DNA of 64,000 nt from Candidatus Gastranaerophilales bacterium (lineage in GTDB: Bacteria > Cyanobacteriota > Vampirovibrionia > Gastranaerophilales > Gastranaerophilaceae). The DNA is taken from contig CALUXX010000003.1 in the NCBI GenBank assembly GCA_944324845.1, forward strand, positions 1-64,000, written 5' to 3'. Numbering within the stretch: position 1 is the first letter of the stretch; each line of letters opens with the position of its first letter. Positions 1 through 64,000 of the stretch are shown one piece after another. Both the position numbers and the translations under genes were made by a program. Under the pieces are notes generated by a model, which was not told the origin of the DNA, made no database searches, and saw only the letters and a list, made by a program, of their open reading frames with translations.

Positions 1-2229
1 AAGTATACAGCAACAATCGGGGATATAACAGGTGATTTTATTGGCAACTACGCCTCAGGCTATTCGTCTGCCAATGGTGGGGCGATTTATAACTACTACA
101 ATGCAGAAATCGGAAATATAACAGGTGATTTCATAGGCAACTATGCCTATTCAAGCTGGTTCTCAGCAAATGGTGGAGCGATTGATAACTCTGGAACAAT
201 CGGCGACATAACTGGGGATTTTATTGGTAACTACGCTCAGAGTTCATATTCTGCCACAGGCGGAGCGATTGCTAACGAGGGCGGAATCGGTGAAATCAGA
301 GGAAGTTTCATCAATAACTATGCTGCATCTGAAGAAGGAGAAGCAAAAGGTGGGGCTATCTATTCTACTAACGACCTTTCAATAGTTGCAGATAATGGTA
401 ATAAAGTTGTATTTAGCGGTAACTACACAGAATCTAACGGTGTAAAAGACGATAACGCTATTTATTTAGACAATGCGGAATCTACATTAACATTTAAACT
501 TGCACAAGGTGGTTCTGTTTATATGAAAGACAATATTGATGGTGCGGTTAATACAAAAGACGGAATTAGCCAAAACTACAATGTTGATATTCAAGGAGAT
601 AACAAAGACAACACTACTTTCTATATGTTAAATGACATCAGAAATGCTGATTTGACAGTAGGTAACACCACTTTAAATACTGTTAATAATCAAACTCATG
701 TTTACGATTTTAACAGCTTTACTTTAAATTCTGATACAAATATGGTAGCTGATGTTGACTTAGAGAAACAAACAATGGACAGATTCACTGCCAATTCTTA
801 CGGCGAACACAACGGAAACTTACACGTTGTCGGAATGAATATGTTATCTGACGCACCTGATAATCGAGATATTACTGAAATTTATTTTGCTCAACAAGGA
901 TTAAAAGACAACGTGGTAAACGGGGTTGAGGAAACTCCAACTTCATATCAAACAACAGCTTATACACCTATCTACAAATACAATGTTATGTATGACAATA
1001 GGGAAGATGCAGGGTATTTCTTATTTACAAAAGGTGACAAAATATTAACTCCGGGCGGAGGAACTACTGATACCGGAAATTCTAGCGATGCGTTTAACCC
1101 GGCGGTTTTAAGTACACCTGTTGCATCTCAAGCGGGGGCTTATGTTGCGCAACATGCTACATTTAACTACGCATTCCAACACGCTGATACTTTTATGCCA
1201 CTACCTTCTACTGAAAGATTTGCTCTTCGAAACGCTAATAAATATGCGATTACGGGGTACAGCAACTTAAAATTTGCGGATAATGATTTTCACAACAAAG
1301 CAATTTGGGTTAGACCTTATACTAGTTTTGAAAGCATATCATTAAAAAATGGACCTAAAGTTGACACAATCACTTATGGAACATTAATTGGCGGCGATAG
1401 CGATTTTAAAGAATTACGCAACGGATGGGGTACTATTTTTACAGGATATGTTGGTTACAACGGAAGTTCTCAATCTTATTCTGGCGTTAACACATACCAA
1501 AACGGAGGGTTAATTGGGGCTACACAAACCTTCTACAAGGGTAACTTCTTCACTGCATTCACGGCAAGCGCAGGTGCTATTGCAGGTGAATCTCACAATA
1601 TGTACGGGCACGAAAACTTTACAACCTTAATGGCGGGGGTTGCTAACAAAAGCGGATACAACATAGAATTTAAAGACGGTAAAGTAATTTTACAACCTAC
1701 ATTGATGTTATCTTATAGCTTTATTGATACTTTTGATTACAGAAATAGTGCTGGTGTCAAAATCAATTCTGACCCACTACACGCTATTCAAATCAACCCT
1801 AATATCCGAGTTATCGGAAACCTTAAAAACGGCTGGCAGCCATACGCCAGTGTTGGAATGATTTGGAATATCCTAGATGAAACCAACGTTACTGCTAATA
1901 ACGTTAGGTTACCTGATATGAGCGTTAAACCTTTCGTTGAATACGGTGTTGGTATTCAAAAACGTTGGAATGATAAATATACCGGTTATGTTCAAGCTAT
2001 GATCAGAAACGGCGGTAGAAACGGTGTTGCTTTAACAGGTGGTTTCAGATGGGCTATCGGTAAAGAAGGCAAACCTATTGAAAAAGTTTCTAATCCGCAA
2101 AATAAAACCGCTCAAGCGTCTAACAACGATAGAAAAATTCTAAAACAACTTTCTCCTGCTCAAAGAACCGCGCTTGGTGCAAAACCGCAAAATACTACAA
2201 GAACTTCCTGTATTGGAGAAGTTAAGTAA
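1..2229 (+). CDS. Autotransporter adhesin with Pmp-like repeats (5' truncated by window)
   Basis: The frame is open from base 1, so the N-terminus and signal peptide lie outside the window; 742 residues are visible. Residues 6-100 carry about three imperfect repeats of roughly 30 residues, each with IGDITGDFIGN-like and GGAI motifs. The FxxN and GGA[IL] tetrapeptides are those of chlamydial Pmp adhesins, and the region is probably a beta-helical passenger. Residues from about 430 to 687 look like an autotransporter beta-barrel with alternating aromatic and polar strands (IWVRPYTSF, GGFRWAIG), which would insert in the outer membrane and expose the passenger. Oddly, about 55 polar, Asn/Gln/Lys-rich residues follow the last strand, whereas these barrels usually end on an aromatic residue. 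No terminator is visible after the stop. The type V secretion assignment is firm in outline; the ligand is unknown. Confidence 0.8.
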   Translation, partial: KYTATIGDITGDFIGNYASGYSSANGGAIYNYYNAEIGNITGDFIGNYAYSSWFSANGGAIDNSGTIGDITGDFIGNYAQSSYSATGGAIANEGGIGEIRGSFINNYAASEEGEAKGGAIYSTNDLSIVADNGNKVVFSGNYTESNGVKDDNAIYLDNAESTLTFKLAQGGSVYMKDNIDGAVNTKDGISQNYNVDIQGDNKDNTTFYMLNDIRNADLTVGNTTLNTVNNQTHVYDFNSFTLNSDTNMVADVDLEKQTMDRFTANSYGEHNGNLHVVGMNMLSDAPDNRDITEIYFAQQGLKDNVVNGVEETPTSYQTTAYTPIYKYNVMYDNREDAGYFLFTKGDKILTPGGGTTDTGNSSDAFNPAVLSTPVASQAGAYVAQHATFNYAFQHADTFMPLPSTERFALRNANKYAITGYSNLKFADNDFHNKAIWVRPYTSFESISLKNGPKVDTITYGTLIGGDSDFKELRNGWGTIFTGYVGYNGSSQSYSGVNTYQNGGLIGATQTFYKGNFFTAFTASAGAIAGESHNMYGHENFTTLMAGVANKSGYNIEFKDGKVILQPTLMLSYSFIDTFDYRNSAGVKINSDPLHAIQINPNIRVIGNLKNGWQPYASVGMIWNILDETNVTANNVRLPDMSVKPFVEYGVGIQKRWNDKYTGYVQAMIRNGGRNGVALTGGFRWAIGKEGKPIEKVSNPQNKTAQASNNDRKILKQLSPAQRTALGAKPQNTTRTSCIGEVK
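16..310 (+). repeat. Imperfect ~90-bp tandem repeats in autotransporter passenger
   Basis: Units begin near 16, 109, 199 and 286, with spacings of 93, 90 and 87 bases. Each encodes an IG-x-I-x-G-x-F-I-x-N core followed by a GGAI segment. The array probably continues upstream of the window. Confidence 0.8.
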
Positions 2230-2325
2230 CTGTAAGGTTTTATTAAATTTTCGTTGATAATATAGCAAATTTTCATTTCTACCTGATTTATAATAAACGT
2301 GTAGTTTAGTAAGCAGGATTTAGAA

Positions 2326-5190
2326 ATGAAAATTTACCCAATAAATTATTTTCAAGTACCTCAATACAAAAAAGAGGTTAAGCAAAATTCCCCAATTCAA
2401 AATTTTCCACAAACAAACCCAATAAATACATTTGGCTATAATGACTATCTACTTTCATTTGGAGCCAGAGTGGATAAAGGTCTGGAAAGATTTTATGAAA
2501 TCAACAAAGACAGAATGCCTCAAACAGTCAAAGAATATGTCGAAAATCTTGAAGATAAATCAAAATATTCACCATTAGAAGCTCAAAGAAATGCTTATGA
2601 ATTGCTAGAAAATGCTCAAACTATCGAAGATATTAAAAAAGCATACCCACAAGAAAAATTGTTTGAAAATTTAATCGATCCGATAGAATCACACGCAACA
2701 AGAGGGATATTAAATTCCATCAGAGAAAATGATGAATTATTGAAACTTAGTGACCAAGGAATTTTGAAAGATAAAAGTAATTTAACTGTTTACTTAGTAA
2801 AGAAAATATTTTTAGAAGACAAAACAATAGAAGAAATTAATCAAGATTTAGACAAAGATCTTGACGAAGATTTTAAAGCAGATTTCAAATTTAAAAACAA
2901 AGATTCACAATACATCCACACATCAACCCTAAATGCTCTTGGAATAAAAACCCCACAATTTGAATATAGACAATCTTTGCGCTACACACGTGATGGATAT
3001 TCTGATTTAGTTGGCGATAAAATTTCAGAAGGTCAAAGAGCATTTTGGGATTCATTATCAAAAGAAGACAGAACAGCAAGAGCAAAAGCTTCTGCTCAAA
3101 AATTCGAAAATTGGTGGACCTCTCTAACAAAAAATCAAATTCTTGATATGCTTGCAGATCAAAAAACAGAACTTGATATGCTAAAAGAATTCAAAAAATT
3201 TCAACGAGCAGAAAAGAAAAATTCCCCTCAATCAGAAGAAAAGATCGAAAATGAAGAATTAACAAAACCAAGAACTCATACCAAAGTCGGCTCAAATAAA
3301 CTTAGCCAAGATGAGCTATTTATTATGTGGGCTTCTAATACTCTTAAAATATACCAAGAAAGAATGACCGAAGCCGAAAAAGACACTTTACACATAAAAA
3401 GAATGCAACGCCTAACCCAACGCTGGGCACAAATGACACAGGCTGAAAGAACCGATTACATTTCCAAAATGAAATCAGGTTCTGAACCTTTAAGATACAC
3501 AATGATTGATGCCTGGAATCATAGCACTAATTTGTTAAAAGATTTATCTCAACACTTAAGAGAAAATCAAATTTACAAACCTGCAGACTTACTATATTCA
3601 ACACAAGAATTTAGCGAATTCCAATCAAAAGTAATGACCGAATTTTGGGCTAATCACCCTGAATATGCAGACCAATTAGGAACAAACATCCAACAATCTC
3701 AAGAAAAAATCCAAAATGCAATTTCAAGAGGAACATTTGAAGAACTAAAAAAAGAAATTATGCGTGACAAAAACCAACGCATAAGAGAAATGGAGAAATT
3801 CAAACAAAATACAAAAACTGAACAAACCGCAATAAATAAATCACCTGAATATATAACAGAATTCAAAAATGCTTATTATAAAACATTAGGCGGCCAATTA
3901 AAAAATCTTCCACAAGAATTTATCAATGATTATTTTAACGGTATAGAAGAAGGTTTTTCACAAGAACAAATTGAGGCTTGGACCAGAAACTTAAATGGAG
4001 AACCCCTGACAGAAGAAGACAGGGAATTATTAACACAAATAAGTCAAACAGAACCTCAAAAAATCAAAAAAAGTACCCGTGCAATAGAAGGGGCCTTGGC
4101 AGATACACTATATGAATGCACCAAAAATCCTCAAGTATATCTTCTATCTCATTCAGACTTGAAAGTTGCACTTCACCAAATTGATAGAGGTGAAGATATT
4201 ATCAACATTGGTTCTCATAAATTAAATAAAACATTTGAATTTAATATCCTAAAAAGAAAAATAGACAAAAATCGAATTGCATTTTTATATAACAAATATA
4301 AGCAAGACCTAAGTGAAGATGAATTAAGTTCGATTGCACATGAATATTTTGCATTAAAAAACAATTCTCCAGACCAAATTCAAGATTATGAACCTCTTAT
4401 CGAATATATGAAAACATATGGTAAATCATTAGATATTATATTTAGTGAAAAAAGCACCTATCCAACAATGGTGAAAGCAGCAATGTTTAGTCGTTTTGCA
4501 TTAAATATGCCAAAAGAAATAGCACAAAACTATCAAAGTTTGCTATTAACAGGTGGAGATAAACCTCTTGAAAAAGAAGAAGAATTACAAAAACTTAAAT
4601 TTCTTTTAGCAAAACGATTTGATTTTGTTCCGAAAATTTATATGGATAAATATATTTCAGAATTTTCAAAAGAATTAAGGAAAGCACCGAACATAGATTT
4701 TACCAATATTAAAAAAGGCTGCATAAAAAGAACAGACCCAAAATCAATGGCAAAATTACTAATTCTGCCAAAACAACAATTCCAAACAATAAATGCCCTA
4801 CGAACTCTGGCAATGGAAGAAGCATTGGCTGATGTATTATATGATGCAACAGGAAACATCGATGTATATAAACTTCAATTTGAAGAACTCTGTGACAACA
4901 TAGAACTTTTACGTATGGTAAAAAGATATCCTTCAGAAACAAGAACATTCACATGCTCGCAAGGTGATACAATAAGTCTGACAGCTAAAAAAATGCCAAA
5001 TGTAGTAAAACTACAACAAGAATATCTTGAATATATTAACCAAATTGCAGATTGGGTAAATAGTGATGTTAAAGCAGGAAATGGGACTTTTGAAGACTTG
5101 TTATTCATCTTAAATCCTGATGAAAACATGCCGGAAAAAGATGAAGCTGTATCACGAAGAATTCGCACATATGGACTAAACCTTAAATAA
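2326..5190 (+). CDS. Large helical protein of unknown function
   Basis: I do not recognise a family for this 954-residue protein. It has no signal peptide and no clear membrane segment. The N-terminus (MKIYPIN) leads into a low-complexity Pro/Asn/Gln stretch and then SFGARVD at residues 44-50, a motif shared in form with several other proteins in this window. The rest is charged, Lys/Glu-rich and predicted mostly helical. There is an internal duplication: residues near 590 (EGALADTLYECTKNPQVYLL) resemble residues near 835 (EEALADVLYDATGNIDVYKL). Trp-rich helices of the W-x-x-M-T-x-x-E-R type recur near residues 260 and 370. It heads a same-strand series with the next three genes, with gaps of 114, 36 and 57 bases. 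A secreted or host-directed protein is possible but unproven. Confidence 0.75.
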   Translation: MKIYPINYFQVPQYKKEVKQNSPIQNFPQTNPINTFGYNDYLLSFGARVDKGLERFYEINKDRMPQTVKEYVENLEDKSKYSPLEAQRNAYELLENAQTIEDIKKAYPQEKLFENLIDPIESHATRGILNSIRENDELLKLSDQGILKDKSNLTVYLVKKIFLEDKTIEEINQDLDKDLDEDFKADFKFKNKDSQYIHTSTLNALGIKTPQFEYRQSLRYTRDGYSDLVGDKISEGQRAFWDSLSKEDRTARAKASAQKFENWWTSLTKNQILDMLADQKTELDMLKEFKKFQRAEKKNSPQSEEKIENEELTKPRTHTKVGSNKLSQDELFIMWASNTLKIYQERMTEAEKDTLHIKRMQRLTQRWAQMTQAERTDYISKMKSGSEPLRYTMIDAWNHSTNLLKDLSQHLRENQIYKPADLLYSTQEFSEFQSKVMTEFWANHPEYADQLGTNIQQSQEKIQNAISRGTFEELKKEIMRDKNQRIREMEKFKQNTKTEQTAINKSPEYITEFKNAYYKTLGGQLKNLPQEFINDYFNGIEEGFSQEQIEAWTRNLNGEPLTEEDRELLTQISQTEPQKIKKSTRAIEGALADTLYECTKNPQVYLLSHSDLKVALHQIDRGEDIINIGSHKLNKTFEFNILKRKIDKNRIAFLYNKYKQDLSEDELSSIAHEYFALKNNSPDQIQDYEPLIEYMKTYGKSLDIIFSEKSTYPTMVKAAMFSRFALNMPKEIAQNYQSLLLTGGDKPLEKEEELQKLKFLLAKRFDFVPKIYMDKYISEFSKELRKAPNIDFTNIKKGCIKRTDPKSMAKLLILPKQQFQTINALRTLAMEEALADVLYDATGNIDVYKLQFEELCDNIELLRMVKRYPSETRTFTCSQGDTISLTAKKMPNVVKLQQEYLEYINQIADWVNSDVKAGNGTFEDLLFILNPDENMPEKDEAVSRRIRTYGLNLK

Positions 5191-5304
5191 CTTTGAAAAA
5201 TTTTCTTATTATTGCGATATGTAAAACTTTAAAGCTAAGATTTAAAGTTTCCACCCCAAATGCCGTTAAACTTTTTGAAGTGTATTGATTAGAAAAAGTA
5301 AAAA

Positions 5305-8300
5305 ATGGCAGAAGAAAACAATTTTTTATATTTAAAAAATACCAAAGATAAGATTTCATATGATAAAATCGCAGGGAAGCAAAACAAAAAGGATTTTGCC
5401 ACCAATAAGAAACTGCAACAAATTTTCAATTTTTTTGATTTAAATGGCGACGCTACACTTGAAAAAGCAAATACACAAGGACTATCAGAAATTCAATCAC
5501 TTTGGGATTGTGTAAACAAATTTGCAAAGAAAAACGGGAATTCTATATTTGAAGAAAATGAAGCTCAAGAATTTCTTAATTCAACAATCGATGAGACAGG
5601 CAAAAGTCTTGCAGATTATAATGTAACAACGGATGATTTATTTGGTTTTCTGGCAAGTTTAAAAAACTCATCCCAATCACAAGCCCCTCAAACATTACAC
5701 GAAGGTCTTACCCCTAAAGAAGTTCAAACTATTGCAACAAAAACTATAGATAAAGATGTTGAAAAAGCAAAAGCAATATTCAACACACAAAATAATACCC
5801 AAGGCGATGTTAGTAAATTTGTTAATAATACAAAGGAAACATTTGATACAGAATATGCAGCCTCAAGGGTTAACCGTTACATAATGAAGGAAGAATTTTG
5901 TTCTCAATTACTAAAACAAGCACAAGAAAATAATCTATCAGTAAAAGACTACTACCAAAATAAAATTAGCTTTTTAATAACTCTATTACCTGAATTAAAA
6001 GACAAAGAAACAAAAAGTACACTTGTAAAACAGTTAATAACATTTGGTATGTATAAAAATTTTGATAACAAAACCAAAGCCGAACAAGAACGCATAATTC
6101 AAGAAGCACAAATTGATTTTTTAAAAAAAGCATTAGAAAACCTAACCCCGGAAGAACTTAATCAATTTACAAGTAGAATTCTTTCATTGTCAGATGAAGA
6201 ATATGCCAAATCAGCTCCTGAATTAACAAAAAATTTAATCAAACAAACATTAGATATAAATGCAAAATATAAAAAAGAAAGAACATTAACATTAGATACT
6301 ACAATACCAGGTTCAGTAAAAAGTATTCTTTCAACTCAAGAAGCCTATAGAAAAATGACATTTGATGAAACTTTTTATAATGAACGAGGAGTAGTATATA
6401 CCCCGCAAAACATAACCGATTACACTGAAAAAGAAGCCAATTTACAATTTTTGATTACTTTAAACAATAAAAATGAAGAACTCAAATCAATATTGTATCA
6501 AAATACGATTGAAGTTAAAGGTAATATCACACACGGATCGCCTTCAGAAAAAAATGATAATACAGCTAAACAAAAACTTGCGATTTCCATAAATAGAGCC
6601 GTAGAATTTTTATACGGAACAAATGCAGACGAAGCTCAAAAAGTTATTGATGAAATAATGGGAAAAGATTCAGGAATAAAAGTTATAAAAGACAGCCAAA
6701 ATAACTTTATAGAACTTGATTTCAACGGCTACAACCCAAACCCTTTAAAACCTGAGAAAAGCACCCCAGCAGAAAATGCTCCGAACCTCAAAATTACACT
6801 GGATGAAACAATTTCCTTAACCAAACAAATTGACTCTTTCGATCTTGTCAAATTATCAGAAGGGTTACAAAACAAGGTAGAAACCAAATATCAAAACGCC
6901 TTAAATGGTAAAACATTAGAAGAATATAGCGAAGAAACAAAAACTGCATATAAAAATGCCTATGGAGAAAACAAGTCTCCTGATATGGCAAATGCTTATA
7001 AAAAGAGCCAACAAGAAGGAGTTCAAACAACCAAATCAACTATACAAGGTTTGGGAATGGTAGCTATGATTGCCGGCCAACTAATTCCTGTCGCAGGTCA
7101 AGCTGCAACGGCATTAACATTAGGAGGTTTAACAACTTCTACTATTAGCGGAGCAGGCATTTCTACTCTAGAAAAAGCAACTCAAAAAGGGGGAATAACC
7201 CAAGAAGATAAAGAAGCAATTTTCAAAGAATTAGCTCTAAGTATAGGACTTATTGGTTCAGGGGCAATTTCTTCTAAAGTTTCATCAGCAGCATTTCAAG
7301 CTTTAATATTGAAAAACTGTCCAAAATTAATTGCCTTTGCATCTGAAGTCGGTATAGATGCAACGACAAGTTTACTGGCTGATTATGTAATCACAGGCGA
7401 TATTGACTTAAAAGGTGAAGGATTTTCACAATTACAAAGTATTTTAATAGGTGTGATAAGAGCAAAAGGTAATTTACCAAACTATATCAATACACATATT
7501 CAAAATGGAATTTCAAACAACTACGAAATTCCCAAAACGCCTGAAAATAATAAAAATCTAAACACTTATATTTTTGATGAAACGAACTTTAAAGATTTAC
7601 TCCAGAATAAAAAAATCTGGGTACCATCAGAAAACAAACAACCTTCCATAAATTCAGTAGCTTCATATTTTGTATCAAAACGAGGCGGAGATGAGAAAAA
7701 CGGTTTTGTAATATTAGTTGATGATGCTTTCATCAGCGAATACAATAGCAACAAAAAATTCAAAGCCGAAGTAGATACCCACCTAAAAAACAATCCACAA
7801 ACAATTTTATATGATTTCAGATCAGACAAAAAATCAGGTTCCAAAATAGGAACAACACCTATAAGAGCAATTCCAAATGACCTAAAAATAAAAGCAGATA
7901 TAAAAACAAATTTGATAAATGAAAATGGTAAAGTCAATGAACAAGGACAAGAACTTGTAAATCGAATAGTAGATGACAAAATAAAAGTTGAAGGAACATC
8001 ACAACTTGTTAAAGACTTTCTAAAAGAAAATATAATTGTAGATACCTATGAATCAGAAAAACGACTTATGCACAACATAAACAAGCAACTTGAAGCAAAA
8101 GGTATCGACATAAATGCCCCTAATACTTATATATATGTACCACGAGATCCACGCAACACCCCAAAAAGTTGCGATAGAGTAAGCTATACATACGCATTAG
8201 AAATGAATATGGATTTATCACACTTGGTTACAGATATTTCTGCAATTCCGAAGGGAGCAAATGTAATAATATTAGATGACTTTGCAGGTAGCGGAAATTC

Positions 8301-9393
8301 TTTCGTTCAATTTTCAGGTCAACTTGCCAATAAAGATATCAACTCATTAACAATAGCACCTTTAACTTCAACAAAAGGTTCAAACGCATTATGGAAAAAT
8401 GATGGAACATTTGATATAGATAAATTGCTAACAGACTGGAAAAACACTCCTGATAAAACAAAAATTATTGACCAACTTCAATCAGCCGAAGCTTTAAGTT
8501 TACTGGAAATGCTAAGTAATCCTAAAATTTCTGCCAAAAAGAGAAGTGCAATATCAGAAATTATCAGACAATCTTGTATCCAAAAGAGATTAAAACCAGA
8601 AACTGTAGATGAAGCCTTAAGCAGCATAAGAAGCGGCTGCCAATTAAATTATATAACCGCAAGAGAAGCTCCTAACGTATTTGCAAGTGATTTTTATAAC
8701 AAACTATCACCGGAAGATCAAGAAAAATTATTAAATGGACTAGGTTTTTCTTCAATTATAAGTATGCTTGGCTATGGAAGATCAGGCACCACATACATTG
8801 GTCCTGTAATGGCAACAAACACAAACGTTGGTATTATGTACACGGTAAGTAATGCCTTTGGTGTTAAATCCAAAAACATTGATGCCGGAAAATTTAATGG
8901 AATTAAATTCCAAGCATCTGATTTCGATAATTTTGTAATTGAAAAACCTCAAACCGGAATTTTTGCCATTGAAGGAAATGTTATAACCGGAAATAAAAAT
9001 TATCTTGAATATGATCATAAGCAATATGATTTAACAAATAAAATTACCACAAGAAATTATAAAGATTCAAAAGGTAATATCTACTATATACAACAAGAAG
9101 CAGGAAAACCGGCAAAATTATATAAAAAAGATGAAAATGGCAAATCAATAGAAATAAAAGAACTCAATACAAATTTTGAAAATTCCGTCACATTCAAAGA
9201 CGAGCAAAACAAACCACAAGTAATAAAAGCCACAGATACTCCACAAACCGTACTTGACTACAGTTCGGAGGGGCATAACCTGATGATATATATACAAGAT
9301 TCAAAAATAACAATCTATTCACCTCAATCAGAAGCGCCAACAATTAAATTACGGAAACAGAAAGGCGATAAGTACATTTATCAAATTGATTAA
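5305..9393 (+). CDS. Multidomain protein with phosphoribosyltransferase-like motif
   Basis: This 1362-residue protein is of unknown function. Near the N-terminus (residues 45-56 and 76-87) are two degenerate EF-hand-like loops, which are weak evidence on their own. The middle is helical and charged. A hydrophobic Gly/Ala-rich stretch at about 580-615 could insert in membranes. Residues 987-999 read VIILDDFAGSGNS, which resembles the PRPP-loop signature of type I phosphoribosyltransferases (hydrophobic strand, two acidic residues, then a Gly/Ser-rich turn). A downstream TYIGPVMATNTN segment near residue 1165 may belong to the same domain. The C-terminus has a beta-strand-rich tail. Start: ATG 5305 has only a weak upstream ribosome site. 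It lies in a same-strand cluster with a NADAR-like gene, which may hint at nucleotide or ADP-ribose chemistry; that is inference. Confidence 0.75.
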   Translation: MAEENNFLYLKNTKDKISYDKIAGKQNKKDFATNKKLQQIFNFFDLNGDATLEKANTQGLSEIQSLWDCVNKFAKKNGNSIFEENEAQEFLNSTIDETGKSLADYNVTTDDLFGFLASLKNSSQSQAPQTLHEGLTPKEVQTIATKTIDKDVEKAKAIFNTQNNTQGDVSKFVNNTKETFDTEYAASRVNRYIMKEEFCSQLLKQAQENNLSVKDYYQNKISFLITLLPELKDKETKSTLVKQLITFGMYKNFDNKTKAEQERIIQEAQIDFLKKALENLTPEELNQFTSRILSLSDEEYAKSAPELTKNLIKQTLDINAKYKKERTLTLDTTIPGSVKSILSTQEAYRKMTFDETFYNERGVVYTPQNITDYTEKEANLQFLITLNNKNEELKSILYQNTIEVKGNITHGSPSEKNDNTAKQKLAISINRAVEFLYGTNADEAQKVIDEIMGKDSGIKVIKDSQNNFIELDFNGYNPNPLKPEKSTPAENAPNLKITLDETISLTKQIDSFDLVKLSEGLQNKVETKYQNALNGKTLEEYSEETKTAYKNAYGENKSPDMANAYKKSQQEGVQTTKSTIQGLGMVAMIAGQLIPVAGQAATALTLGGLTTSTISGAGISTLEKATQKGGITQEDKEAIFKELALSIGLIGSGAISSKVSSAAFQALILKNCPKLIAFASEVGIDATTSLLADYVITGDIDLKGEGFSQLQSILIGVIRAKGNLPNYINTHIQNGISNNYEIPKTPENNKNLNTYIFDETNFKDLLQNKKIWVPSENKQPSINSVASYFVSKRGGDEKNGFVILVDDAFISEYNSNKKFKAEVDTHLKNNPQTILYDFRSDKKSGSKIGTTPIRAIPNDLKIKADIKTNLINENGKVNEQGQELVNRIVDDKIKVEGTSQLVKDFLKENIIVDTYESEKRLMHNINKQLEAKGIDINAPNTYIYVPRDPRNTPKSCDRVSYTYALEMNMDLSHLVTDISAIPKGANVIILDDFAGSGNSFVQFSGQLANKDINSLTIAPLTSTKGSNALWKNDGTFDIDKLLTDWKNTPDKTKIIDQLQSAEALSLLEMLSNPKISAKKRSAISEIIRQSCIQKRLKPETVDEALSSIRSGCQLNYITAREAPNVFASDFYNKLSPEDQEKLLNGLGFSSIISMLGYGRSGTTYIGPVMATNTNVGIMYTVSNAFGVKSKNIDAGKFNGIKFQASDFDNFVIEKPQTGIFAIEGNVITGNKNYLEYDHKQYDLTNKITTRNYKDSKGNIYYIQQEAGKPAKLYKKDENGKSIEIKELNTNFENSVTFKDEQNKPQVIKATDTPQTVLDYSSEGHNLMIYIQDSKITIYSPQSEAPTIKLRKQKGDKYIYQID

Positions 9394-9429
9394 TTATAAA
9401 AATATGATAGAATGATGAAAGGTTAATAT

Positions 9430-10077
9430 ATGGATATAAATAAATTTCAAAACTCAAAAATATCTAATAAGAGAATAAACATGACTGCAAATGCTGAAAA
9501 AAATGTAATTAACAAATTAATTTCACAAATTACAACGCAAAAAAATAATGCCGGCAATATTATCGAAAATTTTATAAATCAAAATAATAATGCCGAAAAA
9601 ATTCAGCACGGAATATACAGATATAAAGATTACTATATTTTTAACGGATTAAAAACATATTTTGAAAATAACCTAAAAGGATACCAAGTTGCAGAGAAAA
9701 CAAAAGTTCAATGCGCTCCAAAAATAGTTCAAACAATAGACCTTCCTAATCAAGAATTAGTAACCGTTTTGAAATTTAATAACCCGACAAAAACATTATA
9801 CACATTAGAGGAAAAATTAGAAGATATGAATGTTATCGAAAGAATTGATATCCTAAATGACTTCAAAAGAATGCTGAATGCTGATTATGTTAACCTTGAT
9901 GCTGTAAACTCAACAGATAATTGGAGAATTACCGCTGACAATAAATTATTATTGTTAAATTGGGAAGATTTAGTAAAAGTTACAGATTCTAAACAAAAAG
10001 AAATGATTTTAGACTCCATAAAAAAAACAATTAGAATATCAGATGATACAATCCCTAATGTATATAATATTTACTAA
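9430..10077 (+). CDS. Hypothetical protein, 215 aa
   Basis: I do not recognise the family. The start is preceded by GAAAGG at a suitable distance, and the gene follows the 1362-residue protein by 36 bases, so co-transcription is likely. There is no signal peptide or membrane segment. The first 60 residues are Asn/Lys-rich. The C-terminal half contains ERIDILNDFKRMLNADYVNL followed by DNWRI and LLLLNWEDLVKV. This loosely recalls the end of the catalytic region of kinase-like phosphotransferases, where an Asn is followed by a hydrophobic strand and an acidic residue, but I see no glycine loop and would not call it a kinase. It could be a partner or chaperone for the large upstream protein. Confidence 0.7.
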   Translation: MDINKFQNSKISNKRINMTANAEKNVINKLISQITTQKNNAGNIIENFINQNNNAEKIQHGIYRYKDYYIFNGLKTYFENNLKGYQVAEKTKVQCAPKIVQTIDLPNQELVTVLKFNNPTKTLYTLEEKLEDMNVIERIDILNDFKRMLNADYVNLDAVNSTDNWRITADNKLLLLNWEDLVKVTDSKQKEMILDSIKKTIRISDDTIPNVYNIY

Positions 10078-10134
10078 ACTGGCAAAAATTTATTTTTAGC
10101 ATATTTATATAATTAATAACAAAAGGAAGATTAT

Positions 10135-10752
10135 ATGAATATGAAAATAATACCAAACATTTATCCAATTCCCCAACCCACAAAACCAACTCCCCAATAT
10201 ATTCCCCCAAACTATACAACAAAACCGATAGTAGATAAATTTGATAGAATTATTGATATAGGTAGCAAAAAAGACTTTCCCGCAGGCACGCTTAGCAATT
10301 TTACCGAATCACATTTTGTATTAGACAACAAACAAATAAATTCTATGGAAGGTTTTCTTCAAGCACTGAAAACCCCTGACATAAAAGAACAAGAAGAAAC
10401 TTGTAAACTAATTGGTTATCAAGCAAAAAAAATGGGGAATTTATATAAACAAAGAGAAAACTATAACCCACAAATAGCATATTGGAATGGGAAAACATAT
10501 AATAGAGAATCAAAAAGTTTTGACCGACTAATTAAAAGAGCCTACAAAGCAAAATATGAAGCAGATCCATTATTTAGAAAAGCACTTAAAGCAACACAAA
10601 ACTATACATTAACCCATACAATAGGAAAACAATCCAAAAAAGAAACCATATTAACAGAACAAGAATTTATTGATATATTAACTAATTTGCGAGATAAAAA
10701 CCAAATAACAAAATTTAAACTAGCACTAAAAAAATTACTAAAGATGAAATAA
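10135..10752 (+). CDS. NADAR/YbiA-like protein
   Basis: This 205-residue protein has a good ribosome site (AAGGAAG) before the ATG. After a Pro-rich N-terminal 30 residues, residues 49-80 read FPAGTLSNFTESHFVLDN and then MEGFLQALKT. This matches the NADAR/YbiA pattern of LSNF, a hydrophobic strand, then an E-x-x-x-Q-A-x-K helix; Glu72, Gln76 and Lys79 occupy the expected places. The second half (LFRKALKATQNYTLTHTIGK, then LTEQEFIDILTNLRDK) matches the family's C-terminal ATG-x-x-L plus helix pattern. Known NADAR proteins are N-glycosidases that act on ADP-ribosylated or riboflavin-pathway substrates, and some reverse DarT-type guanine ADP-ribosylation. No partner DarT is visible here. Function inside the cluster is inferred from the fold pattern only. 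Confidence 0.65.
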   Translation: MNMKIIPNIYPIPQPTKPTPQYIPPNYTTKPIVDKFDRIIDIGSKKDFPAGTLSNFTESHFVLDNKQINSMEGFLQALKTPDIKEQEETCKLIGYQAKKMGNLYKQRENYNPQIAYWNGKTYNRESKSFDRLIKRAYKAKYEADPLFRKALKATQNYTLTHTIGKQSKKETILTEQEFIDILTNLRDKNQITKFKLALKKLLKMK

Positions 10753-10769
10753 TTATAAAAATAATATAC

Positions 10770-10796
10770 TAAAAAAACACCCAAAGGTGTCTTTTA
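10770..10796. terminator. Bidirectional-type hairpin terminator
   Basis: ACACC pairs with GGTGT around a CAAA loop. CTTTT follows on the plus strand (ending the 205-aa gene) and seven Ts follow on the minus strand. Confidence 0.65.
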
Positions 10797-10964
10797 AATG
10801 ACAGGAACAACGAGGCTGTCTTGAGTCGCTCCTCGTTCGTACTCGGGCAGGTTTAAAACAACCTGCAGCGAGTTCTCACCTCTTTATTCCACGACAAAAG
10901 AGCAAAAAAATAAGTCCTCTTATTGGACTTATCTTTCTTGTTAAATGGCGGGAACGACGAGGCT
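10797..10964 (-). repeat. Two partial copies of the tRNA-Asp 3' end with terminator-like hairpins
   Basis: The 21 bases at 11158-11178, which cover the tRNA-Asp 3' end, recur exactly at 10944-10964. They recur with three changes at 10797-10817. Each copy sits next to a hairpin with a U-run on the minus strand, but neither is followed by a complete tRNA body. The 407 bases between 10752 and 11160 otherwise hold GC-richer sequence with short runs such as TTCACTACGTTCACTCC and no convincing gene. The small frames that cross it are translations of tRNA and repeat DNA. Confidence 0.75.
10904..10932 (-). terminator. Hairpin terminator beside the second tRNA 3'-end copy
   Basis: ATAAGTCC at 10910-10917 pairs with GGACTTAT at 10925-10932. 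Reading minus, the stem is followed by about seven Ts. Confidence 0.65.
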
Positions 10965-11128
10965 TGTCTTGGATTTGCTCCACGCTCACAGAGTTTCGCC
11001 TAAAAAAGCTTTGCTTTTGCCGGCTCAATCTGTTCGCTATCCGGATTTGTTCACTACGTTCACTCCATCCGTCCGCAAATCCGCCGAACTCGCAAAATAC
11101 GCTTCTCGCCACTATCAATTCAGCCATT

Positions 11129-11151
11129 AAAAAAAGCCACACAAGGTGGCT
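11129..11151 (-). terminator. tRNA-Asp terminator
   Basis: AGCCAC at 11135-11140 pairs with GTGGCT at 11146-11151. Reading minus, a run of Ts follows the stem, directly after the tRNA 3' end. Confidence 0.75.
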
Positions 11152-11159
11152 TCTTTTAA

Positions 11160-11237
11160 TGGCGGGAACGACGAGGCTCGAACTCGCGACCTCATGCGTG
11201 ACAGGCATGCGCTCTAACCAAACTGAGCTACGCTCCC
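11160..11237 (-). tRNA. tRNA-Asp (anticodon GUC)
   Basis: On the minus strand the acceptor GGGAGCG pairs with CGUUCCC (one G-U), followed by discriminator G and a genome-encoded CCA. The D arm is GCUC/GAGC. The anticodon stem is CAUGC/GCAUG with loop CUGUCAC, giving anticodon GUC. The T arm is GCGAG-UUCGAGC-CUCGU-like. A terminator follows at once. This is the only complete tRNA I find in the window. Confidence 0.95.
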
Positions 11238-11334
11238 ATTCGCTTTGGTTATGTTATTAGTATATTCGCTAAAAAAAAAATTGCAAGAACTTTTTTTCAT
11301 AAATTTCAAATTTTTTATTTCTTCCAAAAATGAA

Positions 11335-11358
11335 AAGCCTTGATTTTCATCAAGGCTT
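11335..11358 (-). terminator. Terminator of the GH57 gene
   Basis: AAGCCTTGA pairs with TCAAGGCTT around a six-base loop. Reading minus, TTCATTTTT follows the stem. It lies 28 bases past the stop of the branching-enzyme gene. Confidence 0.75.
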
Positions 11359-11385
11359 ATAAAATGAATTGTAAAAACTAAACTT

Positions 11386-13110
11386 TTAATCTGCATACAA
11401 AGGTGCTAACTTCTTAGATTGTTGAGGAATAACACCTTCTTCGATTGACATATAAACACGGTAATCAATTTCAGCAAAGCAGTTATCAATGCTTTCTATT
11501 TCTTGTAATTTTGCTTCATCGATATTACCACTTTCAATCATATCTGCAATCAAGCTAAATCTATCAACATGTTCTCTAAATCTATCTGTTGCATAATCTT
11601 TAGCCTGCCATGTTGTAATCAAGAATGGCCAATCTGAACTTTGCAATAACAGATTTTCTCTTGCTAACTGATTTAATGCTCTATGTAGCAATTTATCTTC
11701 AGGTATTGTTTGATATTGATCAACAATTTTTGTAATTCTTTTTTCGCAAGAGTGGATAATTGGCCACATCCATTCTGTTAAGTGATTGTTCCATACATAG
11801 AAGTGTCCGCCTTGACCCCATGAAGATTCAGGAATTTGAATTGCTTCAACAGGAGGATGTGCATGCAAGTATTCACCTGCTGTCATTCTTTCAACTTGTG
11901 GAAGATATTGATGGAATTTCTTAATAACTTGTTTAATAAATTCCACACCTTCAAACCACCAGTGTCCGAACAATTCTGTATCGAATGACACCATAATCAA
12001 ACCTTCTTTACCATTGTGTGAATTTTTATAATCATTCAACAAGTGATATAGCAAAGTTGTATAGTGATCAGAATTTTCATTAATTTTATTCAACGCAAGA
12101 ACCGGATCATAAAGCATTTTATCGCCTAAATCAGTTTTTGGTGATGTAATTCTCCAGTAATGCATACCTGATTTATCATCTTTTTTATGGAATTCTCTGA
12201 AACATCCATCACCAGGGTATCCGTCAGCCGCTGACCAAACTTGATAACCTGCTCTATCATTTCTTCCCATAACTGCAACCTGTGCATCAGGAAGCCAATA
12301 TGCTGAATATGTATCATAACCTGTTGGTTCGCGATCAGGTAGCGGAATATATTCAATATTTCCATAAATACCAACAACACGACGAGTTCCGATAGAATTT
12401 CCACCTTCAATAACGTGTGATTCTGTAAAGAAGTATTCAATATCGTTATTTTGAAGTGTAACTTCTATTGCCGGACGCCAATGTTTTTGACCGTCTTTAC
12501 CGATATACTCATAACCTTGTCTATAAGCACATTCAGGAAGCCAGCAACCTCTTGCTTTTTTACCAAACAATCTTTTTGTAGTATCAGAACCAACTTTAAA
12601 TTGAGCATTTAAGTTGTTGTCTGTAGCCAGTAATGGAGAAAAACCGTGAGTTGCACCTGATGTTGTAATTTCAATACAACCTAAATCTTGGTATTTTTTG
12701 AATGCACTAATCAAATCCATTCCGTATTTATTTACAAATGAATCTTTAATATTATTGAACCAATCATAATAATATTTTGCCAAATATTTCAAATGTTGAG
12801 AATGAGGAACTTTTGGATCAGGATATCTGTCCAAATCTTTAGATACACTGGCAATTCTTGTATCTAAATATTTAACAAAACCTTGTTTCAAATGTTCATC
12901 ATTTAATTGTTCAGCCAAAATTGGAGTAATTCCGACTGTTAACTTAGCTTTAATACCTTCGTCATACAATTCAGAAATAGCATTAATAAGCGGCACGTAA
13001 GTTTCTGCCATACATTCGTAAAGATTCTCTTCTCCGAACGGCCACATCCCTGCTTTTCTATAATATGGAAGGTGGCTGTGTAACATAAAAACGAATTGAC
13101 CTACTGACAT
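11386..13110 (-). CDS. GH57 1,4-alpha-glucan branching enzyme
   Basis: This cytoplasmic enzyme of glycogen synthesis transfers alpha-1,4 glucan chains to alpha-1,6 branches. At 574 residues it has the GH57/DUF1957 branching-enzyme layout of cyanobacteria, Thermus and Thermococcus. Visible motifs are HSHLPY at 11-16, CWLPECAY at 189-196 with the nucleophile Glu193, and SFDTELFGHWWFEG near 370 with the catalytic acid Asp. A C-terminal helical domain begins at SSWGQGGHFYVWNN. I take ATG 13110 as the start because GGAGG lies five bases upstream; an in-frame TTG at 13122 overlaps that ribosome site and is unlikely. The gene is monocistronic, with its own terminator and about 180 bases upstream. 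Branching rather than amylase activity is inferred from the motifs. Confidence 0.9.
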   Translation of the reverse strand: MSVGQFVFMLHSHLPYYRKAGMWPFGEENLYECMAETYVPLINAISELYDEGIKAKLTVGITPILAEQLNDEHLKQGFVKYLDTRIASVSKDLDRYPDPKVPHSQHLKYLAKYYYDWFNNIKDSFVNKYGMDLISAFKKYQDLGCIEITTSGATHGFSPLLATDNNLNAQFKVGSDTTKRLFGKKARGCWLPECAYRQGYEYIGKDGQKHWRPAIEVTLQNNDIEYFFTESHVIEGGNSIGTRRVVGIYGNIEYIPLPDREPTGYDTYSAYWLPDAQVAVMGRNDRAGYQVWSAADGYPGDGCFREFHKKDDKSGMHYWRITSPKTDLGDKMLYDPVLALNKINENSDHYTTLLYHLLNDYKNSHNGKEGLIMVSFDTELFGHWWFEGVEFIKQVIKKFHQYLPQVERMTAGEYLHAHPPVEAIQIPESSWGQGGHFYVWNNHLTEWMWPIIHSCEKRITKIVDQYQTIPEDKLLHRALNQLARENLLLQSSDWPFLITTWQAKDYATDRFREHVDRFSLIADMIESGNIDEAKLQEIESIDNCFAEIDYRVYMSIEEGVIPQQSKKLAPLYAD

Positions 13111-13287
13111 TTTTTCCTCCAATCTACTGAACTATACATAAATATAATTCATTTATGCATAATTTATATATACCACAAACGACTAGAAAACATAATACTA
13201 TTTAACTAATTCGACTGAATAATTTTACAAATATTAACAGATAATAAATTCTAGACAAAAAAAATATTTCACAGGCTTTATAAGGAT

Positions 13288-13812
13288 ATGAAAATTTACC
13301 CTAATATGTCTTCAGTTACCCCTCAAAGAGTTGATAAAAGAATTATCAAGCAACATATCAGAAATTTTGATAAACTTATAACTTCAACGAACTTTGAAAA
13401 AGTCCAGAAATGGCGTAATTTTGTAGGATTACCATTGCATTTCGGATTATTTATTAATTGTTTATATTTTGCAATTAAAGGTGAACAAACCCTTTTTTAT
13501 CTATGTTTTGCTAAATTAAATTATGATTTTGTGCCATACATAAGGAACATTAACAAACGCAAAGCTGCTTTATTATCTGATTACCTGAGATTAAACGGTG
13601 TAGAGAACCTTAAAGATGTAAAATATGGAGTAAAAAGATATTTTGCAGAATTAGGAATGCCACTTTATCCTCATTTACACCCAAAAGGAATAAAAAAGAT
13701 TGTAGAAACCGGCACTGCATCAAGAAGTATTGAAACAGGAATTTTTTATAACAGAACAGATAAAAAAGGGTTATGTGAAAGATTTCAAAGAAGAAGAAAG
13801 CCAAGCAATTAA
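13288..13812 (+). CDS. Small hypothetical protein with one hydrophobic segment
   Basis: I do not recognise a family for this 174-residue basic protein. It begins MKIYP, as does the 954-residue protein at 2326. The start ATG follows TAAGGAT at normal spacing. Residues 47-67 (FVGLPLHFGLFINCLYFAIKG) form one moderately hydrophobic segment, possibly membrane-associated. The rest is Lys/Arg-rich, with HLHPKGIKK near the C-terminus. The last codons form the left arm of a perfect bidirectional terminator, so the gene stands alone, facing the lytic transglycosylase gene. The base composition gives no sign of transfer. Function is unknown. Confidence 0.65.
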   Translation: MKIYPNMSSVTPQRVDKRIIKQHIRNFDKLITSTNFEKVQKWRNFVGLPLHFGLFINCLYFAIKGEQTLFYLCFAKLNYDFVPYIRNINKRKAALLSDYLRLNGVENLKDVKYGVKRYFAELGMPLYPHLHPKGIKKIVETGTASRSIETGIFYNRTDKKGLCERFQRRRKPSN

Positions 13813-13824
13813 TTGCTTGGCTTT
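13797..13824. terminator. Perfect bidirectional terminator
   Basis: AAAGCCAAGCAATT is followed directly by its reverse complement. T-rich tracts lie on both sides, ending the plus gene at 13812 and the minus gene at 13848. Confidence 0.9.
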
Positions 13825-13847
13825 CTTTAAATAGTTTAAATTTGAAA

Positions 13848-14558
13848 TTAGATTGCAACAGACTGCATTTTAACTTCTGTTTCCATAGGAATTTCCTTCA
13901 TAATACCTGCATTCAAGTTTCTAGCTTGTTCAATTTTATGCATTGGCAAAGGAACATTTTTGATTGGAGCAGTTGCTTTAGGTGCACTTGCAGGATTGCT
14001 GCTCGCAATTTGAGTCTTTGCAACTGAAGTCTTGCTATGCTGAGTTGCAGCTGGCGGATTTGCTTTTGCAACTGTTGAATTTTTTACCGCTGCAATTACA
14101 GGATCCGGATGAGCTTTCATCTGTCTGTACTCAGTCATAATTTTTGCAACATACCTTCTGGTTTCATTAAACGGTGGTACAGCTCTGTACTTTTTAACGT
14201 TTCCCGGTCCTGCGTTATAAGCTGCTAATGCAAGCTCTACAGAACCAAACATTTTGTACATTGATTTGTAGTACATTACACCACCCTTGATATTATCATC
14301 AAGTGAATATGGATTTAAACCCATTCTTCGAGCCGTAGATGGCATTAATTGGAATACTCCGACTGCCCCTCTTGGACTTCTTGTTTCATGTCTGTAACCT
14401 GATTCGGCTTTTGCAATACTTAACATAATTGCTGGATCAACGCCCATTTCGATAGAACGTTTTACTATCGCTGTTTTTACTGTGCTTACATTTGCAGCCT
14501 GCACAGGCGCAAACAACATTAGCACTAGTGCAATAGTGAATAGTAATAATTTTTTCAA
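13848..14558 (-). CDS. Secreted lytic transglycosylase (SLT domain)
   Basis: This periplasmic GH23-type enzyme cleaves the MurNAc-GlcNAc bond of peptidoglycan to form 1,6-anhydro ends. A signal peptide covers residues 1-21 (ending PVQAA). The SLT domain spans about 25-135, with catalytic Glu52 in AKAESGY, then GAVGVFQLMPSTA and LALAAYNAGPGNV, the three family motifs in order. The C-terminal 100 residues are a low-complexity Ala/Pro/Thr/Lys tail, perhaps a spacer or wall-associated segment. AGAGGA lies before the ATG. The comEC gene lies upstream on the same strand, 246 bases away, with a weak hairpin at about 14731-14755 between them. In total 236 residues, short for an Slt70 and typical of single-domain members. 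Confidence 0.92.
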   Translation of the reverse strand: MKKLLLFTIALVLMLFAPVQAANVSTVKTAIVKRSIEMGVDPAIMLSIAKAESGYRHETRSPRGAVGVFQLMPSTARRMGLNPYSLDDNIKGGVMYYKSMYKMFGSVELALAAYNAGPGNVKKYRAVPPFNETRRYVAKIMTEYRQMKAHPDPVIAAVKNSTVAKANPPAATQHSKTSVAKTQIASSNPASAPKATAPIKNVPLPMHKIEQARNLNAGIMKEIPMETEVKMQSVAI

Positions 14559-14804
14559 AATGTAATCCTCTAGTTGTAAATTGAAAATCCTCCAAGAACT
14601 ACTTTGTTTCTTATTTTTTTTCTAAGATTTCGTTCTTTTTGAATACGTTTATGTGAACATTGTATTACAAAAATTTAAAAATTCAACCCCTTTTTTAAAA
14701 TTTGCATTTTGACAGGCGCTCAAAACCCTTACCACACAAGGGCTTTACAAACGTTAAATTAGTGTAAAAAATACGTTCATTTTGTCAAGTATTTGAAAAT
14801 TTTA

Positions 14805-17207
14805 TCAACTTTTTGAATTAAAATTTTTCTTCAATTCATATTTTTTTCTTGCAGAATTATAAGTATAAATTTTATACAAATTTCCATCAGTAGAAATTTT
14901 TATTGATTTCAACAAATCTGTTCTTAGAATTTCTGTATTTCGCAAAATATCCAAAGTTCCTTTACTTGGGTGTCCAAAATAATTTATACCTGTAGAAATA
15001 ACAGAAACTTCAGGAGAAATTCGTTTTAGCATATTTTCATCGACAACATTGCGACCGCCGTGATGACCGACTTTTAGAACCTCAACATTTGCAGGCATAT
15101 AAGTTTTAATTTGATTAAACGAATCTACACCTGCATCACCCATAAACAGCATATCAAAATCTTTATAGGTTAATAAAGTCATTATTGAATTTCCATTACT
15201 TTCATCTTTTCCTTTTATATTTGCACGATAAGTTTTTATAGATAGAGAAGGTTCTTTATATATTTCATTATTATTCTTTGCTAAAGAAAATTTTTGATGT
15301 TTGTCATCAATATATTTAAAGATATTTCTGGAAGTTTGAGTTTCTTTATTTATGGAATTCAGGTAAAGCATTTTAGTTTTAGTTCCTGACAAAATATCAA
15401 CGGTACCGCCTGAATGGTCATTATCAAAGTGAGTTACAATAACACCTTCAATATTTTTAATCCCTCTATCTTTGAGATATTTAAGCATAATAATCTTTGC
15501 TTGAGAATTTTTACTACCATAAGATGCTTTACCTGTGTCTATTATGAAATATTTATTCTTAGGAGTTTTAATAAGAAAAGAATCGGCATTTTGAACATCA
15601 AAGGCTATAACTTCAAGATTGCGAGATGGAATTTGAATTACAGAAATAAATGGGACGAGCAAAAGAATTACAGTAGTAAAAAGTGCATACTTAAACTTGT
15701 CATACTTCAATAAAAAAGTAGCCAAAAGCAACAGCAAATAATACAAAACCAAATGCCAAACTGCAGGATGAGTCGTTTGAAGCAAACTATATTTAAGTCC
15801 GCCAAAGAAATTTGAAACATCAACAAGAATAATCAAAAGATAATTAAGAACATAATCAACACAAGCACAAATCGGAACAAATATTTTAGGAACAACAAGC
15901 AAAACAGAAGTAACAAAACCGCAAAAACTTATTACACTCAAAAGCGGAGATGCAATAATATTTGCAAACACAGAATAAAGAGTAAACGTATTAAAATAAA
16001 ACATCTGAATTGGTGCTACCCAAAATTGAGCAACCACAGGAATTAATATAGGAACCTTAACCCAATCAGGAATTTTAGATAATTTTTGAGTAATAACACC
16101 TGCAGTTGTTAAAAGCCCAAGCGTTACGAAAAACGATAATTGAAAACTTACATCACTAATGTACGCAGGATTATAAATTAGCATAAGCATTGCAACAAAA
16201 GAAAGTAACGCAACGTTATGAGCATCTCTATCGATAAGTTTTCCGCACAATACAAATAAAAGCATCAAAGATGCACGAACAACAGAAGCTCCTAATCCAG
16301 TCATAAATGTATAAAGTATAACCAAGATCATACCGATAATTACTCTTGGCCTATACGGAATACGACAGAATTTTAGAATAATAAAAGAAAAAGAAAAGAT
16401 AAAAGCAACATTCATACCCGATGCTGCAAGAATATGAAGAAGTCCTGAATTGATAAAAGAAGTCTTAATTTCATCGGGCGGAGAAACTGCATCATCGCCG
16501 AAAACAATCCCGCCTAAAATTTCTAAATTAGGACTTTTCAAATATTTTGAATGAATTTTTAAAATTCTAATTCTTGTATTATTCAAACCTTGGAAAAATT
16601 TCCACTTCAAAGGCAATTTTTCGCTAACAAATTGAGTATTATCATAATCCGTATATAAAACAGTAAATACATTGAAATTTCTCAGATATTTACTATAGTC
16701 AAACTGGGAAGGATTTGTCGCAGTAAAAGGCATTCTCAATCTGCCTTTAATTTTGAGTTTATTCCCAACATTAAATTTATTAGAATCATCCTCACCCGAA
16801 TTAACCGTAACCAGAGTTTTTGCTTTGTCTATCTTTTTATCATTAAAACTATCAACTTCGAAAAAGAATTTAACTTTGCCGTTACTGACAGAATCCGGAA
16901 TACTCACAATTCTACCCGAAAAACTTGCATCCATCGGAGCCAATGGCATTAAGAAATCATTATTCTTAATTTTACAAAATGTTAAGAAAAATCCAAAATA
17001 AAACATAAGCGCAAATACTAAAATTTTGCGGATAGAAAATAAACGTAAATATAAAATCAAAATTAAAAATAATGTAAAAATTACACAACAAAATACCGAA
17101 TAACCTTGCAAATAAGACAAAATTCCTGTCATGAAAATTACGGCAATAAAAAATAAAATGAAATTTTTGTTCTGAAGTGAATCCCTAATTCGGTTAATGT
17201 TAAACAT
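14805..17207 (-). CDS. comEC: ComEC/Rec2 DNA-uptake channel
   Basis: This inner-membrane protein carries single-stranded DNA across the cytoplasmic membrane during natural transformation. At 800 residues it has the full three-part layout: N-terminal membrane helices with an OB-like domain (about 1-200), the polytopic Competence domain (about 220-520, with LLHILAASGMNVAF and GASVVRASLMLL), and a C-terminal metallo-beta-lactamase-like domain from about 535. That domain holds VTHFDNDHSGG and VGHHGG metal-ligand motifs and STGINYFGHPS. It is divergent from the PilT-type gene, with 86 bases between the starts. The pairing suggests that pilus-driven DNA uptake could be complete in this organism, but the other com and pil genes are not in the window. 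Confidence 0.93.
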   Translation of the reverse strand: MFNINRIRDSLQNKNFILFFIAVIFMTGILSYLQGYSVFCCVIFTLFLILILYLRLFSIRKILVFALMFYFGFFLTFCKIKNNDFLMPLAPMDASFSGRIVSIPDSVSNGKVKFFFEVDSFNDKKIDKAKTLVTVNSGEDDSNKFNVGNKLKIKGRLRMPFTATNPSQFDYSKYLRNFNVFTVLYTDYDNTQFVSEKLPLKWKFFQGLNNTRIRILKIHSKYLKSPNLEILGGIVFGDDAVSPPDEIKTSFINSGLLHILAASGMNVAFIFSFSFIILKFCRIPYRPRVIIGMILVILYTFMTGLGASVVRASLMLLFVLCGKLIDRDAHNVALLSFVAMLMLIYNPAYISDVSFQLSFFVTLGLLTTAGVITQKLSKIPDWVKVPILIPVVAQFWVAPIQMFYFNTFTLYSVFANIIASPLLSVISFCGFVTSVLLVVPKIFVPICACVDYVLNYLLIILVDVSNFFGGLKYSLLQTTHPAVWHLVLYYLLLLLATFLLKYDKFKYALFTTVILLLVPFISVIQIPSRNLEVIAFDVQNADSFLIKTPKNKYFIIDTGKASYGSKNSQAKIIMLKYLKDRGIKNIEGVIVTHFDNDHSGGTVDILSGTKTKMLYLNSINKETQTSRNIFKYIDDKHQKFSLAKNNNEIYKEPSLSIKTYRANIKGKDESNGNSIMTLLTYKDFDMLFMGDAGVDSFNQIKTYMPANVEVLKVGHHGGRNVVDENMLKRISPEVSVISTGINYFGHPSKGTLDILRNTEILRTDLLKSIKISTDGNLYKIYTYNSARKKYELKKNFNSKS

Positions 17208-17242
17208 AATTCCAACAAATAAATGATAACATATTAAAAAAT

Positions 17243-17271
17243 TTGTGCAAAACTAAAAAATATGCTATTAT
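17243..17271 (+). promoter_or_regulatory. Promoter of the PilT-type gene
   Basis: TTGTGC at 17243-17248 is followed by a 17-base spacer and TATTAT at 17266-17271. A TGC just upstream makes an extended -10. The predicted start of transcription near 17278 rules out translation from an upstream in-frame ATG at 17243. Confidence 0.6.
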
Positions 17272-17293
17272 CATAATGAAGGAAGAGGAGATT

Positions 17294-18406
17294 ATGAGTA
17301 ACGATTTCTATATTGAGGATTTTTTAAGACAGGCAGTATCTGTAGGTGCATCCGATGCACATATTTGTGAAGGTGAACGTCCGGCTATCAGAGTTTCCGG
17401 TCAGATTATGAGAATTAATCTACCGCCATTAACTCCGGAAGATATGGAATTTGTTATTAAAACAGTTTCTCCTTCTCACTTAAAAGATAGAATTACAAGA
17501 TTTTTCGATATTGACTTTTCATATGAAATTCCGGGATGTTCAAGATTCCGTGTGAACATGAGCCGTCAATTAGGTAAAACTTCTATGGTTATCCGTGCAA
17601 TTCCTTATTATATCAAATCTTTCACAGATTTAGGATTGCCGCCTTCATTAGAAGAATTTGCATCTTTTAACAACGGATTGATCTTGGTAACAGGTCCTAC
17701 CGGTTCCGGTAAATCTACTACAATCGCTTCATTGATTGACTATATCAATGCTACGACTGCAAAGCATATCGTTACTATTGAAGATCCGGTCGAATTTATT
17801 TTTTCAAATAAAAAATCTATTGTTTCTCAACGTCAATTATTAATCGATACTCCATCATTTGCAGATGGTATTAAATACGCATTAAGACAAGACCCTGATG
17901 TTATATTCATCGGTGAAATCCGTGACAGAGAAACAGTTGAAGCAGCACTTAAAGCCGCAGAAACAGGTCACCTTGTTGTATCTACAATCCACACAAATGA
18001 CTCTGTTCAAACTGTTGGTCGTATTATTAACTTATTCAAACCTGAAGAAAGACACTTTGTAAGAAGCCAAATTGCAGCAACTTTACGTGGTACTATCGCT
18101 CAAAAGCTTATTCCAACGGCTGACGGAAGTGCTCGTGTTCCTGCTGCTGAAATTCTTGTTGTTACTCCTACTGTTAAAGACTTTATTAACAAAGATGAGT
18201 TGGATCAAGTTTATGAACTTGTTAAGAAGGGTTCTTTCAACAACATGACTACTATGAATATGTCTATATTCAAGTTATACACTGACGGTATTATTTCTCA
18301 AGAAACTGCTCTTGCTTATTCTGATAACAGAAACGAACTTGAACAGATGATGAGAGGTATTTACTACGGTACCGGTGCGAACAAGTCAGCATCATCTTCT
18401 TCATAA
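17294..18406 (+). CDS. pilT: PilT-type retraction ATPase of type IV pili
   Basis: This is a hexameric cytoplasmic ATPase that depolymerises type IV pili for twitching or DNA uptake. ATG 17294 is chosen because GAGGAG precedes it and the promoter overlaps the longer frame; this gives 370 residues, close to the usual PilT length. Visible motifs are SVGASDAHI at 16-24, Walker A GPTGSGKS at 134-141, an Asp box around TIEDPVEF at 161-168, Walker B DPDVIFIGEIRD, and a His box STIHTNDS. The C-terminal tail is Ser-rich. recO follows by 19 bases and may be co-transcribed. The PilT subfamily fits better than PilB because the N-terminal domain is short, and GEIRDRET and the family core are present. Confidence 0.93.
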   Translation: MSNDFYIEDFLRQAVSVGASDAHICEGERPAIRVSGQIMRINLPPLTPEDMEFVIKTVSPSHLKDRITRFFDIDFSYEIPGCSRFRVNMSRQLGKTSMVIRAIPYYIKSFTDLGLPPSLEEFASFNNGLILVTGPTGSGKSTTIASLIDYINATTAKHIVTIEDPVEFIFSNKKSIVSQRQLLIDTPSFADGIKYALRQDPDVIFIGEIRDRETVEAALKAAETGHLVVSTIHTNDSVQTVGRIINLFKPEERHFVRSQIAATLRGTIAQKLIPTADGSARVPAAEILVVTPTVKDFINKDELDQVYELVKKGSFNNMTTMNMSIFKLYTDGIISQETALAYSDNRNELEQMMRGIYYGTGANKSASSSS

Positions 18407-18425
18407 CAGATAATATTTTTAAACA

Positions 18426-19199
18426 ATGCAAAATAGTTTTGTTACAGACGCAATCAATTTAAAGTCTTACAATCTTAGCGAATCTGACAAAATAGTTGTT
18501 ATGTATTCCAAAGAAAAAGGACTTATAAGAGGGGTAGCCAAGGGGGTTAAAAAAACTAAAAGCAAATTGGGTGCCCGTATGGATTTGCTTGTGGCAAATA
18601 CTTTGATGCTTCACAAAGGCAGAAATCTTAATACCATCTGTCAAGCAGAAGTTGTTAATTCGTTTTACAAGACAAGACAGGACATGGATAAAATCTGTTA
18701 CTCTATGTACGTAACAGAAGTGGTAAACAATTTTGGAATTGAAGAAGATCCTTGTTCTGAAAAAGTTTATAATTTGCTATATAACACCTTAGACACAATA
18801 TCAAGCGCAAATTCTAAGGTTGAAATTCTTATTGCTGTTATTAAATTTCAACTTAAAATGATGATAGAATCAGGATTTTCAATAGAGTTTGACAAATGTC
18901 TATGTTGCCACAACAATATTGACGATGAAACAATGTATTTTGTTCCAAGTTTAGGTGGGGTAATTTGCGCTCATTGTGCAGGACATATTCATCATAACAA
19001 AAAGCAAATGCCTTACAAATTAAGAAATTTCTTCAAACAAATGGCTATAAATGATTTTAAAGACTTTGGGGAATATGAGCAAAAAGCTAATGAAAAAGTT
19101 TGTATGGTTACGTTTGAAGTTCTAAAAGAATATATTATGCTAAAATCTCCAAAAAAATTCAATTCTACAAATATTTTACAAGAGATTCCGGCAGGTTAA
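18426..19199 (+). CDS. recO: DNA repair protein RecO
   Basis: RecO anneals DNA and helps load RecA at gaps, with RecF and RecR, in the cytoplasm. At 257 residues it has the family layout: an N-terminal OB fold with the LKSYNLSESDKIVVMYSKEK and GLIRGVAKGVKK-type strands (about 7-45), a helical middle, and a zinc finger (C-x2-C at CLCCHNN, C-x2-C at ICAHC, about residues 158-185). It begins 19 bases after the PilT-type gene without a clear ribosome site, so translation is probably coupled. Length and motif order match bacterial RecO well. Confidence 0.9.
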   Translation: MQNSFVTDAINLKSYNLSESDKIVVMYSKEKGLIRGVAKGVKKTKSKLGARMDLLVANTLMLHKGRNLNTICQAEVVNSFYKTRQDMDKICYSMYVTEVVNNFGIEEDPCSEKVYNLLYNTLDTISSANSKVEILIAVIKFQLKMMIESGFSIEFDKCLCCHNNIDDETMYFVPSLGGVICAHCAGHIHHNKKQMPYKLRNFFKQMAINDFKDFGEYEQKANEKVCMVTFEVLKEYIMLKSPKKFNSTNILQEIPAG

Positions 19200-19269
19200 T
19201 AATATATAAGCCGACAAGGTTATTTATTTTATAAGTATTGATTTTACAATCAAAAAAGAGGTATCTATT

Positions 19270-21858
19270 ATGAAAAAATTTATTATAATTGCAGCACTTG
19301 CGCTATGTCCAAGTTTTGTATGGGCTGCTGATGCTCAAATGTACAAACTTGATAACGGACAAACCGTTGTTATCCAAGAAGTTAGAAATAATCCCATCGT
19401 CATTATTGATACGTGGATAAAAACAGGTTCAATCGATGAAAATGATGAAAATAACGGGGTTGCACACTTTTTGGAACACTTATTTTTCAAAGGAACTAAA
19501 AACCATGAACCTGGGGACTTTGATAAAATCTTAGAAACTAAAGGCGCAATCACTAATGCTGCAACAAGTAAGGATTTTACACATTATTACATTACAATTC
19601 CGTCAAAAGATTTTGATATGGCAATGGATTTACATGCCGATATGATGCTTAACCCGCTTATCCCGAGAAATGAAATGGAAAAAGAAAGAAAAGTCGTACT
19701 TGAAGAAATTAACAAAGATTTGACTTCTCCAAGCAAAATCTTATACGACAATCTTGTTTCCATGCTATATAAAAACCACCCTTACAAACGTAAAGTAATT
19801 GGGAAAAGTGAAGTTATAGAAACCATAACACGAGATCAAATTTTTAACTTCTATAATTCACACTACTCACCATCAAATATGGTTACTGTAGTAATTGGAG
19901 ATGTAGATAGCGAGCATGCTCTTGATAAAATTAAACAAAATTTCAACGCTGAATATAATAAAACAGAAAAAAAAGACTATGAAAAAGAACCTCAATTAAA
20001 AACTCAAGAAAAAAAAGTTGCATATATTCCAACCGAAACAGGATATATGGCAATCGGTTTTAGAGGAGTATCAATAAACGATAAAGATTCATATGCACTT
20101 GATGTTCTTGCAACAATTCTTGGAGAAGGACGTTCTTCAATATTAAATCAAGAATTGAAAGAAAAACGCCGTTTAGCATTTTCGATTGATGCGGGAAATT
20201 CAACAATGAGAGATGATGGAATGTTCTATATTTCTGCTGAATTTGAACCTGAAAAATGTAAAACAATTCAAGACGCAGTATTCTCAGAAATAAATAAAAT
20301 CCAAGAAAAAGGGATTACAGAAGAACAATTAAATCTGGCTAAAAATATAATCGAAAGAAATACCTACTACTCTCGAGAATCAATAACTAATATAGCAACA
20401 GAAATTGGTTATACAGTAGCATTAACCGATAATATGAAATTCTATGACAAATACTTGGACAATATTAAAGCCGTAAGTGCTTCAGATGTAAAAAGGGTCG
20501 CAGAAAAATATTTAGGAATAAATAAAAGTGCAGTTTCAATAGTCATGCCGGAAACAATGAAAAACATCCCTGTTGCAAATAAACAGAAATTAAGCGGAAC
20601 AGCACAACTGGTAAGCAAAAATGAAAATACTCAAAAATATAATTTATCAAACGGTGCAACCCTGTTATATACACCAAATACTTCAAATGATATTATAGCA
20701 ATAAGTATCACTGCTAAAGGCGGTCAACTATTAGACAAAATTCCTGGAACAAGCAGCATGACAGCATTAACAATGCTTAAAGGTACTAAAAACTATACAT
20801 CACAAGAATTATCCCAAATTCTTGAAGATAACGGAATAAAAATTGCACCTTCAGTAAGTGCCGATACTTTCTCAATAACAGTTCTGACAACAAAAGATGA
20901 ATATAATAAAACCCTTGAATTGTTAGATGAAATTGTTAATAATGCAACATTTGATGACTATGAAATAGGAAAAGTTAAATCAGATAAATTGAATGCAATC
21001 AAAAGTGAAAAAGATATTCCTCTAAGACAAGCAATAGAAGAATATCGTAACTTAATCTATAAAGATACGCCATATTCAATATCATCAAAAGTTCTTGAAC
21101 AAAATATCCAAAATATTAAAAGAAAAGATATTGTTGAATACTACAATAACATCTTTAACCCTAAAAATATGGTAATCTCTATAAACGGAAATATCGACTT
21201 GAATACAACAGTTCAAGAATTAACAAATATTTTCACACCGAAAAAAGATACAACCACAACTTTTGATTTCAATACATATAATTCAAAAATTCCTGCAATA
21301 ACCTCCAAAAGAGTAACCGTTCAGAACATGCCAACAACAGAAACAGCATGGATTTTACTTGGTTGGCAAGTTAATGGTGTTTTGAATGAAAAAGACTTTG
21401 CTACATTACAAGTTATTGATTCAATCCTTGGTACGGGTATGAGTTCAAGATTGTTCAAAGACTTAAGAGAACAACAAGGTTTAGCATATCAATTAGGTTC
21501 AGGCTATTCACCAAATGTCTTAAGAGGCAGTTTTATGATGTATATAGGCACAAATCCTGCAACTTTAGAAAAAGCAAAAGCCGGTCTTTTTGAAGAAATT
21601 CACAAACTAAAAACCGAATACGTAAGCGATAGAGAACTTAAAGATGCTAAAGAAAAACTTCTTGGTAACTATATTATAGGTCTTGAAACAAACTTAGACA
21701 AAGCCTCCGTTACAGGTTGGTACGAAACAACTACTAGAGGTTATGAGTTTAGTGATAGATATGAAAACCTTATAAATAGTGTCACTGATGCAGATATAAT
21801 TGAAACTGCCAATAAATATTTTACTGACAATTATATTATGTCAATAGTTACTAAATAA
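19270..21858 (+). CDS. Periplasmic M16 zinc protease, two-repeat form
   Basis: This insulinase-family metallopeptidase was probably exported to the periplasm: residues 1-19 form a signal peptide ending FVWA. At 862 residues it carries two tandem M16 halves in one chain. The first half holds the inverted zinc motif HFLEH at 66-70 with the distal Glu in the VVLEEINKD region. The second half, from about 440, lacks HxxEH but keeps the R/Y-type partner motif (SSRLFKDLREQQGLAYQLG), as expected for the non-catalytic half. AAAAGAGG precedes the ATG. It follows recO by 70 bases and ends in a very strong terminator. Peptide clearance or processing is the usual family role; the substrate is unknown. Confidence 0.92.
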   Translation: MKKFIIIAALALCPSFVWAADAQMYKLDNGQTVVIQEVRNNPIVIIDTWIKTGSIDENDENNGVAHFLEHLFFKGTKNHEPGDFDKILETKGAITNAATSKDFTHYYITIPSKDFDMAMDLHADMMLNPLIPRNEMEKERKVVLEEINKDLTSPSKILYDNLVSMLYKNHPYKRKVIGKSEVIETITRDQIFNFYNSHYSPSNMVTVVIGDVDSEHALDKIKQNFNAEYNKTEKKDYEKEPQLKTQEKKVAYIPTETGYMAIGFRGVSINDKDSYALDVLATILGEGRSSILNQELKEKRRLAFSIDAGNSTMRDDGMFYISAEFEPEKCKTIQDAVFSEINKIQEKGITEEQLNLAKNIIERNTYYSRESITNIATEIGYTVALTDNMKFYDKYLDNIKAVSASDVKRVAEKYLGINKSAVSIVMPETMKNIPVANKQKLSGTAQLVSKNENTQKYNLSNGATLLYTPNTSNDIIAISITAKGGQLLDKIPGTSSMTALTMLKGTKNYTSQELSQILEDNGIKIAPSVSADTFSITVLTTKDEYNKTLELLDEIVNNATFDDYEIGKVKSDKLNAIKSEKDIPLRQAIEEYRNLIYKDTPYSISSKVLEQNIQNIKRKDIVEYYNNIFNPKNMVISINGNIDLNTTVQELTNIFTPKKDTTTTFDFNTYNSKIPAITSKRVTVQNMPTTETAWILLGWQVNGVLNEKDFATLQVIDSILGTGMSSRLFKDLREQQGLAYQLGSGYSPNVLRGSFMMYIGTNPATLEKAKAGLFEEIHKLKTEYVSDRELKDAKEKLLGNYIIGLETNLDKASVTGWYETTTRGYEFSDRYENLINSVTDADIIETANKYFTDNYIMSIVTK

Positions 21859-21882
21859 TACAGTAAAACATCTAAATAACAT

Positions 21883-21928
21883 AATACAAAGGGGGCAAAT
21901 GTTTTAAAACATTTGCCCCCTTTGTATT
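21883..21928. terminator. Long bidirectional terminator
   Basis: A perfect 46-base inverted repeat (CAAAGGGGGCAAATG arm) lies between the convergent M16 and aroQ genes, with T-rich flanks on both strands. Confidence 0.92.
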
Positions 21929-21940
21929 TTCATTTAAAAC

Positions 21941-22396
21941 CTAATCATTTGCACTGGTCAAAAAGTTAACCAATCCTTGCATGCCAAGTTTATAACTATC
22001 AACCTTAAATCCAGTAATTTGCCCGACACAAACATCTGCAAACATTGAATTGTGTCTGAAAGATTCACGCTTATATATATTGGAAATATGAATTTCTACA
22101 GTCGGAATTTTAACCGATGTCAAAGCATCACGTATCGCAATACTTGTATGAGTGTATGCTCCTGCATTTAATACAATTCCGTCAAAATTTCCAAGTGCAT
22201 ATTGAATTTTTTCAACAATTTCACCCTCAAAATTGCTCTGGAAAATTTCTATATTTACACCCAACTCAAAAGAATATTCGTAAAGCTCTTTTTCTAAATC
22301 TTTATATGATTTAGAACCATACTGCTCAGGTTCTCTCACTCCAAGCATATTAATATTCGGTCCGTTGATTATTAGAATATTTAAATCTTTTTCCAT
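21941..22396 (-). CDS. aroQ: Type II 3-dehydroquinate dehydratase
   Basis: This enzyme converts 3-dehydroquinate to 3-dehydroshikimate in the shikimate pathway, as a dodecamer in the cytoplasm. At 151 residues it has the usual length. Motifs in order are ILIINGPNINMLGVREPEQYG with the catalytic Tyr near residue 26, FQSNFEGEIVEKI, LNAGAYTHTSIAIRDAL, VEIHISNIYKRESFRHNS with the active-site His and Arg, and VGQITGF. The gene is alone on its strand and shares the terminator at 21883-21928 with the M16 gene. Confidence 0.95.
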   Translation of the reverse strand: MEKDLNILIINGPNINMLGVREPEQYGSKSYKDLEKELYEYSFELGVNIEIFQSNFEGEIVEKIQYALGNFDGIVLNAGAYTHTSIAIRDALTSVKIPTVEIHISNIYKRESFRHNSMFADVCVGQITGFKVDSYKLGMQGLVNFLTSAND

Positions 22397-22476
22397 ATTT
22401 ATATTATAACCCTAAAATGCAAGTTTGTAAACTTTTGTAAAATAATAAAATAAACATGTAACCAAATTTACATGAT

Positions 22477-22560
22477 TATAATATCATGCAGGTATAAACT
22501 ATCCCAAAATCTCCTCCCAAGATTATTGTTCAAGTCGCAAAGAATTGTGACTTTTTTTTT
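22477..22560 (+). ncRNA. Candidate small RNA with anti-Shine-Dalgarno segment
   Basis: A plus-strand intrinsic terminator (AAGTCGCAA paired with TTGTGACTT at 22532-22553, then nine Ts) lies between two minus-strand genes, and no plus-strand gene ends here. A TATAAT at 22477-22482 could start a transcript of about 70 bases. That transcript contains CTCCTCCC at 22511-22518, complementary to a strong ribosome site. There is no good -35 element. This is a prediction only. Confidence 0.4.
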
Positions 22561-22565
22561 GCCTA

Positions 22566-22823
22566 TTAATTCTCGCCAACAGACATTTGAGATGAGACCT
22601 CAGCGACTATTCTTGCTATATCTGAACCTCCTATAGTAACTTCAAGGATCAAGGGTGCATATATCAATACTGTTTCTCGATAACTCATGGTTTCAACATC
22701 TATAATATTAAATTCCACAAAGTCATCGCCAACATACATTAATTTTCCGTATTCGCCACCTGTTGCCCAACGGATAAACAAATACTGATTTTCGTATTCT
22801 TTTAATTTTTCTACTAATTTCAT
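22566..22823 (-). CDS. Small beta-rich protein, possibly Sm-like
   Basis: This is an 85-residue protein. After a short helix (MKLVEKLKEYENQ) come five short beta strands with Gly turns: LFIRWATGGEYGKLMYVGDD, FVEFNIID, SYRETVLIYAPLILEVTIGG. This order (helix, then bent strands with a Y-x-G-x-L core) recalls Sm/Hfq-like or small SH3-like barrels, but I see no Hfq RNA-binding signature and cannot name the family. There is no signal peptide. It is the last gene of a minus-strand run below the 213-residue gene, 86 bases from it. The only terminator nearby faces the other way. Confidence 0.65.
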   Translation of the reverse strand: MKLVEKLKEYENQYLFIRWATGGEYGKLMYVGDDFVEFNIIDVETMSYRETVLIYAPLILEVTIGGSDIARIVAEVSSQMSVGEN

Positions 22824-22909
22824 ATATAACCTAAAACCTCTACATATATTATTTAGTATTTTTTTTTATAAAGTCAAGTTTAAAATTTTGATTAATATTT
22901 TATATATAT

Positions 22910-23551
22910 TTAACTAAAGAATTTTTTTACAGAGCCATCTTTATGATGAAGCGGCCAACCACATACTGTTTCAATAACCTTTAACACTACATCTCTTGGT
23001 GCATCAACTTGATGTACCATAAATTCTTGACCTGTGCTTTTTAATTTGAAAATACATTTTTGAGTCTGGTCTGCGGGAATGTATAATGATGCAATTTCGT
23101 TTTCCAAAAGATGTTCAATCTCTTCAGTTTTATCCTTTGCACCTTTTATTAAATCATAATAATTTCCGTTCAACGCAATAATACGATTTGCAAAAATATG
23201 TCTGCCATCATCTCTATACAATGTTTGCGGTTCAAAATTGCAACGAGTTGTAAAACTCATCTTTCGCCACAATATATTTATTACTGCAACCGTTTTGGTT
23301 GAATCCGTATCAACATATATATTTTCTGTCGTTATTCCACGGGATGAAAAGGATTGCTTCAAATTGTTTGAAATAAGCTCTAAACAATCTATCATACGAA
23401 CAAATATATCATTCGTATTAACAGTTGCATGCTGATAATCCAGAAATTGTTTATACATGTGAGAAGATATTAACTCAACTCTCTCTTGAATAACAATATC
23501 TTTCTTTGTTGCTGTTTCCGAGTTATCAAAACTTTCAAAATTATTCCGCAA
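22910..23551 (-). CDS. Hypothetical protein, 213 aa
   Basis: I do not recognise the family. The start is a TTG with AAGGA seven bases upstream; no ATG lies near it, so TTG is preferred. The protein is soluble, with an N-terminal helical part up to about residue 75. A mixed alpha/beta part follows (TENIYVDTDSTKTVAVINIL, then RIIALNGNYYDLIKGAKD) and the C-terminus ends in CGWPLHHKDGSVKKFF. The two Cys and two His near the C-terminus are too scattered to call a metal site. It sits between the small beta-rich gene and the STAND ATPase gene on the same strand, with 137 bases to the latter. Confidence 0.65.
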   Translation of the reverse strand: MRNNFESFDNSETATKKDIVIQERVELISSHMYKQFLDYQHATVNTNDIFVRMIDCLELISNNLKQSFSSRGITTENIYVDTDSTKTVAVINILWRKMSFTTRCNFEPQTLYRDDGRHIFANRIIALNGNYYDLIKGAKDKTEEIEHLLENEIASLYIPADQTQKCIFKLKSTGQEFMVHQVDAPRDVVLKVIETVCGWPLHHKDGSVKKFFS

Positions 23552-23688
23552 TTTCTCGTCCTTTTTTTATACCATATTTTTAAAATAAACATGATTTTAT
23601 GTAAAGATTATATTTTTTTTCTTTACAAAAATGAATACTTTTAGAAGGTTATTTATTATTTTTATTATTTGAATACAAACTCCTATTA

Positions 23689-26600
23689 CTACAATGGCAA
23701 ACTATTTTTATTACAATAATCCATCAAATTTTCTTTTTTAACCGCAATTTTATCTTTTAGTACAGTATTTTTTGTCGTTTTTACAATAATATTTAGAGCC
23801 TTGTCATACATTGTTGAGGCGCCTCGCAAATATTCCAACTGTTTTTGTGATTGAACTGAACCTATTTCAAAATAATAGTTTGCATATATATAATAAATTT
23901 TTGACAACATATCATTCATATTATATTTTTTTGCAAGAATTAACGCTGATTCTAAATTTATTTTTGCTGTTTCATAATCAGAAAGTTCAATTTCTGCCCT
24001 TGCTATAACCATTCGCAAAAGCACAATAAAGAAATAATTATTTATTCTCGGATTTTGAGCAATTTCCAGTGCCTGCATTGCAATATCTACTGCTTTTTTC
24101 GGAGTTTCTGCTATTATAGTTGCCTCTGCTATTAAATACCAACACAACAACGCTCCTATTGCATATTTTTTATTAGCAAAATATGTTATTTGTTCATTAT
24201 ATATTTCGATTGCATGCTTTGCCTGTTTTGAATCACAGAATAATTTTCCCAGCATTGCCTTGAATATATTTTTGCTGAATTCATCTCCCGTATTATTGGC
24301 AAACATTACATATTCAATTAAATTTTCTTGCAAGCCGTCATACTCTTTTAATAGAAAACTATTAAGCATTTCCACTAAATCAAAACAATTTGTGAATTGA
24401 GCTTTAGCTTCATCTAAATCATCTGTATTGTTATAAGCTACACCTAATCTGTTTGCAACATCTAAAAGAACTTCTTTTGAGGTTAAGAAATTACCCTTCA
24501 TTGTATTTGCGTATGCAAGTGCCAATTTTAAGCGACAAGTTAAATTTACGTCTGAAATTCTATGCTTATCAATAACATCAAACGCATAAGTTAAAACTTC
24601 AAACGCTCTGTCATTACCTTGCATTGCAAGTGCAGTCGCTAAAGACGCATATACTCTAAGCCAAGTATCATATAAAAATCCCGGCGGAATTGATTTATTC
24701 AATCTTGGTTTTGAAATATGTGATGACAATATCGGCAATATATCATTATCAATCAAATTGATAACTTCACCGCAATTACCGATATACAAAAGAGGATAAA
24801 TTTTTGTTGCTTTTACCATTGCTCCTTCAAGTTCTTGAGATGGTGACATCTTTTTCAGTACATTATCCGCACATTCAACAGCACCATAGTAGTTTCCTGT
24901 TTTATAGCAACAAGATGCTAAATACCCCAACAACTCAATTTCTTTTGCTTCATCGTTATTAGTTTTTGCATTTGCAATAGCATCAGGCAAAAATTCAATC
25001 GCCTCTTCAGGATCATACTCAGTAAGTAATTTTCCTAAACGTTCACTTATATTGTATCTTATATTAACGGTTTCGTTTTCGTTAAACTCATTTAATAATG
25101 CCAAACATTGACGCTGAGATATTACATATAAATTTATATCCCCAATATAAGCAGATAATCTGGTTATCTTTGTCCATATATCAAACGCCATTCTATTTTC
25201 TTTTAAATTTTGAGAAATCGTTGCCATTGTAGGATTTGTATTTAGATTAAATACACTTATTGCCCTGCCGATTTTTACGTTAAGTTCCTCAAATTCATTG
25301 TCTTGCTTGATATTTTTTAAGATAGTTTCCCATAGCAAAAGATTATTAAATTCATAATATGTTTCATTATAACGTCTTATATAATTTGCCTTTGTTAAAT
25401 AAGAAACTATATCATTAAATTCCTTCGCACTATATCCGAAAATTTCTCTTAATAGTGCAATATTCAATTTATCACCCAATATTGCACTGCCAATAACAAG
25501 TCGATAAGCATCATAATTGGATTTTTTCAAAGTATTTAAACGTTCAACCACAAGATCTTGGAAATTTCTTGGCATTATAAAAGCTTTATCAGTAATCTGA
25601 CAATCAAAACAATAACTTATTGCCTGCTCTACAAAAGCAGGATTTCCATCACAGCGATCAAAAATAATTTCCTGTTCTCTTTTAGAAACATAAGTTCCTG
25701 ATTCCCCTGTAAATTTCATCCAATGCTCTAACTCACTAATCGTCACAGGCGCAAGATGAATATCAGTATATGATTTGATATCTTTATTCTCGATACCGAA
25801 AAATCCGCTAACAGGCTTATGTTCATTATAAATAACTATTAAACGTAAATTTTTCCAATTATTTGGACGTTTGATGAAATTCGTTAAAAATTCTATAGAA
25901 AAACCATCTATAAAATCAAAATTATCAACCACAAATACAAATCTTCCGGTATTACAAAATGCATCAAAAATTCTATTTAAAATATCATAGGTTTTCTTTT
26001 TATTTAAGATAATATCTTCATAATTCCCGTCATTTGAATTGTATAAAAAATTTAAAAAATTAGAAATTTCTGTCGCATTTAAAAACCTGAATTCGTTTGT
26101 AAAAAATTGCATTGCATCTTTTTTCAACTCTTCAGTGCTTAAATAATACCCCGGAAGTTTAAATAAATTTAACAACATATCCTGAATAACACCGCCCGGT
26201 GATAATTGTGTAATCGGAGTACATCTGCCAATACACCATTCAAGATTATCTTTTTGCAAGGTTTGCATAACTTGCCTTAATAAAGTAGTCTTTCCAATTC
26301 CCTTTTCTCCGGTTATTGAAAAAATCTTTTTTTCTTTTGTATGTAAACCCTCTGTTAATATTTTATGCGCCTGTGTATGTGTACATAATTCGGGTATGAA
26401 TTTCAGATTTAATAAATGTTCGTTTTTACTTTTTCCTGTAGATTTTTGAGTAGATTTGTCTTTAAGGTTTTTCACCCTGTTACCCAAAGGAGAACCGCAT
26501 TTTCGACATTTTGTTGCTATTGGGAAATTGACACTGTTACAATGCGGACAAATTTTTAATAATTCAGTTCCGCATTTTTGACAAACAAGGGCATTCACAG

Positions 26601-26706
26601 GGTTTACAGTTTTACAATGTGTACATAATAAACCTGTGCGAGTCTTGCAATAAGGACACTTTAACGCCTCATTTGGAATATTTCTTTTGCATACAGGACA
26701 TTTCAT
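23689..26706 (-). CDS. Triple zinc-ribbon STAND-type ATPase with TPR-like repeats
   Basis: This 1005-residue signalling-type ATPase has three parts. Residues 1-72 carry six CxxC pairs (Cys3/6, 17/20, 28/31, 42/45, 53/56, 67/70), enough for three zinc ribbons. Residues about 100-430 are an AAA_16/STAND-like NTPase with Walker A GEKGIGKT at 133-140 and Walker B FVFVVDNFD near 255. From about 470 to the end lie helical TPR-like repeats (for example AKEIELLGYLASCCYKTGNY). Such proteins act as switches that oligomerise on ligand binding. The gene begins 13 bases after a sigma-like gene, in an operon headed by the DUF1822/TonB-C gene, which suggests a role in the same signalling path. The ligand and effect are unknown. 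Confidence 0.85.
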   Translation of the reverse strand: MKCPVCKRNIPNEALKCPYCKTRTGLLCTHCKTVNPVNALVCQKCGTELLKICPHCNSVNFPIATKCRKCGSPLGNRVKNLKDKSTQKSTGKSKNEHLLNLKFIPELCTHTQAHKILTEGLHTKEKKIFSITGEKGIGKTTLLRQVMQTLQKDNLEWCIGRCTPITQLSPGGVIQDMLLNLFKLPGYYLSTEELKKDAMQFFTNEFRFLNATEISNFLNFLYNSNDGNYEDIILNKKKTYDILNRIFDAFCNTGRFVFVVDNFDFIDGFSIEFLTNFIKRPNNWKNLRLIVIYNEHKPVSGFFGIENKDIKSYTDIHLAPVTISELEHWMKFTGESGTYVSKREQEIIFDRCDGNPAFVEQAISYCFDCQITDKAFIMPRNFQDLVVERLNTLKKSNYDAYRLVIGSAILGDKLNIALLREIFGYSAKEFNDIVSYLTKANYIRRYNETYYEFNNLLLWETILKNIKQDNEFEELNVKIGRAISVFNLNTNPTMATISQNLKENRMAFDIWTKITRLSAYIGDINLYVISQRQCLALLNEFNENETVNIRYNISERLGKLLTEYDPEEAIEFLPDAIANAKTNNDEAKEIELLGYLASCCYKTGNYYGAVECADNVLKKMSPSQELEGAMVKATKIYPLLYIGNCGEVINLIDNDILPILSSHISKPRLNKSIPPGFLYDTWLRVYASLATALAMQGNDRAFEVLTYAFDVIDKHRISDVNLTCRLKLALAYANTMKGNFLTSKEVLLDVANRLGVAYNNTDDLDEAKAQFTNCFDLVEMLNSFLLKEYDGLQENLIEYVMFANNTGDEFSKNIFKAMLGKLFCDSKQAKHAIEIYNEQITYFANKKYAIGALLCWYLIAEATIIAETPKKAVDIAMQALEIAQNPRINNYFFIVLLRMVIARAEIELSDYETAKINLESALILAKKYNMNDMLSKIYYIYANYYFEIGSVQSQKQLEYLRGASTMYDKALNIIVKTTKNTVLKDKIAVKKENLMDYCNKNSLPL

Positions 26707-26719
26707 AAATCAGTATTAT

Positions 26720-27277
26720 CTATTGAATAACATTTCTGACTTTTTCCATTAACTTATAAAGTCTTTTGGACACTTCAGACTGTGATATCCCCAGTTCATC
26801 AGAAATTTCTTTTTGTGTCATGCCTTTATCATATCGCAAAGTATAAATATGTAAATAGTCTTTTCCAGGATTTTCTTTATCTATTCTTATTACAGAATCA
26901 GCAACAAACTCCAAAACTTCCCTTTGCATTACTATATCTTCAGGAGTTTCAGGAATTTTTATGCTTGAATAACTTATTGTTACATCTGAATAATCTACTT
27001 CAGGAGCTTCTATTGCTACTTCTTTTGTAGCTTTATAACCACCGCTTGTTCTGCGTAATCTACCTGTATCTTTTAGCACATTTATTATAGATGTTGTAAC
27101 AACACGACGCATATATGCTTCCAGCGTTGCTTCAGAATCTATCGCATTAATTATTGACATTGATCGTTTGCAGGTTTCATTAAAGAAATCCTCATACAAA
27201 TCTTCATTACTCGAATATTTACGATCGCCTTTAATTATTCTGTCGATTAAGTCAATCTTTTCTTGTGCTAATTCCAC
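26720..27277 (-). CDS. Sigma-70-family-like factor
   Basis: This 185-residue protein has a C-terminal helix-turn-helix typical of sigma region 4 (YDKGMTQKEISDELGISQ, then SEVSKRLYKLMEKVR, about 150-183). Its N-terminal helical part (about 15-90) is consistent with region 2 (LYEDFFNETCKRSMSIINAI, then EAYMRRVVTTSIINVL). The start is a GTG with GGGAGC upstream. The linker (about 75-125) is acidic and longer than in most ECF factors. The gene lies 38 bases below the large DUF1822/TonB-C gene and 13 bases above the STAND ATPase gene. In cyanobacteria, DUF1822 genes are often next to sigma factors (family knowledge), which supports a regulatory pairing. It is not a primary sigma factor. Confidence 0.8.
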   Translation of the reverse strand: MELAQEKIDLIDRIIKGDRKYSSNEDLYEDFFNETCKRSMSIINAIDSEATLEAYMRRVVTTSIINVLKDTGRLRRTSGGYKATKEVAIEAPEVDYSDVTISYSSIKIPETPEDIVMQREVLEFVADSVIRIDKENPGKDYLHIYTLRYDKGMTQKEISDELGISQSEVSKRLYKLMEKVRNVIQ

Positions 27278-27315
27278 AATGTTGCTCCCTCTATCCTACA
27301 AAAAGTATAGCATAG

Positions 27316-30300
27316 TTATAAATAAATTTTAAGTACTGCTGTTGTATTTTCGTAAGAACCCACGCTACGAGGTGCTTTCAAGACATTAAGTGTTTGATTA
27401 ACAGTTCTTAACACTATATTATCTATCTGATTTGAGCCACTTGCGGTTACTATTCTTGCATCTCTGAATGTTCCATCTTGGTTGTATGTAATACTTACTC
27501 GCATTTCACTTGCATATGCTTTATCAGATACTGCTAACAAGTCAGTCATCAATGCTGATTTCAAACTTTTTCCTGCTGATTGGAAATATTGTTGGAAATT
27601 CGGATCTGCTGAAACTGTTCCGGGAACCTCCCATGACAATTTTTTAACTTCAACAAATGAGCCTGGTGATGCTGGAGGTGTTGTACCTGCAGTTGAGGCA
27701 AGAGCATTTGTATTATTATCCATTTCAACCACTTGACCTGTCGGCTGAGCTTCTTGCTGTGCAACATTATTATTCATTTCTCCACCATCTTCACTTATTG
27801 GTTGTGGGGTTTCATCTACAGGCCCTTTCAAGAATTTAGAAACTCCAAAACCAAATGCAAATAGCAATACAAATACTACTAATGCACCTACAATGCTTAA
27901 ACCTGCAGCTAGACCGCCTGATGACTTTTGTTTTTGTTGAGTTAATCTTCCAGGATTATTCAATATTGTATTTGTTGCTACTTCTGAATTTCTCTCATAT
28001 AAACTGCTTATTGTATCATCATCTAGCATTGGTTGTTTAACTTCTTGAGCATTTATGTCAATATTAATTTCTCCAGGTTTAAATGTTTTATCACTTATTA
28101 CTGTTGAATTTGTTTTTGCATTATAAACAGGTGTTGCCGGTGAATGTTCTATTATTGAATCTTCAGTATTTTCTTCTGCTTGAACAGTTGGTTCCACATC
28201 AGCCAATGTGTCATAACCATCATCAGTTGTCCAATCTTGTTCTTGCGGTTGCGCAGCGACTTCTGCGGCTAAAGATTCTTCCATAAGATTATCAATATCA
28301 TCATCTTCATTATTGATATCGTTATCTTCAGCACTTTCTGATATTTCTATAGGTTCATTTTCAACCGTATTCTCTACTTGTGTATTATTAGCTTCTTGTA
28401 TAGGATTTTCTTCCTCACTATCAGATTCTTCAATCACTAAATCTTCCATAAAATCTTCTGTTGGAATAGTATCTTCAATTTCTGTATTTTTATCTTCCCC
28501 AAGTGAAACATCTTCTGTACTTGCAGTATCGTATAGAATATCTGAAGATTTAAATGCAGAACCATCAACTAAATCATCTGTATAATCAGTTTCTCCAATA
28601 TTTACAGAACCTCCGATTAAAGTTTCTGCAACATCTAAATCTAACAATTCATCAGGGTTAATTTCTTCTTCAGGGCCCCAATTCATATTATCTAATGGTG
28701 ATGTTCCATCTTCGTTAATTGTATATGAATTCAAGTCAGGGAGTTCCATAGTTTCTGTTTCAACTTGTTGAAGATCTAATTCTTCAATGTTTGCAGCAGG
28801 TTTAGTCGGAGAATCGACATCTTTTATTGCTCCTAACTCAACAATTCCTGATTCATCTTCCACATATTCTTCTCGTTCAACTGTTTCAATACTATTCATA
28901 TCAACAACTTCATGAACAATAGTTTCCTGCTTTTCACGCTCTACTACAGTAAGCTCAAACATATCTTTAGGCTTATCTGTTAATCCTTGCGCTTCTGCCA
29001 TCATATTTGCTTGTCTTTTAGCATCTGAAAGACCCCCAATAAAAGACATATGATCATCTGATGTTGACATTGAATTAACATCAGCATGATAATTGTCATT
29101 ATTTTGAGGTTTATTTATAGGCTGAGCATGACCTTTTTGAATTCCTGCAGAAATATCTTCAACTGAGCCGCCTGCAACTGAAGTCATTTTTATTGCGTTA
29201 TCAGATACAGCTTCTGAAACTCCTATTTTATTTTCTTCAGGTTTGTTTTTATCTATTGCTGCTATTGCATTGTCTAAAAGCGTATCGACAGACATTTCCT
29301 TCATTGGAATAGGTTTTGAATAATCATTCATAGATATAATAGGAGTCTGTACATTGTTATTTTCAAAACTTACAATATTTTCGTCTTTTGAAACATTATC
29401 ACTTGGCTCTTCTTGAACTTGTTCAGGCTCTATAGTTTCTACATCAGAAATTTCAATATCTTCATCTAGTGATAATTCCTCATCAATATCACCTAACATC
29501 AAATCATCTTCCAACATTGGTTCTTCTGAATTTTCTGCCTCAGATGATGGTGCGATTGCATCTTCTGCTGTTGATATTTCTTCTGTTGGTTCTTCTTTAA
29601 TATCTTCAACTTGTTCAACTTCTTCGGTTTCAGTTTCTTCGGTTCCTGCTTTTTCTTCTTCAGGTTGTGAAATTTCTTCTGCTGATTCTTCAACGTCTGA
29701 AGTTTCTAGCGTATCAATATCTGATACTTCCATATCTTCATCTAGTAACAATTCATCATCAATATCACCCAGCATTAAATCATCTTCCACTAACATTGGT
29801 TCTTCTGAATTTTCTGCCTCAGATGATGGCGCGATTGCGTCTTCTTCTGTTGGTTCTTCTTTGATATCTTCAACTTGTTCAACTTCTTCGGTTTCTGTTT
29901 CTTCTGCTTCTACTTTTTCTTCTTCAGCTTGCGAAATTTCTTCTGCTGATTCTTCAACATCTGAAGTTTCTAGTGTATCGATATCTGACACTTCCAGATC
30001 TTCATCTAGTGACAATTCATCATCAATATCGCCTAACATCAAATCATCTTCCAACATTGGTTCTTCTGAATTTTCTGCCTCAGGCGATGGAGCTGTTGCA
30101 TCTTCTTCTGTTGGTTCTTCTTTAATATCTTCAACTTGTTCAACTTCTTCGGTTTCTGTTTCTTCAGCTTCTGCTTTTTCTTCTTCAGGTTGTGAAATTT
30201 CTTCTGCTGATTCTTCAACGTCTGAAGTTTCTAGGGTATCGATATCTGATACTTCCATATCTTCATCTAGTGATAATTCATCATCAATATCACCTAGTGC

Positions 30301-31446
30301 TAATTCTTCTTCTGCCTGTTCAACATCTTCTTGCTTTTCATCTTCTTCATTTGATTCTTGTTCAGAAGTTTCTTCTTCGGTTTGCGATTCTGCTTTTTCT
30401 TCTTGTTCTGATTCTTCTAAATTCTTTTCGTCTTGAGCTTGCGGCTCAGTTTCTTTTTCAGGATCATACATTTCCAAAGTTGGAGTTATTTTTTCTTCTT
30501 GAACTTCTTCAACTTCTGCTGTTGGCTCTTCTACCGGAGCAGCCTCAAATACATCAGATAATTTTGCTGATGTTTCTACAACTTCTTTTACTTCCTCTAC
30601 ACTTTCTGTAACAGTATCAAAAACTTCTGCGGCTTCTGCTGTTTTTTCTGTTATTGCAGCTTCAATACCTTCTTTTAAAATTTCTTCCGTTGTTAGAGCA
30701 GCAATACCCGGAACTGCTTTTGATGCTTGTTCTTTTATATCTATTCTTTCTTGTAAAACTGTTGCTACTTGATTAGATAGAACTTCAAAATTATCAAATT
30801 CTGAAACACTATCTCTTAGCATTGAGTCTGTAAGCATCAATCTATACAATTCTTTACGTTCTGCATTATTTAAGTTATGATCAGAAAGACCAACAGATAA
30901 CGCCCTGCCTTTTAAGAAATCTTTTGCATCTAATCTTTGATCTTTGATAGTTTTATATTTATTTAATGTCTTAAATAAAGTATCAGGAGTAGAAAGGTGT
31001 TCTTTTGGGAAGAAATAATATTCATTGTTGGCACATTTTTTATTTACTTGAGAAGGTTTAAAATATCCGATTAATTCGGCATCTTTAAGATTTTTAGCAA
31101 GTTTTAAGACTATGTAGATATCAGGAGTAATATCAAGTTCAAAATGAGATTTTGGAATAAATATTTTGTCTTCATCAAAAATGGCACGAACATCTAAATG
31201 AACATTCGGTAATAATACATCTGCAATATCAACATCTTCAAGAACTTTTGAAATTGAATGCATTGAAACAATATCTTCTGTTTCATAACCATTATCAGCA
31301 AGATATCTGATAAACAATTCAGCACCTAAAACGTTTATGTATGCACGATTTCTGGTTTCAGCATTAACAAAACGTCTGGACATAAAATCTGCCTCAATAT
31401 AATCATTCTTATCTATATTTAACACTAAAGTCTGTAACTCTGCCAT
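27316..31446 (-). CDS. DUF1822-like protein with acidic repeats, one TM helix and TonB-type C-terminus
   Basis: This 1376-residue envelope-spanning protein begins at an ATG preceded by GGGAGG. Residues about 1-170 resemble the cyanobacterial DUF1822 domain (RNRAYINVLGAELFIRYL; YIVLKLAKNLKDAELIGYF). Residues about 240-1180 are very acidic and Glu/Ser-rich, including three near-repeats of about 90 residues between about 380 and 670 (LMLGDIDDELSLDED and EDIKEEPTEED units). One membrane helix lies near 1190-1215 (AAGLSIVGALVVFVLLFAFG). The last 100 residues form a TonB C-terminal-like domain (MRVSITYNQDGTFRDARIV). The predicted topology is N-inside with the C-terminus in the periplasm. The sigma-like and STAND genes follow in the same operon, so it may relay envelope signals; that is inference. 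Confidence 0.8.
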   Translation of the reverse strand: MAELQTLVLNIDKNDYIEADFMSRRFVNAETRNRAYINVLGAELFIRYLADNGYETEDIVSMHSISKVLEDVDIADVLLPNVHLDVRAIFDEDKIFIPKSHFELDITPDIYIVLKLAKNLKDAELIGYFKPSQVNKKCANNEYYFFPKEHLSTPDTLFKTLNKYKTIKDQRLDAKDFLKGRALSVGLSDHNLNNAERKELYRLMLTDSMLRDSVSEFDNFEVLSNQVATVLQERIDIKEQASKAVPGIAALTTEEILKEGIEAAITEKTAEAAEVFDTVTESVEEVKEVVETSAKLSDVFEAAPVEEPTAEVEEVQEEKITPTLEMYDPEKETEPQAQDEKNLEESEQEEKAESQTEEETSEQESNEEDEKQEDVEQAEEELALGDIDDELSLDEDMEVSDIDTLETSDVEESAEEISQPEEEKAEAEETETEEVEQVEDIKEEPTEEDATAPSPEAENSEEPMLEDDLMLGDIDDELSLDEDLEVSDIDTLETSDVEESAEEISQAEEEKVEAEETETEEVEQVEDIKEEPTEEDAIAPSSEAENSEEPMLVEDDLMLGDIDDELLLDEDMEVSDIDTLETSDVEESAEEISQPEEEKAGTEETETEEVEQVEDIKEEPTEEISTAEDAIAPSSEAENSEEPMLEDDLMLGDIDEELSLDEDIEISDVETIEPEQVQEEPSDNVSKDENIVSFENNNVQTPIISMNDYSKPIPMKEMSVDTLLDNAIAAIDKNKPEENKIGVSEAVSDNAIKMTSVAGGSVEDISAGIQKGHAQPINKPQNNDNYHADVNSMSTSDDHMSFIGGLSDAKRQANMMAEAQGLTDKPKDMFELTVVEREKQETIVHEVVDMNSIETVEREEYVEDESGIVELGAIKDVDSPTKPAANIEELDLQQVETETMELPDLNSYTINEDGTSPLDNMNWGPEEEINPDELLDLDVAETLIGGSVNIGETDYTDDLVDGSAFKSSDILYDTASTEDVSLGEDKNTEIEDTIPTEDFMEDLVIEESDSEEENPIQEANNTQVENTVENEPIEISESAEDNDINNEDDDIDNLMEESLAAEVAAQPQEQDWTTDDGYDTLADVEPTVQAEENTEDSIIEHSPATPVYNAKTNSTVISDKTFKPGEINIDINAQEVKQPMLDDDTISSLYERNSEVATNTILNNPGRLTQQKQKSSGGLAAGLSIVGALVVFVLLFAFGFGVSKFLKGPVDETPQPISEDGGEMNNNVAQQEAQPTGQVVEMDNNTNALASTAGTTPPASPGSFVEVKKLSWEVPGTVSADPNFQQYFQSAGKSLKSALMTDLLAVSDKAYASEMRVSITYNQDGTFRDARIVTASGSNQIDNIVLRTVNQTLNVLKAPRSVGSYENTTAVLKIYL
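29440..30300 (-). repeat. ~270-bp near-identical coding repeats, acidic region
   Basis: Three units and part of a fourth recur with landmarks near 29467, 29734, 30006 and 30267 (spacing about 261-272 bases). Each encodes a GDIDDELSLDED block, a SDIDTLETSDVEESAEE block and a run of Glu-rich codons. DNA identity between units is high, suggesting recent expansion. Confidence 0.85.
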
Positions 31447-31616
31447 TTTTATATTTCCTCCCTCTCCAATTATATAGATTACAATTCATTCAAAAATATT
31501 CCATATTTTATGTAAAGTTTTGTAACAATATATTGAAAAATTTTTATAAAAAGACAAAAATAGAATGTCAGGTGTTTTATATCCTATGTGGTAGAAGTGT
31601 TAAGGAGGTTTTTCCT

Positions 31617-32009
31617 ATGATGGTAAATTCAATATCCGGTGTTAGATTTTGCGGACCTGCAGATACAGCAGCTGCTGCAGCCAAACCTGAAGGTTCAGGT
31701 TTTCTTGATCGTCCTGGAGCATTTGCTAAACCGGCTGAAAATAAACCAGCTCAAGTTGATGTTGCACCTAAAAAGAAAAGTTCTTTTGGTAAAAAACTTT
31801 TAACTACTGTTGGTGTCTTAGTTGCTGTTGCTGCAGCACTAGTTGCCGGTAACAAAGCTAAAGTTTTGAATGTTCTAACTGATGCTGAAAAAGCTAATGC
31901 TGGTTGGTTCAAAAAAGCAGTTAACTATGTTGCCGTTGCCGGTGAATGGCTTGCTAAAAATACTTATGATCCTATTGCTAAGTTATTTAGCAAAAAACCA
32001 ACAGCCTAG
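31617..32009 (+). CDS. Small membrane protein with VRFCG N-terminal motif
   Basis: This protein of 130 residues is unknown. The start is set by AAGGAGG at 31602-31608, eight bases before ATG 31617; a longer frame reaches 31533 but has no ribosome site. Residues 4-13 (NSISGVRFCG) match the short N-terminal motif seen in other proteins here. An Ala/Pro/Lys-rich stretch follows (to about 55), then a membrane helix (LLTTVGVLVAVAAALVAG, about 62-79), and a C-terminal amphipathic part (GWFKKAVNYVAVAGEWLAKN). It is divergent from the DUF1822 gene and ends in a strong terminator. Secreted-and-anchored or inner-membrane placement are both possible. Confidence 0.7.
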   Translation: MMVNSISGVRFCGPADTAAAAAKPEGSGFLDRPGAFAKPAENKPAQVDVAPKKKSSFGKKLLTTVGVLVAVAAALVAGNKAKVLNVLTDAEKANAGWFKKAVNYVAVAGEWLAKNTYDPIAKLFSKKPTA

Positions 32010-32036
32010 TGATTTTCAATATAAAATAATTATTTC

Positions 32037-32066
32037 AAAAAAGAGTAACATACGTTACTCTTTTTT
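32037..32066 (+). terminator. Intrinsic terminator
   Basis: AAAAAAGAGTAAC pairs with GTTACTCTTTTTT around loop ATAC, 28 bases after the stop at 32009. Confidence 0.9.
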
Positions 32067-32067
32067 G

Positions 32068-32097
32068 TTGACGGTTTTTTAAACTACGTGTTATAAT
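32068..32097 (+). promoter_or_regulatory. Promoter of the tail-fibre-like cassette
   Basis: TTGACG at 32068-32073, an 18-base spacer and TATAAT at 32092-32097, with TGT just upstream giving an extended -10. The predicted leader is about 55 bases. Confidence 0.75.
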
Positions 32098-32159
32098 AAT
32101 AGTGTTAATTTGTTTATTGTTCCAGGTTTTGGGCTTTCAGATATGTCAGAAAGGACACA

Positions 32160-32771
32160 ATGACATACGGAGTACCATATTCTTTTGTTCCAGGGACAAA
32201 AGCTAAGGCTGATGAAGTTAATGCCAATTTTATTGATATCCTTGATAAAATACAAACTACTAACAGCCGTATAGACACTGCCAATACTACAATTCAAGAA
32301 TGCAGTTCTTCACTTGATTCAAAATTAAATATTGATTTATCTAACTTAAGCGAAGAAGGAGAATCAAAATTTAATGGGATGGCCTATGAAAAAGATTTAG
32401 ACGGGAACTGGACTGAAAAATATATCGCCTGCGCGGTTTCTTCAGTATTAGCTCCAGGAGCTACGCACTCATTCTCATTAACCAATTTTCTTCCTTCAGA
32501 TAGTAATATTTATGAAGTAATGGTTGCAATTACAGCCGAAACCGCAGCAACTTCAGGAGCTCTTTCCTATCTTTTTGCAAACACTGACAAAATGACAAAC
32601 AAAAAACCAATAATCAAAACAATTTCAAGACATAGCAGCGTCGCTTACGGAAATAATGCCTGCACATTTATTGTTGGAACAGGAAGAAAAATCAACATAG
32701 TAAGCAGCGCAAACTGTGTAGGATCAACTACATACAATTTTGAAATATACGCATACAGAAAGGTTAGGTAA
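32160..32771 (+). CDS. Phage tail-fibre-like protein
   Basis: This 203-residue protein starts at ATG 32160, with AAAGGA four bases upstream. Residues 8-26 (SFVPGTKAKADEVNANFID) match the opening of many phage tail-fibre and tail-spike proteins, where PGTKAKA-x-E-V-N-A-N-F begins a trimeric stalk. A short helical stretch follows (about 24-60), then a beta-rich, Ser/Thr/Ala-rich distal part that could be a receptor-binding head. No head, capsid, lysis or integrase genes lie nearby, so this is not a prophage. It is followed at once by a small coiled-coil gene. It may be a domesticated tail-like fibre or a remnant; the clean promoter and intact frame argue that it is expressed. Confidence 0.65.
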   Translation: MTYGVPYSFVPGTKAKADEVNANFIDILDKIQTTNSRIDTANTTIQECSSSLDSKLNIDLSNLSEEGESKFNGMAYEKDLDGNWTEKYIACAVSSVLAPGATHSFSLTNFLPSDSNIYEVMVAITAETAATSGALSYLFANTDKMTNKKPIIKTISRHSSVAYGNNACTFIVGTGRKINIVSSANCVGSTTYNFEIYAYRKVR

Positions 32772-32774
32772 TAT

Positions 32775-33158
32775 ATGACAAAATATTTCTTTATTGAAAA
32801 CGGAATAATAAACGGTTGTGGTGAAATTAATCGTCTTGATGAAAATGTTGAAAATATAGAAGTTGATGATGAAACATATAATACCTATATTACAACACCT
32901 TCCAAATTCATATATAAAGACGGAAAAATTATTCAAAATCCTGAATATGAAAAACAAATACAGCAAGCCGCGATAAATGAAGAAATCTCTATGATTAAAA
33001 TAAAATTAGAAGATATAGACAAAAAAAGAGTTAGAGCAATTTGCGAAAACTCAATCAAAGATGAACAGCAAAACCAAACTTGGCTTGAATATTACAACGA
33101 AGAAGCTAAAAATTTAAGAAATAAAATCTCAAAACTAAATGAAAAATTATCCAAATAG
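32775..33158 (+). CDS. Small tail-associated coiled-coil protein
   Basis: This 127-residue protein starts three bases after the tail-fibre-like stop, with AGGTTAGG upstream, so it is translationally coupled. It resembles short proteins that follow phage tail-fibre genes. It has an N-terminal beta part (TKYFFIENGIINGCGEI), a FIYKDGKIIQNPEYEKQIQQ bridge, and a C-terminal coiled coil with regularly spaced hydrophobic residues (MIKIKLEDIDKKRVRAI; YYNEEAKNLRNKISKLNEKL). It may be a fibre-assembly or fibre-binding partner. A GC-rich hairpin follows the stop. Confidence 0.6.
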   Translation: MTKYFFIENGIINGCGEINRLDENVENIEVDDETYNTYITTPSKFIYKDGKIIQNPEYEKQIQQAAINEEISMIKIKLEDIDKKRVRAICENSIKDEQQNQTWLEYYNEEAKNLRNKISKLNEKLSK

Positions 33159-33162
33159 AGTG

Positions 33163-33191
33163 GACGGCTGCCGGAATATCCGGCAGCCGTC
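33163..33191 (+). terminator. GC-rich hairpin, probable terminator
   Basis: GACGGCTGCCGG pairs perfectly with CCGGCAGCCGTC around AATAT. The T-run after it is weak. Confidence 0.65.
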
Positions 33192-33215
33192 TCTATAAAT
33201 TTTACCTTTTTCTGC

Positions 33216-33221
33216 TATAAT
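33216..33221 (+). promoter_or_regulatory. Extended -10 of cysE promoter
   Basis: TATAAT is preceded by TGC (extended -10), with transcription predicted to start near 33228. The -35 region is poor. An in-frame ATG at 33224 would lie at the transcription start, which favours translation from 33272. Confidence 0.5.
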
Positions 33222-33271
33222 CGTTGCAGATACTATATAATTATTCAAAAATAACACAAGAAAGAGCAAAT

Positions 33272-33922
33272 ATGTTTAATGTTATAAAAAGAGGAATTAC
33301 AAAGGTAAAAGAAGATATTAAAGTTATTTATGAAAATGATCCTGCAGCAAAAAATCTTTTGGAAGTAATTTTATGCTACCCAGGATTACATGCACTTATT
33401 GCTCATCGTCTTGCACATAGGCTTTACAAGTGGCATATACCTCTTATCCCAAGAATTATCTCATATATTACAAGAATTATTACAGGAATTGAAATTCATC
33501 CGGGGGCAATCATTGGAAGAAGATGTTTTATTGACCACGGAGAAGGTATCGTAATTGGAGAAACTACAATTATCGGTGATGACGTTTTGATATACCAGCA
33601 AGTAACTCTTGGCGGTACAGGTAAAGAATCCGGCAAAAGACACCCTACAATAGGTAATAGCGTAATTCTAGGAGCTGGCGCCAAAGTTTTAGGAAATATT
33701 AATATAGGTGATTATGTTAGAGTTGGTGCAGGTTCTGTCGTTATTGACGATGTTCCCGAAAACTCAACAGTTGTTGGCGTTCCAGGAAGAGTCGTACATC
33801 GTATGGTTACAGATAAAAATGGTGTCCTTATGCACAATAGAATTCCTGACCCTATTTCGTGTGAAATCAGCAAATTAAAAGCTGAAGTTGAAATACTTAA
33901 ACATAAAACAACTGATATGTAA
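33272..33922 (+). CDS. cysE: Serine O-acetyltransferase
   Basis: This enzyme acetylates L-serine with acetyl-CoA, the first step of cysteine synthesis. The chosen start ATG 33272 gives 216 residues, the short form of CysE common in cyanobacteria and Firmicutes. The N-terminal helical part (about 1-60) is followed by a left-handed beta-helix of hexapeptide repeats. Visible motifs are EIHPGAIIGRRCFIDHGEGI (catalytic His), VIGETTIIGDDVLIYQQVTLGG, and KRHPTIGNSVILGAGAKVLG. AAGAAAGAG precedes the start. The C-terminal tail is charged and does not clearly carry the usual Ile-terminated CysK-binding tail. Confidence 0.93.
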   Translation: MFNVIKRGITKVKEDIKVIYENDPAAKNLLEVILCYPGLHALIAHRLAHRLYKWHIPLIPRIISYITRIITGIEIHPGAIIGRRCFIDHGEGIVIGETTIIGDDVLIYQQVTLGGTGKESGKRHPTIGNSVILGAGAKVLGNINIGDYVRVGAGSVVIDDVPENSTVVGVPGRVVHRMVTDKNGVLMHNRIPDPISCEISKLKAEVEILKHKTTDM

Positions 33923-34006
33923 CAAATATTTAACAATATACTCTTTACATGGCAATATCTACAGAATATATGGTTTATATATACTAGATGGATGTAAAGG
34001 AATATT

Positions 34007-34372
34007 ATGACAAATATAAAAAACTTCCGAGATTCATACCCTTCTATACACTATGGGCGTAATAATATATGGAATAGTTATGACCGAAACGCAGCTGCAA
34101 AAGCGGCAAGAACGCCAATGATGGCTGATTCTGTCTTCGTTATTACACCTGCCCAACAACATTGCCATGTTAGCGGGTTTGCCAAAGCGCTTTTTGGAAT
34201 TAATAGTTTCTTTGGCGGGCTATTTGGCGGCTACAGCATGACATCCGGACAAGGTATGCCAGGAGTTGGCATGGGTGGAATGTATGGCGGTATGGGCATG
34301 GGAGGTATGGGTATGGGTGGCATGGGTGGAATGCGACCTTTTGGAACGGGCGGATTTGGATTTTTCTGTTAG
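34007..34372 (+). CDS. Small Gly/Met-rich protein
   Basis: This 121-residue protein has no recognised family. AAAGGA lies upstream of the ATG. The first 60 residues are polar with an Ala-rich stretch (NAAAKAARTPMM) and a short hydrophobic segment (SGFAKALFGINSFFGGLFGG, about 56-75). The last 40 residues are GMG/GGM repeats ending GTGGFGFFC. The tail resembles the C-terminal GGM tail of the GroEL encoded 1.1 kb away, though this is probably low-complexity convergence. The terminal Cys is unusual. A good terminator follows, so the gene is monocistronic. Confidence 0.65.
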   Translation: MTNIKNFRDSYPSIHYGRNNIWNSYDRNAAAKAARTPMMADSVFVITPAQQHCHVSGFAKALFGINSFFGGLFGGYSMTSGQGMPGVGMGGMYGGMGMGGMGMGGMGGMRPFGTGGFGFFC

Positions 34373-34374
34373 TA

Positions 34375-34404
34375 AACGAACATCTTATCAGGTGTTCGTT
34401 TTTT
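34375..34404 (+). terminator. Intrinsic terminator
   Basis: AACGAACA pairs with TGTTCGTT around a ten-base loop and is followed by Ts. It begins three bases after the stop at 34372. Confidence 0.85.
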
Positions 34405-34464
34405 GTATGTTGACATTAAACTGATTGTATTGCAATATATATTCTGAAATATTTAGAGGAAAAG

Positions 34465-35376
34465 ATGCCTGAAATTTCAGTAATAGTGCCTGTTTATAAC
34501 GTTGAAAAATATTTAAAAAAATGCTTGAACAGTCTTGTTAATCAAACTTTTCAAGACATTGAAATTATTTGCATAAATGACGGTTCTACAGACAATTCTG
34601 AATCTATTTTAAATAATTTTGCAAACAAAGATTCAAGGATAAAAATTATTACTCAACAAAATTCTGGAGTATCCGGCGCCAGAAATTTAGGAATTCTAAA
34701 TTCTTCAGGCAATTACATAATGTTTTTAGATGCCGATGACTATTACAATAAAAAAGCTTGTGAATTATCCTATAACACAATCACCAAAACACAAGCTGAT
34801 ATTGGAGTTTTTGGAATAAGTGAATTATACAACTTTATACAAATCCCCTGCATTGTTAATAAAAACATTAAAAGAGCAGTGCAAAATTCAGCAACAATTG
34901 ATTTGTGGAAATTTCAAACTTATAGTGTCAACAAAATATATAAAAAAGACTTCTTAATAAGAAATAATCTTAAATTTCCGCTTGGCATAAAAACCGCAGA
35001 AGACACAATTTTCTCATTAAGCTGCTTATTTAAAAACCCTAAATACTGCTTTATAGATAAATCCTTATATGTATATAGAAAAAATCGAAAGAATTCTGTC
35101 ACAACAAATTCAAACGGGGTAAAAAACGATCTCACTGCGTTAAAAATGTTTTATGAAAGTGATATATTCCAACAACAATCAGAAACTATACAATTAAAAG
35201 TTATTGAAAAATTTTGCAGCGGTAGTTGGAATTACTATAAGCGAAATCGAAATAATAAAGAATTACTAATTGATATAAAAAATTTGTTGAATTTTATTGA
35301 ACAACGATATGAAATAAATAAATTAAAAGATTTTAAAAAATATAATCAGATAAAAGAAATAACAAAAGAATTATAG
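34465..35376 (+). CDS. Family 2 glycosyltransferase
   Basis: This cytoplasmic enzyme, 303 residues, transfers a sugar from a nucleotide donor to a growing surface glycan. The GT-A core is clear: EISVIVPVYNVEKYLKKCL at 3-21, IICINDGSTDNSESIL at about 34-49, then SGVSGARNLG and YIMFLDADDYY with the DxD metal site near 92-96. A second acidic residue lies in AEDTIFSLS. The C-terminal 100 residues are helical. AGAGGAAAAG precedes the ATG. It stands alone between terminators and is not inside a visible glycan locus, so the acceptor cannot be guessed. It resembles capsule or teichoic-type EpsJ/WcaA-like enzymes. Confidence 0.9.
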   Translation: MPEISVIVPVYNVEKYLKKCLNSLVNQTFQDIEIICINDGSTDNSESILNNFANKDSRIKIITQQNSGVSGARNLGILNSSGNYIMFLDADDYYNKKACELSYNTITKTQADIGVFGISELYNFIQIPCIVNKNIKRAVQNSATIDLWKFQTYSVNKIYKKDFLIRNNLKFPLGIKTAEDTIFSLSCLFKNPKYCFIDKSLYVYRKNRKNSVTTNSNGVKNDLTALKMFYESDIFQQQSETIQLKVIEKFCSGSWNYYKRNRNNKELLIDIKNLLNFIEQRYEINKLKDFKKYNQIKEITKEL

Positions 35377-35387
35377 ATTAATATTTA

Positions 35388-35421
35388 AAGAGGGCGGAAA
35401 CTGATAAGTTTCCGCCCTCTT
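35388..35421. terminator. Bidirectional terminator
   Basis: AGAGGGCGGAAACT pairs with AGTTTCCGCCCTCT around GATA, between the glycosyltransferase and groEL stops. Confidence 0.9.
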
Positions 35422-35462
35422 CTTATTGTTATTAAAAGTAGTAACAATGTTTGATATGATAA

Positions 35463-37127
<1,665 letters not shown>

Positions 37128-37160
37128 TTATAAATCTAGTTTTTAAAAATTTCTAATCCC

Positions 37161-37445
37161 TTATTCAATTACTGCTAAAGCATCTTTTATTGAAAGGATT
37201 TTATATTCAACGCCATCGATTTTAACATCTGTACCTGAATATTTAGCGTAAAGGATTACATCACCAACTTTAACATCCATAGGTTCTCTTTCGCCTTTGT
37301 CATTTAGTTTGCCAAGACCTACAGCTACAACTTCACCTCTTTGTGGTTTTTCTTTTGCGCTATCAGGAATAAAAATACCACCTGAAGTTTGTTCTGTTTC
37401 TTCAATAACTTTAATTACAATTCTTTCGCCTAATGGTTTAATCAT
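37161..37445 (-). CDS. groS: Co-chaperonin GroES
   Basis: The 94-residue co-chaperonin caps GroEL. It has the standard length and motifs: [20 protein letters not shown] at the N-terminus, the mobile loop [37 protein letters not shown], and a C-terminal [14 protein letters not shown]. It starts the groES-groEL operon, reading away from the giant calpain-like gene. The 294 bases between the two genes (37446-37739) hold the divergent control regions. I see no CIRCE repeat there, so the heat-shock control is unlike the HrcA type. Confidence 0.97.
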
Positions 37446-37739
37446 GATTCCTCTCCTTTTCTTTTATTTCTAAACTTTTCAAATCTGTATTTTAAATACT
37501 TATAACCTATTTAGAATTTTGTCTCCTAACATCTTTATTTATATAACGGATTTGAAATTTTCAGACAAAAGTTAAGGAAAAATTAATTATTGCCAAAGAT
37601 AAATTTTTACATTATTTATTTCGCTCAAGTTACATTACAGAATGTAACAAAAAGCATATACTAATATTAAAGATTCCTGCCAAAGACGCCGTATACCAAC
37701 ATGTAATATAGTTTTTTTATGGAAAGTAAAGGATTAGAA

Positions 37740-40700
37740 ATGTCATTTGATGTTGATAAGTTCGGTAAAAAGTCAGGAATTGAATTAAATACTCTTAATG
37801 CAGGAATGAAAAAAACTGACATAGAAGAGAAAAACAAAGTTGGGAAATCTATTTTTGATGCCATCGACACAGATGGTAACGGTGTTATTGATGAAAAAGA
37901 AATAAGTATGTTCAGAAAAGAAATTGATTCTGACAACGATAACACAATTTCAAAAAAAGAAGCGAAAAGATTTCTTAAAGATAACGAACTAAAAGATGTC
38001 GATAAAAAAGAAGTATTGAAATTTCTTGCCGAAATGAACAATGACACAAAAGACGTAAATGAAGTAAAAGTTATTGAACAAGACGGAAAGAAAATTGTTC
38101 AAGTTAGTTATAAAGACGGTTCTTATGACCTAATCAACGATGACGAATCATATTCACATACCACAACAGACGAAAATGGCAACCAAATTACAGAGGAATA
38201 CAATTCAAATAAAACACTGGAAAGAAAAACAACACAAACTCCGAATAACAATACCACAGTAACGGAATATGAACAAGACGGCCAAACAATAAAACAAAAA
38301 ACCACAACAACATCACAAACAGGCGAAACAACAATAATTAATTACGAAAATGGAAAACCTGTATCAAAAGATGTAAAAAAAGGTGTTGCAACAACGCACT
38401 ATGAAATAGATGAAGCAGGTAACGAACAAAAGAAATCCCAAGTAATCAATGACGGAGATAGTGAAAAACAAAAAGTCACAACTTATGAAACAAATGAAGA
38501 TGGAACAATAACAGCAACTACAACAGATGCACTTAACCCAAATAAAAAAACAGTAAAAACTATTGTCAAAAATGGCGATAGTGAAACTGTAGCAAAAGAA
38601 GTTATAACAGATGGAGATACCACAATAGAAAGAACATACACCGAAAAAGGTATCCATGAAGTTACAACAACACCAAACGGAAAAACTGAAACAGACTACA
38701 ACAAAGAAAATAATAGAATAAGCCAGAAAAAAACAGTTGATGGCAAAGAATACACAGTAGAATATGATGGAAACGGCAATACAAAAGTAATTTTACAAAA
38801 CGGAGAAAGCGTTGATGCTTTAGCGAAAAAATTTGGAACAACAAAAGAAAAAGTTCTTGAAGCAAATGGCGGAAAAATAAGAGGCTGGGCAGGCGATGAA
38901 GTTGTTGTACCTGGGGAACTTGAAGCAGATGACAAGCGTTTACAAGGCAGACAAACAGCAGAAGAAGCAAAAGCCGCATATAAAGTTGTTGCAGAAGAAA
39001 TTGAAAGAGTAAATAAAGAAGCCTCAGAAAGAAAAACAATCACATTTACAGAAAAGAAACATAAAACTTTTGAAGAGCTAGCTAGAGGCTTATTCAAAAA
39101 CGAAGGCGTTGAAAACCCAACCAAAAGAGAATTAGAAAAACGTATTAAACAACTAAAAGAAGCAAATCCTGATGTAAAAGACGGAGAATTAATTGGCAAG
39201 CGAATAAAAGCACCAGTAGATAAAGAAGTACACAACAGAATTGCCCAAAAAGAAAAAGAAGCAAAACAAAAAATTGAAGAAAAGAAAAAAGCACAAGAAA
39301 ATACAAAACTCCAAAAAGAATCAGCAAAACAAATAACAGAAGAACTAATAAAAGCAACAAAAGGCTGGAATGATGAAGAAGCAATAAAAACAGCTCTAAA
39401 TAAAATAGACAATCCTGAAGAATTAAAAGAAGTTGAAAGATTATTAGCTGCACAAGGCTATAAAGCAGACCAATACTATTCAGCATTAGAAAAATTCATG
39501 TCAAAAGAAATGAGCGGATCAAAAATGTATGACAAATCATTTGATGACATGGAAGAAATCGTTCAAAAATGGATATCAAACGGTGCATTAACAGGAGAAG
39601 ATGCAATCAATGCCCAAGCACGTCTTGCAGCAAGACTAATTATAGATGGTTGTGACGGATTAGGAACAGATGTTGACGAAACAAAAGAAGGTATAAAATA
39701 CATAAAATCACCAACAACAACCGGAGATACAGCAACAGACAGAGCAAATGCCAAAAAGGTTTATGATAAAGTAAATGAAATTATCAAAAACCATAGCAGT
39801 TTCGGTGCAAAATTTAAAGACTTGAAAGATTACCTATCAGGCGATTTATGGAATAGTGAAATCAAATACTTAGATGGTATTCTTGCAGAAAACAATGCCC
39901 TACAAGGAGAAGAAAAAGCAAAAGCAGTAAAAGACTTGGTACAAGAAGCAGTAGAATATGCAGGAACAGATATCGAATACCTAAAACAAGCAATAAAAGC
40001 TATTGATTCCCCGGAAGATAGAGCCGCAATAGAAAAAGAATTAAAAGAATATTGTGAGAAAAAAGGTATTAAACCGCAAATCGAAGGACAAAGTTACCTT
40101 CAAGCAATCTTATACGATGAATGCGATACATTCTTAGGCGTTTCAACAGATCATAAAGAAATCAGAAAATTTAACGAAATGCTTATAAAACAAGGAGCTT
40201 ATACACCTGAAGAAGCAACTAAATTAAGAGCAGAACAAGCAGCCATACAAATTATAGAAGGTGATTTTGACGAAATTCAAGATGCCGTAAAACAAATAAA
40301 AGATCCTGAAGTTCTTGCACAATTAAACAATTTACTAAAAACTAAAAACTTCAAAGATATAGAAACCCTTATAACAGAAAAAGGATATTCACAAACTCAA
40401 AAAGATGTAATAATGGCAGAACTTGCAAGTAATAAATTACTTGATAGTAATAAAGCTGCCGAAATCGCAACAAGATTATTACAAAACCCTGACTTTGACA
40501 CAAGAGCAATGGGTTTTAAAGCAATCACAACAGGTGAAATCGCAAACATTGTTTCTGAAGCACTTAAAGCAAAAGGCCAAAACCTAGCCGCAATAACCGA
40601 ACAATTCAACAAAGAAAAAGCAGAAAACAAAGAAAAAGCAGCATTCTGGGATAATATAGCAATGGCAATGGGAGGCTTCACTCCATTAGGCTATATCGCA

Positions 40701-43700
40701 GAACATATTTCTGATGAATACAATGAAAATACAGAAACCTCTAACAATTTATACGTAGAAAATCCAAAACCGATAGAATTAACACAAGAACAACAAGCAG
40801 CCTATGATATGACTGTAAAAACATTTGAAGAACAATTAAATCAAATGAAAAAAGACTATCAAGAAGCACTAGACAGTCAAGGTGTAGTATCAGGAGCACT
40901 AAACGCATTCTGTTCAGTATATAACATCGGAACAACAAGAGATGATATCGAAGCAAGAATAAAACAGGATGAAGAAACCCTAAAATTATTAAAACTTGCC
41001 GCAGATGGCAAACTTGCAAAAGTTGAAAACGGCAAAACAACAGCCGTAACATTTGAAGAAGTATTCAAAGAAAGAGCCTCAGAATTTATAACAGCAAATG
41101 GTTCTTCAATCTCAGCAATAAAAAACAAGAAAAATCCAAAAGAAGTAACCGAATTTAGTGTCGAGAAAGTAGAAAAAGTTGCTAAAAAAGCACAAACCAT
41201 AGTTGCAATGGATTACGCAAAAGATAATATTGCTATATGCTGGAACGAATTAAATAAAGGTCTAAACTCAAAGGATAATAAAGAATTGTCTGTCGCAATA
41301 TGCGATACAATGGAAAAACTTTCCCAAATGTCAGGTCAAACAATGACCTTAGATGCTTTTGGTTACAAAGTATCAAACGGAGTAATCGTAGATGCATCAG
41401 GAAATCCTGTAAGTGCAGATAAACTAAGCGAAATATCAGCACAACTAAAAAAAGGATTATCAGAAATTTCAGAATATTTACTTGGCACCTCAATTCCAGC
41501 AGATGCAACAGACGCAGATCTTAAAGACATTTTGAATGATGCCTACGAAAATAAAATGGAAGCCTTCAAACAAGAATATAGAGAAGCTTTCGGACAACAA
41601 GCAACCGATGAAATGATTGAAAACTACATGAAAACAATCAACTACAGTAAAATGGCAGTAAACTTCGGATTGCTAATCGGAGCAACAATAGCAGCACCAT
41701 TTACAGGCGGTGGAAGTTTAGCCGTTTTTGCAGCAACTGCAGGTGTTTCATTTGGAATGAACGCCTTAGAAAAATCAACTGATGCTGACGGCTATACGAA
41801 TAGTGAATGGACAAGTGATGCAGAACAAGCACTATGGGATGGCGCATTAACAGCAATCGGTTTCAAAGTTGGTCAAATGGCTGATATGGCAGCAACAGGC
41901 GGAGAGGGATTCTTAAAAGCAATGAGAGAATCTAACAAATGGATTGCCCAAATGACAAAAAATCTTCCACCAGAAAAATTAGCAAAAGTTGAACAAACAA
42001 TGGCTAAATTATCACAATTAACTAATACCAAAGCTGCAAAAATTTCACAAGAAATGATGGCTAAAAATAATGCCTTAGCACTTAAATACCTACCAAATGC
42101 AAATGTTGAAACTATTAAAAAAGTATCTGCTTGCATCTCAAGAGTAGAAGCAACAGGAGTTGAAGTAACAAGTGATACAATACAATCACTTATCCAAACA
42201 TACTGTCAAGATGGAGAATTTAATGCAGAAGGCTTCACTCAAGCACTTATTATGTCTGTAATCGGTAACGCAGCAGGTCATACCTTCTCTGCTATTGGCG
42301 ATATCAAACAACAAATTTCAACTCAAACAAAAGTTGATGCCCTTGGACAATTAAAAGGTGCAGATGGGAAAAACATATTCTCACCTGAAGAAATTAATGA
42401 TTTAGTAAAAAACAATCCTGGTTTCCAAAACATAACAAAAAAACAATTAAAATCATTACAAGATAAAGTTAATATTTTGGGACAACTAAAAGATGCTAAT
42501 GGAAACTTATTATATACACCAACAGAAATAAATAAATTTATAAAAAACAATCCACAATTTATGAATTATACCCTAGATCAAATTAAAGATTTAAATAATA
42601 AAATCAACTATCTTAGCACATTAAAAGCACCTAATGGAAAAGAATTATTTCCAGCCGATGTATTAAAATACATCCTTGATAATAATAGTGCTAATTTGAA
42701 CAATCTGCCAACAGAAACATTAAAAATTCTAACGCAAAAATCATATGCTGATTATGGTCTAATTACGATTCTAGGCAAAATTGAATCTGCTGATGATATA
42801 AAGGTTATAGATAAATTAATAAGTATAGAAAACAAGACAAATTGCAAATTTGAATTTGCAGGCTTAGAAGATATTTTAGACTCAAAACACAGTTCACAAC
42901 TTAACGATTTTGAAGCTTTTGTTGATGAAATTATAAATCTTGACCATACAAAAGGACAACTAATAGCAAATCCTAATATTGCAGATAACATAACCACAAT
43001 ACTTCACAACGTTCAAACAGAAACTCAAAAACAAGCATTTGATAAACTAAAAGTTCTTGTAGATAATGAAATTGTATCATATTCTCATATCGCAGAACGA
43101 GTTAAATCAATTAAAACAGAACAAGACTTAACTGTTCTTGACAAATTACTTGAAAGAGCACAAAAACCTAAAAATATAGATGTAATAAAAGATAATTTAA
43201 AAGAAATAGAAGCAATATACCGAAAGCAAAGCGCTAATAGTATAATCTTATCAAAAGAAGATATGGATTTTTCAAAAGAAATCCTTAATCTCCTTGCGAA
43301 TAATGATAAAGTAAAATTAAGCAGAATAGCAAATCATTTAACACCAGCAGTAAATCTAAAATTTAATGATCTGGATAAAAACTTAATAATTAAATATGCA
43401 ACAAGTGGCGATATAGAAAAACTGGAATTTGCTCTAAGCACTAAAAAGGAATTTTACCTACAAGATACACCGCTAATGCGTTATATTAATAAAACAGGAA
43501 ATGTTCCATATGATGCTGCAGAACTACAAAACATAAAAACTAATTCTCAACTACAAGAAAATGCTTTTGAATTACTCTTAAACACAAACAAAGATAGCCG
43601 ATTTGAAGCATCAGCTTTCCAAGACATTATATATAACATAAAAACTCAACAAGACTTAGATAACTTACAAAAACTTTTAAGTATGGAAGTTAACGGTAAA

Positions 43701-46700
43701 CCACTTGATGGTTATACTATTATTGAAAACCTAAAAGCAAAAAATATTGATGCTGATATTATTGCAAGACAAAATCCGGCAAAAGGAATTCCATACAAAG
43801 GAGATGACGTTAAAAATCTAGTAAATGAATACGGAATTTCTTCAGGTAATGCCTATGGCTTACTAAGGTTAAGAAGCGCAAATGCAAAACGTTATAACAA
43901 AATTATTGATAGCGGGCTTTTAGACCTAATCAAACAAGGCAAGATAGATGAAAGTATCTTAAAAAACATTGATGAAAATACATTCCTTTCAAATAGAACT
44001 CTAAAAGATATTAGAAAAATTGCAAATGGAGAGTCATTAATAACAACATTAAGAAATCCATCTGAACTATCAAACATATCAAAATATGTTGAAAATGGTG
44101 ATGTATGTGAATTAAACGGAAAATTATTTGTAAATGATAACGGTAAAGCGGTTGAAATAAAATTATCAAGACAAAAATTTGAAGAATTATTCCCACCATT
44201 ATCAAGAGTATCATTTGAACAAGACGGACTTGGCGACTGCTGGCTGGTAAGTACATTAGATAATTTAATGGATATAGCAGGCGGTAGAGTTGCACTATAT
44301 AAATTATTTGAACAACAAGGCAATGATATCCTTATAAAATTCCCTGGCTCAAATAATGCAATTAAGTTTCCAAATAGCAAAGCATTAAAAACTCCAACCA
44401 GAAAACAACTTGCTTCCCCTGCACAAAAAGCAAAAGGAAGATCAAATGCAGAAGGTACTGCGGAAGGAATTTTAATCCTTGAACAGGCATTTGCTGTTCA
44501 TAGATTAAAAGAAGGTGCAAGAGCCTATGATGTAAACAGTTCAATGACAGATATAAGCCAATTCACTGATATTGACGACTTAATGAAACGTATCAAAGGT
44601 GGATGGCAAGAAGAAGCCCTAAATGAAATTTTTGGAACAAGAATTACAATTGACCATTATGGAACAGATATCGCAAATAGACAAAAAATGAAAGATTTAA
44701 TCAAACAATATGCAAATGATGATCAAGTTTTATTATATTTTGCGACAAGATCTGAAGATTCACAGGTCGAACAACTACTTTCTGACAAATATGATATATA
44801 TTCAAATCACGCATACGCAATAAAAGGGTATGACGAAAAAACAGGTATGGTATATATAACAAACCCATGGCATACCTCTGTTGTTACAGAAGTTCCACTT
44901 TATGAGTTAACAAAATATTTGGTTGACTGTTCATTCGCTAAATTAGATGGCATAAAACCAAAACCAACCTTTTCTCAAACACCTACAAATGTAAGTTCAC
45001 CGATAAAAGGAGCTTCATCAAATACTTCTGATAATAAATCACTTAACGAAGCAATGGTGTCTTCAAAAGCATTAAAAGATAGTGACTTAGAAAAAATAAG
45101 AAAATATGCAAAATTAATCAAATCAAAAACACCTCAACAAGTTGAAGATGTATTTGAATCACTTGCATTGAGAATTAAAAATAATGAAATCCCTTCAAGT
45201 GAAATGTTTAATCAAGTAATAAACGATGTTGCAACAAAATCAGGAATTGATGCAGGAATTTTAGCAAAAGATATAAGAAATCTTATGAAAAACATAGACG
45301 GCTGGGATAAACTTCTTGACCCATTCAAAAAAAGTGCCGATATAAATGCAAATAACCCACGTCTTGCAAAAGATCTTGACAAATTTAAAACGAAATATGA
45401 TTTACAATCAGACACAAGAAAAGCAGAACTACAGGCAGAAGCAGAACTTAAAGCAAAACAAGATGCTGAACTAAAAGCTCAACAGGAAGCTGAGTTAAAA
45501 GCTCGAGAAGAAGCAGCACTCAAAGCAAAAGAAGAAGCCGAAATCAGAGCACAACAAGAAGCTCAACAAAATCAACAAATTCTTGAAACATATAAAGATA
45601 AATATCCTGAAGTAATTAATGAAAAGAATTTCCGTGATGATACCACACCAGCAAAATTAATTACTCTAATGGAACAATATAATTTAAACATGGATTATAG
45701 TAATTTCAATCCTCAAGAAATTTATCAAGAAATATCACGAGCAGGAATTACTAATGATGCAGATATGGATATTGCATTCAATATGATTAAAGAACGTTTC
45801 CACAGCGATATTATTTCAACAGAAGCGCACGTAAAAACAATGAATGCGAAATATCATTTCACAAGCAAAAAATCAGTTCTTCAAGCTGATAATATAATTG
45901 AAAAACTCAAAGCAAAACAAGCAAATGGAGAACCAATATCAGAAGATGATATTGAAAATATGATTGCTTCACTTGATGATTATGATGTTCGAGATGGCGC
46001 AAGAATTAAACAAATGATTATGGATGATTCTGCAATTAAAGCAGAAATAAATCCTTATGAAAATATATATAAAAACCCTAAATTTAATAATATTGCAAAA
46101 GAAGATTTAGATGATGCAGTAAAAATACTGACATATTTAAAAAATGAAGTCCAAAACGGCAACCCGCCGACACTTGAAATGGTTCGATATTATATAGATC
46201 ATTTGGCAACAATTAAACAAGCAAATGGTAATTCACTATCAACCGAAGCCGTTTGGGTACTACAAGATACCCTAAGATATGATACAGATCTTGCTCCAAA
46301 ATGTAAGGGTTTTGTTGAAAATATCATTCAAGGCGGATTTGAACCTGAACCATCTCAAACCTTCAAAAATTTATCAGCAAATTCTAAATACACTGATTTT
46401 GCTGATGAAACAAGATTAACTCAAGTTGCAAATATCATTGATGAACTAAAAGCTGATGCCGCAAATGGAACTCCGATTACTGAAGCTCTTGTTCAATCTA
46501 AACTTGATGCACTTAATAATCAACTTGAAAAACAAGGTAGTTTTGTTTCTACTGAACAATACTGGATACTACAAGATGCACTAAGATATGATGCAGAACT
46601 TGCTCCAAAATGCAAGGGGTTTGTTGAAAATATCATTCAAGGCGGATTTGAACCTGAACCATCTCAAACCTTCAAAAATTTATCAGCAAATTCTAAATAC

Positions 46701-48074
46701 ACTGATTTTGCTGATGAAACAAGATTAACTCAAGTTGCAAATATCATTGATGAACTAAAAGCTGATGCCGCAAATGGAACTCCGATTACTGAAGCTCTTG
46801 TTCAATCTAAACTTGATGCACTTAATAATCAACTTGAAAAACAAGGTAGTTTTGTTTCTACTGAACAATACTGGATACTACAAGATGCACTAAGATATGA
46901 TGCAGAACTTGCTCCAAAATGCAAGGGGTTTGTTGAAAATATCATTCAAGGCGGATTTGAACCTGAACCATCTCAAACCTTCAAAAATTTATTAGCAAAC
47001 TCTAAATATACAAACCTTACTGATGAAACAAGAATAGCTCAAGTTGCTAATATTATTGATGATCTTAAAGCTGATGCGGCAAACGGAACACCAATTACCG
47101 AAGAACTTGTTCGTGCAAAAATTGATGCTTTAGACGATGAACTTAGTAAACAAGGAAGTTTTGTTTCTACTGACCAATATTATATATTACAAGATGCACT
47201 AAGATATGATAATGAACTTGCTCCAAAATGCAAAAACTTTGTCGAAAATATCATTCAAGGTGGATTTGAACCTGAACATTCTCAAATTTTGAGAAACACA
47301 TCCGCAACACAAGAAGTTACATCTAAAAAATACCAAAGCAGAGCTGCTGAAGCTTCACCTTCAACAGAAACAACTACCCCTGCAAAATCTTCTAAGGGGT
47401 TATTTTCAAGATTTAAAAAATTCACAAAATCTATCTTTGAAAAATCTGAAACAAATATATTAACATCAACAAAAGTTTCAGATAAAATGTCTGCAATAAG
47501 CAATATTACAGATATGTATGGGAAACCAAAATTTTCTGAAACAGAACTAGAAAATATCAACAATGCACTTATTCAATATGAAAAATTAGGACATCAAATA
47601 AAAGATCTTCCACTCAATACAATATACGCAGCGGCAAATGTACCGGGAGTGACAACAGCAGATCAACTGACAAGCCTACTTGTATCTTGTACTGATACTG
47701 ATAAAAAAGAAATACTTAATAGTTTAATAAGAACAAAAGATATAACAATAAATAATGGAATTTTGAACCTTCCAAAAGTTGCAGGCTCACCTGATTTTTA
47801 TTTCATTACTACCTTAATAGAATTTGTCCAAGATACACAAAACTATACAGCAAAAGTTCAACTATTAGAAAAGATTATGGATCCAAATGGTCCAATTCGT
47901 CCAACACTGCAAAAACTTGATAATAAAACTGCATACGAAATTGCAGGAATTCTAAATATGGCACAATCAGAACAAGATGTAACAGATATTCTAAGTTATA
48001 TCAAGAAATTCCAACAAGCAAACGGAGAAGATACAAAATTAAGCCTAAATAATTTATATGACTATAACTTATAA
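37740..48074 (+). CDS. Giant EF-hand/LysM-like/calpain-type protease-repeat protein
   Basis: About 3444 residues; numbers here count from the in-frame ATG at 37719, but ATG 37740 is preferred because AAAGGA lies six bases upstream. Two canonical EF-hand loops lie at 50-61 (DTDGNGVIDEKE) and 70-81 (DSDNDNTISKKE). A beta-rich Thr/Asp/Gly region (about 110-350) is followed by LysM-like segments near 355-400 and 440-500. A long helical section has a hydrophobic patch near 1320 and three 44-residue repeats near 1540-1670. A calpain-type core (about 2110-2410) has Gln2168, Cys2174 (QDGLGDCW, with calpain's six-residue Gln-Cys spacing), His2364 (NHAYAI) and Asn2382 (NPW). An Ala/Glu/Lys coiled coil lies at 2567-2625 and 103-residue repeats at about 2780-3190. 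There is no clear signal peptide. Confidence 0.88.
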   Translation: MSFDVDKFGKKSGIELNTLNAGMKKTDIEEKNKVGKSIFDAIDTDGNGVIDEKEISMFRKEIDSDNDNTISKKEAKRFLKDNELKDVDKKEVLKFLAEMNNDTKDVNEVKVIEQDGKKIVQVSYKDGSYDLINDDESYSHTTTDENGNQITEEYNSNKTLERKTTQTPNNNTTVTEYEQDGQTIKQKTTTTSQTGETTIINYENGKPVSKDVKKGVATTHYEIDEAGNEQKKSQVINDGDSEKQKVTTYETNEDGTITATTTDALNPNKKTVKTIVKNGDSETVAKEVITDGDTTIERTYTEKGIHEVTTTPNGKTETDYNKENNRISQKKTVDGKEYTVEYDGNGNTKVILQNGESVDALAKKFGTTKEKVLEANGGKIRGWAGDEVVVPGELEADDKRLQGRQTAEEAKAAYKVVAEEIERVNKEASERKTITFTEKKHKTFEELARGLFKNEGVENPTKRELEKRIKQLKEANPDVKDGELIGKRIKAPVDKEVHNRIAQKEKEAKQKIEEKKKAQENTKLQKESAKQITEELIKATKGWNDEEAIKTALNKIDNPEELKEVERLLAAQGYKADQYYSALEKFMSKEMSGSKMYDKSFDDMEEIVQKWISNGALTGEDAINAQARLAARLIIDGCDGLGTDVDETKEGIKYIKSPTTTGDTATDRANAKKVYDKVNEIIKNHSSFGAKFKDLKDYLSGDLWNSEIKYLDGILAENNALQGEEKAKAVKDLVQEAVEYAGTDIEYLKQAIKAIDSPEDRAAIEKELKEYCEKKGIKPQIEGQSYLQAILYDECDTFLGVSTDHKEIRKFNEMLIKQGAYTPEEATKLRAEQAAIQIIEGDFDEIQDAVKQIKDPEVLAQLNNLLKTKNFKDIETLITEKGYSQTQKDVIMAELASNKLLDSNKAAEIATRLLQNPDFDTRAMGFKAITTGEIANIVSEALKAKGQNLAAITEQFNKEKAENKEKAAFWDNIAMAMGGFTPLGYIAEHISDEYNENTETSNNLYVENPKPIELTQEQQAAYDMTVKTFEEQLNQMKKDYQEALDSQGVVSGALNAFCSVYNIGTTRDDIEARIKQDEETLKLLKLAADGKLAKVENGKTTAVTFEEVFKERASEFITANGSSISAIKNKKNPKEVTEFSVEKVEKVAKKAQTIVAMDYAKDNIAICWNELNKGLNSKDNKELSVAICDTMEKLSQMSGQTMTLDAFGYKVSNGVIVDASGNPVSADKLSEISAQLKKGLSEISEYLLGTSIPADATDADLKDILNDAYENKMEAFKQEYREAFGQQATDEMIENYMKTINYSKMAVNFGLLIGATIAAPFTGGGSLAVFAATAGVSFGMNALEKSTDADGYTNSEWTSDAEQALWDGALTAIGFKVGQMADMAATGGEGFLKAMRESNKWIAQMTKNLPPEKLAKVEQTMAKLSQLTNTKAAKISQEMMAKNNALALKYLPNANVETIKKVSACISRVEATGVEVTSDTIQSLIQTYCQDGEFNAEGFTQALIMSVIGNAAGHTFSAIGDIKQQISTQTKVDALGQLKGADGKNIFSPEEINDLVKNNPGFQNITKKQLKSLQDKVNILGQLKDANGNLLYTPTEINKFIKNNPQFMNYTLDQIKDLNNKINYLSTLKAPNGKELFPADVLKYILDNNSANLNNLPTETLKILTQKSYADYGLITILGKIESADDIKVIDKLISIENKTNCKFEFAGLEDILDSKHSSQLNDFEAFVDEIINLDHTKGQLIANPNIADNITTILHNVQTETQKQAFDKLKVLVDNEIVSYSHIAERVKSIKTEQDLTVLDKLLERAQKPKNIDVIKDNLKEIEAIYRKQSANSIILSKEDMDFSKEILNLLANNDKVKLSRIANHLTPAVNLKFNDLDKNLIIKYATSGDIEKLEFALSTKKEFYLQDTPLMRYINKTGNVPYDAAELQNIKTNSQLQENAFELLLNTNKDSRFEASAFQDIIYNIKTQQDLDNLQKLLSMEVNGKPLDGYTIIENLKAKNIDADIIARQNPAKGIPYKGDDVKNLVNEYGISSGNAYGLLRLRSANAKRYNKIIDSGLLDLIKQGKIDESILKNIDENTFLSNRTLKDIRKIANGESLITTLRNPSELSNISKYVENGDVCELNGKLFVNDNGKAVEIKLSRQKFEELFPPLSRVSFEQDGLGDCWLVSTLDNLMDIAGGRVALYKLFEQQGNDILIKFPGSNNAIKFPNSKALKTPTRKQLASPAQKAKGRSNAEGTAEGILILEQAFAVHRLKEGARAYDVNSSMTDISQFTDIDDLMKRIKGGWQEEALNEIFGTRITIDHYGTDIANRQKMKDLIKQYANDDQVLLYFATRSEDSQVEQLLSDKYDIYSNHAYAIKGYDEKTGMVYITNPWHTSVVTEVPLYELTKYLVDCSFAKLDGIKPKPTFSQTPTNVSSPIKGASSNTSDNKSLNEAMVSSKALKDSDLEKIRKYAKLIKSKTPQQVEDVFESLALRIKNNEIPSSEMFNQVINDVATKSGIDAGILAKDIRNLMKNIDGWDKLLDPFKKSADINANNPRLAKDLDKFKTKYDLQSDTRKAELQAEAELKAKQDAELKAQQEAELKAREEAALKAKEEAEIRAQQEAQQNQQILETYKDKYPEVINEKNFRDDTTPAKLITLMEQYNLNMDYSNFNPQEIYQEISRAGITNDADMDIAFNMIKERFHSDIISTEAHVKTMNAKYHFTSKKSVLQADNIIEKLKAKQANGEPISEDDIENMIASLDDYDVRDGARIKQMIMDDSAIKAEINPYENIYKNPKFNNIAKEDLDDAVKILTYLKNEVQNGNPPTLEMVRYYIDHLATIKQANGNSLSTEAVWVLQDTLRYDTDLAPKCKGFVENIIQGGFEPEPSQTFKNLSANSKYTDFADETRLTQVANIIDELKADAANGTPITEALVQSKLDALNNQLEKQGSFVSTEQYWILQDALRYDAELAPKCKGFVENIIQGGFEPEPSQTFKNLSANSKYTDFADETRLTQVANIIDELKADAANGTPITEALVQSKLDALNNQLEKQGSFVSTEQYWILQDALRYDAELAPKCKGFVENIIQGGFEPEPSQTFKNLLANSKYTNLTDETRIAQVANIIDDLKADAANGTPITEELVRAKIDALDDELSKQGSFVSTDQYYILQDALRYDNELAPKCKNFVENIIQGGFEPEHSQILRNTSATQEVTSKKYQSRAAEASPSTETTTPAKSSKGLFSRFKKFTKSIFEKSETNILTSTKVSDKMSAISNITDMYGKPKFSETELENINNALIQYEKLGHQIKDLPLNTIYAAANVPGVTTADQLTSLLVSCTDTDKKEILNSLIRTKDITINNGILNLPKVAGSPDFYFITTLIEFVQDTQNYTAKVQLLEKIMDPNGPIRPTLQKLDNKTAYEIAGILNMAQSEQDVTDILSYIKKFQQANGEDTKLSLNNLYDYNL
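42330..42740 (+). repeat. Three ~132-bp repeats inside the giant gene
   Basis: Units of 42-45 codons begin near 42331, 42466 and 42595. Each encodes a pattern of L-G-Q-L-K-D-A-N-G, then P-x-E-I-N/L, K-N-N-P, and an amphipathic helix. They are diverged at DNA level. Confidence 0.65.
46350..46967 (+). repeat. Two identical 309-bp tandem repeats (103 codons each)
   Basis: Copies at 46350-46658 and 46659-46967 read identically over their full length. A diverged third unit follows at 46968-47276 and a degenerate one precedes near 46050. Each unit encodes SQTFKNLSANSKYTDF, a helical stretch, and KGFVENIIQGGFEPEP. Zero divergence implies a recent duplication or repeat collapse in assembly. Confidence 0.9.
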
Positions 48075-48131
48075 TCAATTTACAGAAAAATTTTCAACAT
48101 TAGCTGTAAAAGAATTAGACATATAATAAAT

Positions 48132-48160
48132 TTGCAAAAACCAGAAAAATATTGTAAACT
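48132..48160 (+). promoter_or_regulatory. Promoter of the 114-aa gene
   Basis: TTGCAA at 48132-48137, a 17-base spacer and TAAACT at 48155-48160; ribosome site AAAAGAGG follows. Confidence 0.5.
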
Positions 48161-48175
48161 AAAAGAGGTATAATT

Positions 48176-48520
48176 ATGGCAATAAAAATGAACAGCGGAA
48201 ATCAAGATTATTTTAATAGATTACAAAAAAAAGTAGAACAAGCACAATTAGAAAATAAACCTTATGCTCATTATATTCAAAAACAAATTGAATTGTTAGA
48301 AAATGCGCACGATGAATTTGTAGCAAGAGCACAAAAAGAAGGTTATGATTTGAACAACACTAATATTGCTGAAACTGAAATTAAACAATTTTCTGCAATG
48401 CGTGCACTTGCTCAAAAAGCAGGTTTGCCTGTTGAAAAATATGATGAACTGATTAAAAAAGTTCAAATTCGTATATTCGGCGAAGAAAATTATGAAAATC
48501 TTTTTGGTAAAAATTCATAA
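48176..48520 (+). CDS. Small helical hypothetical protein
   Basis: This 114-residue, all-helical, charged protein has no recognised family. It has a good ribosome site (AAAAGAGG) and its own promoter. The pattern is a coiled-coil-like N-terminal half (YFNRLQKKVEQAQLENKPYA, then IQKQIELLENAHDEFVAR), a helix with IKQFSAMRALAQKAG, and a C-terminal IRIFGEENYENLFGKNS. There is no signal peptide or membrane segment. A bidirectional terminator separates it from the next minus-strand gene. It follows the giant protein gene by 101 bases and could be its partner; this is a guess. Confidence 0.65.
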   Translation: MAIKMNSGNQDYFNRLQKKVEQAQLENKPYAHYIQKQIELLENAHDEFVARAQKEGYDLNNTNIAETEIKQFSAMRALAQKAGLPVEKYDELIKKVQIRIFGEENYENLFGKNS

Positions 48521-48542
48521 TTTTTTAAATAATTTTATTCAG

Positions 48543-48579
48543 AACAAAAACCGCAGATATAATATCTGCGGTTTTTGTT
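48543..48579. terminator. Bidirectional terminator
   Basis: ACAAAAACCGCAGATA pairs with TATCTGCGGTTTTTGT around a three-base loop, between convergent genes. Confidence 0.92.
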
Positions 48580-48593
48580 TATCTGATTTTTTA

Positions 48594-49751
48594 TTAGTAT
48601 GCGAAACCTATTTTTATTCCGATAGTTTCTAAATATTTTACTACTTGTTCTTCATTTTTGCATTCATTTAATCTCTTTTTTTGTTCATCTGTTAATGCTT
48701 GTACATGTTCGCATTTATTAGTTACCTCAGCTTTAAATTCATCTAATGTTTGAGTTTGGCGACCGGGTCCAGGTTGTCTGTTTATCCATATTTCGTTATA
48801 AACCTTTACCTCATCTTTATTAGCCTCAACTGGTGTTTCTTTTTCTTTCGGTGCATCAGCTTCTTTTGCTGTTTCTATTTTTTTACCTTTTTTTAATCCG
48901 ATACCATAGTTGTCTTGATTTTTGTGTTGGATTAATTTTGGAGTTTTATCATCTGCCCATTCTAAAGTGTATTGGTTTTCTGAAACGATTTCATAATCAT
49001 TCATTGATACACATTTGTATATAGGCTGACCTTTATCATTTACTCCGATTTTCTTGTACTTGTATTCATGAGCCTCTCCTGATGACTTATCTGTAATTGA
49101 AAATTCATCCGGATTCTTTTCAGTTTCAGAAATAATTTTCAATTTACCTTTGATATCTTTTGTTAAACCACTGGCATCACGACACAACATTTCGTTGCCA
49201 TCTGCACTTGCCCAAGCACCATCTACATTTTCACCAGGTAATGCAGGTGGAAGATTTGGTTTATTAGGATCAGTTGCACCTGGATTAGAGTTATCAGGAT
49301 CATCTGAACCCGGAGCATTTGGAGCAGTTGCGCCTGGAGTTGTTGGATCAGTTGCACCGGGTGTTGTTGGATCGGTTGCGCCTGGTGTTGTTGGATCGGT
49401 TGCGCCTGGTGTTGTTGCAACTTTATCATCATCACCTGAACATTTCTTTAATAACAAAGCAGTACCTACAAGTACAGCACCTACAGCTGCGGCAATAAGA
49501 CCATATTTTCCTGCTTTAGTTTTTGTTAATTTTGTTCCTACCGCTTTTAATTTGTCACCCATTTTTGCAAAGAATCCAGGTTTTTTAGTTGTTTCTTCAA
49601 CCACTTCCGTTGCTGCTTGTGGGGCATATTTTACTTTACTAAAATCAAGTGTTTCAATTACTTTTGTTTGTGGTTTTAACGGTGCTTTTAAACCACCTGT
49701 GTAAACTTTAACATTGTGTAATACTGGTGCATTTACGCCATTTGTTGACAT
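48594..49751 (-). CDS. Membrane-anchored protein with Thr/Pro repeat linker
   Basis: This 385-residue protein has no recognised family. AGGAGG lies before the ATG. An N-terminal cytoplasmic part of about 75 residues includes VLHNVKVYTGGLK (a form of the recurring N-terminal motif). It is followed by a Lys-rich stretch and one membrane helix (AGKYGLIAAAVGAVLVGTAL, about 81-100). A linker of GATDPTTP repeats (about 112-170) follows, then a C-terminal domain (about 175-385) with beta-strand patterns (GAWASADGNEMLCRDA; YKYKKIGVNDKGQPIYKCVS) and a Lys/Glu-rich end. It looks like a one-span anchor with an exported domain on a Pro/Thr spacer. The C-terminal fold is unknown. Confidence 0.7.
   Translation of the reverse strand: MSTNGVNAPVLHNVKVYTGGLKAPLKPQTKVIETLDFSKVKYAPQAATEVVEETTKKPGFFAKMGDKLKAVGTKLTKTKAGKYGLIAAAVGAVLVGTALLLKKCSGDDDKVATTPGATDPTTPGATDPTTPGATDPTTPGATAPNAPGSDDPDNSNPGATDPNKPNLPPALPGENVDGAWASADGNEMLCRDASGLTKDIKGKLKIISETEKNPDEFSITDKSSGEAHEYKYKKIGVNDKGQPIYKCVSMNDYEIVSENQYTLEWADDKTPKLIQHKNQDNYGIGLKKGKKIETAKEADAPKEKETPVEANKDEVKVYNEIWINRQPGPGRQTQTLDEFKAEVTNKCEHVQALTDEQKKRLNECKNEEQVVKYLETIGIKIGFAY
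49325..49418 (-). repeat. 24-bp tandem repeats encoding GATDPTTP
   Basis: Three to four units of eight codons, nearly identical at the DNA level, lie in the linker of the membrane-anchored protein and should vary in number between strains. Confidence 0.85.
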
Positions 49752-49955
49752 AATAAATCCTCCTGTTTCTTTCTATCTTATAATTTGTTATCCCCTATGT
49801 ATTGTTAAAAAATTTCTTCATTTGGAAATTGCCTTTCGTTATATTCGATGTATATACGATTTTAACAATTCGTAATCTTTTTATAAAATCTCCATCAAAC
49901 AGAGTATGTAAAATATCGAAAAAAATAATATACTTATCGTGTGGGTGAGGATTTT

Positions 49956-50390
49956 ATGATTATAAGTAAGAAAAAACGCAATTCAGAAGAATTTAAAAGA
50001 TTATTTTGTACAAAACCTGAAGACAAACAGGAAGATTTAACAAGAGCAGACATCAAACGTATCTTATTAGAAGCGTGTGCAAAAACAGAAAAGCACGTTA
50101 ATAATAGCGACTTTGAAATTGTCGAAGAAGAAGATAATAGTATTGAAATAATTGAAGACAATACAAATGATTTCGAAATCGTAGAAGACAATTATTTTGC
50201 AGATGAGGATGATGATAATTTTTATTTCTGTGAAGACTACGAACCTAATGTTACAGACGAAGAAGTTGCAGAATACATAGTTGAAAATCCAAATGAAGTT
50301 ATTGTAAACTTCCCAATAATTTCTGATATTAAACTTGAAGAAAAATTACCATTTTTCAAATCTATATTATACAAATGTGCAAATGCATAA
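49956..50390 (+). CDS. Small acidic hypothetical protein
   Basis: This 144-residue protein has no recognised family. ATG 49956 is preferred because GTGAGGA precedes it; an in-frame GTG at 49941 overlaps that site. The first 40 residues are basic and helical (KKKRNSEEFKRLF). The middle is very acidic (DFEIVEEEDNSIEIIEDN and FADEDDDNFYFCEDYEPN), and the C-terminus is more hydrophobic (FPIISDIKLEEKLPFFKS). The FEIVE motif occurs twice (DFEIVEEE and DFEIVEDN), a small internal duplication. There is no signal peptide. A terminator follows at 50418. Confidence 0.65.
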   Translation: MIISKKKRNSEEFKRLFCTKPEDKQEDLTRADIKRILLEACAKTEKHVNNSDFEIVEEEDNSIEIIEDNTNDFEIVEDNYFADEDDDNFYFCEDYEPNVTDEEVAEYIVENPNEVIVNFPIISDIKLEEKLPFFKSILYKCANA

Positions 50391-50417
50391 TTTTGTAGAA
50401 TTTATATAAAAAGTTTT

Positions 50418-50446
50418 AAAGCAGTTGAAGGTTATTCAACTGCTTT
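50418..50446 (+). terminator. Intrinsic terminator
   Basis: AAAGCAGTTGAA pairs with TTCAACTGCTTT, loop GGTTA. It follows the acidic-protein gene. Confidence 0.85.
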
Positions 50447-50469
50447 TCGATATTTACAAATTTCTATGT

Positions 50470-50475
50470 TATAAT
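50470..50475 (+). promoter_or_regulatory. Extended -10 of the 70-aa gene
   Basis: TATAAT preceded by TGT; AAAAAGGAG and the ATG follow about 20 bases later. The -35 (TCGATA-like) is weak. Confidence 0.55.
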
Positions 50476-50497
50476 ACAGACAAAAAGGAGATATAAT

Positions 50498-50710
50498 ATG
50501 TTTCAAGTTTACACATCAACTGACAAATCAGAATTATCTAAAAATCTTATAGGTGAATTCAAAGAATGGGATGACGCTATGGACTGTGCAGAACAAGCAA
50601 TCGAGGGTAAAAAAGGTATCAGATACATAGTTGAAGAAACTAACGGAACTGTAAACAGCTATGGAGAACAAATTCCAACTGTTGTTGCAGAAAGCGATTT
50701 CACTGAGTAG
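50498..50710 (+). CDS. Small conserved-looking hypothetical protein
   Basis: This 70-residue protein has a strong ribosome site (AAAAAGGAG) and an extended -10 promoter. The sequence FQVYTSTDKSELSKNLIGEF then DDAMDCAEQAIEGKKGIRYI and YIVEETNGTVNSYGEQIP suggests a small mixed alpha/beta domain with an amphipathic helix and an edge strand. I do not recognise a named family. There is no signal peptide or membrane segment. It is monocistronic, facing the HxlR gene across a bidirectional terminator. Confidence 0.65.
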   Translation: MFQVYTSTDKSELSKNLIGEFKEWDDAMDCAEQAIEGKKGIRYIVEETNGTVNSYGEQIPTVVAESDFTE

Positions 50711-50741
50711 TTTGAACTATAATTTAAAATTTTTATAAATG

Positions 50742-50773
50742 AAAAACGAACCTAGACTTATTGGTTCGTTTTC
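50742..50773. terminator. Bidirectional terminator
   Basis: AAAACGAACC pairs with GGTTCGTTTT around a ten-base loop. It overlaps the end of the HxlR-type gene and ends the 70-aa gene. Confidence 0.85.
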
Positions 50774-51108
50774 ATTTTTTCCACTAATTTAACATATTTT
50801 TTATAATCTTTACCCCAAACAGACATTGCATCAATAACTTCTTTCAAACTATAACCAATATCTGTTAATGAGTATTCAACTTTGGGAGGAATTTGATCAT
50901 AAACTTTTCTTTCGACCAACCCTAAGGCTTCCATATCTCTTAATTTTGTTGTTAAGACTTTTTGTGTAATTCCGCCTACCGCTTTTTTAAGTTCACAAAA
51001 ACGCTTTGTACCTGTTAAAAGTTCTCTTATGATAAGAACTTTCCATCTGCAACCTAGCATTTTTAGGGTTGTTTCGACAGGACATTTTGGCAAATCTTTA
51101 GAATTCAT
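50758..51108 (-). CDS. HxlR-family winged-helix regulator
   Basis: This 116-residue DNA-binding protein is of HxlR type. CPVETTLKMLGCRWKVLIIR near residue 9 carries the conserved N-terminal Cys and the W-x-x-x-I-I-R helix. The winged helix continues with ELLTGTKRFCELKKAVGGIT, QKVLTTKLRDMEALGLVER and VEYSLTDIGYSLKEVIDAM. Such regulators often sense electrophiles or redox state through the N-terminal Cys. The gene is divergent from the type III-like ATPase gene, with 145 bases between starts. It might therefore regulate that gene, but no operator is seen. Usual size for the family. Confidence 0.92.
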   Translation of the reverse strand: MNSKDLPKCPVETTLKMLGCRWKVLIIRELLTGTKRFCELKKAVGGITQKVLTTKLRDMEALGLVERKVYDQIPPKVEYSLTDIGYSLKEVIDAMSVWGKDYKKYVKLVEKMKTNQ

Positions 51109-51219
51109 TTCTACTCCGTTTACTAAATCTATTCAAATCTTACCAAAATATTTAAAATAGTGCAAAAGTATTTTATTTATTAAATTTCCACCAAAAATAT
51201 AAGCGATTACTTAATAAAA

Positions 51220-51247
51220 TTGATAAGGTTAAAAATTTTGTTATAAT
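51220..51247 (+). promoter_or_regulatory. Promoter of the SctN/FliI-type ATPase gene
   Basis: TTGATA at 51220-51225, a 16-base spacer and TATAAT at 51242-51247 with TGT upstream (extended -10). Transcription would begin at about 51254, the A of the ATG, so the mRNA may be leaderless. Confidence 0.6.
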
Positions 51248-51253
51248 AAAAAT

Positions 51254-52600
51254 ATGGATGATTTCAATAAAGAAAGTCTTGAATTAATAAAACAAAACGT
51301 TAGAGAAAAACTTGCAAATACAGAATTATACACTTTTAAAGGCACTGTATCAAAACTATTAGGACTAACAGTAGAAGTTAAATTACCTGGCTTAAAAATA
51401 GGTGATTTATGTTATATCGAAAACTATGCAGGAGAACTTAAACCGGCAGAAGTTCAGGCATTTAAAGGTGAAGTTGCACAATTATCATTATTACTTGACG
51501 GTAATGGAATTGGGCAAGGAAGTTTAGTAACAACAACCAGACGCCCAATCACAATTCCTGTAGGTGATTTTTTATTAGGGCGACTAATTGACCCATTAGG
51601 AAACCCGATTGATGGGAAACCATTAGATACAACAAATGCACTTTGGAAAGAAATTGAAGGACCTCCACCCGGACCGTTTGAAAGACCGATTATAACAGAA
51701 CAATTCTCGACAGGTGTTAGAGCAATAGATGGTTGTATGACAATGGGTTGCGGACAACGTTTGGGCTTATTTGCAGGATCTGGAGTTGGTAAAAGTACAC
51801 TTTTGGGTATGATTGCAAGAAACTCAGATGCTGATGTAAACGTAGTTGCGCTAATCGGAGAACGTGGTCGTGAAGTTAAAGAATTTGTTGAAGATGCACT
51901 TGGTGAATATGGTATGTCAAAATCAGTTTTGGTATGTTCAACAGGTGATCAACCTCCATTGATTAGACAAAAAGCACTTCTTACCGCAACAGCAGTTTGC
52001 GAATATTTTAGAGATCAAGGGAAAAAAGTTTTCCTTATGACAGATACTGTTACACGTTGTGCAATGGCGGGACGTGAAGTTGGCTTATCGCTTGGAGAAC
52101 CGCCTACAATGAAAGGTTATCCGCCATCCATATTTTCTTGGTTACAAAAAGTTTTAGAACGTGCAGGAAATAGCCCGAGAGGTTCTATTACAGCTTTATA
52201 CACCGTACTTATGGAAGGTGATGATATTTCTGACCCTATCGTTGATATTGTGCGTGGTATTGTTGACGGACACATATTCTTATCAAGAAAAGTTGCAGAA
52301 TCAAACCACTATCCTGCTATTGATGTTTTAGGAAGTATTTCCCGTTTGATGAGTGCTATCGCTTCACCTGAACATAAAAAAGCTGCAGGTAAATTAAGAG
52401 CAATTATGTCACTATATAGAGAAAACAAAGATTTGATTGACGTTGGTATGTATCAGCCGGGTTCTAACCCTAAACTTGATACTGCGATTGAAATGATGCC
52501 TAAAATTAATGCCTTCTTACAACAAAGAACCGATGATAGCGTAACTATGGAAGGTACAATTAATCAATTAATTGAGATGATGCAAAATGTAGAAATTTAA
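51254..52600 (+). CDS. Type III secretion/flagellar export ATPase (SctN/FliI family)
   Basis: This 448-residue hexameric ATPase unfolds substrates at a type III export gate. The N-terminal beta domain (about 25-95) is followed by the F1-beta-like core. Family motifs are present: Walker A GSGVGKST at 175-182, VALIGERGREVKEFVEDALG at about 198-217 with catalytic Glu203, LMTDTVTRCAMAGREVGL (Walker B), GEPPTMKGYPPS, and DGHIFLSRKVAESNHYPAIDVLGSISR. The core is intact, so it should be active. There is no ribosome site and the promoter -10 ends seven bases upstream, suggesting a leaderless message. No rod, ring, hook, needle or stator gene is visible nearby. A soluble SctV/FlhA domain is encoded 1.4 kb away on the opposite strand. 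Flagellar or non-flagellar origin cannot be decided here. Confidence 0.95.
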   Translation: MDDFNKESLELIKQNVREKLANTELYTFKGTVSKLLGLTVEVKLPGLKIGDLCYIENYAGELKPAEVQAFKGEVAQLSLLLDGNGIGQGSLVTTTRRPITIPVGDFLLGRLIDPLGNPIDGKPLDTTNALWKEIEGPPPGPFERPIITEQFSTGVRAIDGCMTMGCGQRLGLFAGSGVGKSTLLGMIARNSDADVNVVALIGERGREVKEFVEDALGEYGMSKSVLVCSTGDQPPLIRQKALLTATAVCEYFRDQGKKVFLMTDTVTRCAMAGREVGLSLGEPPTMKGYPPSIFSWLQKVLERAGNSPRGSITALYTVLMEGDDISDPIVDIVRGIVDGHIFLSRKVAESNHYPAIDVLGSISRLMSAIASPEHKKAAGKLRAIMSLYRENKDLIDVGMYQPGSNPKLDTAIEMMPKINAFLQQRTDDSVTMEGTINQLIEMMQNVEI

Positions 52601-52665
52601 TATTGAGTAAAAGATACTTTAAAAAGGTCATGCAATACTCTTATTTTATGATACAATCTTTAGGA

Positions 52666-53985
52666 ATGAAGTATTTTATTAAATTAACATTACTTTTAAT
52701 ATTCACCGGATTTACACTAAACACTGCACAAGCAGAAGTTTTAGACGGGTATGATAAAGATTTGCTAAATTCCCCTCAAGCAAATGAAATTACCCTGCAA
52801 ACGCAAAATAATTCATTATTTAATAATAGTGCTAAATCTGATTTATTTAACCTATCCGAAAATAAACAAAAAGATTCTCAAAATTTGGAAGACGATGTAA
52901 TAAACAACACTGAATTTGAATTTGAGTTTTTCAAAATGTTTGACAAAGATAACGATAATGTTATTGATGAAGACACGATGATAGGAAAAGTTCTTCATAG
53001 CAAAATTGTTAGAACAGATGTTCCTTCTTATTTATTCAAAGATAAATTAACTCATAAATTCAAAGAAGGTAATCCTATTCATAAAGTACAGATGTATGGT
53101 GTTTATCGAGGTTCAATAGGCGGAATTTTTAATGGAAACGTATATTCTACCGAATACGAAAACCTATCAACACAAGTCGGTGTTATCGGTTCTTTTAAAA
53201 ACCCTGATTATATGTTCAAATTCTCTATTAACCCGATTCAAACATCAGGAAATTACTTTGACCAATTTATATCAAATGCCTACATAGTTAACACAAGTAT
53301 TCCTAACCATCAAATTGTTGCAGGTTATTCAAGAGCACAAATAGGTATGGAAGGCGGAAAATCATCACAAATTTTGCCATTTGTCGCTCGTTCACAAATT
53401 GCAAGAAATTTTGGAAACGTAAAAACCTTATCAGTAAAAGTTATCGGAAATTATCAATATCTTGACTATAACTTCTCTGTTGGCAGCTCAGGAAGATATA
53501 TTACAAGCGGAATGCCGGGTGCTGAATTTAACGGTTGGGTTAACTTTAAACCACTTGGAGATACTAAATCAAAAAAATATGGAAAAGTAACTATCGGTGG
53601 TGGTTTTAACGGTGGGCATAATCAAATTGATTATGGTGTCGGAACTGTTTATGTTGGTTACAATCACAAAAAATTATGGACAAATTTTGAAGCTGCAATC
53701 GCTGATGGTTACAACGGTTCAAATGGAGTTAGTGCAAACAAAGCATGTGGTTATGCAGCTACTGTCGGATGGAAATTCACACCTCATTGGCAACTTATCG
53801 GACGTATTGACCAATTTGACCCTAATAGAGATGTTTCTAATGATTTAAGACGTGAATATACTGCAGGTATTAACTGGTTTATTAAAGGACAAGCTCTAAG
53901 AGTTATTCTAAACTATGTTTATTGCCAAAACCAAAGTTCCCCTGATAGCCACAAACTTATACTGGCTACGCAAATCTTGATATAA
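52666..53985 (+). CDS. Outer-membrane beta-barrel protein with EF-hand-like loop
   Basis: ATG 52666 is chosen as the first codon of a clean signal peptide (KYFIKLTLLLIFTGF, cleavage after AQA). The frame extends to a TTG at 52603, three bases after the ATPase stop, so a longer start is possible. After an Asn/Asp-rich linker, FDKDNDNVIDED forms an EF-hand-like loop (the last ligand position is Thr, not Glu). From about residue 125 the protein is beta-rich, with alternating strands (VQMYGVYRGSIGGIF; NAYIVNTSIPNHQIVAGYSR; LRVILNYVYCQNQ). This is consistent with a porin-like outer-membrane barrel of about 16-18 strands. It follows the ATPase in the same transcript and ends two bases from the convergent SctV-like gene. 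Confidence 0.78.
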   Translation: MKYFIKLTLLLIFTGFTLNTAQAEVLDGYDKDLLNSPQANEITLQTQNNSLFNNSAKSDLFNLSENKQKDSQNLEDDVINNTEFEFEFFKMFDKDNDNVIDEDTMIGKVLHSKIVRTDVPSYLFKDKLTHKFKEGNPIHKVQMYGVYRGSIGGIFNGNVYSTEYENLSTQVGVIGSFKNPDYMFKFSINPIQTSGNYFDQFISNAYIVNTSIPNHQIVAGYSRAQIGMEGGKSSQILPFVARSQIARNFGNVKTLSVKVIGNYQYLDYNFSVGSSGRYITSGMPGAEFNGWVNFKPLGDTKSKKYGKVTIGGGFNGGHNQIDYGVGTVYVGYNHKKLWTNFEAAIADGYNGSNGVSANKACGYAATVGWKFTPHWQLIGRIDQFDPNRDVSNDLRREYTAGINWFIKGQALRVILNYVYCQNQSSPDSHKLILATQILI

Positions 53986-53987
53986 GT

Positions 53988-55472
53988 CTAAATTTCTCCA
54001 AGACTTTCCACTCGATACATACAACCTAGTTCTTCATGGGCCAAAACAGTTACATCTTTAATATACAAAGAAAGTAGTGTGAAGAATATTTGTCTGTAAT
54101 CCATCGGAACAACTAAAACTAAATTGTGAATTTTTAATTTTTTCATCTTCTTACTAATTTTATTAGCAAGTTTTTCTGCTAAAGTACCATCTATTTTGAT
54201 AAGACTATCTTCACTTTCATCACATCCTAAAACTATATCTGAATATGTTTTTTCGGATAATTCAAATGCACTTATAGATTCACCATCTTCATTAACATAA
54301 GGTTTGCAAACCTGTCTTGAAAGTGATAAACGAATTTTATTCAAAATATCAGCCTTACCGCCTTCTTCTGCAAAATCATTTATCTTTTCAAAAATATATG
54401 TAATATTTCTAATTGAAACCTTTTCCTTTATTAAACTTGATAAAAGATACTTGATATCTGAATAAGTTAACAAATCAGGAATAATATTTTCTATTAAAAA
54501 CTCATTTTCTTTTTCGACAACTTCTAAATACTTATCTATATCTTCATAATCTAGTAAATCATCAACATATTTCACTGCAACATATTCTAACGCTTTTGAT
54601 ATATATTCAGAAACAGTTAAACCTTTTTGCCAAAAATCTTTTGCTTTATCTTTTTCTATCCATATAACTTTTCTATCAGTAATTTCATCAACTGCATTTA
54701 CAGAATTCTTAATTTTATGTTCAGTATGAAGCTCATCTGCATAAAACATCAAAGAATTTGGAACAACTCCGCCGGTAAAAACTTCCATCCCTCTTATTCT
54801 AATGCTAAATTCACAAGGATTTAAGTTTTCATCATCTTTGAATACAACTTTGGGAATTACGTATCCATATTTTTCTGTTATGTACAGTCTTGATTTCACG
54901 GTTTCTGCAATCAAATCGTCTTCGTAATCCGTATTTCTATCAGAATCCACAAGACCTAAAAGTTCTTCACTCAAATAAATTGTCAACTTTTCTTCATGTA
55001 ACTTGGAATACATTAAATCAGGCGAAGTTGCTTTATTAAGCTGAACTTTTAAATCCTCCAATTCTTTTAACCCTGCTGAAATTTTATCATTTAATTTTTT
55101 TCTTGAAACAGAAGCAGGTGCTTCTCCTTCTATTTCAGCTTTAATTTTATTTATGCTTTCTTTACGAATTCTAATTTTTTCCTGTAAATCGACACACTTT
55201 TCATACTCATTCATTTTAGGTGAAAGCATTTTCTCCATTTGGCTTTTAAAATCAGAAATATTAATTATGTCAGAATCTGAGGAACTGTCAGATTTTACCT
55301 CTCTCATAAATATACAATTCAGTTGAGAACCGGTTTCATCATCTTCTACATCATGCATACTGTACAATTCCCAACCGTTCATTGACATTTCATTCAGCAA
55401 ATTCTGCAAATCCTGTGCTTCGCTTGCTGAACAGGTTTTGATTACATATTCCATTCTATTTTTTCTGAACAT
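53988..55472 (-). CDS. Soluble SctV/FlhA cytoplasmic domain fused to DUF4177-like domain
   Basis: This 494-residue protein has an N-terminal DUF4177-like domain (about 7-58, MEYVIKTCSASEAQ then NGWELYSMHDV) and a coiled-coil linker (about 85-150). About 330 residues then match the cytoplasmic domain of type III export-gate proteins FlhA/SctV: GYVIPKVVFKD, FSIRIRGMEVFTGGVVP, VIWIEKDKAKDFW, VENI-type DLLTYSDIKYLLSSLIKEKV, SIRNITYIFEK, LNKIRLSLSRQVC, and a last VTVLAHEELGCMYRVESLG. All membrane helices of a normal export gate are absent. Its ribosome site AAAGGA overlaps the udp stop codon, so translation is coupled within the bamA-ompH-udp operon. It is convergent with the barrel gene, with two bases between the stops. 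Confidence 0.8.
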   Translation of the reverse strand: MFRKNRMEYVIKTCSASEAQDLQNLLNEMSMNGWELYSMHDVEDDETGSQLNCIFMREVKSDSSSDSDIINISDFKSQMEKMLSPKMNEYEKCVDLQEKIRIRKESINKIKAEIEGEAPASVSRKKLNDKISAGLKELEDLKVQLNKATSPDLMYSKLHEEKLTIYLSEELLGLVDSDRNTDYEDDLIAETVKSRLYITEKYGYVIPKVVFKDDENLNPCEFSIRIRGMEVFTGGVVPNSLMFYADELHTEHKIKNSVNAVDEITDRKVIWIEKDKAKDFWQKGLTVSEYISKALEYVAVKYVDDLLDYEDIDKYLEVVEKENEFLIENIIPDLLTYSDIKYLLSSLIKEKVSIRNITYIFEKINDFAEEGGKADILNKIRLSLSRQVCKPYVNEDGESISAFELSEKTYSDIVLGCDESEDSLIKIDGTLAEKLANKISKKMKKLKIHNLVLVVPMDYRQIFFTLLSLYIKDVTVLAHEELGCMYRVESLGEI

Positions 55473-55475
55473 AAA

Positions 55476-56234
55476 TTATCCTTTTAATATTTTAATTGCC
55501 TCAATAGCAGTTTTTATTGCTTTTTCGGTATCGTGCACAATAGGATTTTCCATATTGGCTTTTTCTCTTTCTTGATTACCAACAGTCAAGAATACTGAAC
55601 CAACTTTCACTTTCAAATAACTTGCAACAACAAATAATGCAGCTGATTCCATTTCAGAAGCCAAGCAACCCAATCTCTTCCACGCTTCCCATTTATTTAA
55701 AAGTTCATAACTTACAGGTTTCGTTTCCGGAGAATGCTGACCATAGAAAGAATCTTTACACTGAACTACTCCGGTATGATATGAATATCCGAGTTTTTTT
55801 GCCGCTTGTACTAAAGCATTTGATACATCTAAATTAGCTACCGCAGGAAATTCTATCGGAGCATACTCTCTTGTTGTTCCTTCCATTCTAATCGCACCTG
55901 TTGCAATTACAATATCGCCGCCTTTTACATCTAATTGCATACCGCCACAAGTACCAACTCTTATAAACGTTTTTGCCCCAACATTAACTAATTCTTCCAA
56001 TGCGATAGAAGCAGATGCTCCACCTATACCGGTTGATGTTACACTAACCTTTTCTCCATCCAAATATCCGGTATAGGTTACAAATTCTCGATTATCTGCT
56101 ATCAACTTCGCATCTTCAAAATATTCAGCAATTTTCTTACATCTTTTAGGATCACCAGGCAATATCACGTACTCGCCAACATCACCTTCTTTTAAACCTA
56201 TATGATATTGAACTCCATTTTCTGAATATTTCAT
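55476..56234 (-). CDS. udp: Uridine phosphorylase
   Basis: This cytoplasmic nucleoside phosphorylase splits uridine with phosphate into uracil and ribose-1-phosphate. At 252 residues it has the usual length and the PNP/UDP fold. Motifs are [20 protein letters not shown] at 9-28, [20 protein letters not shown] near 90-98 with the phosphate-binding Arg/Thr, [27 protein letters not shown] with the ribose-binding Glu, and VGNQERE. The uridine-type QCKDSFY and MESAALF features favour Udp over DeoD. It lies between ompH and the SctV-like gene. Operon company with envelope genes is odd but carries no clear functional meaning. Confidence 0.9.
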
Positions 56235-56259
56235 AAAGACCCCTTCTTTTTATGCTAAA

Positions 56260-56709
56260 TTACATTCCTTTTAATTTTTGAATTACTAGTTCTGTAATGT
56301 CAACACCACCAACAAAAACTACTTCATCAGATAATACTGCGTCAAGTTTTTGTGTAACCATTATGCTTTTTGCTGCATTTTGAACTTGAGTTAGTATTTG
56401 ATTTTGTTTGTCATTTTGCAATTTATAAATTGCTTCTTGTTTTGCCTTTAATTCACTTGCTGTTTGATTTTCAAAATTTTGTTTCTTTAATGGTGTATCT
56501 AAAGATTTGTATTGTCTTTCTTTATCAACCATAAATTGTTGGATTTCAAGTGTTTTTGCATCAATTTCTTTTATTGCTTGTTGTGCAGCCGGATAATTTT
56601 CCAAAACTTTTTGATAATTTATATACCCAACTTCTGCATTTGCTTGTAAAGCAGTTCCAAAGGTTAGGCCGGCAGCTAATAATAATGCCATAAGTTTTAT
56701 ACGTTTCAT
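56260..56709 (-). CDS. OmpH/Skp-type periplasmic chaperone
   Basis: This 149-residue periplasmic chaperone binds unfolded outer-membrane proteins on their way to BamA. Residues 1-26 are a signal peptide (LMALLLAAGLTFGTALQANA). The mature part begins EVGYINYQKVLENYPAAQQA, the family N-terminus, and continues as two long Lys/Glu/Gln helices (QQFMVDKERQYKSLDTPLKK, then KQEAIYKLQNDKQNQILTQV), the Skp coiled-coil arms. It closes with strands VDAVLSD-type and VVFVGGVDITELV. It follows bamA by 20 bases, the classic bamA-skp order. lpxD does not follow; udp does. Confidence 0.88.
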   Translation of the reverse strand: MKRIKLMALLLAAGLTFGTALQANAEVGYINYQKVLENYPAAQQAIKEIDAKTLEIQQFMVDKERQYKSLDTPLKKQNFENQTASELKAKQEAIYKLQNDKQNQILTQVQNAAKSIMVTQKLDAVLSDEVVFVGGVDITELVIQKLKGM

Positions 56710-56729
56710 AAATCCTCCTCTATTTTATT

Positions 56730-58745
56730 TTAGTATAACAAATCACCTACACCAAATGTAAAGTAGCCGTTTTTAGAGCCGTTGTCACCCGGATTTGTAA
56801 GTGGAATACCATAATCGATTGACAATGGTCCCATACCTGGAACAAATACCTTCAAACCGACACCGACAGATAATGCTTCCATTGGTCTGTCATATAATTG
56901 ATTTGATATTGTACCGTCAAATACTTTACCGGCATCAGCCCATACTGTGAATCTTATATTATTCAAGAAGGCAATTCTTGTTCTATCCATAAACGGAATC
57001 GGTGTCGCAAATTCTGCTGATCCCATAATGAAGGCATTACCTGTACCAACACCACTCATCTTGAAACCTCTGATTGTATATGGACCACCTAAACGATATG
57101 CCATAACTTCAGGTATATCGCCGTGTATTGTTCCGCCACCTTTTGCTGTGAATGATAATGAAGACTTCTTACCGATAGGAATGTATTGTTTAATCATACC
57201 TGTAAGTTTTCCGTTTGTCTTATCAAAACCATCCATTCCAAAGTTTTCGTCAAAACGTAAACTTGCCATTGTACCATGTCTTGTTACAGTTGCTGAATCT
57301 CTTGTATCATAGATTATTGCAGGACTCAATGACAGGAATAATCCGCCTTCTAATTGTTCTGCACGACGTGCGATTGGAATATTATACTTGTTGTACATAT
57401 TCTCAATGCCTTTTGCATCACCTTCACGTACATCAATATTTTCTAAACCGACACTGAATGATGCAGATGCATGTCTATTCTTTTTCAATCTGTGAGATAC
57501 TGTTGCTTCAGCTCCATATCTTCTTTCTACTGCCAACGGTACTTGATATGATCCGAAATCTCTAAAGAATAATCTGCTGTTTAAGGACGTATCTGAATTT
57601 ATAAAGTAAGGTTTAAAATAACTTAATTCAGCTTGAATATTCATGTGATCTTTTACGGATGAATCGTTAAGAATTACACCTGTACCAACCAAACCTGTTA
57701 ATGATAATCTTTCACATCTTCCACGGAAGTTGTTTTCTGTAATACCCATTGATCCAAACAAACCTGTTACAGTATCAATACCACCACCAACAGAGATACT
57801 TGCGGTTCTTTGTTCTTGAATTTTTATTGTAATATCATAAGCGTCCGGAACATCTTCACTTGGCTCAATCTCTCTTGTTACATCCTTGAAAGCCTGGGTT
57901 GCATACAGCCTTACCAAGTCTTCTTTAATAAGATTTTCATTATATATCATGCCAGGTTCTGTTAAGACATTACGGGCAATAATGTAGTCTTTTGTCTTTT
58001 CATTACCTTCAATCATGATTTTATCAATAATACCTTCTTTAATCGTAATATTGATTGTACCATCAGGGTCATCATTTACTGAAGATACTCGGGCAAGAAT
58101 ATAACCTTTTGCATTATATAGTTCTTGAATTTGAGCGATTGCTGCATTTAATTTTGTAATATTTTGAGGCTTACCCTTCATATCAGAAAGAAGTGCTAAA
58201 ATATCTTCAATCGGAACAACAGTATTTCCTTCTACAGTAAAATCTTTTACAGGTAAGTTTTCTTCAACAACAACTTTTACGGTAACTGAGCCATCATCAT
58301 TTTTGGAAGGGATTGCTTTCATATTCTCAGTAAAGAAACCTGTTTCATAAATTGTTTTTAAATCAGCTTGTAACAAATCTCTGGAATAGGTACCACCTTG
58401 TTTCATTTGCATTTTTTCAAGCAATTCGTCCTGTGAAACAGAGTTTAACCCATAAAATTCAATCTTTTTAATTGTACGTTTTTCTGTATCAGATGCAGAT
58501 ACGGTTTCTTTTGTTTCTGTTAAATCTGTAGGGTATTTTCCATTATTAACATTTGGTGCAGGAGTTTTAGAAAAGTCTGTATATTTATCAAAAACAGTAT
58601 TTGCATAGTTGCTGTCTTGCTGAACGGCATCTTCTGTAAGACCCATTCCTCCCCATACATCATCTACAGCATATCCTGATATTTGAATTATTCCGGTTAG
58701 CAACACTGCCAACACTAATTTCTTTGTTATTGTTCGTAAATTCAA
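56730..58745 (-). CDS. bamA: Outer-membrane assembly protein BamA
   Basis: This protein inserts beta-barrels in the outer membrane. It starts at a TTG (58745) with AAGGGAAA upstream. No ATG exists before residue 34, and the TTG gives a signal peptide (LVLAVLLTGIIQISGYA). The 671 residues carry POTRA domains from about 75 to 315 (IKKIEFYGLNSVSQDELLEK opens the first), then an Omp85 barrel with VTGLFGSMGITENNFRGR, SPAIIYDTRDSATVTR, YRLGGPYTIRGF with the R-G-F loop, and a final GPLSIDYGIPLT. It is shorter than E. coli BamA (810), as in cyanobacteria, which keep three POTRAs. It heads an operon with ompH, udp and the SctV-like gene. Confidence 0.93.
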   Translation of the reverse strand: MNLRTITKKLVLAVLLTGIIQISGYAVDDVWGGMGLTEDAVQQDSNYANTVFDKYTDFSKTPAPNVNNGKYPTDLTETKETVSASDTEKRTIKKIEFYGLNSVSQDELLEKMQMKQGGTYSRDLLQADLKTIYETGFFTENMKAIPSKNDDGSVTVKVVVEENLPVKDFTVEGNTVVPIEDILALLSDMKGKPQNITKLNAAIAQIQELYNAKGYILARVSSVNDDPDGTINITIKEGIIDKIMIEGNEKTKDYIIARNVLTEPGMIYNENLIKEDLVRLYATQAFKDVTREIEPSEDVPDAYDITIKIQEQRTASISVGGGIDTVTGLFGSMGITENNFRGRCERLSLTGLVGTGVILNDSSVKDHMNIQAELSYFKPYFINSDTSLNSRLFFRDFGSYQVPLAVERRYGAEATVSHRLKKNRHASASFSVGLENIDVREGDAKGIENMYNKYNIPIARRAEQLEGGLFLSLSPAIIYDTRDSATVTRHGTMASLRFDENFGMDGFDKTNGKLTGMIKQYIPIGKKSSLSFTAKGGGTIHGDIPEVMAYRLGGPYTIRGFKMSGVGTGNAFIMGSAEFATPIPFMDRTRIAFLNNIRFTVWADAGKVFDGTISNQLYDRPMEALSVGVGLKVFVPGMGPLSIDYGIPLTNPGDNGSKNGYFTFGVGDLLY

Positions 58746-58826
58746 AAACTTTTCCCTTACTTCAAAAGCTCCCTACGCCCACTAAAATTTTATCATAAAC
58801 TTGTAAAAATGTACAATTTTTTGCAA

Positions 58827-59639
58827 CTATTTATTTACACTTGCTTTATAAATCTTATTCTTATTTATTCCATATAATTCTGACAAAATAACAGAAATAT
58901 CTTTTGCGCTAAAACCCTTATCCTGCAATAGTTTTATCTTATCTTCCATATCTGTTAATTCACCTGTTTTTTCATCCCTGAAAATCAAACAAACAAACTC
59001 ACCTTTTGAAATATTATTTTTCAAATGTAAAATAACTTCATCTATTTTATCAACCACAACTTCTTCAAATATTTTGGTAAGTTCTCTACCATAAGCAACT
59101 TTTGCTTCAGGTCTGACATTTTTTATATACTCAAGAGTTTTTATAATTCTATTTGGAGATTCATAAAATACAAAATCATGATATTTATATTCAAGCGCAA
59201 TTTCTTCTATCTTTTGCTGAGTTTTAGGCAAAAATCCGACAAAAGAAAAACTTTCATCTTCTCTCGAAATTTGAGATAAAAAGGTTACTAAAGCATTCGC
59301 TCCCGGAAGTGATGTTAGTGAATATCCATGCTCTCTTAGCTTTTCAACAATTACAGAGCCCGGATCACATATCAAAGGAGTTCCGGCATCTGAAACAAGT
59401 GCAATTTTTTTACCCGAGCTTAAAATCGACAAAAACTCATCAATGCGTTCCTTTTCATTATATTTATGATATGAAATACATTTTGTTTTTATATCATAAT
59501 AATTTAACAATTTTTGCGTAACCCTACTGTCTTCACAAGCTATTAAATCAACAGATTTCAACACTTCAATCGTTCTTAAAGTAATATCTTGAAGGTTTCC
59601 AATAGGTGTCGGAACTATATAAAAATCAAAATCTTTCAT
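58827..59639 (-). CDS. rsmI: 16S rRNA 2'-O-methyltransferase RsmI
   Basis: RsmI methylates C1402 of 16S rRNA, in the decoding centre, using SAM. At 270 residues it is of usual length. Clear motifs are YIVPTPIGNLQDITLRTIEV at 7-26, LIACEDSRVTQKLLNYYDI, ISYHKYNE, GKKIALVSDAGTPLICDPG at about 82-100 (with the SAM-binding SDAGTP), LPGANALVTFL, FVGFLPKTQ, and FVFYESPNRI. It starts 21 bases after panE on the same strand. Confidence 0.95.
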   Translation of the reverse strand: MKDFDFYIVPTPIGNLQDITLRTIEVLKSVDLIACEDSRVTQKLLNYYDIKTKCISYHKYNEKERIDEFLSILSSGKKIALVSDAGTPLICDPGSVIVEKLREHGYSLTSLPGANALVTFLSQISREDESFSFVGFLPKTQQKIEEIALEYKYHDFVFYESPNRIIKTLEYIKNVRPEAKVAYGRELTKIFEEVVVDKIDEVILHLKNNISKGEFVCLIFRDEKTGELTDMEDKIKLLQDKGFSAKDISVILSELYGINKNKIYKASVNK

Positions 59640-59660
59640 ATCAAAATATTATCATGAAAA

Positions 59661-60587
59661 TTAGATTTTATAATTTTCATGGATAACTTCAATCAAACCC
59701 TTCAAAACAGTATTATACGGAGTCGGGATATTATGCTTTTTGCCAAATTCAATCATTGTATCTGCAAAAATTGCGACTTCCGTTTTGCGATGAGCTTCTA
59801 CATCTTGAAGCATTGAAGTTTTGCCGTCAGGTGTCATCTTATAAAATGCTTGCATCGCTTCATCATACATAGTTTCTGTATTTTGAACACCTTCCGCTTT
59901 GGCAATTTTTGCAACTTCTTCAAGAATATTTTTCATAAATTCAATAAATTTTGAATTTTTTTGCATTTGCCCAAAAGTCATACCCAATATTGCTGATGGC
60001 TGATTAGAACTTACATTCAGCATATATTTTAACCAATATGAATGTAGCATGTCATCAGGTGTATTGTAGTCAATTCCAACTTTATCAAAATATTTTTTTA
60101 ATCTATCTATATCGCTTATATCAGTTTTAGTTTTATCCTTAAGTCCAAAAACTATTGTACCAATACCATCATGAGTAATATTATTACCATCACGCATTGC
60201 ACTGTGACCGATATAATATGCTATCGGTACATGACTCCACCCATAAGTTTTTGCAATAATTTCTTCACTGGTAACACCGTTTAAAAGTGAAAGAATTATA
60301 GTATCTTCTTTAACAAAATTTTTAATATTACAAATAGCATCATGCAAACCATCAAACTTGGTTGCTATAATAACTAAATCAGCCTTGAAATCATTATCTT
60401 CAGGCAAAATATATTTCAAATCTAAAGGGGTACCATTGAAAATCTTTGGGCTTTTTGTATATTTTTCAAATCTTTCTTTATCTACTAAAACTCGCAAACT
60501 TTCACTATTATATCTGTGAATTTTATCGGCATATATTGAGCCTATTGCCCCTATCCCGCAAATAACAACATTTTCTATATCTTTCAT
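59661..60587 (-). CDS. panE: Ketopantoate reductase
   Basis: This 308-residue NADPH enzyme reduces 2-dehydropantoate to pantoate in pantothenate/CoA synthesis. The Rossmann start is VVICGIGAIGSIYADKI at 7-23 (G-x-G-x-x-G). ADLVIIATKFDGL, LSLLNGVTSEEII and the catalytic Lys in LHSYWLKYMLNVSSNQPSA follow the family order. The C-terminal helical domain holds TSMLQDVEAHRKTEVAIFA, the usual SSMLQD-x-x-x-x-R-x-T-E signature. It precedes rsmI in a two-gene operon. The family is firm; a few members act on other 2-oxo acids. Confidence 0.88.
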   Translation of the reverse strand: MKDIENVVICGIGAIGSIYADKIHRYNSESLRVLVDKERFEKYTKSPKIFNGTPLDLKYILPEDNDFKADLVIIATKFDGLHDAICNIKNFVKEDTIILSLLNGVTSEEIIAKTYGWSHVPIAYYIGHSAMRDGNNITHDGIGTIVFGLKDKTKTDISDIDRLKKYFDKVGIDYNTPDDMLHSYWLKYMLNVSSNQPSAILGMTFGQMQKNSKFIEFMKNILEEVAKIAKAEGVQNTETMYDEAMQAFYKMTPDGKTSMLQDVEAHRKTEVAIFADTMIEFGKKHNIPTPYNTVLKGLIEVIHENYKI

Positions 60588-60717
60588 AACATTTTTAATA
60601 TAGCACGAAAATTTTTATATTAAGATTTTTTTATATTTTCTTAATTTTAAGCAAATTTTTCCACTCGTTATCCTTATATATATATGTAGTGTGTAGAAAA
60701 TTTGTTGGGTGAATCTC

Positions 60718-61488
60718 GTGTGGTTTGATTACGGAATTAACAATACAAAAAGCATAGTTAACAGAAATCCTGTTACTATTCATAACAATCCATATTCCAA
60801 AATAAGTTTCAAACAAGGACCTGTTCAGGATACATTCCAGAACAATTCTGTTGAGCGAATTTTCAATGAAACAGAAATCCGTAAACTTATTGCGCAAAAC
60901 CCTGAAATTACAAATATTCTTTCAGAAAATAAAATTCCTGTAAGATTAAATATTAAAGAATTGCAGGAAATGAAAGACAACCACTGCAAAGATACTCAAA
61001 ATATTGCAGTCGCAATATATAAACATCTGCCAAAAGTTTTAATTCAAGACATCAATCTTGCGGATTTAAAAGATGGAGCTTTTCTTCATGATTTTGGCAA
61101 AGTTCTAATTCCCGGCGAAATTTTGAATAAAAACGGAAAACTAACTGATGCGGAACACAAAATTATGGACTTGCATACAGAACTGGGATACCAACTTCTG
61201 AAAAATACAACCGTAAATGAAAATGTTCGCGAACTCGTTCGCCTGCATCACGGCAACTATGAAAAAACTCCAAACGGTACAAATTTCATTCAAAACGTAA
61301 GTTTACAAATCATAAATCTTGCAGATAAATACTCAGCCTTAACCGAAAAAAGATGTTATAAAAACGCATTCTCATCAGACAAAGCTCTTTCTATAATTGC
61401 TCAAGACGTCCAAGAAGGCAAAGTTCACCCAATGCTATACAAGGCTCTTTTAGACGCTGTAAGGAATAATGAGCTTCCTCGAAAATAA
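60718..61488 (+). CDS. HD-GYP-like phosphohydrolase
   Basis: A GTG start at 60718 is favoured because GGGTGA lies five bases upstream. The 256-residue protein begins with an Asn/Pro-rich N-terminus holding SKISFKQG (residues 28-34), a form of the recurring N-terminal motif. The HD domain runs from about 85: LHDFGKVLIPGEILNKNG (His-Asp metal pair), HTELGYQLL, LVRLHHGNYEK (HH pair), and LADKYSALTEKRCYK. The order matches HD-GYP cyclic-di-GMP phosphodiesterases, but GYP is replaced (HHGNYEKTPNG). Cyclic-di-GMP hydrolysis is therefore uncertain and another substrate is possible. It is divergent from the panE-rsmI operon. Confidence 0.8.
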   Translation: MWFDYGINNTKSIVNRNPVTIHNNPYSKISFKQGPVQDTFQNNSVERIFNETEIRKLIAQNPEITNILSENKIPVRLNIKELQEMKDNHCKDTQNIAVAIYKHLPKVLIQDINLADLKDGAFLHDFGKVLIPGEILNKNGKLTDAEHKIMDLHTELGYQLLKNTTVNENVRELVRLHHGNYEKTPNGTNFIQNVSLQIINLADKYSALTEKRCYKNAFSSDKALSIIAQDVQEGKVHPMLYKALLDAVRNNELPRK

Positions 61489-61703
61489 ATTGTTAAGTTT
61501 TGTAATATATATGTTTTATATATGGCAATTTTCATTTTGCAAAATTGTTTATATATATGTAAGGGATATTTAAAGAAAAAGAAAATGGGAAAATCTAAAA
61601 ACTTAAGGGGATAAAAACCATAGGGGAAAATAAAGATTAAGATAATTGGAAAAATTTAAGGGGAAAATAAAATCGAATCATCCATCATAATCAGTCTTTT
61701 TGC
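61489..61703. other. A/T-rich stretch with short AAGGGGA repeats, no gene found
   Basis: These bases follow the HD-GYP-like gene. TAAGGGG or TAGGGGA-type units occur near 61607, 61620 and 61658, each followed by an A-rich run. No ribosome-site-supported ORF is present. The segment ends at the terminator at 61704, so it may be 3' UTR or a small RNA. Confidence 0.4.
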
Positions 61704-61729
61704 AGGCGCTATTTTGTAGTGCCTTTTTT
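61704..61729 (+). terminator. Intrinsic terminator
   Basis: GGCGCTA pairs with TAGTGCC (one G-U) around TTTTG, then six Ts. It lies about 215 bases after the HD-GYP-like stop. Confidence 0.75.
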
Positions 61730-61782
61730 ATTGCGCAAAATTAAACAATATCTATAATAAGGGTAAATAAAAATAACAGAAA

Positions 61783-62169
61783 CTATCTTTCACTATCACT
61801 TGTTTCTTCGTCTTCATCTTGCTGACGGCGATTTTTATTTTGCAGACGTTTTACGCGCAAGATTTCTTTCAAATCTTCGGTTATTTTATCTTCTTCTTCC
61901 AAAACAGGTTTACGTCTTTGGGAACTTAGAACATTTGCAACATTCATCATCGCAAGAGAATTTAAAGTAGCCTTCAAAACAGCACTTTGATCGACATAAG
62001 GATTATTCGGTGCCGGTGCTTCTTCCTCGTTTCCTCGTTGAGAAAAATACTCGCCGCCTTGACCCATCTTTTCATCTGTTAACTTTGCTGCCGTTCCTGA
62101 TATATCTCCGCTTTTGAAATTAAAAGCACCACCAATACCGAAGAACCCTGCGGATCTGTTATCGACCAT
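61783..62169 (-). CDS. Small polar hypothetical protein
   Basis: This 128-residue protein has no recognised family. GAAGGG precedes the ATG. The N-terminus (MVDNRSAGFFGIGGAFNFKS) includes a Gly-rich stretch and FNFKSG. A Gln/Glu/Pro-rich linker follows, then a helical part (SAVLKATLNSLAMMNVANVL), and a highly charged Lys/Arg/Asp/Glu C-terminus (KNRRQQDEDEETSDSER). No signal peptide is seen. An RNA-binding or scaffold role would be a guess. A hairpin lies in its 5' leader (62188-62206). Confidence 0.6.
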   Translation of the reverse strand: MVDNRSAGFFGIGGAFNFKSGDISGTAAKLTDEKMGQGGEYFSQRGNEEEAPAPNNPYVDQSAVLKATLNSLAMMNVANVLSSQRRKPVLEEEDKITEDLKEILRVKRLQNKNRRQQDEDEETSDSER

Positions 62170-62187
62170 AGTTCTAACCCTTCACTG

Positions 62188-62206
62188 TTGGGGCATAGAA
62201 CCCCAA
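62188..62206 (-). promoter_or_regulatory. Leader hairpin upstream of the 128-aa gene
   Basis: TTGGGG pairs with CCCCAA around a seven-base loop in the region upstream of the ribosome site. It has no T-run, so it is more likely an mRNA structure than a terminator. Confidence 0.4.
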
Positions 62207-62220
62207 TCTCCGTGTTTATT

Positions 62221-62243
62221 ACATCTTAAATATTATAAGATGT
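62221..62243. promoter_or_regulatory. Inverted repeat, possible operator
   Basis: ACATCTTA and TAAGATGT face each other across seven bases, between two divergent genes. Confidence 0.4.
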
Positions 62244-62414
62244 GTGACATCATTTTAACTCGTCTAAATGGATTATTTTGCTACTTGAGTCACAAAAATT
62301 TTACAAAATTTAATATATTCTCCATTTATTATATATGAAATTTATCAATACTACACTTGCATAAAATATGTTGAAGTGTTATATTATAAGAAAGAGAGAA
62401 GTAGTTTTTTTAAG

Positions 62415-62711
62415 ATGAGATTAGATTCAGCATTTGTAAAAGAAATTTTGATAACTATGGTTAAGTATGATGATTACTTAATCAATTCTCATACGCTTAT
62501 GTCACTACTCAATGTTAAAGGAAAAGAGATGGAACGTAAGTTTATGGGACATATCTTAATCTTAGGTGATGAGGGTTTAATCGAATCTATTTATTCAAAA
62601 TTCCCGTTCGGATTTGTAAATTCTGTTGACGGAAACTACAGTATTGTTGATACAGGTTATAGATTGACGTCAAAAGGATTTAAAATGGTTGAAGTTTTGA
62701 TGAGTTCTTAG
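62415..62711 (+). CDS. DUF2513-like winged-helix protein
   Basis: ATG 62415 starts the conserved part; an in-frame ATG at 62376 has no ribosome site and the region between is A/T-rich. The 98-residue protein reads RLDSAFVKEILITMVKYDDY, MERKFMGHILILGDEGLIES and GYRLTSKGFKMVEVLMSS. This is the order of the DUF2513 winged-helix family (helical start, HILIL-x-x-x-GLIE wing helix, GYRLT-x-KG end), which usually occurs near mobile or phage genes. Here no phage gene is near. DNA binding is inferred. Confidence 0.65.
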   Translation: MRLDSAFVKEILITMVKYDDYLINSHTLMSLLNVKGKEMERKFMGHILILGDEGLIESIYSKFPFGFVNSVDGNYSIVDTGYRLTSKGFKMVEVLMSS

Positions 62712-62735
62712 TTTTAGTGACAAAACTTTTTTATG

Positions 62736-62767
62736 TTGACAAGATTTTGCTATTATAGTAGCATAAT
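62736..62767 (+). promoter_or_regulatory. Promoter of the Met-rich small ORF
   Basis: A consensus TTGACA lies at 62736-62741. The -10 may be TAGCAT (spacer 17) or CATAAT (spacer 20) at 62759-62767. Confidence 0.5.
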
Positions 62768-62797
62768 TTTGTAGTTAACAAAAAAGGATAATTTTTA

Positions 62798-62884
62798 ATG
62801 CAAAACGCTATAGCAATGATGATGCAAATGATGATGATGCAAAGCCTAGTTTTAGGTGGTCGTTGCTTTGAGCGAATGCAATAG
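62798..62884 (+). CDS. Met-rich 28-residue small ORF
   Basis: Too short for routine calling, but it has AAAAAGGA at good spacing, a consensus -35, and a strong terminator 20 bases after the stop. That arrangement makes a dedicated, expressed short transcript likely. The peptide (MQNAIAMMMQMMMMQSLVLG, then GRCFERMQ) is very Met-rich with one Cys. It could be a metal- or copper-binding peptide, or a leader-type peptide. No structural gene follows within the transcript, so a leader function is less likely. Confidence is limited by the length. Confidence 0.55.
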   Translation: MQNAIAMMMQMMMMQSLVLGGRCFERMQ

Positions 62885-62903
62885 TTAATAAGCAAAAAGT
62901 TCT

Positions 62904-62932
62904 AAAGACCACCTGATTAGGTGGTCTTTTTT
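62904..62932 (+). terminator. Intrinsic terminator of the small ORF
   Basis: AAAGACCACCT pairs with AGGTGGTCTTT around GATT, followed by Ts. Confidence 0.92.
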
Positions 62933-62964
62933 AGTACGATTTAAAATTTTGAAAAGGGAAAAAC

Positions 62965-64000
62965 ATGATACCAAGTTTAGTAAACACAAATATAAATAAC
63001 GAATATTTCAAACAAAGACAACAAAAACCCTCATTTGGCGCAGTAAACAGTGAATTTAGCAAAAGTACAAAATATTTAGATAAATTCTTAAAATCACAAG
63101 AAAATCTTTCACACACAAGATTTATACAAGGAACATTAACAAATTGGTTTCCAAAAGCCGTATTATCGAGAAGCTTTGTAGATTTTTCAGAATTTACTTT
63201 CCTTGAATTTATAGAATCAGGAATATTTTATTTTGCAGCACCATTTTTCGGGGAACATCTTTTCCGCAACAAATTATTCAAAGCTGTTCAACCTAAAAAA
63301 ATCAAAGACACAGTTGTAAAAAATCTTGCAAACAGTGTTGATGAAATAAAAAATTCCAATCTTGATAAAACATTAAAAAATAGAGCAATCGCAACAAAAG
63401 GCGGAATTTTATTAGGTTGTATGACAGTTCCTGCTCTTGAATACGGCTTAGGATTTGCGAAAAACTTATTCACTCTAAAAGTATTTAAAATAAGTGATTT
63501 TAACAACGTTGCAAACCTGAACAAAGAAAAAACAGTTGATCCTAAACAACAAAAAAGAGTTGAAACTCATTCTAAAAATGTTTTGGCAAAAATGGGAATA
63601 CTTTCTGCAACAAGTATTTTAAGCGGTCTTGCACTTGCTGCCTTTGGTCATAAATCAAAAGCCGCACTGAAATTTTCTGAAATTTTACTTGAACCGGGTG
63701 CCAATATCTCAAAAGCATTAAACGTTAAATCTAAAAAAGTTGATGAATTTTTAAAAGATTATCTTAAATTCGATTTCACAAACAACAACGGAAAATTTGC
63801 ACTAAGTAAAGGACTACTTGCCGCAACTTGTATAACAGGTTTGTTCGGCTACTCAAGTGCTGCAAAAGATAGAGGCAAACTCGACTTTTTAGAAGTTTGG
63901 ACAAGAGTTCCGCTTGTGGTTCTATATACCATATTCGGTTCGTCAATTCTTGATGCAGGATTTAAAAAATACCTTGCAAAAACAGGACAATTCCCTGATT
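62965..64000 (+). CDS. Membrane protein of unknown function (3' truncated by window)
   Basis: The frame is open from ATG 62965 (AAAAGGGAA upstream) to the end of the window: 345 complete residues. The N-terminus carries PSFGAVN at 22-28, the recurring motif. Several hydrophobic or amphipathic segments follow, for example FIESGIFYFAAPFFGEHLF, TKGGILLGCMTVPALEYGLG, MGILSATSILSGLALAAFG, GLLAATCITGLFGY and VVLYTIFGSSILDAG. The pattern is consistent with a multi-pass membrane protein and short Lys-rich loops. There is no signal peptide. I do not recognise the family. The start of the gene, and hence its promoter, is inside the window; its end is not. Confidence 0.75.
   Translation, partial: MIPSLVNTNINNEYFKQRQQKPSFGAVNSEFSKSTKYLDKFLKSQENLSHTRFIQGTLTNWFPKAVLSRSFVDFSEFTFLEFIESGIFYFAAPFFGEHLFRNKLFKAVQPKKIKDTVVKNLANSVDEIKNSNLDKTLKNRAIATKGGILLGCMTVPALEYGLGFAKNLFTLKVFKISDFNNVANLNKEKTVDPKQQKRVETHSKNVLAKMGILSATSILSGLALAAFGHKSKAALKFSEILLEPGANISKALNVKSKKVDEFLKDYLKFDFTNNNGKFALSKGLLAATCITGLFGYSSAAKDRGKLDFLEVWTRVPLVVLYTIFGSSILDAGFKKYLAKTGQFPD

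What the first reader, a model, noticed from the sequence alone, without database searches (positions are those of the whole stretch)
37740..48074. Giant (about 3444-residue) EF-hand plus calpain-type protease protein
Seen: two canonical EF-hand loops near the N-terminus, and a calpain-like triad Cys2174, His2364, Asn2382 with the oxyanion Gln exactly six residues before the Cys, as in animal calpains. Bacterial calpain-like proteins are known (family C2), but fusion in one chain with LysM-like segments, a TolA-like coiled coil and a long repeat array is unusual. Inference: a calcium-responsive protease, perhaps exported or surface-attached, with the EF-hands as a sensor remote from the core.
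Basis: partly seen in the sequence, partly recalled or inferred. Interest (0 to 1): 0.85.

Follow-up and report, generated by a model that had tools for sequence, protein, structure and literature searches.

The report
Giant modular calpain-type protease with partner
A gut bacterium of the non-photosynthetic cyanobacteria makes a giant protein that carries a calpain-like protease as one of several swappable payloads on a shared calcium-hand front end, together with a small dedicated partner protein that probably restrains the protease.

Summary
ORF 37740-48074 (3444 aa) has one canonical and one near-canonical EF-hand loop and a calpain-type domain. The model best matches human calpain cores (Z 15.3; next fold 10.1). 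Cys is kept in all 39 domains read. The genome is a Gastranaerophilales gut bacterium.

The interpretation changes. The EF-hands sit on an N-terminal platform (about residues 1-406) that related giants join to other C-termini (FHA with RamC_N). The calpain domain's own calcium positions are not kept. So a calcium-switched protease is not supported.

New: a 114-aa four-helix ORF (48176-48520) follows the giant and ends in a terminator. Its relatives lie directly behind a calpain-type coding sequence at all 16 places found in 40 genomes. Its divergence follows the protease (r 0.90) more than the N-terminus (0.64); non-calpain giants lack it.

Best reading: a modular giant effector or toxin with a dedicated inhibitor/immunity partner, exported by an unknown non-Sec route. 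A flagellin-less type III export apparatus, kept across the genus, is a candidate. Neither secretion nor activity is shown.

The parts
37740..48074 (+). giant protein, 3444 aa
   Evidence: open frame; start supported by ribosome-binding-like AAAGGA and aligned N-termini of relatives
37740..38069 (+). N-terminal platform signature with EF-hand pair, residues 1-110; loops at 37866-37901 and 37926-37961
   Evidence: profile A3 finds it in 30 of 40 genomes, 24 of 25 of the genus, often at the start of giants without a calpain domain
38055..38774 (+). Thr/Asn-rich stretch, residues about 106-345
   Evidence: sequence; aligned in relatives with other C-termini
38796..38915 (+). LysM, residues about 353-392
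   Evidence: weak here (0.02); 1e-5 to 1e-7 at the same place in relatives
41595..41879 (+). glycine-rich, mildly hydrophobic segment, residues about 1286-1380
   Evidence: shared with giants lacking the calpain domain; hydropathy peak 1305-1330
44037..44945 (+). calpain-type (C2) protease domain, residues 2100-2402; Cys2167 codon 44238-44240, His2357 44808-44810, Asn2375 44862-44864
   Evidence: dN/dS 0.088 against nearest relative
45437..45587 (+). TolA-like coiled coil, 24-nt repeats
46227..47307 (+). helical repeat array, period 309 nt (103 aa)
48176..48520 (+). partner gene, 114 aa, four-helix model; probable inhibitor/immunity protein
   Evidence: directly behind calpain-type genes at all 16 places found in 40 genomes; model pLDDT 87.6; co-divergence with the protease
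48542..48580 (+). terminator-like hairpin closing the two-gene unit
   Evidence: 18 pairs, 1 found against 0.2 expected; none between giant and partner

Best explanation
The giant is one member of a modular effector- or toxin-like family of Gastranaerophilales. A shared front end (N-terminal signature, EF-hand pair, Thr-rich stretch, LysM, glycine-rich middle) carries exchangeable C-terminal payloads; here the payload is a calpain-type cysteine protease. The next gene encodes a small four-helix protein made with it, which most likely binds and restrains the protease inside the producer, as an immunity protein or dedicated inhibitor. The giant leaves the cell without a Sec signal, by a route not yet known, and cleaves a protein in another cell or at the surface. 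Shown: the domains, the conserved triad and fold, the modularity, the linkage of the partner gene to the calpain domain. Inferred: catalysis, inhibition by the partner, export, target.
For: Calpain fold and conserved triad. Domain at the extreme C-terminus in most relatives. Same N-terminal platform with FHA and RamC_N C-termini in other giants. Partner behind a calpain-type coding sequence at 16 of 16 places in 40 genomes, absent from genomes without one and from giants without the domain. Two calpain domains with two tandem partners in L010. Identity of partner follows the protease (r 0.90) more than the N-terminus (0.64) on the same 12 loci. Proven example of the same gene order in another papain-like clade, Cpe1-Cpi1 (PMC12136450).
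Against: No activity, toxicity, binding or secretion was tested. Several calpain classes lack the partner: the 784-aa class, short ones, and L052. In L003 and L005 a second calpain domain has no second partner. The nearest relative's giant is broken into several ORFs, by decay or assembly error. No known trafficking domain was found by Pfam. Shared ancestry inflates all correlations.
Confidence: 0.5

Rival explanations
1. The small partner is a secretion or folding chaperone for the giant, in the manner of flagellar and type III export chaperones, and not an inhibitor.
For: Small, all-helical, adjacent gene; the genome holds a type III export apparatus.
Against: It follows the calpain domain and not the N-terminus, where export chaperones usually bind (general knowledge): giants with the same platform but other C-termini lack it, and it occurs with different N-termini.
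Confidence: 0.22
2. The calpain domain is a releasing protease that cuts the giant itself and frees the part after it.
For: In the window protein, L003, L004, L005, L010 and L049 the domain is internal and is followed by repeats or a second enzymatic domain. Internal papain-like domains do this in polymorphic toxins (PMC3482391).
Against: In most relatives nothing follows the domain, and a dedicated partner gene is not needed for self-cleavage.
Confidence: 0.18
3. A cell-envelope housekeeping protease: the LysM and coiled regions hold the protein in the producer's own envelope, where the protease processes surface proteins; the partner is a regulator.
For: LysM and long coiled and repeat regions.
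Against: Patchy distribution (calpain domain in 21 of 40 relatives), broken or truncated copies (L003, L063, L124), swapped C-termini.
Confidence: 0.1

Closest known systems
Bacterial calpains, MEROPS family C2 (Rawlings 2015, PMC4631099)
   Same: Calpain-type core with Cys, His, Asn and Gln; usually the C-terminal domain; usually without a signal peptide; very large forms known.
   Different: Rawlings states that no bacterial homologue has an EF-hand domain; here an EF-hand pair is in the same chain, as part of a platform shared with other giants. No linked partner gene was described in the passages read.
Cpe1-Cpi1 cysteine protease toxin and immunity (PMC12136450)
   Same: Papain-like protease domain at a C-terminus, with a small gene directly downstream whose sequence diverges together with the protease.
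   Different: Another clade of the fold; delivered by type VI or CDI proteins; inhibition shown by experiment. Here the delivery route and the inhibition are unknown.
Polymorphic toxin systems (Zhang 2012, PMC3482391)
   Same: Shared front end, variable C-terminal domains, small downstream gene.
   Different: The front end is none of the trafficking modules listed there, as far as read; the word calpain does not occur in the held text.
Staphopain-staphostatin and calpain-calpastatin (general knowledge)
   Same: A cysteine protease paired with a dedicated protein inhibitor, for staphopain encoded directly downstream.
   Different: Staphostatin is a beta barrel and calpastatin is disordered; this partner is modelled as four helices.

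Membership tests
Calpain family C2 | Sequence similarity to the family | tested here: met
   Pfam C2 1.3e-4, just under the curated cut-off; family profile finds human calpain-9 at 7e-5 with both motifs
Calpain family C2 | Cys, His, Asn (or Asp) and the Gln before the Cys | tested here: met
   kept in 39 of 39 domains for Cys, His wherever covered, Asn or Asp in all but one
Calpain family C2 | Calpain protease-core fold | tested here: met
   model against calpain-3: Z 15.3, rmsd 3.3 over 210 residues; next fold Z 10.1
Calpain family C2 | Proteolytic activity | not testable with these tools
   needs purified protein
Classical calcium-dependent calpain | Calcium-binding residues in the protease core | tested here: not met
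   Ser2158 for Asp96 and Val2381 for Glu292, by spacing from the active-site residues and the alignment; positions
Classical calcium-dependent calpain | EF-hand domain behind the core | tested here: not met
   EF-hands lie about 2100 residues before the core and occur without it in other giants
Polymorphic toxin system | Shared front end with exchangeable C-terminal domains | tested here: met
Polymorphic toxin system | Small gene directly behind, specific to the C-terminal domain | tested here: met
   by position and co-divergence only
Polymorphic toxin system | Known trafficking module | tested here: inconclusive
   none reported by Pfam in the giant; the platform may be an undescribed one
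Polymorphic toxin system | Toxicity relieved by the partner | not testable with these tools
   needs expression in a laboratory strain
Type III secreted effector | Export apparatus in the genome | tested here: met
   FliF, FlhA, FliOPQR, FliI, FliH, FliN-like; no flagellin
Type III secreted effector | Export of this protein by that apparatus | not testable with these tools
   only adjacency to FliI, conserved in one close relative

The most novel reading that the evidence does not exclude
A new delivery class: EF-hand/LysM giant proteins with exchangeable enzymatic C-termini (calpain, FHA with kinase-like domain, EDR1-type peptidase), exported by a flagellin-less type III apparatus that gut Gastranaerophilales keep as a separate system, with the calpain-type payloads neutralised by a new helical inhibitor family.
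Probability: 0.2. Interest if true: 0.88.

Novelty: new variant of a known kind. Interest (0 to 1): 0.62.

Why it matters
If the partner is an inhibitor, this is a calpain-type toxin-and-immunity pair and a bacterial protein inhibitor of a calpain-fold protease, testable with two small proteins. It would also name part of the effector repertoire of a common, mostly uncultured gut lineage, and suggest why non-motile members keep flagellum-like export genes.

Tried and rejected
FliI-like matches near calpain genes in L010 and L064 (30% identity) were first taken as export ATPases; the P-loop GGAGVGKT shows they are ATP synthase beta, so linkage of the giants to FliI is not general. The partner was compared with the PDB by sequence and fold: nothing above the level expected of helical bundles. 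Pfam hits of partner members (DUF4168 3e-4, WHD_MCM8 2e-4) are weak and inconsistent with each other, and I do not rely on them. No relative of the protease domain was found in viral contigs or phages, none of the partner in plasmids, so there is no sign of a phage or plasmid origin. The N-terminal 497 residues hit only themselves in the own genome by plain search. Literature searches found no description of these giants or of type III secretion in this order; the library holds only open-licence papers.

Full report
Observation. ORF 37740-48074 codes for 3444 aa. The start at 37740 is preferred to 37719, because relatives begin with the same MSxxVDKFGKKSG. The triad is Cys2167, His2357, Asn2375, with Gln2161 six residues before the Cys.

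The protease domain. Pfam gives Peptidase_C2 1.3e-4, just under the cut-off. Relatives in Gastranaerophilales genomes are many: 21 of 40 genomes searched hold one, and 9 named loci came from genome contigs, several titled Candidatus Melainabacteria or Gastranaerophilales. All 39 domains that cover the Cys keep it; His is kept wherever covered; Asn is Asn or Asp in all but one. Asp is accepted by active C2 peptidases (PMC4631099). A profile of 14 sequences finds human calpain-9 at 7e-5 with both motifs aligned. The AlphaFold model has calpain cores as its best 23 VIA-align rows, Z 15.3 to 10.3; the first other fold, phytochelatin synthase, has Z 10.1. dN/dS against the nearest relative is 0.088 in the domain and 0.206 in the preceding part. 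This is a calpain-type domain under constraint; activity is not shown.

Calcium. The core positions that bind calcium in calpain-2 (Asp96, Glu292; PMC4631099) are Ser2158 and Val2381 here, by spacing from the active-site residues and the alignment. The EF-hands lie about 2100 residues away and belong to a platform, residues 1 to about 406. That platform is shared with giants lacking the calpain domain: L092, L093, L094, L098 and others. Profile A3 finds it in 30 of 40 genomes. L092, L094 and L098 carry FHA and RamC_N in their C-terminal part. L095 (3045 aa, HD domain) matched only the middle segment and has no platform match, so it is at most a distant member. L049 carries a calpain domain followed by FHA and an EDR1/CTR1-type peptidase. 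The calcium hands are therefore more likely part of delivery or folding than a switch of the protease. Rawlings found no EF-hand in any bacterial calpain, so the combination in one chain is new to that survey.

Where the domain sits. In most relatives it ends within a few residues of the C-terminus. In the window protein, L003, L004, L005, L010 and L049 it is internal, and repeats or a second enzymatic domain follow. The releasing-protease rival rests on this group.

The partner. The next gene, 48176-48520, has no Pfam family. Its relatives lie directly behind calpain-type genes in loci whose other neighbours differ, with gaps mostly of 0 to 61 nt (101 nt in the window). A profile search of 40 genomes gave 17 rows at 16 places in 12 genomes. 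Each lies behind a calpain-type coding sequence, in two cases (L063, L124) a truncated one. L010, with two calpain domains, has two tandem partners. Giants without the domain have none. The more distant L061 and L062 have their own 113-114 aa downstream ORFs, with a doubtful profile match for one (E 0.08). Identity of partner and protease correlates at r 0.82 over 17 loci. On the 12 loci where the N-terminus is also known it is 0.90, against 0.64 for partner and N-terminus; worked out by hand from these values, the partial correlation with the N-terminus given the protease is about -0.14. Partner-bearing domains cluster on the tree (6 changes, shuffled mean 12.1, 0 of 500 as low), but they are not one clade and several calpain classes lack a partner. 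A strong terminator-like hairpin follows the partner, and none lies between the two genes. The model is four helices at pLDDT 87.6, with no informative structural match. I read it as an inhibitor or immunity protein, because it follows the protease and not the N-terminus. Cpe1-Cpi1 (PMC12136450) is a proven case of the same arrangement in another papain-like clade.

Export. No Sec signal is evident by eye; no predictor was available. The window holds a FliI/SctN ATPase 3 kb downstream and a stand-alone FlhA cytosolic domain. Elsewhere the genome has FliN-like, FliO-like, FliP, FliQ, FliR, FliF, FliH and full FlhA, and two short FlgB/FlgC-like rod proteins, but no flagellin. Flagellated families of the same order carry this set as well as a canonical flagellum: mostly two FliP and two FliF each. 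The window genome's FliP is 77% identical to the second FliP of a flagellated relative and 44% to that relative's canonical one. Soo et al. [quoted passage not shown] these data suggest a separate conserved export system. A type I system with its own RTX protein sits beside FliF. Neither route is tied to the giants by evidence, so export is inference. FliI adjacency is conserved only in the nearest relative.

Verdict. The calcium-sensor idea is not supported. The finding becomes a modular giant family with a calpain-type payload and a linked partner gene, with a defined two-protein test.

Noticed in passing
G000:C2 (L107 7623-11450; L136 12474-18077) and window 51254-52600: A flagellin-less type III export gene set (FliF, FliH, FlhA, FliN-like, FliO-like, FliP, FliQ, FliR, FliI, two short rod proteins) is kept across the genus; flagellated families of the order carry it besides a canonical flagellum. 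It looks like a second, separate system and not a flagellar remnant.
   Followed up: partly
window 53988-55472: A stand-alone FlhA cytosolic domain with a different N-terminus and no membrane part, besides the full FlhA elsewhere in the genome.
   Followed up: partly
L003 4368-14141: In the nearest relative the counterpart of the giant is broken into at least three ORFs, with the calpain domain itself conserved; decay or assembly error cannot be told apart here.
   Followed up: no
L136 4609-11865: A complete-looking type I secretion set (OEP, ABC transporter, HlyD) with an RTX-repeat protein, directly before the FliF gene.
   Followed up: no
window 31533-32009; L051 7047-7811: Small proteins begin with a V/I-x-F-x-G-like motif close to the N-terminus (GVRFCG, INFQG), which may be a common tag in this lineage.
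   Followed up: no
window 5305-9393: A 1362-aa ORF gives a weak match to the EF-hand platform profile near its start (E 1.9e-4).
   Followed up: no
window 27316-31446: A 1376-aa, very acidic ORF with long internal repeats and a weak TonB C-terminal match (3.9e-5).
   Followed up: no
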